Shown here piece after piece: positions 1 through 33,243 of a DNA stretch of 33,243 nucleotides. The notes beneath the pieces are model-generated. The model had not been told where the DNA came from. It ran no database searches and was given only the letters and a program-made list of their open reading frames with translations. This stretch comes from a virus: the IMG/VR virus record IMGVR_UViG_3300034013_000129, positions 1 through 33,243 of that record; one strand, given 5' to 3'. Position 1 is the first letter of the stretch, and every line of letters begins with the position of its first letter. The translations under genes were made by a program, and so were the position numbers.

Positions 1-59
1 GTGAAGGAGTCGCGGGGGCAGAGAAAATTGCATGGCGGGGTGGGGTGGGGAGCGCCTCT

Positions 60-79
60 GAGACGCGCTGAGACGCGCT
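60..79. repeat. Perfect tandem 10-bp repeat GAGACGCGCT x2
   Basis: The unit GAGACGCGCT occurs twice back to back at 60-69 and 70-79, flanked by partial echoes (GCGCCTCT before, GAGCGCT after). Short iterated sites next to terminase genes can serve as terminase-binding sites. That role is inferred here. Confidence 0.6.
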
Positions 80-93
80 CTGCTGAGCGCTAC

Positions 94-124
94 GGGTCGG
101 GCGGGGGCATGGGGGGGCTGGGGG
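94..124 (+). other. G-quadruplex-type motif
   Basis: Five G-runs of 3 to 7 bases are separated by loops of 1-3 bases: GGG TC GGG C GGGGG CAT GGGGGGG CT GGGGG. This satisfies the standard G3+N1-7 quadruplex pattern on the plus strand. A second cluster of three G4 runs separated by single T bases lies at 37-50. All genes are transcribed from the minus strand, so the G-rich strand is the non-transcript strand and any structure would form in DNA rather than in the mRNA. Confidence 0.6.
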
Positions 125-126
125 CA

Positions 127-444
127 TCATCGGGCTTCTCCTCTCATCTGAGCGCCTCGACGGGAGTTGCATGATCGATGAGCGGGAAGCAGGGGTGATG
201 AGGGGTCACGGGGGATGAGGTGGTCGGCTGTCCACGGGTCATTGATTCTTGTTCCTTGACCACAGAGCCAGCATGTGTCGGCTGAGTCTCTGACCCGCTT
301 CGACTCCTTTCGGAATGCTGAGTCGTAATGCGGTCGTATCCGTTGACTGGTGCGTCTTGTTTCGTTCTTTGTTTGACATTGCTTGCACCGGCTGGCTGTG
401 GTGGGGGTGCCACAGTCGAGGCATGAGCGTCGAGGTTGTCTCAT
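127..444 (-). CDS. HNH endonuclease (packaging-associated type)
   Basis: A 105-residue protein with two parts. The N-terminus has a zinc-ribbon-like Cys set (C8, C11, C20, C23). The C-terminus is an HNH nuclease fold: a CxxC knuckle at C58/C61, the ADHLIP motif (D74, H75) and HRSCNSRRG (H89, N93). Small HNH proteins of this shape commonly sit beside the terminase genes of cos phages and assist end cleavage. Here it is the last gene on the left end, so it would precede the small terminase if the ends were joined. I chose the ATG at 444, two bases after the FolE stop. An in-frame ATG at 558 with an AAAGG box would add 38 residues but overlap FolE by 112 bases. The family call is firm; the packaging role is inferred. 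Confidence 0.85.
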   Translation of the reverse strand: MRQPRRSCLDCGTPTTASRCKQCQTKNETRRTSQRIRPHYDSAFRKESKRVRDSADTCWLCGQGTRINDPWTADHLIPRDPSSPLLPAHRSCNSRRGAQMRGEAR

Positions 445-446
445 GG

Positions 447-1322
447 CTACCCCAAGTGCAGGAACTCTGCTCTCGCTTCCGGTTTGGTTCGCATCACTCC
501 TCGAAGTGCTGATGTCATCATTGTTCCTGACTTTCCGACTCCGCGCAGGCTCATACATGAGTGATGACCTTTGATGATGACTCCGACTCCAATTGGGTCG
601 AGATGTTCGACCATTGCGTCAGCGATCTGATTCGTCAGTCGCTCTTGGACTTGTAGGCGCTTGGCGAATGCGTCGACGAGTCGAGGGATCTTGGAGAGAC
701 CGACTACTTGCTTGCCCGGGATGTATGCGACGGTTGCTGTGCCTGTGAATGGAAGCATGTGATGTTCGCAGAGCGAGGAGAACGGGATGTCTTTGACGAC
801 GACCATCTCGTCGCAGTCGACATCGAAGGTGACTCCAAGCAGAGCGCTGATGTCTGCTTCGTATCCAACGGTCATCTCCTTGTATGCCTTGACCACTCTG
901 CGTGGTGTCTCGATGAGACCATCCCGAGTTGGATCTTCTTTGATGAATTGAAGGATGCGAACGACTGCGTCTTCGGGATCTCCTTCATCGTGTTCCCAAG
1001 GGAACCACAGCCAGTCGTCGATGGTGCGAGCGTGGGGTGCGATCTCGATCGGTGAGTAGGGCTTCCTGAATGCAGCATCACGGATGTTTGTGTTGCCGTA
1101 TGCGCGCATCGTGCGCCCGGTGTCGATGAGGTCGTCGACAAGCAGAATCGCGGAGCCAAGGTGATAGTCGCTCGCCATCGGCAAGTTGAGTCTCGATGCG
1201 ACCATGAGCGCTAGCGGGACTCCTCCTGTTGGGATGCCATAGACAGCAGACACTTTGCCTCGCCATGTGTTAGCGATGCGCTCGGCTTCGGTGGCTAGTT
1301 CTTCCCATGTGACTCGGTGCAT
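447..1322 (-). CDS. folE: Phosphoribosyltransferase-GTP cyclohydrolase I fusion
   Basis: A 291-residue two-domain enzyme. Residues 1-115 look like a PRTase: a GIPTGG segment at 29-34, a PRPP-binding loop VDDLIDTGRT at 62-71, and the late FPWE motif at 107-110 seen in purine PRTases. Residues 116-291 are GTP cyclohydrolase I, which turns GTP into dihydroneopterin triphosphate, the first step to 7-deazaguanines. The zinc and catalytic residues are present: CEHH at 185-188 and HHSC at 253-256. The start overlaps the QueE stop as TGATG. Ordinary FolE is about 180-220 residues, so the N-terminal domain is an addition. The fusion could use guanine released by the neighbouring DpdA; this is inference. 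FolE identity is certain, the PRTase substrate is not. Confidence 0.92.
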   Translation of the reverse strand: MHRVTWEELATEAERIANTWRGKVSAVYGIPTGGVPLALMVASRLNLPMASDYHLGSAILLVDDLIDTGRTMRAYGNTNIRDAAFRKPYSPIEIAPHARTIDDWLWFPWEHDEGDPEDAVVRILQFIKEDPTRDGLIETPRRVVKAYKEMTVGYEADISALLGVTFDVDCDEMVVVKDIPFSSLCEHHMLPFTGTATVAYIPGKQVVGLSKIPRLVDAFAKRLQVQERLTNQIADAMVEHLDPIGVGVIIKGHHSCMSLRGVGKSGTMMTSALRGVMRTKPEARAEFLHLG

Positions 1323-2014
1323 CAGATTCCTCGCTTGTCGTTGAATGCCAACACATGAAGTCGTGTCGACAGATTCCAGTAGTTATCAGCACACACACTA
1401 AACCATTGCGGGAGTTCAGCGGTGATCTCATCTGCCGAGCGACCTTCCGGCATGATCCAAATGTTGGAGCCATGAATCTCGACGATGTGCTGAATGTCGC
1501 TGATGAGTTCGATGTCTTCTTCCCGGCTGACGACGAACTTGAAGTCAGCATCGAGGTCGTTGAACTCTCGAAGCACATCGATGTTGATTCCCTTGTCGAA
1601 GGAGATCCCGCTGTGGGGGAGTTTGGGAGACACATTGAAGTGAACGAATGCCGGGATGCCAGCCGGTGACAGAGTGCCATTGGTTTCGATCTCGACAGCC
1701 ATTGTGTCGGGGAGCGCCTCGATGAATGGGATGAGATGCTTCTTCTGAATCATTGGCTCACCACCTGTGATGATGAGTCGAGGACAGTCACCGGGGATGA
1801 TGTCGAGGATGTCGTCGATGGAAAGATGCAGGAGATCCTTCTTGCTGTATTTGGTTCCGTTCTTCCCTGTCCAGTCCCATGTGTAGGGAGTGTCGCACCA
1901 TGAACAGTCGAGGTTGCACATGCCGAGACGAACGAAGAATGCTGGTCGACCTTGTGATCTTCCTTCTCCTTGGAGCGTCATTCCGAACATCTCAGAGATG
2001 ATGAGTTCACTCAT
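1322..2014 (-). CDS. queE: 7-carboxy-7-deazaguanine synthase QueE
   Basis: A 230-residue radical-SAM enzyme that rearranges 6-carboxytetrahydropterin into 7-carboxy-7-deazaguanine (CDG). The iron-sulfur cluster motif is CNLDCSWC (C33, C37, C40, CX3CX2C). The SAM-binding TGGEP is at 83-87, followed by EIETNGT near 108-114 and SPK at 129-131. The substrate-entry sequence FGMTLQGEG at the N-terminus and a C-terminal LHVLAFNDKRG segment are also typical of QueE. Length matches the family. It sits between QueD (4-base ATGA overlap) and the FolE fusion, consistent with one mRNA for the pathway. Confidence 0.95.
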   Translation of the reverse strand: MSELIISEMFGMTLQGEGRSQGRPAFFVRLGMCNLDCSWCDTPYTWDWTGKNGTKYSKKDLLHLSIDDILDIIPGDCPRLIITGGEPMIQKKHLIPFIEALPDTMAVEIETNGTLSPAGIPAFVHFNVSPKLPHSGISFDKGINIDVLREFNDLDADFKFVVSREEDIELISDIQHIVEIHGSNIWIMPEGRSADEITAELPQWFSVCADNYWNLSTRLHVLAFNDKRGI

Positions 2015-2460
2015 GGGTAATACCTCGCAGCGTTGCTTCCGTGTTCTCTTACTTCGACGCAGACAAGACGAACATCATTCGCCACCGGCTGTTCGATGCG
2101 GAGCCAATTGTCGACCATGTATGCGATGAACTCTGCGAATGCTTCACAGCCGACATTCGGGATGACTTGCAAGTCGATGACGCCTGCTTCATTGAGGCGC
2201 TCGAAGTCTTTGAGGAATGGATCATCTGCTGCGACCACAGTCTTGTGATCGAAGAGTCGAGCGATGTCTTCCTTGACTCGCTTGAATGAACCGAAGTCGA
2301 TGACCCAATTCCGGGAGTCGAGCGTGGATGCCTCGAATGTCAACTCGACGCTGATGGCGTACCCATGAATGAAGCGACAATGAGACTCTGCCCGCCATTG
2401 ACGAAAGGCTGTCGACCATCCCTGTTCAGGAGTGAATGTCTTGACGACTTGATACTTCAT
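2011..2460 (-). CDS. queD: 6-carboxytetrahydropterin synthase QueD (HGY variant)
   Basis: A 149-residue member of the 6-pyruvoyl-tetrahydropterin synthase/QueD family that converts dihydroneopterin triphosphate to 6-carboxytetrahydropterin. Visible residues are H27, the catalytic-type C28, H32, the Asp-His pair D71/H72 and E139 in VREHG. The usual HGH zinc motif is HGY here (H32-G33-Y34), so one canonical zinc His is replaced by Tyr. I recall this SHCRxxHGY form from a distinct QueD-like branch, so it is probably functional. The ATG at 2460 overlaps the QueC stop by four bases (ATGA); a longer upstream extension would lie wholly inside queC and is unlikely. Confidence 0.88.
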   Translation of the reverse strand: MKYQVVKTFTPEQGWSTAFRQWRAESHCRFIHGYAISVELTFEASTLDSRNWVIDFGSFKRVKEDIARLFDHKTVVAADDPFLKDFERLNEAGVIDLQVIPNVGCEAFAEFIAYMVDNWLRIEQPVANDVRLVCVEVREHGSNAARYYP

Positions 2461-3155
2461 CGAGGATCGACATACTCCGGGAGTGCTTGATACAGAGTTG
2501 GATCGGGAACGCCAGCATCTCGCATTGCTTCTCGACGCTCGAAGCAGGTTCCGCATGAGCCGCAATGAATGTCGCCTCCCTTGTAGCACGACCATGTGTT
2601 CGAGAAGTCGACGCCGAGTCGATGACCTTCACTAGCGATGAATGTCTTGTCGGCATAGAGGAACGGAGCGATGACGCGGAAGGATGGATCGATGAATCCT
2701 TCGTTGGCGATGGTGAGCGCAAGATCAGTCGCCTTGATGAATGCTGGTCGACAGTCGGGATAGATGTAGTGATCTCCACCATGAACCGCTGTGGCAATGA
2801 ATCGCGCTCCAATAGCGACCGCGTATCCAGCAGCGATGTTCAACATGATGGCATTGCGATTCGGAACGACTGTCTGCTTCATTGTCTGTTCGGCATAGTG
2901 ACCGTCGGGGACTTCGATCTCGCTGTTGGTCAGACTTGATGAGGAGATCAAGCCGGTCAGATGCGAGAGGTCGACGATGACATGATTCGCTCCAAGATCA
3001 TTCGACGCCATCTTCGCGTATTCGAGTTCCTTCTTGTGGCGCTGCCCATAATCAAACGACATGAGCGTCAACTGGTGTCCCTCGCTTGCGAGGAGATGAG
3101 CCATCACCACCGAATCCATGCCACCGCTAACGATGGCGACTGTCTTGTTTGTCAT
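2457..3155 (-). CDS. queC: 7-cyano-7-deazaguanine (preQ0) synthase QueC
   Basis: A 232-residue PP-loop ATPase that activates CDG and adds ammonia in two steps, through the amide ADG, to give preQ0. The PP-loop SGGMDS is at 10-15 and the FDYGQRH segment at 34-40. The structural zinc site is complete: C190, C198, C201 and C204 in the stretch ending CGSCGTC. Size is normal for QueC. The start overlaps the DpdA stop by four bases, so synthesis of the base and its insertion into DNA are probably translationally coupled. No fused glutaminase is present; a separate class II amidotransferase lies at 6268-7071. Confidence 0.95.
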   Translation of the reverse strand: MTNKTVAIVSGGMDSVVMAHLLASEGHQLTLMSFDYGQRHKKELEYAKMASNDLGANHVIVDLSHLTGLISSSSLTNSEIEVPDGHYAEQTMKQTVVPNRNAIMLNIAAGYAVAIGARFIATAVHGGDHYIYPDCRPAFIKATDLALTIANEGFIDPSFRVIAPFLYADKTFIASEGHRLGVDFSNTWSCYKGGDIHCGSCGTCFERREAMRDAGVPDPTLYQALPEYVDPR

Positions 3156-4255
3156 CTCTGAGCCTTTCCGTTGTTCTCTGTGACTTCTTGATGGATCGAA
3201 TGTGACTCGGTCATAATGTCTGTTGTCGATGCTTGCGCTAGATACAGATGAAGTCCTTCTGTTCCTTGAACCATCTCTGTTGTCGACGATGTCGCCTTGT
3301 AGAGATGAGTCCCGGCTGAGCGTGAAGGATGACCACGACCGACTGACATGTCGCCAGTCAATGCTTCGACCATCTCGACTTCATTGTTGTTCGATCCATT
3401 ACCTGCTGCGAGATAGACATGTATTCCTTCGCTTTCAAGAGCGAGGTCATCAGGTCGAGTATTCGCGTGATAGAGATGCAGCCCGTCTTCACGCTCCGGG
3501 ATTCTGATGCCACCATGTCGCTGTCGAAGAAACTTCTCGAAGCGATGCCAAGTGATAGCCGCCACTTTCACCGCGTAGGAGCGGTGGTATTTGGATCTGT
3601 CAGCAAAGATGAGCGGGTCGACTCCATGATCTCGAATGAGTGGAGCCAGTTTCATTACTGACTTCCGATCTCCGACAATGCATTGCTTCCATTGGCGACC
3701 ATCCCACAAGTCGATGCGCCCATACATGAAGCCCGATGCCCATGATGACGAGTCGACTGAATACCAAGGGATCGACATGATGTTCTCCATCGATGTCTGA
3801 CCGAAGCCATGAAAGACGCTCCCGTAATCCTCTGCGCGTTTGTGACAAGTCGCTGCCCAGCGGAGCGTTGCCTTGCGTTCTGCTTTCACCATGCCACCGA
3901 GAGCGATGTATGGATAGCGCTTCATTAGCCGGTCGAGATGCTTGAAGTCTGTTCCTGTATGGAAGACAGGAATCGGTTGGAGCCCCATGCGCTCCAAGAT
4001 GGCTTGATTCTGACTTGTCGCCTTTGGATCTCTGATGACATCGAGATTCACATACACGGTGATGAGGTGTTCCCATCGTTTGATCCATGCTGCGTAATCC
4101 TTGATGTCGATCTCTGCGCCTTGCGTGAACGCTGAATAGGCTCCGCTATCAGCGAAGATCATCGGCTTGATCGGCATTCGAGCAATGAGTTTGTCGAGAT
4201 CAGTCTTCTTGAAGTAGTGATACGACAGAAGAAACTTCGGCGGCTGTTCAAGCAT
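3152..4255 (-). CDS. dpdA: DNA deazaguanine transglycosylase DpdA with a C-terminal repeat
   Basis: A 367-residue TIM-barrel enzyme of the tRNA-guanine transglycosylase superfamily, phage DpdA type, predicted to exchange guanine in DNA for a 7-deazaguanine. Residues 1-255 hold the core: FADSGAY at 34-40 with D36 in the position of a catalytic Asp, ALGG at 118-121, and VDSSSW at 167-172 with D168 as the second acidic residue. The Cys-rich zinc site of true tRNA enzymes is not seen. Residues 258-367 form an unusual tail with a 19-residue periodicity (separate entry). The gene is sandwiched between a ParB-like gene (8-base overlap) and queC (4-base overlap). Family call is strong; the identity of the final base in DNA is not determined by this gene alone. 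Confidence 0.88.
   Translation of the reverse strand: MLEQPPKFLLSYHYFKKTDLDKLIARMPIKPMIFADSGAYSAFTQGAEIDIKDYAAWIKRWEHLITVYVNLDVIRDPKATSQNQAILERMGLQPIPVFHTGTDFKHLDRLMKRYPYIALGGMVKAERKATLRWAATCHKRAEDYGSVFHGFGQTSMENIMSIPWYSVDSSSWASGFMYGRIDLWDGRQWKQCIVGDRKSVMKLAPLIRDHGVDPLIFADRSKYHRSYAVKVAAITWHRFEKFLRQRHGGIRIPEREDGLHLYHANTRPDDLALESEGIHVYLAAGNGSNNNEVEMVEALTGDMSVGRGHPSRSAGTHLYKATSSTTEMVQGTEGLHLYLAQASTTDIMTESHSIHQEVTENNGKAQR
3155..3484 (-). repeat. 19-residue (57-nt) periodic repeat at the DpdA C-terminus
   Basis: The motif G-[LIT]-H-[LV]-Y recurs at DpdA residues 258 (GLHLY), 277 (GIHVY), 315 (GTHLY) and 334 (GLHLY), with a decayed copy SIHQ at 353. The spacing is exactly 19, 38, 19 and 19 residues, so the unit at 296 is degenerate or an insertion of one period. 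Similarity is at the protein level; the DNA copies have diverged, arguing for selection on the repeat. Function is unknown; it could be a DNA- or partner-binding repeat. Confidence 0.8.
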
Positions 4256-4865
4256 GAGAGTCGTAAGCCTCTATCAGCGCTGTTGCTTTCTCATCGTCTG
4301 TCGATCCGGGAAGACGAGCCCACAATTCCTGCCATTGAGTGAACACCGACAATGCGAGTCGCATTCGCACCACGCCTGTGAAGTCGTCGTGGTCATCATC
4401 GCTGTGTTCCCCACCAAGAGATCCGATGAGGTCATCAAGATTCGGTGGTTCGAGTAATCCGACCAAGTCGTCGAGGTCAGCAGGGTCATACATAGTCCCG
4501 GCTAATTGCTCAGGCGTGGTCATCAACTCCTTCAATAGATCCACGAGGGCTGAGTCGTCATACGAGGCGAGGTCATTCGCTCGATTATCAGTCAGCAGAA
4601 TACGGAGCGCCTGTTCTTCATCACAGTCGACAAAGGTTGCTGCGATGTCTTTCCAACCAAGCGACTTCGCTGCTGCGTATGTGTGGTTGCCAGCGAGGAT
4701 GTTGCCTGTCGCTTTGTGAACGACGATCGGTCGGTATTGACCATGAGCGCTGAGACTTTGTGCAATTGCGCCGATGTCTCCTTGTCGCACATTCCTCGGA
4801 TGAGGATGAACATCCTTGATGGGTGTCCTGAGTGGTGATAGTTCTTCACGAATGTTCGAGGTCAT
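4248..4865 (-). CDS. ParB-like N-terminal nuclease-domain protein
   Basis: A 205-residue protein. Residues 10-100 match the ParB/Srx fold: GQYRPIVV at 42-49, ILAGNHTYAAAK at 56-67 and a DNRAND segment at 93-98. The C-terminal half (130-205) is acidic, with a His/Asp-rich stretch near 151-160, and shows no recognisable domain. Phages often place ParB-fold proteins next to DNA-modification enzymes; here it precedes dpdA with an 8-base overlap. It may guide or license modification, or act as a nuclease or CTPase; these are guesses. The ATG at 4865 has an AGGAG box seven bases upstream. Confidence 0.8.
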   Translation of the reverse strand: MTSNIREELSPLRTPIKDVHPHPRNVRQGDIGAIAQSLSAHGQYRPIVVHKATGNILAGNHTYAAAKSLGWKDIAATFVDCDEEQALRILLTDNRANDLASYDDSALVDLLKELMTTPEQLAGTMYDPADLDDLVGLLEPPNLDDLIGSLGGEHSDDDHDDFTGVVRMRLALSVFTQWQELWARLPGSTDDEKATALIEAYDSHA

Positions 4866-5103
4866 CTCGCATCTCCTGAGTCAGCCGGTAGTGGATCGGT
4901 GAATGGTTGTCGAAGACAAACGCTCGATGTTCTTCACTCTCGAAGACTTGAATCACATGAACGCATGGATCTCCTCCATCGTTGAACTCTGCTTCCTGTT
5001 CCTCTGTGAGACCAACACCATCGTGCGTCTCACAAAGAACCGGGGAACAGAAACCAAGCGAGACTCCTTGTCGAAGCCATTCATCAAATGTTGGTGCTGT
5101 CAT
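4846..5103 (-). CDS. Conserved small phage protein of unknown function
   Basis: An 85-residue acidic protein beginning MTAPTFDEWLRQGV. It contains GFCSPVLC and a GGDPC segment, a layout I recognise from hypothetical proteins of actinobacterial phages but with no assigned function. The three Cys residues are spread out and do not form an obvious zinc knuckle. It is the first gene after the hairpin at 5159-5184, so it probably heads the dpdA/que operon, and it overlaps the ParB-like gene by 20 bases. An in-frame GTG at 5121 could add six residues. No clear ribosome-binding site was seen at either start. Confidence 0.7.
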   Translation of the reverse strand: MTAPTFDEWLRQGVSLGFCSPVLCETHDGVGLTEEQEAEFNDGGDPCVHVIQVFESEEHRAFVFDNHSPIHYRLTQEMRDDLEHS

Positions 5104-5158
5104 CAGGATCGACACTAACACATCTGCTGGTCATCATCATTCATTCTTGAACAGCACA

Positions 5159-5184
5159 AGAGCCGCCCCTCGCGGAGCGGCTCT
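5159..5184 (-). terminator. Strong hairpin with GCGA tetraloop (likely terminator)
   Basis: Read on the minus strand, an 11-bp stem (one G-U pair) closes on the tetraloop GCGA, followed by UGUGCUGUU, which is only moderately U-rich. It lies 22 bases after the stop at 5206 and before the gene at 4846-5103, so it probably ends the amidoligase cassette transcript. It is one of the most stable hairpins I noticed in the window. Confidence 0.75.
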
Positions 5185-5205
5185 CATGTTGGGGGACTTG
5201 TGATG

Positions 5206-5526
5206 CTATCTGATTCGACAGGCGCTCATCAGCACAGCGATGCTTGCGCCGATCATCGCAGCGCTCCACCAATAGCCGGGAGTCGAGAAGTCGGAAGATG
5301 CCGACCACGCGAGACCGAAGTAGAACAGGAAGCCTGCCACCATCACCTTCACAAATGACCAGCGCTCACGATTCACAACCTTGATGTTCAAGATCCGAAC
5401 GCGGAGCGGCGCTCGATTCATCGACCAGCGACAACCATCCATGTGAAGATCACTCGCCGAATTGATTCGGCATCGATGCGTTCCAAGATCACATTCACAC
5501 CAACGGGTCAGAGTTGCGACCTTCAT
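5206..5526 (-). CDS. Small membrane protein, Cys-rich N-terminus
   Basis: A 106-residue protein that I do not recognise. The N-terminal half has Cys residues at 10, 12, 19 and 32 and many basic residues, giving a possible metal site. The C-terminal half contains two hydrophobic helices, around residues 58-76 and 84-101, joined by a short turn with WW. It is the last gene of the amidoligase cassette, starts as TGATG on the stop of the previous gene, and is followed by a strong hairpin. A membrane anchor for the cassette is one reading; nothing in the sequence proves it. Confidence 0.7.
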   Translation of the reverse strand: MKVATLTRWCECDLGTHRCRINSASDLHMDGCRWSMNRAPLRVRILNIKVVNRERWSFVKVMVAGFLFYFGLAWSASSDFSTPGYWWSAAMIGASIAVLMSACRIR

Positions 5527-5849
5527 CAGAACGGCTCCTGTTCTGTGCCATCGCCACGAGTGCGAATGTAGCGGTCGATCTCGACGAGCGCCTCAGGGAA
5601 GTCCTTGCGAATCTTCTTCATCATGCTGACTGATAGACGCAGATACGGCGAGAGAACAATTCCCGCGAATGCGTCGTTGTAAGCAGACTCATCGGTGCGC
5701 CGTTGGATCTCCTTGAAATACTTCGAGCGAGCCACTTGACGCGTTGCGAGATTCAACGCTTGCGCGATGGCATCAAATGTCATCCCGTCTCGATCTCTCA
5801 TGCTGACAATCTGCATACGCAGAGCCAACTCTTCTACTGACAAAGGCAT
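5526..5849 (-). CDS. Helix-turn-helix-like small protein
   Basis: A 107-residue protein with a probable helix-turn-helix at residues 20-50 (GMTFDAIAQALNLATRQVAR). The LATRQ motif is shared with the N-terminal region of the amidoligase at 7090-8370, suggesting related DNA- or partner-binding segments within the same cassette. The rest is helical and charged, with a Met-rich stretch. A strong AAAGGAGG box favours the second of two adjacent ATG codons (5849 over 5852). It overlaps the upstream gene by one base as TGATG. Possible roles are a cassette regulator or a terminase-small-subunit-like DNA binder; unproven. Confidence 0.7.
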   Translation of the reverse strand: MPLSVEELALRMQIVSMRDRDGMTFDAIAQALNLATRQVARSKYFKEIQRRTDESAYNDAFAGIVLSPYLRLSVSMMKKIRKDFPEALVEIDRYIRTRGDGTEQEPF

Positions 5850-6268
5850 CATGCCTCCTTTCCGCGAGGCAGAGCCCGCTTCAACTCGATGACCGGAGCC
5901 ACCTTCTTCGTAGCCGGGAGATCGGCTGCGACCTTCTTCTTCTTCTTCTGCTGCTTCTTCGACAGCGGAGCGGCATCACCGAACTCATACGAGAGGGCTT
6001 TGTCGATCTCGCGGATGATGGGCAACAAACGATTCGCAATGGATGGGAAGCCGAGATCCTTCAAGTCATCGGCAACTTCTTCGAGACCGAATGCACAGTC
6101 GGCTAATGAGCGGAGCGATGTCGACTCATCTTCCTCATCAGCGATCTCCGCAAGGGTCAACGAATCGAATGAACAGCGAGCGCACATGCCCCAAGTATCC
6201 AATGGGCGAACTGCTTCACAAGACAAGCAAGCATCCCAATTCGCGTCGAACTCATTCATGTACGACAT
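5849..6268 (-). CDS. Zinc-finger/Lys-rich protein of unknown function
   Basis: A 139-residue protein. The N-terminus carries two CxxC pairs (CLSC and CARC) 15 residues apart, a typical treble-clef or ribbon zinc site. The middle is acidic (ADEEDES), then helical. The C-terminus has a Lys run after KKQQ and an Ala/Pro/Lys tail, likely disordered and nucleic-acid- or surface-binding. The ATG at 6268 is preferred over a GTG at 6271 because GGGAGG lies seven bases upstream. It overlaps the glutamine amidotransferase stop by one base, so both are probably made together. Confidence 0.7.
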   Translation of the reverse strand: MSYMNEFDANWDACLSCEAVRPLDTWGMCARCSFDSLTLAEIADEEDESTSLRSLADCAFGLEEVADDLKDLGFPSIANRLLPIIREIDKALSYEFGDAAPLSKKQQKKKKKVAADLPATKKVAPVIELKRALPRGKEA

Positions 6269-7071
6269 CACTTTCCTCCCTTCTCGAATAGAGATGCTGC
6301 TTGATAACTCGATGTCGCTGTCGAATGGGAATACGACGATGAATACGAGCGGGGCATCGGCACATCCATGAACTCGGAGATCCGACCATTCTCGATGACG
6401 GCATACTCACCTTCCTTGAACGAATAGCAGAACTCGAAGGAGACATTCAGACGCTTCGCTGTCTCATCGAGAATCGCCTGCGTCGATGCACAGATGACAG
6501 AGCCGCCTTTCATCTGCCCTAGAACAAGCGGAGACGATGTCAGACGAGCCGCATGAAGCCGCTGACGACGATCGCTTGTATCGAGCCACAAGAGAGCGGC
6601 ATTGCCTCGAATCTCTGCCATTCGCTTGAAGATCGACAACTCTGTATCGCCATGAGCCAACCACGCGAATGCTGCTTCGCTATCGACTTGACCTTGACGC
6701 GAGTAGAACTCCTTGCCGATCTTCTTGAACAACTCATCATCATTCGAGACATGCCCGTTATGAACGCCGACGATGCCGCTGACATCGATGGGGTGATTGT
6801 TCAGATTGTTCGACGGATCTCCTTTCGTAGCCCAGCGAGTATGAACGATGCCCGTCGAGCCGATCTGTCCCGGCTGAATCTGCTTCGCCAATTCTGAGCC
6901 GCTGATGTTTCCCTTCAAGATGAATGTCTCGACATCCTCTGATACGGGCTGATGCCACGCGACGCCTGATGCGTCACGACCTCTGACTTCGAGAAGACGA
7001 AGAAGGATGCGAGCGCATCGCCCCGCATCGAACTCGTCTCCCTGAACATGAAATGCTCCGATTCCACACAT
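6268..7071 (-). CDS. Class II glutamine amidotransferase domain protein
   Basis: A 267-residue N-terminal-nucleophile glutaminase. The protein starts MCGIGAF, so removal of Met exposes the catalytic C2. Other hallmarks are RGRDASG near 30-36, HTRWATKGD at 77-85, NNHP at 91-94 and GVHNGH at 102-107 (oxyanion-hole Asn/Gly), with D130 in the glutamine pocket. There is no fused synthase domain, so it should release ammonia for a partner enzyme. The partner could be the amidoligase directly upstream (18-base gap) or QueC. In Crenarchaeota such a domain is fused to QueC (Gat-QueC) for archaeosine. The Ser-rich C-terminus looks unstructured. A good AAGGAAAGG ribosome-binding site precedes the ATG. 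Confidence 0.88.
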   Translation of the reverse strand: MCGIGAFHVQGDEFDAGRCARILLRLLEVRGRDASGVAWHQPVSEDVETFILKGNISGSELAKQIQPGQIGSTGIVHTRWATKGDPSNNLNNHPIDVSGIVGVHNGHVSNDDELFKKIGKEFYSRQGQVDSEAAFAWLAHGDTELSIFKRMAEIRGNAALLWLDTSDRRQRLHAARLTSSPLVLGQMKGGSVICASTQAILDETAKRLNVSFEFCYSFKEGEYAVIENGRISEFMDVPMPRSYSSSYSHSTATSSYQAASLFEKGGK

Positions 7072-7089
7072 GACTATTGATTCCTTTCC

Positions 7090-8370
7090 TTAGGCTCCGC
7101 GGCTTGCTTCGCCACGGTTGTTGCGGTTCTTGATCCACTCGACGCGAGCGTTGAGATGAGCGGCTACATCCGGAGTGATGAGCATTCGATTCAGGAGCGC
7201 CATGATGAGGCGACGCATCGCTGCTTCACATTCTTCATCCGTCACACCACGACGAAGCACGAATGCCCGGGAGTCGAAGTCTGCGCGGAGGCGAGCGATG
7301 GCATCATCGCTTGGCGTCTGAGGGAGATTCTGTGTGTAGAGGTCGTAGTGCTCTTCCCATGTGCGACCGCAATAGGTCGGCTCAGGATTGTCGACGACTG
7401 TTCCATTGTGATGGCAGAACTCATCACCGAAGATGTTGTTGACTTCTGCTTCCGTGCTTTGCGAGAGGAACAGCATCACGGCTTGATTCAGGATGACCCA
7501 CGCTCCGTGATTCTTGCCATTCAGAGATCCGTTGTGAAGACGATTCTCGAATGTTCCCTGTCGACCCCATGCTTGGAGATTCAATTCGTAGTAGCGATCG
7601 CCACCGCCACTCTTGTCGCCTGATGCCCATTCGGCAGCGAGACGCTCAGAGCGAGCCTGATCTGTTCGCTTGCACCAGCGATTATTACGACGCGAAGGAA
7701 GCACAAGCATCTCCATCGCGCGGTTGATCTTCCACCAACGACGGATGATGGCGGCTTGACCGACTTCATCGATCCATCCATTCACGCCAATGTGAATGTG
7801 ACCGCCACAAGACTGATTCACTCGCGCATCGCTATCGCGGAGCGCCATCATCGCTGTTCGCAATTCGCGGAGACCATCATCACCACGCAAGACAGGCGAG
7901 ACGACTTCGCAAGCATTGTTGCCGGTGATGGAAGCATCGCTTGTGATCTTCCAGTAGTCACGGGTGTAGTGGTTGTAGCCCTCTTGCTCTGCTTCGAGCG
8001 ATACCTGTCGAAGCGCTTGCGTCGCTCTGCGATAGCCAGCGTTGTAGCACTCGACCTCAGCGCCGAATGTTGTCCATGTGTAGCCGGGAGCGAAGATGAA
8101 TGTGTCTGACAGATCATTCGAGTCGACGAGGTATGTCTGACCGCCGAAGCGAACACCTATCTGTCGAGTCTGAATCTCTCCTTCACGACCAGCGCGACGA
8201 AGAGCGGAGATCCAAAGTGTTCTCGCTTGCTGACGAGTGGCGAGCCCGTAACTGTCAGCGCAATGCTGGAGCGTGTGACCTGCGTCTCGCATGCCAAGGA
8301 TGATGTCTGCGAGTTCATCTCGGTACATCCTCCCTTGACTTGTGTTGATGAATGTTGCTGATGATGGCAT
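7090..8370 (-). CDS. Amidoligase (glutamine-synthetase-like COOH-NH2 ligase)
   Basis: A 426-residue protein of the phage amidoligase family (GS/GCS-like fold), which forms amide bonds between carboxylates and amines using ATP. Key pieces: FGAEVE at 102-107, SDASITG at 144-150 with CEVVSP at 154-159, CGGHIHIG at 188-195, YELNLQAW at 261-268 and FENRLHNGS at 274-282. The repeated Glu and His residues match the metal/ATP-binding pattern of the superfamily. An extra N-terminal region (15-65) resembles a helix-turn-helix and contains LATRQ, shared with the protein at 5526-5849. The neighbouring class II glutamine amidotransferase suggests ammonia as nitrogen donor. The substrate is unknown; published genomic analyses link such pairs to peptide or cell-wall modification. 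Confidence 0.85.
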   Translation of the reverse strand: MPSSATFINTSQGRMYRDELADIILGMRDAGHTLQHCADSYGLATRQQARTLWISALRRAGREGEIQTRQIGVRFGGQTYLVDSNDLSDTFIFAPGYTWTTFGAEVECYNAGYRRATQALRQVSLEAEQEGYNHYTRDYWKITSDASITGNNACEVVSPVLRGDDGLRELRTAMMALRDSDARVNQSCGGHIHIGVNGWIDEVGQAAIIRRWWKINRAMEMLVLPSRRNNRWCKRTDQARSERLAAEWASGDKSGGGDRYYELNLQAWGRQGTFENRLHNGSLNGKNHGAWVILNQAVMLFLSQSTEAEVNNIFGDEFCHHNGTVVDNPEPTYCGRTWEEHYDLYTQNLPQTPSDDAIARLRADFDSRAFVLRRGVTDEECEAAMRRLIMALLNRMLITPDVAAHLNARVEWIKNRNNRGEASRGA

Positions 8371-8536
8371 CTCTGCCCCTTTCGGTTTCGCAGGCTCCCC
8401 GCCTGCTCACCGACCATCTTATCAACTTTGCTAATACGGCCATGTGACCCTTATGGGGCAAGGCTTTGCGGGGGGCGCTCCTCTCGAAACCTGAGAAACC
8501 GCAACCAAACCGGAGCGGGAGCGGAGCGGCGCTCCT
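8371..8536 (-). promoter_or_regulatory. Leader region upstream of the amidoligase cassette
   Basis: A 166-base gene-free stretch between the cassette and the regulator genes. It contains a 6-bp hairpin (GCAGGC-GGGGA-GCCTGC on the minus strand) at 8390-8406, a direct repeat of GGCGCTCCTCT at 8474-8484 and 8528-8538, and the odd-centred palindrome GGAGCGGCGCTCC at 8523-8535. A GAAAGGGG box precedes the ATG of the amidoligase. A promoter is expected here, but I found no convincing -35/-10 pair. Confidence 0.45.
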
Positions 8537-8782
8537 CTATCGATCCGTCAGATCGTCTTCATCAATTTGCACACAAAGGAGTGATGCTTCATCGAGTCGG
8601 TAGAGGAATTGAAGATCATCTTCATCGCTTCTCTTGTGTGTGATGCCAGCACGATTCGCTAGCACATAGCGGAGCGAATCAATGTCGGTCGGATTCCATC
8701 CACCGAGTAGTTGATTCAAGACATGAGTCGCTGTCTTTCCGCTTGTCTTCTTTCCATCGTTCCAAAGAACATGAACTGTCAT
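8537..8782 (-). CDS. Small hypothetical protein
   Basis: An 81-residue protein beginning MTVHVLWNDG, with a Gly/Lys/Thr-rich N-terminus and a conspicuously acidic C-terminal third. It contains LGGWNPTDIDSLRYVLANRAG, probably helical. I do not recognise the family. Its ATG overlaps the stop of the helix-turn-helix gene as ATGA, so it is translationally coupled to it; it may be an accessory to that regulator. A longer reading from 8806 is unlikely because of the coupled start. Confidence 0.65.
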   Translation of the reverse strand: MTVHVLWNDGKKTSGKTATHVLNQLLGGWNPTDIDSLRYVLANRAGITHKRSDEDDLQFLYRLDEASLLCVQIDEDDLTDR

Positions 8783-9042
8783 AGTTGCCACCATTCGTTT
8801 CCCCAAATTGCTGCTGGATGACTTCGTAGATACTTGACCGCAATGCGATCTGCTTTCGCGTAATGGATTCCCGGCTCAAAGTTTCCTGATCTCCACTTGA
8901 CCATCGTTCCGGGATTCACTCCTAATGCTTCCGCTGCTTCTCGACATGGAAGGTCGGCAACGAATCGAAGGAGCGGCTCAGGTGATAATCGACCGGGTCG
9001 TTCACGCTTAGACCAAACATCTTCAACTCTTGGTTCCGACAT
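8779..9042 (-). CDS. Helix-turn-helix DNA-binding protein
   Basis: An 87-residue basic protein. Residues 20-50 form a likely helix-turn-helix (CREAAEALGVNPGTMVKW), and the C-terminus ends HPAAIWGNEWWQL, an arrangement I recall from actinophage DNA-binding proteins in which the helix-turn-helix is followed by a Trp-rich segment. It follows the XRE-type gene by 11 bases, so both probably respond to the same promoter. It may act as a Cro-like or early-gene regulator. No excisionase-specific feature is visible. Confidence 0.75.
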   Translation of the reverse strand: MSEPRVEDVWSKRERPGRLSPEPLLRFVADLPCREAAEALGVNPGTMVKWRSGNFEPGIHYAKADRIAVKYLRSHPAAIWGNEWWQL

Positions 9043-9053
9043 TCACCACCGAA

Positions 9054-9305
9054 TCAATTCCCTGAGCCTCCATACGCGACTTCGAGAATCAGTTGTCCAC
9101 GATCGAGACCGAGCGCTAACTCGATGGCGACCAAGTCTTCGACTGATGGTGCCACCTTGCCTCGCTCCCAAGCAGAGATCAGCGGTTGAGACACGCCGAC
9201 CTTTGACGCTAGGAGTTGCTGGCTTGTTGTGTTCGCTTCACGATGTCGCTTGATGCTTATCGCTGCGTGACGCTTGATCTGTTCTCGGCTCTTCCTGATG
9301 CTCAT
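9054..9305 (-). CDS. XRE/Cro-CI type helix-turn-helix regulator
   Basis: An 83-residue protein with a classical HTH_3 domain: QQLLASKVGVSQPLISAWERGK at about 28-49, where VSQPLISAWERG contains the recognition helix, followed by PSVEDLVAIELALGL. I use the ATG at 9305 because AGGAG lies six bases upstream. A 26-bp inverted repeat (9318-9343) directly precedes the ribosome-binding site, suggesting autoregulation. With no integrase in the window, it need not be a lysogeny repressor. Confidence 0.85.
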   Translation of the reverse strand: MSIRKSREQIKRHAAISIKRHREANTTSQQLLASKVGVSQPLISAWERGKVAPSVEDLVAIELALGLDRGQLILEVAYGGSGN

Positions 9306-9317
9306 GCTGTCTCCTGT

Positions 9318-9343
9318 CGCTTGACAACACGATAACACAAGCG
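9318..9343. promoter_or_regulatory. Candidate operator dyad before the XRE gene
   Basis: The arms CGCTTG (9318-9323) and CAAGCG (9338-9343) form an inverted repeat separated by 14 bases, in the short gap between the lysozyme-like gene and the XRE regulator. An overlapping perfect 8-bp palindrome AAGCGCTT lies at 9339-9346. Such spacing fits a dimeric helix-turn-helix repressor contacting adjacent helical turns. Binding is inferred. Confidence 0.5.
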
Positions 9344-9346
9344 CTT

Positions 9347-9820
9347 CTAATTAGGCGTACTTCTACCGCTGGTGCTTCGCCAGTTCGACAAGCCTTTGCC
9401 ATCGTCGTAGAGAATCGCAGCGACGCGGATGTTGCAGGTCGGATCTTGGAGGATAAGCATCTTCCCGAATGGCGCTCCACATACTTGTGAAGTCAAGGTC
9501 TTCCATGAGGAATTGATCTGCAAGAGTCCGACATCGTAAGACTTCACGGCTTTGCACTTGCGATAGGTGCGAGCGTGTGAGAGTTTGCAGTCTCGATGAG
9601 ACTTCCCGGAGTGATAATTCCAGCCGACAGCCTTTGGTTGGCATCGAGATTCACGCCACATGATGGGAGCGAACACCTTCACCGGGAGCCCATGCTTCCG
9701 AAGGAGGCTGTGCCATTGTGGACAAGGCAGGGGATTACTCGCCTCTGCTTCCACAGGGGTTGTCGACAGAAGAATCAGGATGATGAAGCATGCTGCTGCT
9801 GCTTTGCGTATCCATTGCAT
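9347..9820 (-). CDS. Exported lysozyme/transglycosylase-like protein
   Basis: A 157-residue protein with an N-terminal signal sequence (basic start, hydrophobic 7-20, cleavage region near TPVEAEAS at 21-28). The mature part looks like a lysozyme-like/SLT domain: catalytic-type E57 in IMWRESRC, YDVGLLQINSSW at 95-106, and CNIRVAAILYDDGKGLSNW near 129-147. Six Cys residues (33, 60, 78, 89, 114, 129) could make disulfides, fitting an exported enzyme. It is far from the lysis block and lies between replication genes and a regulator, so a role in wall remodelling or superinfection control is possible. AAGG lies eight bases before the ATG. Confidence 0.78.
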   Translation of the reverse strand: MQWIRKAAAACFIILILLSTTPVEAEASNPLPCPQWHSLLRKHGLPVKVFAPIMWRESRCQPKAVGWNYHSGKSHRDCKLSHARTYRKCKAVKSYDVGLLQINSSWKTLTSQVCGAPFGKMLILQDPTCNIRVAAILYDDGKGLSNWRSTSGRSTPN

Positions 9821-9954
9821 TCACTTTCCTTTCGCTGATCATCGATTCAACGCTGAATGCTGTCGCATTGATTCGATGTGTTCCCGAAGAACCATCAGAC
9901 TTGTTCATGGAATGGGATGAAACGACCCTAGTCCGTGCTGTCTCATTTGTTGAG

Positions 9955-10314
9955 TCATCTCCCGTGTTGGAATCGCAACCACTTTCCTGCTTCGCATTGG
10001 CAGTAGTGAGACTTCCTCATCGAATCATCCTCGATCGTGGTGAAGATTCCGTGACCATTGCAGGTCTCGCAGTCGATCCGTGGAGGCTCCGGGAGCGCTG
10101 GTCGATAGGGCTTCGCAAGAGTGATGATGTGAGCGGGCATCACTCGCTTGTCGCTGCTTTGGTAATGGTCTCGCAATGCTTGGAGCGCCATGTCGAGGTC
10201 GATCCATTCAGGAAGCAACTCTGACCAAGCGAGGAGCGAGGCTTCATTCACCATCAGCCGGTCGTCGATGACTCTGACGGCTGCTAGGAAGCGGGCTAGA
10301 TCGGCGGGCTTCAC
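9955..10314 (-). CDS. Helicase-loader-like protein with DnaJ-type zinc motif
   Basis: A 119-residue protein. Residues 1-70 resemble the N-terminal domain of phage helicase loaders of the G39P type (LLPEWIDLDMALQALRDHY then VMPAHI). Residues 82-110 hold a Cys cluster CETCNGHG and CQC, like half of a DnaJ zinc finger. The start overlaps the stop of the wHTH replication protein by four bases. A role in bringing the host replicative helicase to the phage origin fits the absence of a phage helicase, polymerase or primase. The family assignment is tentative. Confidence 0.65.
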   Translation of the reverse strand: MKPADLARFLAAVRVIDDRLMVNEASLLAWSELLPEWIDLDMALQALRDHYQSSDKRVMPAHIITLAKPYRPALPEPPRIDCETCNGHGIFTTIEDDSMRKSHYCQCEAGKWLRFQHGR

Positions 10315-11057
10315 TTCTCTAATTCCCTGAGAGGCGCTTCTACGGCGCTCAGAGCGACTTTGGAGAGGAAGTCGAGGTCTCGGCTCAGCCTGTCTTCTCC
10401 TGCCGTTCTACGGCTTCCTGAGTTGGTGAGAATCCGATCGAATTGAGACACGCTCGGCACGGTGGCGCATTCGCGGAGCGCCTGCCGGATCTCCCCGCTC
10501 GACCAGCCAGCGGTCAAGGCAGCCGACACAGTCGACCTCAGAGCGAAGAACGCGTTCTTCCCTGTGGGAACTCGACCATCGTGTTTGTCTTTGTAGTTCT
10601 GCCACCACTCATTCACGAGACCATCGACTACCACTCGGCGGGAATCCGCTTCGCTGTCATCTTGTATCTCATTCTTTGTGATCTCATTCTTCCTATTAGC
10701 ACCTGAATCCCCGACGACCGGGTTTCCCGAAGTCGGATTCTCAGGCATCGGGAAGTGATTCTCAGACATGGGGATCTCCTTGATGTAAGCCCGCGTCGAC
10801 CAGCGACCACGCTCATCCTGTTCCCGCTGACGAATCAGGTATCCGCATTCTTCGAGTTCTTTCAAGGCAGCGCGGACAGCATCTCGACCTTCCTTGCCAG
10901 CACGAGCGATGGCAGAGGAATCAATTCGCCAGCCGGTCGGGAACGAAAGTAGGAAGTGGTGAATCCCACGAGCGCGGAAAGATAAGCGGCTGTCGCGCAT
11001 CACATCATTAGCGATGATGGTGAAGTGGGATTCGTGGTCGCCACGAATGATCTCCAT
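10311..11057 (-). CDS. Replication initiator-like winged-helix protein
   Basis: A 248-residue protein. The N-terminal 100 residues form a winged helix typical of phage replication/O-type proteins: FRARGIHHFLLSFPTGW, then DAVRAALKELEECGYLIR. The middle (105-140) is low-complexity and Asn/Glu/Asp-rich, likely disordered. The C-terminal part (NEWWQNYKDKHDGRVPTG) is helical, as in DnaD/O-like proteins. It is followed by a helicase-loader-like gene, so the pair probably starts replication. AAGGAG lies seven bases before the ATG. A hairpin (11115-11152) separates it from the upstream gene. Origin-like repeats within the gene were not obvious. Confidence 0.72.
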   Translation of the reverse strand: MEIIRGDHESHFTIIANDVMRDSRLSFRARGIHHFLLSFPTGWRIDSSAIARAGKEGRDAVRAALKELEECGYLIRQREQDERGRWSTRAYIKEIPMSENHFPMPENPTSGNPVVGDSGANRKNEITKNEIQDDSEADSRRVVVDGLVNEWWQNYKDKHDGRVPTGKNAFFALRSTVSAALTAGWSSGEIRQALRECATVPSVSQFDRILTNSGSRRTAGEDRLSRDLDFLSKVALSAVEAPLRELEK

Positions 11058-11114
11058 GTGCTGTCTCCTTAGTAGAGCAACGCTTCGTAGTATTGCGTTG
11101 CGATGAATAATCGT

Positions 11115-11152
11115 CGAAGCCTGTTGCCGATGCTGTCCGGTGGCAGGCTTCG
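11115..11152 (-). terminator. Hairpin after the resolvase-like gene
   Basis: A perfect 9-bp stem (CGAAGCCTG/CAGGCTTCG) with a 20-base loop starts directly after the stop codon at 11153. Flanking AATAA and TTATT can extend the pairing past a 4-base bulge. It probably ends or attenuates the 13003-11153 transcript before the replication genes. There is no strong U-tract, so it may be an attenuator or processing site. Confidence 0.55.
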
Positions 11153-11608
11153 TTATTTGGGCTGTATGCCAGTTAGTTCAACGAACTGTGATAGTCGCAT
11201 GACAATCAAACCATCGCTAGTGCCATCAGGCATTGCGACAAGAGCAAATGGTCTCGGATCTCCGATCGGTCGATGTTGTTCGCTTTGTATTTCGCATCGG
11301 AGGTAAGCGGTGAATACCGGCTTGATCTGTGCGCCTGCTTTGACTTCAAGACGAATCGCTCCTCCCCACAATTCCTCATGGCGAGAGTTGACTCCTTCAA
11401 TGCCTAACGCCTTGCGAGCCTTGCGAGCCTTTGCATCGCCTTTCGCTCGATTCCTTTGACCTCGACATCGAGGACAAACACATCCGCGAATGTGACCCTC
11501 AGGTCGTTTGCGAGGAGTTCCGAACAATCCGCAACCACAAGCACAGTCGGCTTTCGCTTTGAGCATTGATTCATTCATGTCGACAAGGTAGCAGATGTGT
11601 GAATACAT
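11153..11608 (-). CDS. Holliday-junction-resolvase-like nuclease with Cys cluster
   Basis: A protein of about 151 residues. A Cys-rich zinc-like region (CACGCGLFGTPRK, then CVCPRCRGQRNR) is followed by KGDAKARKARKALG and a C-terminal nuclease-like half. The segment RHEELWGG...RLEVKAG, with Glu and the E-x-K pair, fits a PD-(D/E)xK/Hjc-type active site, a pattern I recall from actinophage resolvases. It would resolve recombination or replication intermediates made with the YqaJ/ERF pair. The start is uncertain: ATG 11608 (TGATG with the upstream gene) is used; 11578, 11566 or GTG 11623 are alternatives. Confidence 0.72.
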   Translation of the reverse strand: MYSHICYLVDMNESMLKAKADCACGCGLFGTPRKRPEGHIRGCVCPRCRGQRNRAKGDAKARKARKALGIEGVNSRHEELWGGAIRLEVKAGAQIKPVFTAYLRCEIQSEQHRPIGDPRPFALVAMPDGTSDGLIVMRLSQFVELTGIQPK

Positions 11609-11769
11609 CAGTCGGGCTGACACAAGACACAGCAGGCTCCCCAGTCTTGATCTTCATCAAGCATCGTCAAGCAGTAGTGACAGAATCCTCGAAGACATTC
11701 ACCTTCATTGATCTCGCAATTCGGACAAATGAATCCTTCGTAGTTTGATTCTCGACAAGTCTTCTTCAC
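11608..11769 (-). CDS. Tiny Cys-rich zinc-ribbon protein
   Basis: A 53-residue protein starting with GTG, with nine cysteines at 5, 15, 18, 25, 30, 33, 46, 47 and 50. The CPNC (15-18), CHYC (30-33) and CCVLC (46-50) groups look like two zinc knuckles. It starts in the overlap GTGA with the stop of the previous gene and ends in TGATG overlap with the resolvase-like gene, so reading-frame economy supports that it is real. It might be an accessory to the resolvase. No known family is recognised. Confidence 0.72.
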   Translation of the reverse strand: MKKTCRESNYEGFICPNCEINEGECLRGFCHYCLTMLDEDQDWGACCVLCQPD

Positions 11770-11993
11770 TCCTCAGACAACCATTCTTCGATTATCCCGG
11801 CTGCCCTAGCAATGTCAGCAAGACGAACCGCCATCGCTTGAAGGATCTCCTGATGCGTCATGTCCTCTGCCATCTCATCGGTGATGCCGACAAGGTGACA
11901 AGCCTTACGAAACTCACCGCTACTGAATGCTTCGTCATACTTGTGAAGAATGTCGAACGCTTGGAGCCGCGTCATCTTTCGTTCATCGCTCAT
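11766..11993 (-). CDS. Small helical protein of unknown function
   Basis: A 75-residue charged protein (MSDERKMTRLQAF...), predicted mostly alpha-helical, ending in EEWLSEE. No catalytic motif is seen. GGGGAG lies five bases before the chosen ATG, and that ATG overlaps the stop of a 25-residue membrane peptide gene (ATGA). An upstream in-frame ATG at 12020 is less likely because it lacks such coupling. Confidence 0.68.
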   Translation of the reverse strand: MSDERKMTRLQAFDILHKYDEAFSSGEFRKACHLVGITDEMAEDMTHQEILQAMAVRLADIARAAGIIEEWLSEE

Positions 11994-12067
11994 AGTTTCT
12001 CCCCGATCAGAACGCCACATACAAAGATGGCAAGTAGCCCAATGAGAGTTGTGATTATCTCACCCAC
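11990..12067 (-). CDS. 25-residue single-span membrane peptide
   Basis: A very short gene: GTG start, 25 codons, TGA. The peptide begins MGEIITTLIGLLA and is almost entirely one hydrophobic helix of about 20 residues followed by GEKL. A perfect AGGAGG lies seven bases upstream of the GTG, the best Shine-Dalgarno site of the neighbourhood, although it is inside the 3' end of the preceding gene. The stop overlaps the next ATG as ATGA. Strong signals on both sides argue it is translated. A regulatory or membrane-targeting micropeptide is plausible; function is unknown. Confidence 0.68.
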   Translation of the reverse strand: MGEIITTLIGLLAIFVCGVLIGEKL

Positions 12068-12548
12068 CGTTGAGCCTCCTGTATCTCGCAATGTCGTTCT
12101 CCAATTTCAGATTGTTCCTGATGTTGATCAGAAGCGAAGGAGTGTCGAGAATCCCTCGCAGAATCTCGCGCTCCAATTCACGCATGGCTGACGCTGATGT
12201 CTTTGATGGCTCATCGATCCGTTCAAGCGGAGCGAAGCGATCAATGTGGTCGACATGAACATACGGATGGCATCGCTGACGCTTCATGTGAAGCATGAAC
12301 ACGAATCCCTTTCGATGAAGATTCGACAGCGCTCCACTCACCTGCCCATGATGAAGACTGAGCATCGAGGAAAGATCCTTCCATGTCAGTCCATCAGGAT
12401 GTTTGCGTAAGACTTCGAGGATGAGAGAGGCGCGAGCGTTGAACATCCCGCTCGCAGCCTCACTCTTTGCCCGTTCTCGTGAAGCAGGGATCGAAACGAA
12501 TCCTGCATCATCGCCATACGCGAAGAATGATTCTTCGCTCTCCATCAT
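12060..12548 (-). CDS. Winged-helix DNA-binding protein
   Basis: A 162-residue protein. The central part (about 35-90) is a winged helix: ILEVLRKHPDGLTWKDLSSML, then HHGQVSGALSNLHRKGFV. The C-terminus is helical and charged. I do not recognise a named family; similar small DNA-binding proteins occur in actinophage early regions. It starts as ATG in an overlap with the previous stop (ATGATG region) and could begin one codon later. It may control the neighbouring genes or bind replication DNA. Confidence 0.7.
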   Translation of the reverse strand: MMESEESFFAYGDDAGFVSIPASRERAKSEAASGMFNARASLILEVLRKHPDGLTWKDLSSMLSLHHGQVSGALSNLHRKGFVFMLHMKRQRCHPYVHVDHIDRFAPLERIDEPSKTSASAMRELEREILRGILDTPSLLINIRNNLKLENDIARYRRLNGG

Positions 12549-13003
12549 TTGATGACGGAGAAGTGACGCAATGGTCGGACACCTGCTTTTGCTTTCAGCA
12601 ATTTGCAAGCGAAGACTCGCTTCTGCTCACCAATGAGGAGCGCGTGAATCACTTGGTCATAGTTGAGCGGGGCTACCTTGACAACTTCTTCGATGGTCAT
12701 CTCACGATCACCGATGATGTTCTTGATGAGGTCGATGCGGGCTTGCACTTTGGCGCTGATGGAGCGGTTGCGATGACGCGTCGGCTTGACTGTCGACTTC
12801 TTTGCGACCGGCTTCTTCTTTGCTACGGGCTTTGCTGCTGGCTTCGATGATTCGACGACGCGCTTCTTTGCAGATGTCGTTGGATCTAATTCACTCAATT
12901 CCATCGAGATGATGAATGAGCCGAGTCGCTTGGCGACTTCTTCTTTTGTGAGACCATCGTCGACGACGACAGCCTCGATCTTGAATAGTTTCAATGAATC
13001 CAT
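12545..13003 (-). CDS. Two-domain protein with Lys/Ala/Pro linker
   Basis: A 152-residue protein. The N-terminal part (1-45) has KLFKIEAVVVDDGLTKEEVA, possibly a small alpha/beta domain. A histone-H1-like linker rich in Ala, Lys and Pro (about 50-80) follows, then a C-terminal helix-turn-helix-like domain (ITIEEV-type pattern with NYDQVIHALL). The linker suggests non-specific DNA contact. The start is ATG 13003 (AGGA nine bases upstream) or ATG 13012. Function is unknown. A tRNA-like hairpin element precedes it in the 5' region. Confidence 0.65.
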   Translation of the reverse strand: MDSLKLFKIEAVVVDDGLTKEEVAKRLGSFIISMELSELDPTTSAKKRVVESSKPAAKPVAKKKPVAKKSTVKPTRHRNRSISAKVQARIDLIKNIIGDREMTIEEVVKVAPLNYDQVIHALLIGEQKRVFACKLLKAKAGVRPLRHFSVIK

Positions 13004-13050
13004 TGTCTTCATTCCTTGCTGTCTACTGCTTCCCGCTTATCGGTGAAGCA

Positions 13051-13093
13051 TGGTGGGTGTCGAGGAGTCGAACCTCGATGATTCCATTCACCC
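13051..13093 (-). ncRNA. tRNA-3'-half-like element (acceptor/T-arm minihelix)
   Basis: On the minus strand GGGTG (13093-13089) pairs with CACCC (13059-13055), enclosing the T-arm CGAGG-TTCGACT-CCTCG and ending in ACCA. That is the acceptor, TPsiC arm, discriminator and CCA arrangement of tRNA, but with no D-arm or anticodon arm; only 11 bases, including a tiny ATG-GAAT-CAT hairpin, fill the middle. The acceptor side is 6 nt rather than 7 nt, and a full 5' acceptor strand was not found. It could be a tRNA-like RNA element, a tRNA remnant or an attachment-site core matching a host tRNA. Confidence 0.5.
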
Positions 13094-13094
13094 G

Positions 13095-13112
13095 GTCGCT
13101 GCTAACAGCAAC
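13095..13112 (-). terminator. 7-bp hairpin at the end of the 13102-13383 gene
   Basis: GTTGCTG and CAGCGAC pair (one G-U) around the loop TTAG, which contains the stop codon of the gene. It sits just upstream of the tRNA-like element. There is no U-tract, so this may be a transcript-end or processing structure rather than a standard terminator. Confidence 0.35.
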
Positions 13113-13383
13113 AGTCTTCATTTGATTCGTCACATTCGTCGCACCAGTCATCTGTTTCCGGTCGGAATGCTTCGAGGCATTGATCGAGGAACTCCATGAG
13201 CGGAGCGTCAATGTCTAAGCGTCGCTCAAACTTCTTCACGACTTGCGCCCATTGCGATCGAGATAGCGAGATCCCTTTCTCCTCTGCATGGTCTCCCATC
13301 TCCTCGTAGTCCCACCAAACGATGGCGATGTCATCATCATCCCGAAGATTGTTGAGGATCTCCTTGAATCGTTCGACTTTCAT
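13102..13383 (-). CDS. Acidic hypothetical protein with Cys-rich tail
   Basis: A 93-residue acidic protein: KVERFKEILNNLRDDDDIAIV at the start and a cysteine-rich end (CDECDESNEDCCC). The start overlaps the previous stop (ATGA). I do not recognise a family. The Asp/Glu- and Cys-rich tail could bind metal. The stop lies inside a small hairpin, and the transcript then enters the tRNA-like element. Confidence 0.65.
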   Translation of the reverse strand: MKVERFKEILNNLRDDDDIAIVWWDYEEMGDHAEEKGISLSRSQWAQVVKKFERRLDIDAPLMEFLDQCLEAFRPETDDWCDECDESNEDCCC

Positions 13384-13547
13384 TTGTTGTCCTCCGAATA
13401 AGCAGATGGATGCTCGATGACTTTGTCGATAGAGATCACTCGAATGTTGCCATCGCGTAATGCTCGCTCGACTAGCCACGACATAGCAACGGGAATGTCT
13501 TCTTCGCCGGGAGCGTCAGCGACACGAACGATGAATGTGTGATTCAT
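13380..13547 (-). CDS. Small hypothetical protein
   Basis: A 55-residue protein starting MNHTFIVRVADAPGEED and ending HPSAYSEDNK. The composition suggests a small alpha/beta fold. No motif is recognised. It is bracketed by ATGA overlaps on both sides (ERF-like gene upstream, acidic protein downstream), which supports it as a real translated gene in the recombination operon. Confidence 0.62.
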   Translation of the reverse strand: MNHTFIVRVADAPGEEDIPVAMSWLVERALRDGNIRVISIDKVIEHPSAYSEDNK

Positions 13548-14221
13548 TTGATGTACGCATTCCCTTCTGTATCGAACATGAGCGCTGCTGTTCCATCCTT
13601 GATGCGAATCAAGTCGTCGATGGCTTTCTTCGCCTGCTGCCATGAGAGCGAATCGACATCACGCGCTCCAACAAGAGCGCAGACAATGTCTGCATCTGCG
13701 CCTGTCTGAGACATCAACGCTTTCAGGAAGTTCACTTGCTTCTCGCTCGGCTTACCGCTCCCGCTGTTTGCTTTCGCAGCAGATCCGACTTCGACCTTTC
13801 GCTCCTTCGGTGCTGGCTTCTCAGGAGCGGGCGCATTGTTGACGACTTGCACCGGCTGAGATTCTTGATCGGCTCGACGATTCATCACTTCATTCGCAGA
13901 AGCGATTCGCTTCGAGTCGGCTGCTAGCGCTGCGAGAATCGCTCGACCCCACGCAGATGTTTCCGCATTCATCAATTCAGAGTCGCGAGTGAAGTTCGTC
14001 TTCCCGAATGCTGGCTCCCATGCGACAGCGATACCGGGTCGAGGGTCATCAGGAGTTCGGTAAGCGGCTGCTGTGTAGACAATGAATAGCCGGTCGCCTA
14101 CTTGCACAATCTCGTATGGCTTGTCGGGATTCCAAGGTTGAAGCGATCCCTCAGGATGCGTCGCCTTGAATACGCGGATGCGTTCTGCCACATCCACATA
14201 GTCGCTCATGTCGTAACTCAT
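13544..14221 (-). CDS. ERF-like single-strand annealing protein
   Basis: A 225-residue protein predicted to anneal single strands and pair with the exonuclease two genes upstream. Residues 5-115 carry the family-like core: DYVDVAERI, an F-x-V-Y-T-A-A-A-Y strand and the motif ELMNAETSAWGRAILAAL, a hallmark of ERF-type annealing proteins. The middle (120-160) is Pro/Ala/Lys-rich and probably flexible. The C-terminus (KPSEKQVNFLKALM onward) is a small helical domain as in phage recombination proteins. ATG 14221 overlaps the upstream stop. Family placement is moderately confident; it was not checked by profile search. Confidence 0.72.
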   Translation of the reverse strand: MSYDMSDYVDVAERIRVFKATHPEGSLQPWNPDKPYEIVQVGDRLFIVYTAAAYRTPDDPRPGIAVAWEPAFGKTNFTRDSELMNAETSAWGRAILAALAADSKRIASANEVMNRRADQESQPVQVVNNAPAPEKPAPKERKVEVGSAAKANSGSGKPSEKQVNFLKALMSQTGADADIVCALVGARDVDSLSWQQAKKAIDDLIRIKDGTAALMFDTEGNAYIK

Positions 14222-14592
14222 TGCTGTTCTCCTTGTTCGTTGAGTTCTTGGATCTCTTTGTTGTGTTGCTCTGTGAGACGAAGTCGATCGGGGCAGGTAA
14301 GCAACGCTCCTCCCATGACTTCTTTGTAGCGCTCGCCATTGCGATCGGTTCGCCAACGGAAGCACCACTCTCCGCTTTCCGCTTTGCATGTTGGGCAAGC
14401 GAAGTGAGCGACGCCGACGACTCCCATCAATTGTTCGAGATGATGCTGAGCCTGATGTTCGCTTGAATACTCACCGAGAATGTCGTCTGTCATGTTGTCG
14501 ATGACGAGGTAGGTGACTGATGATGGCTCTGCGATGCCACCTCTGCCATCTCCTACGCCGAGCGAGAACATTGTTGATACTGAGTAGCGCAT
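14218..14592 (-). CDS. Zinc-motif protein in the recombination operon
   Basis: A 124-residue protein. After a predicted beta-rich N-terminal half (VTYLVIDNMTDDILGEY) comes a zinc motif CPTCKAESGEWC, then RWRTDRNGERY and CPDRLR, resembling the CPxCxAxxGxxC pattern of small actinophage DNA-associated proteins. The C-terminus is Gln/Glu-rich and helical. It lies between the exonuclease and the annealing protein with TGATG and ATGA overlaps, so it is probably part of the recombination machinery or an accessory to it. Confidence 0.68.
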   Translation of the reverse strand: MRYSVSTMFSLGVGDGRGGIAEPSSVTYLVIDNMTDDILGEYSSEHQAQHHLEQLMGVVGVAHFACPTCKAESGEWCFRWRTDRNGERYKEVMGGALLTCPDRLRLTEQHNKEIQELNEQGEQQ

Positions 14593-15497
14593 CAGATCAT
14601 CCCTCTCATCACGCGGAATGATGAAGTCGATGTCGCCTGAGCGAGAATCGATTCGTCGACAAGGCGCTTCAACTTTGCTGAATCGATCCGACTCTGTGTC
14701 TGTCGCTTGAATGAGACGACCCGCTCGCCATTGATGATGCCGTATTCAGCCTCACGCATCATGTTTGCGATGGCATCCTTGATCTGCTTCTCACGAGATT
14801 CGACTTCCTTCGCCTGATCTTTGAGAGCGTTCCATTCGATGAGCAACGCGAGAACGGATGAATCGAGTTCGATCTCACCGGCTGGCTCAGGGAAGAGCGC
14901 TGCTACTTGGGGCAGAGTAAAGTCGTCGAGTCGATGTTCGCCTGAATCGACTTGCGCTGCGAACATCTCTGCTTGCTGAGTAATCGTTGCGATGAGTTCA
15001 TCATCTCTGCCCACATCGACGAGAGACAAACGCATGTTTCGATCAAGAATGCTGAATGTGACACACTCCATCTCAGCAGCAAACATCTGAGCCTGTGCTT
15101 GAAGGATGAACTCGATCGGGAGAGGAGATCCATCTGTCCACGAGTTTGTCGTCTTTGCTTCAATTCCCCAGCGATCGTTGACTTGTCCATCAAGCGTTGC
15201 GATGATGCGCTCATTCTGAAACATCACTTCCGGAACGATGATGTCTTGTTCTAATTCCTCACGAGCGAACTCAATGAGAGCGGGCTCCAATAAAGTGCCT
15301 CGACGCATCGCTGCTGTCGGCGTTCCGACTTCGACTGGCAACATCTTCTCGATGAATAGATCGTTGCGCGTCTTGTATGGGGACATTCCCATCAACGCTG
15401 GGACTTCGCTTGCTCCAATTACGCAACGAGAATCGATGCGATGACGGAGTTCAAGCCATTGCTGTGTGCCGTGTTGCGGCTTGGCGTGTTTCTTCAT
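14592..15497 (-). CDS. YqaJ/lambda-exonuclease-type recombination nuclease
   Basis: A 301-residue nuclease of the YqaJ family (PD-(D/E)xK fold), which digests duplex DNA ends to leave single strands for annealing. Motifs: WLELRHRIDSRCVIGASEVP at 14-33, MRRGTLLEPALIEFA at 64-78 with E71, ATLDGQVND at 100-108 with D103, and GIEAKTT at 111-117 with E113 and K115. QAQAQMFAAE follows. The C-terminal third is a coiled helical region. I use ATG 15497 because a strong -10/-35 pair places transcription start at that ATG (leaderless). An in-frame GTG at 15527 is an alternative. Together with the ERF-like protein it forms a Red-like module. Confidence 0.86.
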   Translation of the reverse strand: MKKHAKPQHGTQQWLELRHRIDSRCVIGASEVPALMGMSPYKTRNDLFIEKMLPVEVGTPTAAMRRGTLLEPALIEFAREELEQDIIVPEVMFQNERIIATLDGQVNDRWGIEAKTTNSWTDGSPLPIEFILQAQAQMFAAEMECVTFSILDRNMRLSLVDVGRDDELIATITQQAEMFAAQVDSGEHRLDDFTLPQVAALFPEPAGEIELDSSVLALLIEWNALKDQAKEVESREKQIKDAIANMMREAEYGIINGERVVSFKRQTQSRIDSAKLKRLVDESILAQATSTSSFRVMRGMI

Positions 15498-15504
15498 GCG
15501 TTCG

Positions 15505-15534
15505 ATTATGACGCATGGGTGTGTCACCTATCAA
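15505..15534 (-). promoter_or_regulatory. Sigma-70-type promoter for a leaderless transcript
   Basis: TTGATA (-35, 15534-15529) is followed after 18 bases by CATAAT (-10, 15510-15505). Seven bases later comes the ATG of the exonuclease gene at 15497, so the predicted +1 is the A of the ATG. No Shine-Dalgarno site is present there, consistent with leaderless translation, which is common in Actinobacteria. The sequence match is visible; activity is inferred. Confidence 0.6.
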
Positions 15535-15561
15535 GGAATCTGATGAGAAGGTCTCAGATGG

Positions 15562-16077
15562 TTACTGTCCCGGCTTAGGAAGCGACCGCCATGCTTTCTC
15601 AAACTTGTCAGCATCATCAGCCATCTCAGGAGAAAGTTCAAGGTGTAACCACCTGCCTCCTCTGCTTCCCGCATTGTTCTTGTCGTTGTAGATCGTGACG
15701 CCACGCAAACCTTCACCACGCGAACATCTGAAACCACGACCCCAACCGGGAGCGTTGTCTTTGACATTGTGGTCATAGGCGTAGTCGTGGATCTCCTCAA
15801 TGCCGAGAACAGCAGCGTGTTGCAAGAACCAGTCCCATGCTTCGACGGCATCCTTTCGGTTCTTGTATCCCAAGTCGCAAGCACGACCAGTCGCGTGAAC
15901 GCTCAACCACTTCGGATCGCCTTTGACCGCTTTCGGATTATTCATCGAACGATTCGAGAAGATGCCGAGATTCGTGAATCCCCATCGACGCTGACAGAAG
16001 TGAACCAGTTTCTCTGTCCCGGGTCGCGCTCCGACCTTCGAGACGCCATCAGAGTTACCCGTGTATTTACGCGTCAT
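15562..16077 (-). CDS. Endolysin, M15-type peptidase
   Basis: A 171-residue protein with the zinc-peptidase pattern of family M15 (VanY/D-Ala-D-Ala or L-Ala-D-Glu carboxypeptidase-like): VHATGRACDLG with H61 and D68, and WLHLELS with H145 and E147. It is likely to cut peptidoglycan peptide bonds during lysis. There is no signal sequence, so it would need a holin. No separate cell-wall-binding domain is seen. The gene follows the r1t-like holin with an 11-base overlap. M15 assignment is good; exact bond specificity is open. Confidence 0.84.
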   Translation of the reverse strand: MTRKYTGNSDGVSKVGARPGTEKLVHFCQRRWGFTNLGIFSNRSMNNPKAVKGDPKWLSVHATGRACDLGYKNRKDAVEAWDWFLQHAAVLGIEEIHDYAYDHNVKDNAPGWGRGFRCSRGEGLRGVTIYNDKNNAGSRGGRWLHLELSPEMADDADKFEKAWRSLPKPGQ

Positions 16078-16354
16078 GGCTTGGTTGTGCTTTCTTTGCT
16101 GCGCGCTTTGCGCGTGTTGCTGACTTGATACCGAACGCTTGGTCGATCTCCTCGGTTGTGAGATTCCCATCGAGAGAAGCGCTAGCAAGTTTCTGCAATA
16201 CCTGAACACAAGCAGCGCAACCAGCCAGCAAGCACGACTCAGCGACCGTCACATCAGGAGCGAATACCGCTGCGCCAGTAATGACACCGGCTGCTGAGGT
16301 CACAAACAATGCGACCATCCGACCTAGAACATCCTTGATGATCGAAAGACTCAT
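16067..16354 (-). CDS. Holin (r1t-like)
   Basis: A 95-residue membrane protein with hydrophobic segments around residues 13-31 and 38-55, then the segment LQKLASASLDGNLTTEEID, reminiscent of r1t-type actinophage holins (the LQKLAS motif). A basic Ala/Lys tail follows (ATRAKRAAKKAQ). The adjacent M15 endolysin supports the holin role. Other small membrane proteins nearby (16390-16545, 17657-17860) could be accessory holins or antiholins. Confidence 0.75.
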   Translation of the reverse strand: MSLSIIKDVLGRMVALFVTSAAGVITGAAVFAPDVTVAESCLLAGCAACVQVLQKLASASLDGNLTTEEIDQAFGIKSATRAKRAAKKAQPSHDA

Positions 16355-16389
16355 GTCGACACCATAGCGCTTGGTGTTTGATTACCCGG

Positions 16390-16545
16390 TCAGTCTTCGT
16401 CGCGGAGAATGAATGCGAGAATCACTTGCAAACCAACAGCGATGCCTGAGATCAGGAGCGCCTGTGACTGAACCACGCCCGACATTGAGATCAATGCGAT
16501 AGCGGTTCCAGCCCAAGTCCAAATGTTGTCGTTGATAAACCTCAT
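16390..16545 (-). CDS. Small two-span membrane protein (holin-like)
   Basis: A 51-residue protein: RFINDNIWTWAGTAIALISM and LLISGIAVGLQVILAFIL give two hydrophobic helices separated by a short GVVQSQ loop, ending in a charged RDED tail. The ATG overlaps the stop of the PA14 protein (ATGA). Its location directly before the r1t-like holin suggests a second holin or antiholin. It matches no family I can name. Confidence 0.72.
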   Translation of the reverse strand: MRFINDNIWTWAGTAIALISMSGVVQSQALLISGIAVGLQVILAFILRDED

Positions 16546-17687
16546 CCGAATACCTTTCGTGGAGATGGCATGACGACCAGCAACGCGGTCGTGATGATGA
16601 TGATGCGTCTTGTGCTGACAGGGACTCTCGAACCAAGCGGAACATACGAATCGGTTGCGCCACCGAAGATGTTGATCTCTTCCTCGAATGCTTCTCTCAC
16701 CTCAGCCGGTGCGTTCTGAACCGCTGCGACGATGGCAGCACCTTCCTCGATGGTCAGGCTTGATTCATCAATGCTGGCAAAGATCTCGACCGCTTCTTCT
16801 TGCGTGATGCTTTCAAGCACTTCGGGATTAGTGGCGAGCGCTGTTGCTTCATCATTGTTGAGATCCGTGAGCGCTGGTTCTGCCGCTGGTGGCGGCTGAG
16901 TAGTTGTGGTCGGCATGGTCGTCGTAGTTGTCCCGGGCTGAATCGTTGTGATGGTCGTGGTGGTCGTTGTGAGCGGGATCGTTTCGATCGGCGGGAGCGT
17001 CGTCGTGGTTGTAGTGGTCGATGTCGTCTCGACCGGGGGAAGCATCGTGGTCATCGTGGTCGAAGTGGTAGTCGTCGCGATGGTCTCAGTTGTTGTTGTC
17101 GGCATCGTGGTTGTAGTTGTTGATGTGGTGGTTGTCGTGGTCGTCGGCTCATCCATGCTGAATGCCTCAGCCGGGACTATCGACCACTCATTGTTGATGA
17201 GCCACCAAAGTTGCACCCATGCCCCGCCACCGTTCTCGTAGAACCACAAGCGGAGTCGCTTTGCTTCACCCGTGAATGCCACCGGTTGACTAATAGAGCC
17301 GCCACCGCCTTTGTCGATCCAGTCATTCGTAATCTCCTCATTGTCGAGAAGCAGAATTGTTCCATCATCTGCTTGCGCCATGAATGAGACCGGACATTCG
17401 CAAGGCGCAGAGATCCATCCATCGAAGCGGGCAGCAAAGTCTTCGTACAAATTGAACAGAGGCGCTCTATCGAATGAGTAGTCGATCTTGTCGACATTGA
17501 CTTGACCAACGATTCGTTCGTCTGCGGGGAGCGGTGGTGATGCGTTGAAGTCTGCGTTGTCGAAGACAGTCATCGTCAGCCCGATGTTGCTTGCTGATGC
17601 AGCACTCGACATCAGAACCATTCCGAGCGGAATGAGAACAATGAGTCGTTGTGAAGTCAGTCGCGTGAGCCAGCGTCGAGGTGCCAC
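16542..17687 (-). CDS. Secreted PA14-like/Thr-stalk membrane-anchored protein
   Basis: A 381-residue protein with a surface-protein layout. Residues 1-32 are a signal peptide. Residues 36-176 look like a PA14-type beta domain (DDGTILLLDNEEITNDW at 107-123, then RLRLWFYENGGGAWVQLWW). Residues 181-264 are a Thr-rich, Pro/Ile/Met-interrupted mucin-like stalk. Residues 273-340 are an Ala/Glu-rich helical domain. Residues 361-373 are a hydrophobic anchor followed by a basic tail. PA14 domains often bind carbohydrate. Such an architecture is typical of bacterial cell-surface proteins rather than virion parts. It could display on the infected cell, for example to block superinfection or alter adhesion. 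Domain calls are by pattern; function is unknown. Confidence 0.72.
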   Translation of the reverse strand: MAPRRWLTRLTSQRLIVLIPLGMVLMSSAASASNIGLTMTVFDNADFNASPPLPADERIVGQVNVDKIDYSFDRAPLFNLYEDFAARFDGWISAPCECPVSFMAQADDGTILLLDNEEITNDWIDKGGGGSISQPVAFTGEAKRLRLWFYENGGGAWVQLWWLINNEWSIVPAEAFSMDEPTTTTTTTSTTTTTMPTTTTETIATTTTSTTMTTMLPPVETTSTTTTTTTLPPIETIPLTTTTTTITTIQPGTTTTTMPTTTTQPPPAAEPALTDLNNDEATALATNPEVLESITQEEAVEIFASIDESSLTIEEGAAIVAAVQNAPAEVREAFEEEINIFGGATDSYVPLGSRVPVSTRRIIIITTALLVVMPSPRKVFG

Positions 17688-17860
17688 TCAATGTGTCCCG
17701 ATACTCGGCTGTCGACCTGATCTATCTTCTCGATCACCCGGTCGAGTTTGACCGAGTTGCTGGCGTGATCTTTATTGTTCTGTCTGCGTGTCAATTCGAG
17801 GAGCGTCACTAGCAAGGTGACTGATGCACCAATGAGAGCAACGATGATCTCGGTATCCAT
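17657..17860 (-). CDS. Small membrane/coiled-coil protein
   Basis: A 67-residue protein: an N-terminal hydrophobic helix (IIVALIGASVTLLVTLLEL) followed by a charged helical segment RQNNKDHASNSVKLDRVIEK and HIEWHLD at the end. This resembles small holin or spanin-like accessory proteins next to lysis genes of actinophages, but no specific family is claimed. Its start overlaps the stop of the fibre gene (TAATG), and it overlaps the PA14 gene by 31 bases. Confidence 0.65.
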   Translation of the reverse strand: MDTEIIVALIGASVTLLVTLLELTRRQNNKDHASNSVKLDRVIEKIDQVDSRVSGHIEWHLDAGSRD

Positions 17861-18627
17861 TAGCGATAGCCATACACATTGATTTGACCGGACATCACAC
17901 CGGAGACGGCGAAGATTGTGAATCCGTCGTATGCCGTAAACAAGTTATGATAACCGCCAACATGACCACTCGCGCCAGACCACGCTGCTGTACCTGTTGT
18001 GTTAGTCGGTAACGCGAGTGCTGGATTCGTAACATCGATTGAAACAATTGATGTTGTATTCACATCACCATAACCAATGACATTCGTTGTCAAGTTGATT
18101 CCATTGAAATTGCCACCACCACCACCATTGAATGCGTTGTAGGCAACCACATACGAATAGTTGCTTCCTGATGCGTCTGATCCTGCTGAACGCAGTCTGA
18201 AATACAACACTTGATTGTTGATCGTGTGGTTGATGATAATTCGATACTGTCGATACTCGTTTGTGAATACGCCATTCAATGAAGCAACACTACCTGTACC
18301 AGCCATTGTCACAGTTGAACCGGAAACAGTTACACCTGTACCTGCAACGCTTGATGGTGTTACAGCCCACAGACCAATTGATTGCCTATCAGATGTGCTC
18401 ACCATCTTGACCCAGTTCGATCCATCGTATGTGTAGATGGAGTTGTCGGCATCGATGTATGCAGTCATTCCCTCTGCGAGTGTTGGTTCACCAACACCAC
18501 CGAATGCTGCGTCACGCGCAGCCGTCGTAGCGAATCGCATGATGGTTTGATCCATCAAAAAAGTGTTCACTTGTGTCGAGGTGAGTTTGCTATTCGCTGG
18601 GAATAGTCGAGCGCCTGCGCCAGCCAT
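17860..18627 (-). CDS. Tail fibre/receptor-binding-like protein
   Basis: A 255-residue Ser/Thr/Gly/Asn-rich protein. The N-terminus (TLAEGMTAYIDADNSIYTYD) resembles tail-fibre head-adaptor repeats seen in phages. The body is beta-rich with VTVSGSTVTMAG and a Gly run near NAFNGGGGGNFNG. Its place after the other distal tail genes suggests adsorption. No receptor-binding site is identifiable from sequence alone. Confidence 0.6.
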   Translation of the reverse strand: MAGAGARLFPANSKLTSTQVNTFLMDQTIMRFATTAARDAAFGGVGEPTLAEGMTAYIDADNSIYTYDGSNWVKMVSTSDRQSIGLWAVTPSSVAGTGVTVSGSTVTMAGTGSVASLNGVFTNEYRQYRIIINHTINNQVLYFRLRSAGSDASGSNYSYVVAYNAFNGGGGGNFNGINLTTNVIGYGDVNTTSIVSIDVTNPALALPTNTTGTAAWSGASGHVGGYHNLFTAYDGFTIFAVSGVMSGQINVYGYR

Positions 18628-18791
18628 CAGTTGTTTCCTTCCACTTGAACATTCACTTGTTCGGGAGTGTTTCCCTCAAATAGCCACACGATGTAATCGA
18701 GATAGTGACGATTCAATTCATCTTCCGGGATGACACCGATCTGTGGGTGATAGACGAAAGTCATCTCTCCTAGCGTTCGCAATTCGTACAT
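18627..18791 (-). CDS. Small tail-region protein
   Basis: A 54-residue protein (MYELRTLGEMTFVYHPQIG..., ending NNP-type acidic tail with QVNVQVEGNN). It sits between two fibre-like genes in a TGATG overlap with the upstream gene. It may be a fibre chaperone or a small structural subunit; no motif is diagnostic. The longer reading frame through this region beginning near 19109 is a shadow of the fibre gene. Confidence 0.6.
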   Translation of the reverse strand: MYELRTLGEMTFVYHPQIGVIPEDELNRHYLDYIVWLFEGNTPEQVNVQVEGNN

Positions 18792-19882
18792 CACATCTCC
18801 GCATCTGCTGTGTAGTGAAAGGTAACGCCCGTTCCCGTAACCGTTCCGACGCCTGCATAGAAACGATCTTGTTGAAAGTCGCCACCATAGATTGTGTTGC
18901 CCCAACCCGTAACGGTGATTGTTCCGGCACCGCCATTGTTCGTGTTGTAGAGTTGCGTTGTTGGAGCAATGCGTTTCGGCGTTGCCCATCTCCCCCATGC
19001 GCGCAATGTTCCTGTGTATGAAACCGTGAACATTACGACGCAATTTGTTTCTGTCGCTGTACCAATAGCGGTCGCTGCGCTGTATGACTTCTCGTAATAA
19101 CGCTGACACTCTTGAATTACCGTCGATGTTGTCTTGCGCTCAAATGGTGTTGCAAGAGATCCGACTTCCAATTGAACATCTGTGATGTAGAGGAAGTCGC
19201 CAAGAGTGGTAGTCATGTCATCGCACCAAATGAAGACAGCAACATTGTTTGTGTTGGCAGTATCAAGTGTCGCTGTGATCGAGTAGCGAGTCCAAGTGTT
19301 AGATGGCGCAAGGTTCTGTGGCGTGTTCTCAGCAGTCCAATTCGTTGCCCATGTCGGAGTAACACCATCGGCATTCCAAGCAGACACAACATCTGATGTC
19401 ACGGTATCCGCTGTTCCAGTCCATGAAAGTATGACCGCCTTCAAGTTGCCGATGCTTGTTCCTGATGTGCGGGCAGAGAATGAAAGAGTGACCGGCTGAT
19501 TCAACATGCCGATGATGTTTCTCTGTTCGATGATCTGAATGATGCCGAACTTCTTGTTCGCTGTCTCGACATCAAGACCGATGCTGAATAGCCCGCCGGT
19601 GGGAGCAACATTGGCTTGCGTGATGTCGACGATGTCGTTGCCATCCGAGAGAATTGTCCATCGGTCGAGGTTGTATGTGTCGTCGTTATTAGCACCAGCC
19701 ACAAACGAAGTCCCACGCTGAGCGATACGGAAGTCGCCATTGATCAGACGGTTGCGCCCCATGCCCAATGCGAACAATGATGCGTCTGCTTGTTCAGCAA
19801 GACTTTCCATCTGAGTAGCACCATCAGCGACGAAGTCGGTTGGCTCCGGATACGGGATGGCAAAGTTTGGAGTGGTTCCCAT
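18791..19882 (-). CDS. Tail fibre/appendage protein
   Basis: A 363-residue beta-rich protein. It starts MGTTPNFAIPYPEPTDFVADGATQ, a start found in phage tail fibres (short adaptor, then NGDFRIAQRGTSF). The central part (about 55-230) resembles carbohydrate-binding-like phage appendage sequences (LSFSARTSGTSI, TLDTANTNNVAVFIW, DVQLEVGSLATPFE), and the end is Gly/Thr-rich. AAGGA is six bases before the ATG. A role in host adsorption is likely but unproven. Confidence 0.65.
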   Translation of the reverse strand: MGTTPNFAIPYPEPTDFVADGATQMESLAEQADASLFALGMGRNRLINGDFRIAQRGTSFVAGANNDDTYNLDRWTILSDGNDIVDITQANVAPTGGLFSIGLDVETANKKFGIIQIIEQRNIIGMLNQPVTLSFSARTSGTSIGNLKAVILSWTGTADTVTSDVVSAWNADGVTPTWATNWTAENTPQNLAPSNTWTRYSITATLDTANTNNVAVFIWCDDMTTTLGDFLYITDVQLEVGSLATPFERKTTSTVIQECQRYYEKSYSAATAIGTATETNCVVMFTVSYTGTLRAWGRWATPKRIAPTTQLYNTNNGGAGTITVTGWGNTIYGGDFQQDRFYAGVGTVTGTGVTFHYTADAEM

Positions 19883-19890
19883 GATGTTCC

Positions 19891-20433
19891 TTACAACTGT
19901 GTCCAAATGAGGTTAGTCCACGACAAACCGCTGGGAGCCTCGCTCCAAGTCATTGTCGCTGTCACATCCTGCCACTCTTGGTAGAAGCCGACAGGAGAGA
20001 AGAAGAGTTCGATGGTATGCGTCGAAGGAGTGATTCGATGTTCAATTCCTTCGATGTAGAGATTCTTTGTGACGACCGATGGCGTTCCGTACTTGAACGA
20101 CTTCGTCACGGCTATGAAGGAGCCAATGTCTAGTTGTGTGACTGCTAAGCGCTGTGCATTCGTTAGCCGGTGCATGTTCAAGCCGAGACCTGTGAACCAG
20201 TAATTCGGATCGGGTCGAATCAAATAGTCAGCGAGGAGTTCCGCATCAGCGTCGGTGGCAAGCAGGGATTCGAGCGAGATGGTTTGCACCCCGTAGATGA
20301 TCTGCGAGTTGGTGTCTTGTGTGACTTGGAGCGTCGGTGTCGGCTGCGATGGATTAGCGACAACAATGACATCGACATAGTTCACAAGCGAATCAGGTCG
20401 AATCGAATTGGAACGGACTACTGCGTCACTCAT
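19891..20433 (-). CDS. Minor tail protein
   Basis: A 180-residue beta-rich protein (VDVIVVANPSQPTPTLQVTQ near the start and SPVGFYQEWQDV near the end). It lies between the distal-tail protein and the fibre-like protein, with an 8-base overlap upstream. Its size and position fit a baseplate hub or distal tail component. No family signature is certain. Confidence 0.6.
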   Translation of the reverse strand: MSDAVVRSNSIRPDSLVNYVDVIVVANPSQPTPTLQVTQDTNSQIIYGVQTISLESLLATDADAELLADYLIRPDPNYWFTGLGLNMHRLTNAQRLAVTQLDIGSFIAVTKSFKYGTPSVVTKNLYIEGIEHRITPSTHTIELFFSPVGFYQEWQDVTATMTWSEAPSGLSWTNLIWTQL

Positions 20434-21223
20434 AGATCACTTCCAAAGACGAATACGGAATCGATGAAGCGAGACCATCATCACCGAATGTGACAGTCGG
20501 AGATGCTGTGGTTGCTTTCGGTGTTCGTTCTTCCCATACGAGCGCTCCGCTCCGGTTGATGTAGAGGCGACCCTGTTCAGCAGTTTCGATGACGGTATTG
20601 AAGTAAGCGAGTGGTGTCTGTGAACCGACTTCGATGCTTGAAAGATTCGCTACGCCGGTGGCAATGATGGGAGCGGGATCTGTTGGGTATTGGATCTCAG
20701 GCAAGCCGAGGATGCGGTCGACTCGCGCTCCCGACTTCTCAGCCGGTGGCGTGAAAGGAATGATGCTTGTCGTGGTCAGGTTGATTGTGGCATCGGTGCA
20801 GGTGACGGTAATCATGTTGTGGTCATCCATGCTGAACTCGGTGTCGTACTTCTGAATCAAGCCGTAGAACAGGTATTCACCATTGCGACTGACGCGCACA
20901 AGGCGTCGAGGCTCGAATCCAAGTCTGCCTCGCTCCTCATTCCAATACGGGCTGGCTGTGTTGGCGACATTGAACTTGTCCTGACCAAGCAGGTCATCGA
21001 TGATGATCGTGCAAGTGCCAGCACCGAATTGAGCGTCTTGACTGGATCTCCCTCGTTTGATCTGAACGCTGACCACATACTCCGTGATGTCGAAGAAGTT
21101 TGTGCTGCCATCGAGGAAGTCTTGGTCGAGGATTCCCAAGTCGTCATCATCGAGAGTGAAGACATCCTGATAGAAGCCTGCGTCAAGTTCAACCTTGTAT
21201 GTGCCTAAGTCAGGAAGTGCCAT
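20426..21223 (-). CDS. Distal tail/tail-tip protein
   Basis: A 265-residue protein directly after the tape measure gene (TAATG overlap). The N-terminus (LGTYKVELDAGFYQDVFTL) and middle (PRRLVRVSRNGEYLFYGLIQKY) are like phage minor tail proteins that cap the tail tube (Dit/hub type). Beta-sheet-rich composition. Position after the tape measure supports the call. Confidence 0.68.
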   Translation of the reverse strand: MALPDLGTYKVELDAGFYQDVFTLDDDDLGILDQDFLDGSTNFFDITEYVVSVQIKRGRSSQDAQFGAGTCTIIIDDLLGQDKFNVANTASPYWNEERGRLGFEPRRLVRVSRNGEYLFYGLIQKYDTEFSMDDHNMITVTCTDATINLTTTSIIPFTPPAEKSGARVDRILGLPEIQYPTDPAPIIATGVANLSSIEVGSQTPLAYFNTVIETAEQGRLYINRSGALVWEERTPKATTASPTVTFGDDGLASSIPYSSLEVIYE

Positions 21224-23862
21224 TACGCGACCTGAATGTTGATAGCGCCGGAGCGTCGGTTGAACTTTCGCAATTCAGCAACGATGATGTCGGGAAGTGA
21301 AGCATCAGCGATCTTGCTGTTGATGGTGATGTTGTATGTATCGCCACCCATCGCTCCCATCTTCGACAATGGCACCACCGCTTCCGGTGCTTTCTCGCCA
21401 ATGAGCGCGAGAGTTGGCGTCATCACGATTCCACCAGTTGCCATAGCAGGGATGCGAGTAGCGGGGATCTTTGTCTTGACTCGTTTGCCACCGGCTGTTG
21501 TTGTCTTCGTCAACTTTCCGATGGTCGATTGTGGGAGAGTGCCACCCTGCTTTGCGAATTGCGTTTCGGCTCGACCAACAACAGTCGCTCCCGTCTGCTT
21601 ACGCAAGTCGATGAGTTCCTTCTCCTTGTCGATCAGGCGTTGCGTTGCTTCGACTTCTCGATCCTTTGCGGCTGCGAGATTGTCGATCGCTTCTTGCTGC
21701 TTTGCCTGAGCGTCTTGCAATTCGATGAGCGCATCCTTGTAAGTCTGCGAGTCTGTCGACGCTCCACTCACAGTCTCATTCAATGCTGTCTGCGCTGTCG
21801 TCACCGCTGTGGTTGCTTCGGCAGTCTTGATCTGTTGCTCTTCTAAGGCGAGTTGCGCCTCAGTCAAAGTCATCTGTGCTTCGGTGATCTCGCGAGGATC
21901 TCCGCTTGCTTGTGCTTCCGAGAGAGCGACCTGTGCATCTGTGACCGCGTTCTGCGCTCTGACCAAGTCGAAGCCAGCACGAGTCGAATCTCGCTTCGCC
22001 TGAGCGAGTTCATCTTCCTTTGTCTTTGCTTGCGTGGAGCCTGCCCCATAGCCGCTAGCGATCTGATTCAGTTTCGTCTGTGCGTCTGTGACCGCTTTGG
22101 TCGCATTGTCAAGATCCGTTTGTGCTTTCTTGGTTGCCTTTGTTGCTGATGCGACATCCTTCTGTGCGCGTGAAGTATCTCGAAGCGCTGATGTGTAATC
22201 CCGGAATTGTTCCTTCGCTGTCTTGACGGTGTTGCCGAGACCACCATTCGCTCCGCTAGCACCATTCGCTGCGTCAGCATTGAGACCAAGTGACTTCGTG
22301 AATAGTTCTGTCGCCTCTTGTGTCGACAAGGTCTCTGCTCTCATCCTGCCGAATGTCTTGATGGCAGCGATGAATGTGTCGATCTGAGCGTTGGTCGCGT
22401 TGCGAAGCATCGGAATCTTTGAGCGCAAAGTGTCATAGCCGGTCGCAACGCCAGCCGCTCCACCAGTCGCATTCTGTGTTGCTTGGTTGAGATTGTCGAA
22501 GCCTTGTGTGACTTGTTCGACGATTCCTGTCCATCGACCGATTCGACCCGATCCATCATCGAGGTATGTCGACAACATCTGAATGCTGCCACCGTATGTC
22601 TTCAAGACATTTGTCGCTGTCCTGAATGCTGAATCTGACTTGTAGAGATTCACAAGCGCGTCGAGTTGTGCTTGTCCTTCGAGTTTCAATGCTTCGACGA
22701 AGTTGCGTGTCTGTGTTTCTGCTTTCGCTTTGTTCGATGCGTATGCGCCGTAGAGTGCAGCAGCCACAGTCAAGAGCGCTGTCAAGCCACCGGCTGCCAT
22801 CATTGCGATCTTCGTCTGACCAAGTCGAGTGATGAGTTGAGCCAACGCGCCATTGCTCAGAGTGAGAACAATGTTCATCGCTGCCATCGCTCCGCGATAC
22901 GCGATGGTCGCAACCTTCAATGCTGCAAAGGCTCCTGCGACGAAAACGATTGTCTTGCCCAATTTGCCCATGTTCCAAATACCACCGAGGAGAGATCCAA
23001 CGAGATACTCAATGCCAGCGCCGATGCCATTGCGACCAACGATGTCTCGGAAGTTCTCCATAGCGGGAACGACATTGTCGACAACAAACTTTGAGAAGCG
23101 CTCCACATACGGAATTAGCATCGTGCCTAAGTCCTCTGCGAGATTCCCGATCGCTACCTTCATTCGGTCGAAGCCGGTTGCTGATGCTGCTGCTGTGCCA
23201 CCGACTTGACTTTGGACTTCTTTGAGAATGATCTTCTGTGCTTCGAGAACGCGACCACTCTCGACAAGCGTTCTGATCTGTGCGCGTTGCTTGTCGGTGA
23301 AGTCAACACCGGCTTTCTTCAATGCAGTCACACCCTTGATTGGATCTGACAATGCCTTGCCGAGTTGCTTTGCTGCTGCATCACTCGATCCAAAGACATT
23401 CCCGAGATCAAGCGAAGCCTGTACCGCTTGGTTGAAGATGTCGTTGTTCTCTCCGACTTGATTCTTCACAGCCTTGAAAGTGAGAAGAAGATTCGCAGAC
23501 GACTGAATCAATTCATCGTCGACGCCTGTCTGATACGAGAGTCGACGGCTGAGATCAGATACTTGTTCGCCTGTGATGTTTGCTGCTCCACCAGTCGCTT
23601 TGATGATGGCATTCGTCTGAGCCATGACCTTCTGTGATTCGTAAGCAGCAGCGACGAGTTGAGATCCAACAACACCGACCAAGCCACCGGCTATGCCTCC
23701 GACCTTTGCGAAAGTCTTACCGAGTTGTGTTGCGCCTTTGTTGATCGACAGAAGCCCCATCGCGGACTTGCTGCTGAAACTATCCAACTTCTTGAAGTCT
23801 CGAATCGCACGAGTGACTCCCCGGTCGTCGAATGTCGAGATGACAGGAACTACAACTGCCAT
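21223..23862 (-). CDS. Tape measure protein
   Basis: An 879-residue protein, the longest in the window. Typical features: a basic helical N-terminus, alternating hydrophobic regions (KVGGIAGGLVGVVGSQLVAAA; a second hydrophobic region around LRALKVATIAYRGAMAAM-like sequence in the middle), and a long coiled-coil stretch at about 555-750 rich in A/Q/E (LDNATKAVTDAQTKLNQ, LTEAQLALEEQQIK). The C-terminal part contains PATRIPAMATGGIVMTPTLALIGEKAPE, a common tape-measure ending. Its length predicts a tail of roughly 130 nm using the usual 1.5 Å per residue rule. It follows the tail chaperones after one intervening gene. Confidence 0.9.
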   Translation of the reverse strand: MAVVVPVISTFDDRGVTRAIRDFKKLDSFSSKSAMGLLSINKGATQLGKTFAKVGGIAGGLVGVVGSQLVAAAYESQKVMAQTNAIIKATGGAANITGEQVSDLSRRLSYQTGVDDELIQSSANLLLTFKAVKNQVGENNDIFNQAVQASLDLGNVFGSSDAAAKQLGKALSDPIKGVTALKKAGVDFTDKQRAQIRTLVESGRVLEAQKIILKEVQSQVGGTAAASATGFDRMKVAIGNLAEDLGTMLIPYVERFSKFVVDNVVPAMENFRDIVGRNGIGAGIEYLVGSLLGGIWNMGKLGKTIVFVAGAFAALKVATIAYRGAMAAMNIVLTLSNGALAQLITRLGQTKIAMMAAGGLTALLTVAAALYGAYASNKAKAETQTRNFVEALKLEGQAQLDALVNLYKSDSAFRTATNVLKTYGGSIQMLSTYLDDGSGRIGRWTGIVEQVTQGFDNLNQATQNATGGAAGVATGYDTLRSKIPMLRNATNAQIDTFIAAIKTFGRMRAETLSTQEATELFTKSLGLNADAANGASGANGGLGNTVKTAKEQFRDYTSALRDTSRAQKDVASATKATKKAQTDLDNATKAVTDAQTKLNQIASGYGAGSTQAKTKEDELAQAKRDSTRAGFDLVRAQNAVTDAQVALSEAQASGDPREITEAQMTLTEAQLALEEQQIKTAEATTAVTTAQTALNETVSGASTDSQTYKDALIELQDAQAKQQEAIDNLAAAKDREVEATQRLIDKEKELIDLRKQTGATVVGRAETQFAKQGGTLPQSTIGKLTKTTTAGGKRVKTKIPATRIPAMATGGIVMTPTLALIGEKAPEAVVPLSKMGAMGGDTYNITINSKIADASLPDIIVAELRKFNRRSGAINIQVA

Positions 23863-24506
23863 TAGCGAACCATCCTTCCGAAGCGACCAAGCGCATCTCG
23901 CACTTGTCTCGATGATGAAGCAGACAACTTCATTCGCTTGTCCATGTCGATCTGAATCTTGTCGGAGAACTCACGCTCGTATTGACGAAGTGATGCTTCG
24001 ATGTCTCGACGAATACTTGGCATCATCTTCTTGACAGTCGGGTGCATGATTCGTGATGCAGCGCCATTCAATTTGCCGACGAATGCGCGACCAGCGACGC
24101 TGTGACCTTCCGCTGCCAAGTCATAGATCTGACCAGCACCATCGCTCTGAATGATTCGCAGAATCGGATACGAGTTCGTTTGTTTGTTCTTGCGACCGCC
24201 GACCTTCGACTTGACTCCCTTTCGCACCTGCGTGATGTCGTATCGAGGGAATGAGTATCCGCTCTCGCCTTTGTCTGAGCGTTGCTTCTTCTTTGAGTCG
24301 TGACCATACAAAGTCCAATAGGAGATCCCTTTGCTATTCACGATCGGAGCGCGAGGAAATTGCTGAGCGGTTGCGCGGACAATTGGCTTCGCTGTGTTCC
24401 TCATCTCCTTTGTGACGGCTCGGTAAGCATCAGGCTCGAAGCGTCGCAAGTATTCGAGCGTTGACTTCACACCGTAGATGTTCACATCTAAGAAGTTGTT
24501 GCTCAT
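23862..24506 (-). CDS. HK97-gp10-like tail/neck protein
   Basis: A 214-residue basic protein (KSTLEYLRRFEPDAYRAVTKEM at the start). It resembles the gp10/tail-completion family in the pattern of a basic helical N-terminus and central RNTAKPIVRATAQQF. It lies between the tail chaperones and the tape measure. In many phages gp10-like genes precede the tail tube, so this location is slightly atypical. It starts in the ATGA overlap with the frameshift product stop. The family call is by resemblance. Confidence 0.65.
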   Translation of the reverse strand: MSNNFLDVNIYGVKSTLEYLRRFEPDAYRAVTKEMRNTAKPIVRATAQQFPRAPIVNSKGISYWTLYGHDSKKKQRSDKGESGYSFPRYDITQVRKGVKSKVGGRKNKQTNSYPILRIIQSDGAGQIYDLAAEGHSVAGRAFVGKLNGAASRIMHPTVKKMMPSIRRDIEASLRQYEREFSDKIQIDMDKRMKLSASSSRQVRDALGRFGRMVR

Positions 24507-24927
24507 GGGTTCACACTACTTTGCCGTTTGTTGTTGGAGCGCCACACGATGTAGTCGAACATTGCGTCGAGAAGATCAGAGTCTTCATCGAGAAGATGAG
24601 AAGGAAGAATCCCCGCCTCAGTAGCGATGAGTGCTAGTCGCCATGTTGCGGAGTCTCGACCAAAGGGTCGGCTACCTCTGCTTCATCTCCGACAAGATTC
24701 AACGCTTCGACATCATTGAGCCAGTCGGGGTCGAATTGCTTCGTCGTCGACTTCGTTCTGATCTCTGAGTGCCAAGCGATCCATGCCAAGTCGGTCAGAC
24801 GGAGTTCATCCTCGAACTTGGTCACGCTCCGATTCCATGTCCGCTCGAATGAAACGAAGTCAGCGAATCGTGCTTCGACTTCCTTGCTTGTTCCATCGAC
24901 GAAGTCGATCTTCATTGTGATACGCAT
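24503..24927 (-). CDS. Tail assembly chaperone, -1 frameshifted long form (G-T)
   Basis: The long product of programmed -1 frameshifting: the first 89 codons (24927-24661) of the short form, then a slip at CCCTTTG (24667-24661) and 52 more codons in the -1 frame from 24661 to the TGA ending at 24503. The total is about 141 residues. The T-part contains TWRLALIATEAGILPSHLL and FDYIVWRSNN, matching the usual T-domain shape. The -1 frame is open over the whole span and its stop overlaps the ATG of the next gene (ATGA). This is the G/GT strategy for tail chaperones of siphophages. The slip site is in the correct X XXY YYZ phase. Confidence 0.85.
24634..24927 (-). CDS. Tail assembly chaperone, short form (G)
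   Basis: A 97-residue protein whose sequence includes KIDFVDGTSKEVEARFADFV and ERTWNRSV, ending at TAG (24636-24634). It acts as a chaperone around the tape measure protein and is not part of the mature tail. The gene has a clear AGGAG ribosome-binding site. Most ribosomes would stop here; a fraction slips at codons 88-89. Confidence 0.85.
   Translation of the reverse strand: MRITMKIDFVDGTSKEVEARFADFVSFERTWNRSVTKFEDELRLTDLAWIAWHSEIRTKSTTKQFDPDWLNDVEALNLVGDEAEVADPLVETPQHGD
24661..24667 (-). promoter_or_regulatory. -1 ribosomal slippery heptamer CCCTTTG
   Basis: CCCTTTG lies in phase X XXY YYZ across codons 87-89 of the chaperone gene. Slipping back one base gives an open frame of 52 codons that ends in overlap with the next gene. 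I did not see an obvious strong pseudoknot downstream. Confidence 0.85.
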
Positions 24928-24954
24928 CTGCTGTCTCCTGTTGTTGCGTTGTTG

Positions 24955-25362
24955 TTACGAAGTTGCCTTAGCGAGAGTGCCACCAGTAAACGACAGCGTT
25001 GTCATACTGAGTTCTCCCACGCCACCGGCTACGGGTGTGTGTGCTGCTAAGAATGCACCCGTGATGGTGTAACTCGGGTTGGTTGCACTAACAGCAGCAG
25101 CGGTCGGCTTGATGACGACTGTGGTTGTTGTTCCAACGAGACCGTAGACAGTTGCTTCAACAGATGTTGCTGCGAAGTCTTGCATGAGCGCGATCTCGCA
25201 AGACATGTTCTGCAAACCGCCAACGAACTTGTGTCCTGAATCTCCGAATGAAGTTACTTCGACTGAATCGACTTCGTAGTTGAGCGTGACGCTGTTGGCA
25301 TGATCGCTGAGCGCAACGCTATTGATTGTGATACTTGCATCGGTGAGCACGATCTTCGCCAT
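24955..25362 (-). CDS. Major tail tube protein
   Basis: A 135-residue, Thr/Ser/Val-rich beta protein located directly before the tail chaperones. It contains the pattern NSVTLNYEVDSVEVTSFGDSG, typical of tail tube subunits (phage Ig-like tube fold). It is small for the family, consistent with a single tube domain and no extra decoration domain. GAGGAG is close upstream of the ATG. Confidence 0.8.
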   Translation of the reverse strand: MAKIVLTDASITINSVALSDHANSVTLNYEVDSVEVTSFGDSGHKFVGGLQNMSCEIALMQDFAATSVEATVYGLVGTTTTVVIKPTAAAVSATNPSYTITGAFLAAHTPVAGGVGELSMTTLSFTGGTLAKATS

Positions 25363-25363
25363 G

Positions 25364-25534
25364 TCACTTCTCCTCTGTGTTCTTGTTGTTGGTTGTTGCT
25401 GCTGTCTTGACTAATTCGAGATGCCCACCGGAGATGAGCGCATCGATGTTTGCTCCTTCGAGTTTGTCTTCGGAGATCAGGTCATCCTTCTTACCGAGAG
25501 TTAGCCGGTCGCTGGTGATTCGATACTGCTTCAT
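25364..25534 (-). CDS. Small head-tail region protein
   Basis: A 56-residue protein (MKQYRITSDRLTLGKKDDLI...), ending Thr/Asn/Lys-rich. The ATG has AAGGA six bases upstream. It fits between the tail terminator-like gene and the tail tube. The sequence is probably helical with a disordered tail. It may be a small connector or tail protein; no family is recognised. Confidence 0.68.
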   Translation of the reverse strand: MKQYRITSDRLTLGKKDDLISEDKLEGANIDALISGGHLELVKTAATTNNKNTEEK

Positions 25535-25543
25535 CTTGTTCCT

Positions 25544-25951
25544 TTACGCATGAACTGTGACTTGGAATGTGATCTCCAAGAACTCTTGGTCGGCTTGACT
25601 GAGACTTGCGATGTTTGCGGAGTTCTGAACGATCATCGTCTGAACAACTCCACCAAGCGTCTTGTCTGCTTCGAGAGCAGCGCGGATACTTGATGCACCG
25701 TCATACGACAAGTAACTGTCTAGCAGAGCGTGTGCGGTTCTATCTGTCCATCTGCCAGCAATGACAGAGACATTCCATTCCATCACTACATCACCTCCGG
25801 TGAATGCGCGATGGTATGTGATTGTTTGCAATACCGGATACGCGATCGGGGGAACAGGATTCTCAGGTTGGTAAGTCTTTGTGCGTAGACCATTCACAGT
25901 CGACAGGCTTGCCATCAATGCTGTGGCGACCGCTGAGACTGATGCAGCCAT
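25544..25951 (-). CDS. Tail terminator/completion-like protein
   Basis: A 135-residue protein in the position of the tail terminator (gpU-like) or head-tail completion protein. It has the pattern LRTKTYQPENPVPPIAYP and a beta-rich C-terminus (FLEITFQVTVHA). It overlaps the connector gene by one base at 25951. The sequence family is not decisive, so the call rests largely on gene order. Confidence 0.65.
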   Translation of the reverse strand: MAASVSAVATALMASLSTVNGLRTKTYQPENPVPPIAYPVLQTITYHRAFTGGDVVMEWNVSVIAGRWTDRTAHALLDSYLSYDGASSIRAALEADKTLGGVVQTMIVQNSANIASLSQADQEFLEITFQVTVHA

Positions 25952-26553
25952 CAGCCCGCCGTGAATAGCCGGTACTTAGCCAGCATGTCTCGTACATCAG
26001 GATCGACAGCGCGGACTTGAATCGCCATGTCAGCGAAGCCAACAACACCGAGCGCTGCATTGAGTCGTGCGAATTGACGCATCGATAGAAGGATGCAGGC
26101 TTCACGAACATCATGTGGCACAGCATTCCAGCCCCATTGCGCTGTGACTTCTATCTGCGCTGGAATCGGTTCCAGGATCTCTAATGGGAATGTCTTCGAC
26201 CCAATAGCGACGATGCGATAGTAAGGGAAGCCCGACAGAACAACTGTCGTTGGTTCGAGTTGATAGTCGACTCCTTGCACCCAAGTGTCCTCGAATGTTC
26301 CGTCGCCATCATCGTCAGTCTTCAATGTGACTGTTGTATTCGCAATGTCCTGAGTCATCAAGACATACGAATCACGGGCGTAGAGTTTGATCGCTGTTGA
26401 TGGAGTCTTGTAGAACCAGCGGTTGCAGTATCCATCAATGCGTCGAGACGCTCCTTCGATGGCTCGTTCAAGCAAGGAGTCGTCTGCGTTATCTGTCAGT
26501 CTGAGTGCTGCCTTGACTTCTGCCAATGTGCAGTAGCCGTTCACGATCGCCAT
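25951..26553 (-). CDS. Head-tail connector protein (gp6-like)
   Basis: A 200-residue protein with the start MAIVNGYCTLAEVKAALRL, ADDSLLERAIEGASRRIDGYC and a helix-rich C-terminus, a pattern typical of phage connector or adaptor proteins (HK97 gp6-like). It follows the capsid genes and precedes the tail terminator, the usual order. Function is to join portal and tail after DNA packaging. Confidence 0.78.
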   Translation of the reverse strand: MAIVNGYCTLAEVKAALRLTDNADDSLLERAIEGASRRIDGYCNRWFYKTPSTAIKLYARDSYVLMTQDIANTTVTLKTDDDGDGTFEDTWVQGVDYQLEPTTVVLSGFPYYRIVAIGSKTFPLEILEPIPAQIEVTAQWGWNAVPHDVREACILLSMRQFARLNAALGVVGFADMAIQVRAVDPDVRDMLAKYRLFTAG

Positions 26554-26556
26554 GAC

Positions 26557-26742
26557 TTATGCGCTGCGCTTCTTTGCGGTCGGCTTTATTGCGCGTTCAG
26601 TTGTTGGCTCAGCGGTTGCTGTTTCGATCTTCTTGTGACCGAGAGCAGCGAGTTGTTCATCGACCTGCTTCACACGATCCATGAGACCGCGTCGAAGGTA
26701 TCCCTCGCGTTCAATGATGAGTGCATCGACTAATGAGTTCAT
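26557..26742 (-). CDS. Small head-region protein
   Basis: A 61-residue basic protein with a helical core (MNSLVDALIIEREGYLRRGLM...) and a Lys/Ala/Thr-rich tail ending PTAKKRSA. GGAG is five bases before the ATG. It directly follows the hairpin after the capsid gene, so the hairpin may limit its expression relative to capsid. The protein might be a minor capsid or connector accessory. No family is named. Confidence 0.7.
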   Translation of the reverse strand: MNSLVDALIIEREGYLRRGLMDRVKQVDEQLAALGHKKIETATAEPTTERAIKPTAKKRSA

Positions 26743-26759
26743 GTTGCTCCAATGCGTAG

Positions 26760-26794
26760 ATGGGGAGAGTGGCTGTCCCGACCACTCTCCCCAT
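26760..26794 (-). terminator. Long perfect hairpin between capsid and connector genes
   Basis: A perfect 13-bp stem (ATGGGGAGAGTGG/CCACTCTCCCCAT) with a 9-base loop lies 14 bases after the capsid stop. No U-tract follows; CTACGCATTGGAGCAAC then leads directly to the next ATG, and the GGAG in it is the ribosome-binding site. It is probably an attenuator or mRNA-stabilising structure that sets capsid output above downstream genes. Confidence 0.72.
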
Positions 26795-26808
26795 TACTAC
26801 CTGCGTGA

Positions 26809-28107
26809 CTAGAAGGTTGGTGTGACCAAGCCGGTGCCACCGATGGTCGCCCATGCTTTCGGATAACGACCAGCGGTAACGGCTGCGTATCCATACACGA
26901 TCATCTGCACATCGAGTTCCGCTCCCTTTGGTTGCTCGAAGCGGAGCATCATTGGGTTGCCGTCTCCTTCTTCCCACAAATGGAGTTCGCTTGTATTGCC
27001 AACGAAGATCGCGTCTTCGTTTGTTCCAGCACCAAGGTTGGTTGCCATGTTGCCATCGGTGATGACTGGCAAGCCTGCGATGGAGTATCCCGAGTTGCCG
27101 TATTGCACATTGCCATTACCAACTGCGATCGCGTTCATTGCGCCATTAGCAACAGGAACAGCGAGTGGTCGGTTGGTTGAATCAACAGCAGCAAGGATCC
27201 ATGCGAGACGACGCGGATGCATCACGACCACATTGGGGTTGCCGTAGAAGGATGTCTGAATCGACTGAATCGCATTCAGCAACTTCGGATACAACTCTGC
27301 GACTGTTGGGCTTGCGTCTGTGTAAGCAACGGTCGTACCGGCTGATGCTGATACTTCGGTGACAACAGCAGCATCCAAAGTTGTGTGATAAGCACGAACG
27401 AGATCTGCCATGACGAGACCATCGACGCCTGTTCCGCGTTCGAGAGCCTGACGCGACACATTCTGCTGACCTGCGTATGTCTTGATCGATACATCCAACT
27501 TGGTGTCATCCATGTTGGTTTCGCTGACCGATGCACCTTCTGTCTGTTCAGCAACAGAGGAGCCTGTGGTCACGCGTGAGATCGAGATAGTCAAACCAGC
27601 AGCCGGTAGTGCATGCTTGAATGCAACATCTGCAAGTGGTCGACCAGCACGAGCCAACGGTGCTGCGAGTTCCGTGAGGAATTGTGGAACGATGAGACCG
27701 GAGAAGTTTGTCGAGGTGACATCACGACGCTCCACTCGCTCTTCTTGTGAGTGACGGGCGAGACGCTCACGAGCCTCGAAGTCATTCAAGAATTGTGCTG
27801 CATACGCATCGCGGAGGAATGAGTTTCCTGAACGCTCTGTGTAGGTGCGAGCCTCGCTCTTGACGATGATGTTCTGCTCAATTCCCTTGTCCATGCGGAC
27901 TTCCTTTGCTTGTGCGGCTCGTGCTTCAAGGTCACGATGTTCTTTGATCTGCTCATCGAGGTCGGCAGCGGAGCGCAGCGCTTCCTTGATTGTTGAGTCT
28001 TCGTCGTCGGTGAGATCGCGTTCTTCGGTCTCAGCCGTTTCGGTAATTGCTTGTGCGTTGGCGAGGAGAGCGTCTCGCTTCTCGACCAGTTTCTCGCTAA
28101 ATGCCAT
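26809..28107 (-). CDS. Major capsid protein (HK97 fold)
   Basis: A 432-residue protein in the expected position after the protease. The N-terminal 70 residues are highly charged and helical (EKRDALLANAQAIT, KEALRSAADLDEQIKEHRDL), the scaffolding-like delta domain of HK97-type capsid precursors. Then SGLIVPQFLTELAAPLARAG and later VVMHPRRLAWILAAVD and GAELDVQMIVYGYAAV follow HK97 fold patterns. The protease gene directly upstream would remove the delta domain. AAAGGA is six bases before the ATG. Confidence 0.9.
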   Translation of the reverse strand: MAFSEKLVEKRDALLANAQAITETAETEERDLTDDEDSTIKEALRSAADLDEQIKEHRDLEARAAQAKEVRMDKGIEQNIIVKSEARTYTERSGNSFLRDAYAAQFLNDFEARERLARHSQEERVERRDVTSTNFSGLIVPQFLTELAAPLARAGRPLADVAFKHALPAAGLTISISRVTTGSSVAEQTEGASVSETNMDDTKLDVSIKTYAGQQNVSRQALERGTGVDGLVMADLVRAYHTTLDAAVVTEVSASAGTTVAYTDASPTVAELYPKLLNAIQSIQTSFYGNPNVVVMHPRRLAWILAAVDSTNRPLAVPVANGAMNAIAVGNGNVQYGNSGYSIAGLPVITDGNMATNLGAGTNEDAIFVGNTSELHLWEEGDGNPMMLRFEQPKGAELDVQMIVYGYAAVTAGRYPKAWATIGGTGLVTPTF

Positions 28108-28171
28108 TGGAGTGTCCTTTGTGTTGGCGTTTGTGGTTGATGACGAGTGCTTCGTGCTAGTGCTGATGCGG

Positions 28172-29608
28172 CTAGCGAGCGGCTCTCCGTCGAGCGAGGT
28201 CGATCTGTGCCTTCCTCAACGCGATCGGTTTGGGCGTCACGATAACACTCTCTGTGCTAATTCGTGAACGAATCGTTGCGACTGTTTGTTCGTAAGCAGG
28301 GTAAGTCACGATGCTGACATCGAAGAGTCGAACCTCGCGTAGTTCACGAGTGCGTCGATCGTCGCTCCATGAATCCTTGATGGTCTCGAATGCGAATGAC
28401 ATCTGTGTCATGTCGCCTCGCTTCATTGCAGAGATGACGGTCGCTGCTAATGGGTTGGATGGATCCAACTCAGCGTCTACCCATAGACCACGCTCATCTT
28501 CCCGGAGCGTCATTGTTCCCGACTTGGTGCGAGCGAGAGGAACTCCTTCGTGGTTGACGAGGAGTCGAACATCAGCGCCATCGTTGATCGTCTTGCTGAA
28601 TGCGCCTCGACGAACGAACTCTGTCCAAGGGAGCGGCTCCGATGGTGAATCCCACATCGCTGCGTATCCCATGAAGCGATTCGAGTCGCCATCCATGCGG
28701 AACTCCAAATTGGAGAATGCGATCGAGCGCTTCTCGTATTGTTCGCTTGCCCATCGAATCTCGATGCCATTGGATTCGACTTCGACTTCTTCTTCTGTTA
28801 CTGGTTCTGTTTCCATAGTTGGTGCTTCTCCTTGAATGAGATCTGTTCTGATGATCCACAACTTGCAGATGCCGTTCGGCGCAATGTCTCCCTCGACGAC
28901 TTCGCATCCTCGACCACCTTCGTAGAAGACGCAATTCGAGCAGACAAGTCCTTCCTCGACGAATGGTGACTCTTCCATGTAGTGAGCGCCATCAGCATCG
29001 CTGCTTTGATTCCATTTGCCGAATGTCTCTGCGATGTATTCGAGCGTTTCGTATTGCGCTTCTTGACGCGGATTCAAGCCGTAGTCGTCTTCTTCTTCCA
29101 TCGGTAGTTGTCGATCCTCTTCTCGTTTGACTATTGCCTCTGCCCATGAGCGACCGGGATCTCCTCCCCACAATGCCCATGCAATGCGACCGGCTGATGG
29201 ATAACCATCTTCGTCGGGAGACCATCCTTGTCCCTGCTTGTCTACTTCATGCCGTGCGAAATACGACACCATTCGCTTGACCGTGTCGAGGGATAAGTCT
29301 CGACCATTGATGATGTCTCTCGCCCGAGCGACTCCAATGTTGGTGCCACCTCGACCGAACTCTTCTCGCCAGTCGAGTCCGCGTTGTGCTTCATCCTTCA
29401 TGCTTGAAGTGGGAGCGAAGGAGTCTGCGCGGAGTTCTCTGACTTCACCGACTGGTTCGATTCCTTCGGAGATCGAGACGGCGACCATCTGATCGATGGC
29501 GTCTTGTTTGCTTTGATGGCATCCGATGGTTTCCCATCCACCACCGGCTTGCTTCACCGTTGCCCAACCATTGCAGTCGCTTTGACTTTCAGAGATCCCG
29601 TAGGGCAT
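28172..29608 (-). CDS. Multidomain prohead protease (S78) fusion
   Basis: A 478-residue protein. Residues 1-50 carry a small domain (DCNGWATVKQAGGGWETIGC). Residues 75-165 form a helical domain (LDWREEFGRGGTNIGVARARD and SYFARHEVDKQGQGW). A Cys cluster follows (C223, C226, C235, C248). The C-terminal 290-440 part is the caudovirus prohead protease: LLVNHEGVPLA (H353), MTQMSFAF (S404) and LREVRLFDVSIVTYPAYEQ. It should cut the capsid delta domain during maturation. Plain proteases of the family are about 200 residues, so the N-terminal modules are additions. The ATG at 29608 overlaps the upstream stop (TGATG). Confidence 0.84.
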   Translation of the reverse strand: MPYGISESQSDCNGWATVKQAGGGWETIGCHQSKQDAIDQMVAVSISEGIEPVGEVRELRADSFAPTSSMKDEAQRGLDWREEFGRGGTNIGVARARDIINGRDLSLDTVKRMVSYFARHEVDKQGQGWSPDEDGYPSAGRIAWALWGGDPGRSWAEAIVKREEDRQLPMEEEDDYGLNPRQEAQYETLEYIAETFGKWNQSSDADGAHYMEESPFVEEGLVCSNCVFYEGGRGCEVVEGDIAPNGICKLWIIRTDLIQGEAPTMETEPVTEEEVEVESNGIEIRWASEQYEKRSIAFSNLEFRMDGDSNRFMGYAAMWDSPSEPLPWTEFVRRGAFSKTINDGADVRLLVNHEGVPLARTKSGTMTLREDERGLWVDAELDPSNPLAATVISAMKRGDMTQMSFAFETIKDSWSDDRRTRELREVRLFDVSIVTYPAYEQTVATIRSRISTESVIVTPKPIALRKAQIDLARRRAAR

Positions 29609-29871
29609 CAGTCGACATCCGGAATCAAGAGTCTGACATTCTCTGTCACGCCATTTGCGGTCGCTGCCCACAATTCCTCACCAAGCGGGAGAATCATTTG
29701 GAATGGGACAGCATGCTTCTCGGTTGCTAATCCATTCGATGAAGTCACATTCGACGCTCCGAGATAGACGGTTCCATTGCCAACGACATGCAGATAGATC
29801 GTGCGATGGACATTGTCTTTGTCGATGATTCGTGATGCCGTCGAAGTCACGGTGAATGCTGAGGATCTCAT
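29608..29871 (-). CDS. Small structural-region protein
   Basis: An 87-residue beta-rich protein (RTIYLHVVGNGTVYLG) between portal and protease. Its start overlaps the portal stop (ATGA) and its stop overlaps the protease ATG (TGATG). Probably a small virion or head protein. No family is recognised. Confidence 0.65.
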   Translation of the reverse strand: MRSSAFTVTSTASRIIDKDNVHRTIYLHVVGNGTVYLGASNVTSSNGLATEKHAVPFQMILPLGEELWAATANGVTENVRLLIPDVD

Positions 29872-31058
29872 TGTGGTGGTTCTCCATCTTTGCCCAGCGT
29901 CGGAAGTGTTTCGCTTCCTTCGACTGATGCCATTGGCGCTCCCGGAACTCCGAGAATGAATTGATCGCCACCTTCGTATGGCTCACGACCAAGGTCGTAT
30001 CGTGCTTCATTCGGTGTCATCGTTCCCGACATAATCATCAGTTGTTGTGTTCTCACTCGCGTCAACATGTCAGCGCGGAGGAACTCATCAGGATCGAGTC
30101 GAATGAATTGACCCGGTGGCATCAGATCAGAGAGTGCATCTTCAAGTCGACGCATCCAAGGAAGGAGCGTGTGACGAACAAAGTTCATCCCGGCTGCTTC
30201 GATGTTCTGATAAGTCTGAGTGTCGCCACCAGTACCGAGAATCATGTAGAGCGGGATTCGATAAGCCCTCGCAATGTCTCGAACAATTGCTTCTCGATGA
30301 GCCATCGTGTCCATGTCGGTTGCTGATGCGGTGATGGATCTCCACTTCAAGCCGCCAGTCAACACAGCAGGTCGACGACGCTTGTAGAGCGAATCGACCC
30401 AAGTCTCACGAAGCACATCTGCTTGCTGAGTGGTCAATTGTTGATCTGTTTCAAGCACAGAAGATGGTGTCGCTCCATCGCCATAGAACTGTGACAGGAA
30501 TCGTTCGATAGCGAGATTCGTGCCGATGGTGTTTCGCAACGCATCAAGTGGCGAAAGGCTGAGAAGACTATTCGCAAGTTGGAGCCAGCGCAGATGCTTG
30601 ACCTCAGACGAGTCGAGGATGGTCTCTCCTACTCGGTAGAAGATCTCGCCATTCAGTCGCAATGGCTGAACCTTGTCGGGATGGATGTTGCGGAGTTCGA
30701 GAATCTCGTTGCCATCACGGGCAACAAAGATGAATGCGTTGCCATGAATAGCAGCGGTGATGATTGTCTGATGAATGAACTCGAACATCGTTTGGTCAGC
30801 GTTGGGATGTTGCAGCCATGACGGGGGAGGCAATTGTTCGTAGCGATTATCGATGTTGCGGAATGTCTTGACCGGCATGGTCGCAATGGAATCACCGAGG
30901 AGCGTCACGCAACCGATGACGGCAGACGATGTGAACATGTTGGTCTCGGTGACTAATTCACCGGAGTAGTTACCGAAGAGTGGTCGAGCGGTGACTTGAT
31001 TCGGATCGATACTCGATGGGAGCGCCCGCTTCTCGACTCTTGAACGAAGGAGACTCAT
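29868..31058 (-). CDS. Portal protein (HK97-like)
   Basis: A 396-residue portal of the HK97 family, which forms the dodecameric DNA channel of the head. Clear signatures: TSSAVIGCVTLLGDSIATMP near residues 43-62, ITAAIHGNAFIFVARDG, a long helical middle with AIVRDIARAYRIPLYMILG, and MTPNEARYDLGREPYEGGD near the end. Location between terminase and protease supports the call. Confidence 0.9.
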   Translation of the reverse strand: MSLLRSRVEKRALPSSIDPNQVTARPLFGNYSGELVTETNMFTSSAVIGCVTLLGDSIATMPVKTFRNIDNRYEQLPPPSWLQHPNADQTMFEFIHQTIITAAIHGNAFIFVARDGNEILELRNIHPDKVQPLRLNGEIFYRVGETILDSSEVKHLRWLQLANSLLSLSPLDALRNTIGTNLAIERFLSQFYGDGATPSSVLETDQQLTTQQADVLRETWVDSLYKRRRPAVLTGGLKWRSITASATDMDTMAHREAIVRDIARAYRIPLYMILGTGGDTQTYQNIEAAGMNFVRHTLLPWMRRLEDALSDLMPPGQFIRLDPDEFLRADMLTRVRTQQLMIMSGTMTPNEARYDLGREPYEGGDQFILGVPGAPMASVEGSETLPTLGKDGEPPQ

Positions 31059-31225
31059 GCTTTGACCTCAACAACTGCGATGATGAACGCTCCTGCAACG
31101 ATGAAGCCTGCTGGCTTGTAGATCATCCCTGCGCCTATTGAGACAAGTGCCATGCCACCAAACTCCACGATGTAGGTGCTTACGAATAGAGCGACCTTGC
31201 TGAATTGCTTGAATCGATTCATCAT
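31055..31225 (-). CDS. Small membrane protein between terminase and portal
   Basis: A 56-residue protein with two hydrophobic segments (ALFVSTYIVEFGGMALVSIGA and GFIVAGAFIIAVV). ATG 31225 starts four bases after the terminase stop; a second ATG follows directly. The stop overlaps the portal ATG (ATGA). The function is unknown; small membrane proteins at this site occur in some actinophages. Confidence 0.68.
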   Translation of the reverse strand: MMNRFKQFSKVALFVSTYIVEFGGMALVSIGAGMIYKPAGFIVAGAFIIAVVEVKA

Positions 31226-31229
31226 CGAC

Positions 31230-32723
31230 TCACCATACAGAGATGATGCTAGGAGGTGGTGTGTTGATAGCGCGTCTCGAAGCACGGTCGATAGCCATCA
31301 CCATTGCGATACATGCGTCGATCTTTCTTCTCGACTTTCCTTTGCTAAGCCGCCACCCGTTCTCGGTCATGCGTTGTGCTGCCGATAGGACTTGATCTGT
31401 GAACATTGGATTCCCTCCATGAATGACTTTGTTGTTGACGATGAACTCGTAAGTGGTGCCACAAGCGGGAACCATTCGCTGAGACGACTGAGGGAACTCC
31501 AACATCGGGAGACCATCATCGAGGAGTTCCTCAGCGGAGCGTTGGAAGAACGCAGGGTCGTAAGCGAACTCGACCACATTCAGCCGGTCATGCAATTCCC
31601 GTAGGTAAGCCTCGATCTCATGGACATCGATGGCGTTCTGATCGGGATGCCAAATGCGATGCTCGACATGAATCTTTCCGTCTTCGTCGACCTGAGCGCA
31701 GACGACTGCGATGCTGTCGTGCTTCAATGCCATGTCGATTCCCACAAATGTCGGGAGATCCGGATCGATAACCACATTTCCTTGACAGCGTTCCCAAGCG
31801 CCAGCGGGCAGCCATGACTCTTGTGCTCGCACCCATTGGTTTAGTCGGAAGCGTCGCATCGATGCTTCGCTTGTCTGCTTCGCTGAGGATTCCATGTCAT
31901 CAGCATCGAGAATGCCGAGCGCCAAGTTTGGATTCGCAATGTTCCAAGCCTTGCGATCGAAGACATCACAGTCCATCGGGGCTTCCCACCAATAGAAACC
32001 GAATGCGTCGTCATCGATGTCGCCACCGGCTACGCCTTTGCCGTAGTCGTAAAGATGCCCACAGACTGTGTCGAGGTCGTAGCCAGCAGTCGTGAATGCC
32101 ACGACCAATGGATCGACGCGCGCTCCTGAGCCGAGCGTCAAGGCATCCCACAACTCATCATTGCGCTGCACCCATAATTCGTCGAAGACAACCAGCGATG
32201 GGTTCAAGCCCTGTTGGAGTTTGCCGTCAGCCGATAGCACTCGATAGACAGCGCCATACATCGGCACCTCGATGGCGTCACGATAGACCTTGCACTCATT
32301 CGACAGGAGCGGGGAGCGCATGATCTGTTGCTTCGCTTCATTGAAGACGATGCGAGCCTGCTGTCTGTCACCGGCTGCCGAGTAAACCTCCGCGCCCGGT
32401 TCACCAGCGAACAAGCCGTAGAGCGCCAGCGCAGATCCGATGAGCGACTTCCCGTTCTTTCGTGGGAGACCAACTAGCGCTCGACGATAACGAAGTCGAC
32501 CATCATCCCTTCGTTCAAGCAGGGAATGGATGAGCCATTGTTGCCAAGGAGTGAAGAGGAGCGGCTCGCCAGCACGACGACCTTTCGACACTTCAAGGAA
32601 TTGTTCAGCAAAGTCGATGACTCCTTGACCGTCGCTCGTTCCCTTCCCCGGGAGCGTCGCGTATGTCGGAGCCCATGCCTTACTTGGCTTGGCGGTTCTT
32701 GTTGACACGATTCCTGAACTCAT
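31230..32723 (-). CDS. terL: Terminase large subunit
   Basis: A 497-residue packaging motor and nuclease. ATPase: Walker A GLPRKNGKS at 85-93 and Walker B VVFDE at 178-182. C-terminal nuclease: FVGIDMALKHD with D330, FAYDP with D389, and KIDACIAM with D469 as the RNase-H-like acidic triad. The gene overlaps the small subunit by 44 bases; the start at 32723 is the first ATG in frame, and no better start lies downstream of 32680. The protein packages DNA together with the small subunit and probably the HNH endonuclease. Confidence 0.93.
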   Translation of the reverse strand: MSSGIVSTRTAKPSKAWAPTYATLPGKGTSDGQGVIDFAEQFLEVSKGRRAGEPLLFTPWQQWLIHSLLERRDDGRLRYRRALVGLPRKNGKSLIGSALALYGLFAGEPGAEVYSAAGDRQQARIVFNEAKQQIMRSPLLSNECKVYRDAIEVPMYGAVYRVLSADGKLQQGLNPSLVVFDELWVQRNDELWDALTLGSGARVDPLVVAFTTAGYDLDTVCGHLYDYGKGVAGGDIDDDAFGFYWWEAPMDCDVFDRKAWNIANPNLALGILDADDMESSAKQTSEASMRRFRLNQWVRAQESWLPAGAWERCQGNVVIDPDLPTFVGIDMALKHDSIAVVCAQVDEDGKIHVEHRIWHPDQNAIDVHEIEAYLRELHDRLNVVEFAYDPAFFQRSAEELLDDGLPMLEFPQSSQRMVPACGTTYEFIVNNKVIHGGNPMFTDQVLSAAQRMTENGWRLSKGKSRRKIDACIAMVMAIDRASRRAINTPPPSIISVW

Positions 32724-33162
32724 CCAAACTTGAAACGCTCTGCGCTGCGATACCCATCCTCGCTCTGTCGACAGGAGAGAAGCCGAGCGATGAGAGATTC
32801 ATTGTGATCTGTTTCTCTAAGTGACGAAGCGCTGCGCGTTCACGCCAGTCGAGTTGATTCGCAAAGAGTTTCGATCGAAGAATTGTTCGCTCATCTGTTT
32901 GCTCACAGACAAGCATCACGAGTTCGATGTCAGCATCTCGACGAAGCCACGCTCCACCTGCTTGCCAAATGAGTTCCCAAAGTTTCTGTCCGTATCCCTT
33001 CGTGCCATCTCGACCGGGCATGAGTGGTCGATGTGGTTCAGGAATGTCGCTTGCGCTCTGAGGATCGAGTGGAGTGACCACCGACAACTTCCTCTTCCCG
33101 GGATTCCCGATTCTCTGCTTCTGTTCGACCGGCTTCGGTTTCCTTCCTCGCGTCTCGCTCAT
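32680..33162 (-). CDS. terS: Terminase small subunit
   Basis: A 160-residue protein with a Lys/Arg/Pro-rich start (RGRKPKPVEQKQRIGNPGKR, typical of phage small terminases of the P27 type), then a helical part (KLWELIWQAGGAWLRRDADIE) and a basic C-terminus. It directly precedes the large subunit. I use ATG 33162; an in-frame ATG at 33210 would add residues encoded by the GA-repeat. A GA-rich purine repeat immediately precedes the start and may serve as ribosome-binding site. Confidence 0.85.
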   Translation of the reverse strand: MSETRGRKPKPVEQKQRIGNPGKRKLSVVTPLDPQSASDIPEPHRPLMPGRDGTKGYGQKLWELIWQAGGAWLRRDADIELVMLVCEQTDERTILRSKLFANQLDWRERAALRHLEKQITMNLSSLGFSPVDRARMGIAAQSVSSLDEFRNRVNKNRQAK

Positions 33163-33195
33163 GGTCTCTCTCTCTCTGATGGTCTCTCTCTCTCG
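33161..33195. repeat. Tandem 18-bp repeat at the TerS start
   Basis: The unit ATGGTCTCTCTCTCTCTG (33161-33178) is followed at once by a nearly identical unit, one TC shorter (33179-33195). On the minus strand it gives two purine-rich GAGAGAGAGACCAT copies, the second being the start codon region of terS. It may act as ribosome-binding purine tract or as terminase-binding repeat. Confidence 0.7.
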
Positions 33196-33243
33196 AAAGT
33201 GCAACCACAAATTGTGTTTATTTCGCGGTCGTGTGCGGAGAGA
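33196..33243. other. Right terminal noncoding segment
   Basis: No gene is supported. It contains the small palindrome CACAAATTGTG at 33206-33216. The segment would join position 1 if the molecule circularises, giving a noncoding HNH-to-terS junction of about 200 bases. A promoter for the late genes may lie here or across the junction, but no clear -10/-35 was found. Confidence 0.4.

Follow-up and report, generated by a model that had tools for sequence, protein, structure and literature searches.

A phage amidoligase-glutaminase pair as a candidate glutamine-dependent amide ligase, separable from the adjacent 7-deazaguanine module

The window analysed here, a 33,243-nucleotide stretch of viral DNA (IMG/VR record IMGVR_UViG_3300034013_000129), encodes an amidoligase (AL) and a class II glutamine amidotransferase (GAT). 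We propose, with a probability of about 0.55 for the reading as a whole, that they form a two-protein glutamine-dependent amide ligase that acts on a peptide-type carboxylate of the host cell, outside the 7-deazaguanine pathway. The AL-GAT unit is self-contained. Both proteins belong to recognised families and carry intact catalytic motifs, AL on a known ligase fold; their genes are strictly paired in phages and independent of the 7-deazaguanine genes. GAT would hydrolyse glutamine and pass the ammonia to AL, which would activate a carboxylate with ATP and join it to the ammonia, or to a small amine, in an amide. The substrate would be a host peptide-type carboxylate, whether a wall peptide, a gamma-glutamyl metabolite or a protein, and the outcome would be a host surface or host protein altered to the phage's benefit. 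We infer a physical AL-GAT complex, ammonia transfer and an amide product; the peptide-type class of the substrate is suggested more tentatively.

AL and GAT belong to a group of five minus-strand open reading frames that spans exactly 5206-8370 and that the preliminary description had presented as a bounded five-gene cassette. All five frames are real, and their genes look like one operon in arrangement. The gap between AL and GAT is 18 nt, the remaining junctions overlap by 1-4 nt, and a purine-rich, ribosome-site-like stretch precedes every start. The two hairpins said to bound the cassette are also real, although only one lies at a boundary. The G+C-rich hairpin at 5155-5188 (minus strand; z=-3.85; -29.1 kcal/mol including short flanks) lies 3′ of the cassette; it has no T-run, and the terminator scan did not flag it. 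The hairpin at 8390-8406 (minus strand; z=-3.83) is part of a longer stem and lies in the leader directly upstream of AL. Rfam and tRNA searches found nothing, and a DNA-level search of the phage collection with the cassette gave no match. An anti-phage defence system was rejected, since none of the five proteins matched a PADLOC defence family.

AL (7090-8370, minus strand) is a member of the Amidoligase_2 family (PF12224), matching the profile at E=1e-29 and 104.6 bits against a curated cut-off of 22, and matching phrog_2443 at 9.8e-29. Its ligase motifs, G103-x-E105-x-E107, G189-x-H191-x-H193 and T273-x-E275-x-R277, were invariant in an alignment of 40 sequences. A sequence search of the PDB with the AL profile returned chance matches only, so that fold comparison was needed. 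The AlphaFold2 model (pLDDT 83.3) matched ligases of the glutamine synthetase (GS) superfamily, namely YbdK, GS, GMAS and PafA/Dop. These enzymes share the fold of the AL catalytic domain, of glutamine-synthetase/GCS2 type, but identities of 10-13% and low overall TM-scores mean that their substrates are not transferable to AL. At the N-terminus, ahead of the catalytic domain, lies an HTH-like domain of three helices (about residues 11-59), of which residues 19-59 weakly matched phrog_645. This fusion may leave room for a DNA-linked substrate, and is a lead on the site of enzyme action.

GAT (6268-7071, minus strand) is a stand-alone class II (Ntn) glutamine amidotransferase, with the N-terminal catalytic cysteine and the Arg, Asn-Gly and Asp motifs of that class. 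It matched GATase_6 at 1.3e-16 (61.3 bits; cut-off 27) and phrog_14519 at 2.5e-37. The MCGI start with C2 and the HTR (77-79), HNG (104-106) and VDSE (129-132) motifs were mostly invariant among nine aligned GATs, and the closest solved structures were GlmS glutaminase domains. The predicted role of GAT, judged from its sequence, is that of ammonia donor. Glutamine-dependent amide formation, proposed beforehand for this pair, is the likely chemistry.

Detection of relatives in other genomes depended on the query. Scans of viral contigs with a single AL or GAT protein returned nothing, the search patterns lying in poorly conserved stretches, whereas alignment queries succeeded. AL was present in 95 of 102 GAT-bearing loci. 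Where both genes occurred, they were adjacent on one strand with AL first in 68/69 loci, mostly 0-119 nt apart; such strict adjacency bears out the earlier view of AL and GAT as a functional pair. We sought a natural AL-GAT fusion and found none. The direct gene pairing places the window's genes in the known phage AL-GAT module of the Iyer/Aravind type. Forty-four cellular loci carried GAT relatives. AL was present in only one of them, the short contig L202, whose gene order is phage-like; bacterial gene context therefore gives no indication of the substrate.

The closest annotated pairs are those of Arthrobacter phages Laroye/Salgado (AL gp98, GAT gp99) and Ottawa, which have the same gene order and an AL with an N-terminal HTH-like region. 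They are about 30-36% identical to the window's proteins and encode gamma-glutamyl cyclotransferase (GGCT), which the window lacks; Laroye and Ottawa have no QueD or DpdA, unlike the window. In the early region of LUZ24-like phages (Pseudomonas phages LUZ24, tf and UFV-P2), an Amidoligase_2 gene lies adjacent or close to one for a class II glutaminase, in the window's order (PMC3890496). The LUZ24 cluster, COOH.NH2 ligase-AL-GAT-RimK-GGCT, adds a COOH.NH2 ligase, a RimK-like ATP-grasp protein, GGCT and a longer GAT, and these extras were not found in the window. The same two families occur in an OM43 phage and in Poriferisphaera phage ZRK32, whose hosts differ and for which the functions given are proposals (PMC10580990, PMC10945688).

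AL-GAT is the only conserved unit of the cassette, and a conserved five-gene unit was rejected. The small zinc-ribbon-like protein (5849-6271, minus strand), with two CxxC pairs and a Lys-rich stretch, had no family match above cut-off and no homolog in the AL-GAT loci compared; sister phages carry a different Lys-rich HTH protein at this position. The small HTH protein (5526-5852, minus strand) weakly matched HTH_23 (0.0017) and phrog_645 (4.7e-5), and its ATRQxAR motif is similar to the N-terminal HTH of AL. The last gene (5206-5526, minus strand; SD-like AGGAG upstream of the ATG at 5526) encodes a two-helix membrane protein, its two hydrophobic segments judged by eye. It is weakly shared, with homologs at the equivalent place before ParB in sister phages (L011, 12512-12718; L118, 12110-12337; L012, 12736-12942; further sisters too).

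The adjacent DNA-modification module, also on the minus strand, starts with a ParB-like protein (4248-4865; PF02195, 4.4e-7; phrog_723, 3e-38). It continues with DpdA, a DNA guanine transglycosylase (3152-4255; phrog_887, 7.4e-52), QueC (2457-3155; PF06508, 2.8e-60; TIGR00364, 186.1 bits against a cut-off of 150.3), QueD (2011-2595; PTPS, 4.3e-16), QueE (1322-2014; Radical_SAM, 4.8e-7, and QueE models) and FolE (447-1322; GTP_cyclohydroI, 1.4e-68). The same module in the same order, ParB-DpdA-QueC-QueD-QueE-FolE, is present without AL-GAT in Arthrobacter phage Sonali. ParB-DpdA adjacency is found both there and in Mycobacterium phage Typha, to whose DpdA-like protein the window's DpdA is related at 37%. 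A single-protein scan for DpdA yielded no usable locus, an alignment query 25; of these, L178, L187, L189, L190, L193, L194 and L197 had no AL-GAT in the ~10 kb upstream of DpdA. Conversely, among 50 AL-GAT or GAT records only three had QueD and four DpdA. Sister phage L012 keeps AL-GAT-ParB and has a Tet_JBP/TAGT module where the window has DpdA and the Que genes. In sister L118, AL and GAT are 44% and 59% identical to the window's proteins, and DpdA only 29%. Taken together, co-occurrence of AL-GAT with DpdA and the preQ0 genes is too rare for a member of the 7-deazaguanine pathway, and the converse association fails as well: the pair and the ParB-DpdA-QueC-QueD-QueE-FolE module downstream of it are passed on and exchanged separately. 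The substrate of AL-GAT is therefore, most likely, neither CDG nor any other 7-deazaguanine.

These data bear directly on the preliminary description's suggestion that the pair converts CDG into ADG, for which co-occurrence with dpdA and queC had been offered as a check. Conversion of CDG, or action on a later 7-deazaguanine, would set the chemistry of the modified DNA base. One locus (L115) has AL-GAT with DpdA, QueD, QueE and FolE and no QueC found within 25.7 kb, the HTH on AL would suit such a role, and CmoY, which uses ATP to amidate a carboxylated base in DNA, provides a precedent (PMC12783734). The co-occurrence is nevertheless rare, same-order modules lack AL-GAT, and module swaps leave AL-GAT in place. 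The window's QueC is intact, with its SGGMDS PP-loop and Cys4 zinc motif, and QueC itself yields ADG and preQ0 from CDG and ammonia (PMC13329287). Furthermore, the whole Typha record contains no QueC, yet the DpdA region of this phage is without AL-GAT. We consider this conversion very improbable. More improbable still is that GAT is a split Gat-QueC partner feeding QueC for archaeosine, with AL incidental. Phages are known to encode Gat-QueC fusions (PMC6884629), and those of 9g/JenK1, NP1 and R7M accompany 7-deazaguanine genes, as the class II glutaminase does here; in them, however, the glutaminase forms one protein with QueC and is phylogenetically separate from GAT. In our tree the three Gat-QueC rows formed their own group with 100/100 support and GAT fell outside it, long branches making deep placement unsure. 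GAT did not match phrog_10428, whereas QueC of the same genome did, and GAT is paired with AL in phages devoid of QueC or QueD. The split Gat-QueC reading was rejected on these grounds.

A DNA-linked role need not involve 7-deazaguanines. An HTH-guided GS-fold ligase with its own glutaminase could amidate another carboxylate on a phage DNA base (or a DNA-bound protein), atop interchangeable modules downstream of ParB that make the base differently in different phages. Besides the HTH fusion, the slot after ParB points this way: in many AL-GAT phages it holds DpdA, Tet_JBP/TAGT or a conserved SAM-methyltransferase-fold protein (20 loci), and the surroundings of CmoX in phages likewise include ParB-type genes and AMP-forming amide ligases (PMC12783734). 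Against this, the phages share no source of a base carboxylate, and LUZ24 and Laroye carry AL-GAT with no such module nearby. CmoY, the phage DNA 5cxmC-glycine amide ligase, is ATP-dependent, as AL is predicted to be, and one CmoY cluster includes a class II glutaminase domain; it is, however, an AMP-forming asparagine-synthetase homolog acting on 5-carboxymethylcytosine (PMC12783734). AL matches Amidoligase_2 and the GS fold rather than asparagine synthetase, and was rejected as a CmoY-type ligase. Overall we regard a base-amidating role as unlikely. Auxiliary nitrogen metabolism, in which the pair would boost the host's ammonia/glutamine economy, appears quite improbable. It has been claimed for ZRK32, where AL and GAT are accompanied by glutathione synthase and GGCT, but the effect was measured with phage added and not by single-gene tests (PMC10945688). 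Class II glutaminases, unless coupled, release ammonia rather than assimilate it, and the strict coupling of GAT to AL argues for a specific product.

The peptide-type substrate of our preferred reading draws on GGCT, which was found in 16 of the 50 AL-GAT or GAT records, forms part of the LUZ24 cluster and, in Bacillus phage 035JT001 and phage C75C1, accompanies AL without GAT. For phage amidoligases, two papers that both cite Iyer 2009 propose a role in wall modification or superinfection exclusion (PMC10580990, PMC11318856), and the earlier remark that comparative genomics favours peptide or wall modification was correct. GGCT is the main gamma-glutamyl hint, yet it is missing from the window and, among those 50 records, from the window's clade. 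The N-terminal HTH and the interchangeable module alongside also fit a DNA-linked substrate, and the ParB and WhiB neighbours give no pointer to the wall.

AL-GAT pairs are common in phages and easily mis-assigned to an adjacent pathway. In the window's lineage the pair and 7-deazaguanine DNA modification can be separated, and the window's clade, set against L012 and L118, provides natural gene-swap pairs for testing. Cultured phages such as Laroye and LUZ24 carry AL-GAT, and its function could be settled there.

Open reading frames were found at exactly the coordinates of the five-gene minus-strand cassette described earlier (5206-8370), and that observation is accurate. The window spans an entire IMG/VR virus record (33,243 bases) and comes from a tailed phage whose main genes lie on the minus strand. 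The amidoligase (AL, 7090-8370) matched Amidoligase_2 and the class II glutaminase (GAT, 6268-7071) matched GATase_6, each well over the curated cut-off. Purine-rich, ribosome-site-like stretches precede the cassette gene starts; 18 nt separate AL from GAT, and the later junctions are overlaps of 1-4 nt. Both hairpins said to bound the cassette exist, but that at ~8400 falls within the AL leader and that at ~5170 has no T-run. Exact minus-strand copies of a decamer, GCCGCTCCGC, lie in and around the cassette at 5172-5181, 5401-5410, 5965-5974 and 8521-8530; allowing up to 1 mismatch, there are 9 copies against 2.9 expected. It was not found in the sister phage L174.

The GS-type motifs G-x-E-x-E, G-x-H-x-H and T-x-E-x-R, which do not vary across 40 relatives, are all present in AL. 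When the AlphaFold2 model of AL (pLDDT 83) was compared with the PDB, the best-ranked matches were all carboxylate-amine ligases of the GS superfamily (YbdK, glutamine synthetases, gamma-glutamylmethylamide synthetase and PafA/Dop), with modest E-values and low TM-scores, so that the model supports a GS-superfamily fold class for AL and not a substrate. In the model, three helices at 11-29, 34-40 and 46-59 make up an HTH-like domain at the AL N-terminus. Most AL-GAT actinophage proteins have a comparable stretch ahead of the catalytic domain, single members giving weak matches to Pfam HTH families, and a similar motif occurs in the small cassette protein at 5526-5852. GAT possesses C2, HTR, HNG and VDSE, and its closest solved relatives are GlmS glutaminase domains.

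Alignment-driven scans yielded 80 AL and 80 GAT loci. The two genes were adjacent and co-oriented, AL first, in 68 of the 69 loci having both, a set that includes repeats of one contig or near-copies. By profile HMMs, AL was also present in 95/102 GAT-bearing loci; AL occurs without GAT, GAT seldom without AL. Such strict pairing of an ammonia donor with a GS-fold ligase implies amide ligation that depends on glutamine, in which GAT would donate ammonia to AL.

Gene order in one lineage is metallopeptidase-like-AL-GAT-WhiB-ParB-methyltransferase-like, in another GGCT (gamma-glutamyl cyclotransferase)-AL-GAT-ParB, and in the window clade g8779-g8537-AL-GAT-two small genes-membrane protein-ParB-DpdA-QueC-QueD-QueE-FolE. 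The metallopeptidase-like protein (HEFRHA), directly upstream of AL in L140 (2183-2683) and 21 other loci of one lineage, gave weak Pfam matches only. Since WhiB adjoins many AL-GAT pairs, actinobacterial hosts are suggested for those relatives; no WhiB was found in the window. Between GAT and ParB, the place of the window's two small genes is taken in sister phages by a Lys-rich HTH protein and one of ~190 aa, and the membrane protein (5206-5526), of weak likeness, is the sole gene in common. A conserved protein immediately follows ParB in 20 AL-GAT loci (L097 3457-4038 and 19 others). It had no match in Pfam, PHROG or NCBIfam and was modelled as a SAM-methyltransferase fold with an IDLDAFG motif, making it a candidate new base-modifying enzyme.

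The window encodes a complete preQ0 pathway and DpdA (3152-4255), with a canonical, intact QueC (2457-3155); its FolE (447-1322) bears an N-terminal phosphoribosyltransferase-like segment. By analogy with Rosebush, which makes dPreQ0 with a minimal gene set (PMC6884629), the modified base is predicted to be dPreQ0. The preliminary description suggested that AL and GAT might convert CDG, the QueE product, into ADG or a related amide for DNA modification, and proposed co-occurrence with dpdA and queC as a test. This link was not supported: in 50 AL-GAT/GAT records searched whole, which may be fragments (most 22-121 kb), DpdA was present in 4 and QueD in 3. Arthrobacter phage Sonali carries ParB-DpdA-QueC-QueD-QueE-FolE, ordered as in the window, without AL-GAT, and no AL-GAT was found within ~10 kb upstream of DpdA in L178, L187, L189, L190, L193, L194 or L197. 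L012, of the window lineage, retains AL-GAT through ParB, and a Tet_JBP oxygenase, nucleotidyltransferase, APH-like kinase and TAGT glycosyltransferase (14335-17726) stand exactly in the place of DpdA/Que, one DNA-modification module having been naturally exchanged for another behind ParB. Sister phage L118 shares 44% (AL), 59% (GAT) and 67% (ParB) identity with the window but only 29% in DpdA, and its adjoining QueC (14169-14702) consists of the C-terminal part only (model positions 87-208). A Gat-QueC glutaminase identity for GAT was ruled out, GAT lacking a phrog_10428 match and falling outside the Gat-QueC group in the tree, and QueC itself carries out CDG to ADG to preQ0 (PMC13329287). 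On these grounds, the minimal gene set of Rosebush among them, shared ancestry is the best explanation for AL-GAT and the 7-deazaguanine genes occurring together in the window clade.

Only at L115 could AL-GAT stand in for the amidation step of QueC: this AL-GAT phage has DpdA-like, QueD, QueE and FolE genes (6370-10405), and no QueC was found in its record; CDG or ADG DNA is possible there. Typha likewise has no QueC, and no AL-GAT in the region read, so such replacement is not a pattern. L188 (9827-12225) has two tandem DpdA genes with a DUF6884/YaaA-like gene between them; L011, L174 and L177 have a comparable small gene after DpdA.

The clues to the substrate are indirect. GGCT, which breaks gamma-glutamyl amides, was present in 16/50 AL-GAT records and also adjoins AL in cases without GAT. 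LUZ24 differs in adding a RimK-like ATP-grasp protein and a second COOH-NH2 ligase to AL-GAT. This context fits an earlier proposal (cited in PMC10580990 and PMC11318856) of peptide or wall modification by phage amidoligases; the absence of GGCT from the window and its clade counts against it. The HTH on AL, taken with the interchangeable modification slot next door, would be compatible with a DNA-linked substrate instead; in CmoY there is a precedent for phages amidating carboxylated DNA bases, albeit with another ligase than AL (PMC12783734). The window's AL-GAT pair adds a divergent member to an already known, uncharacterised phage module.
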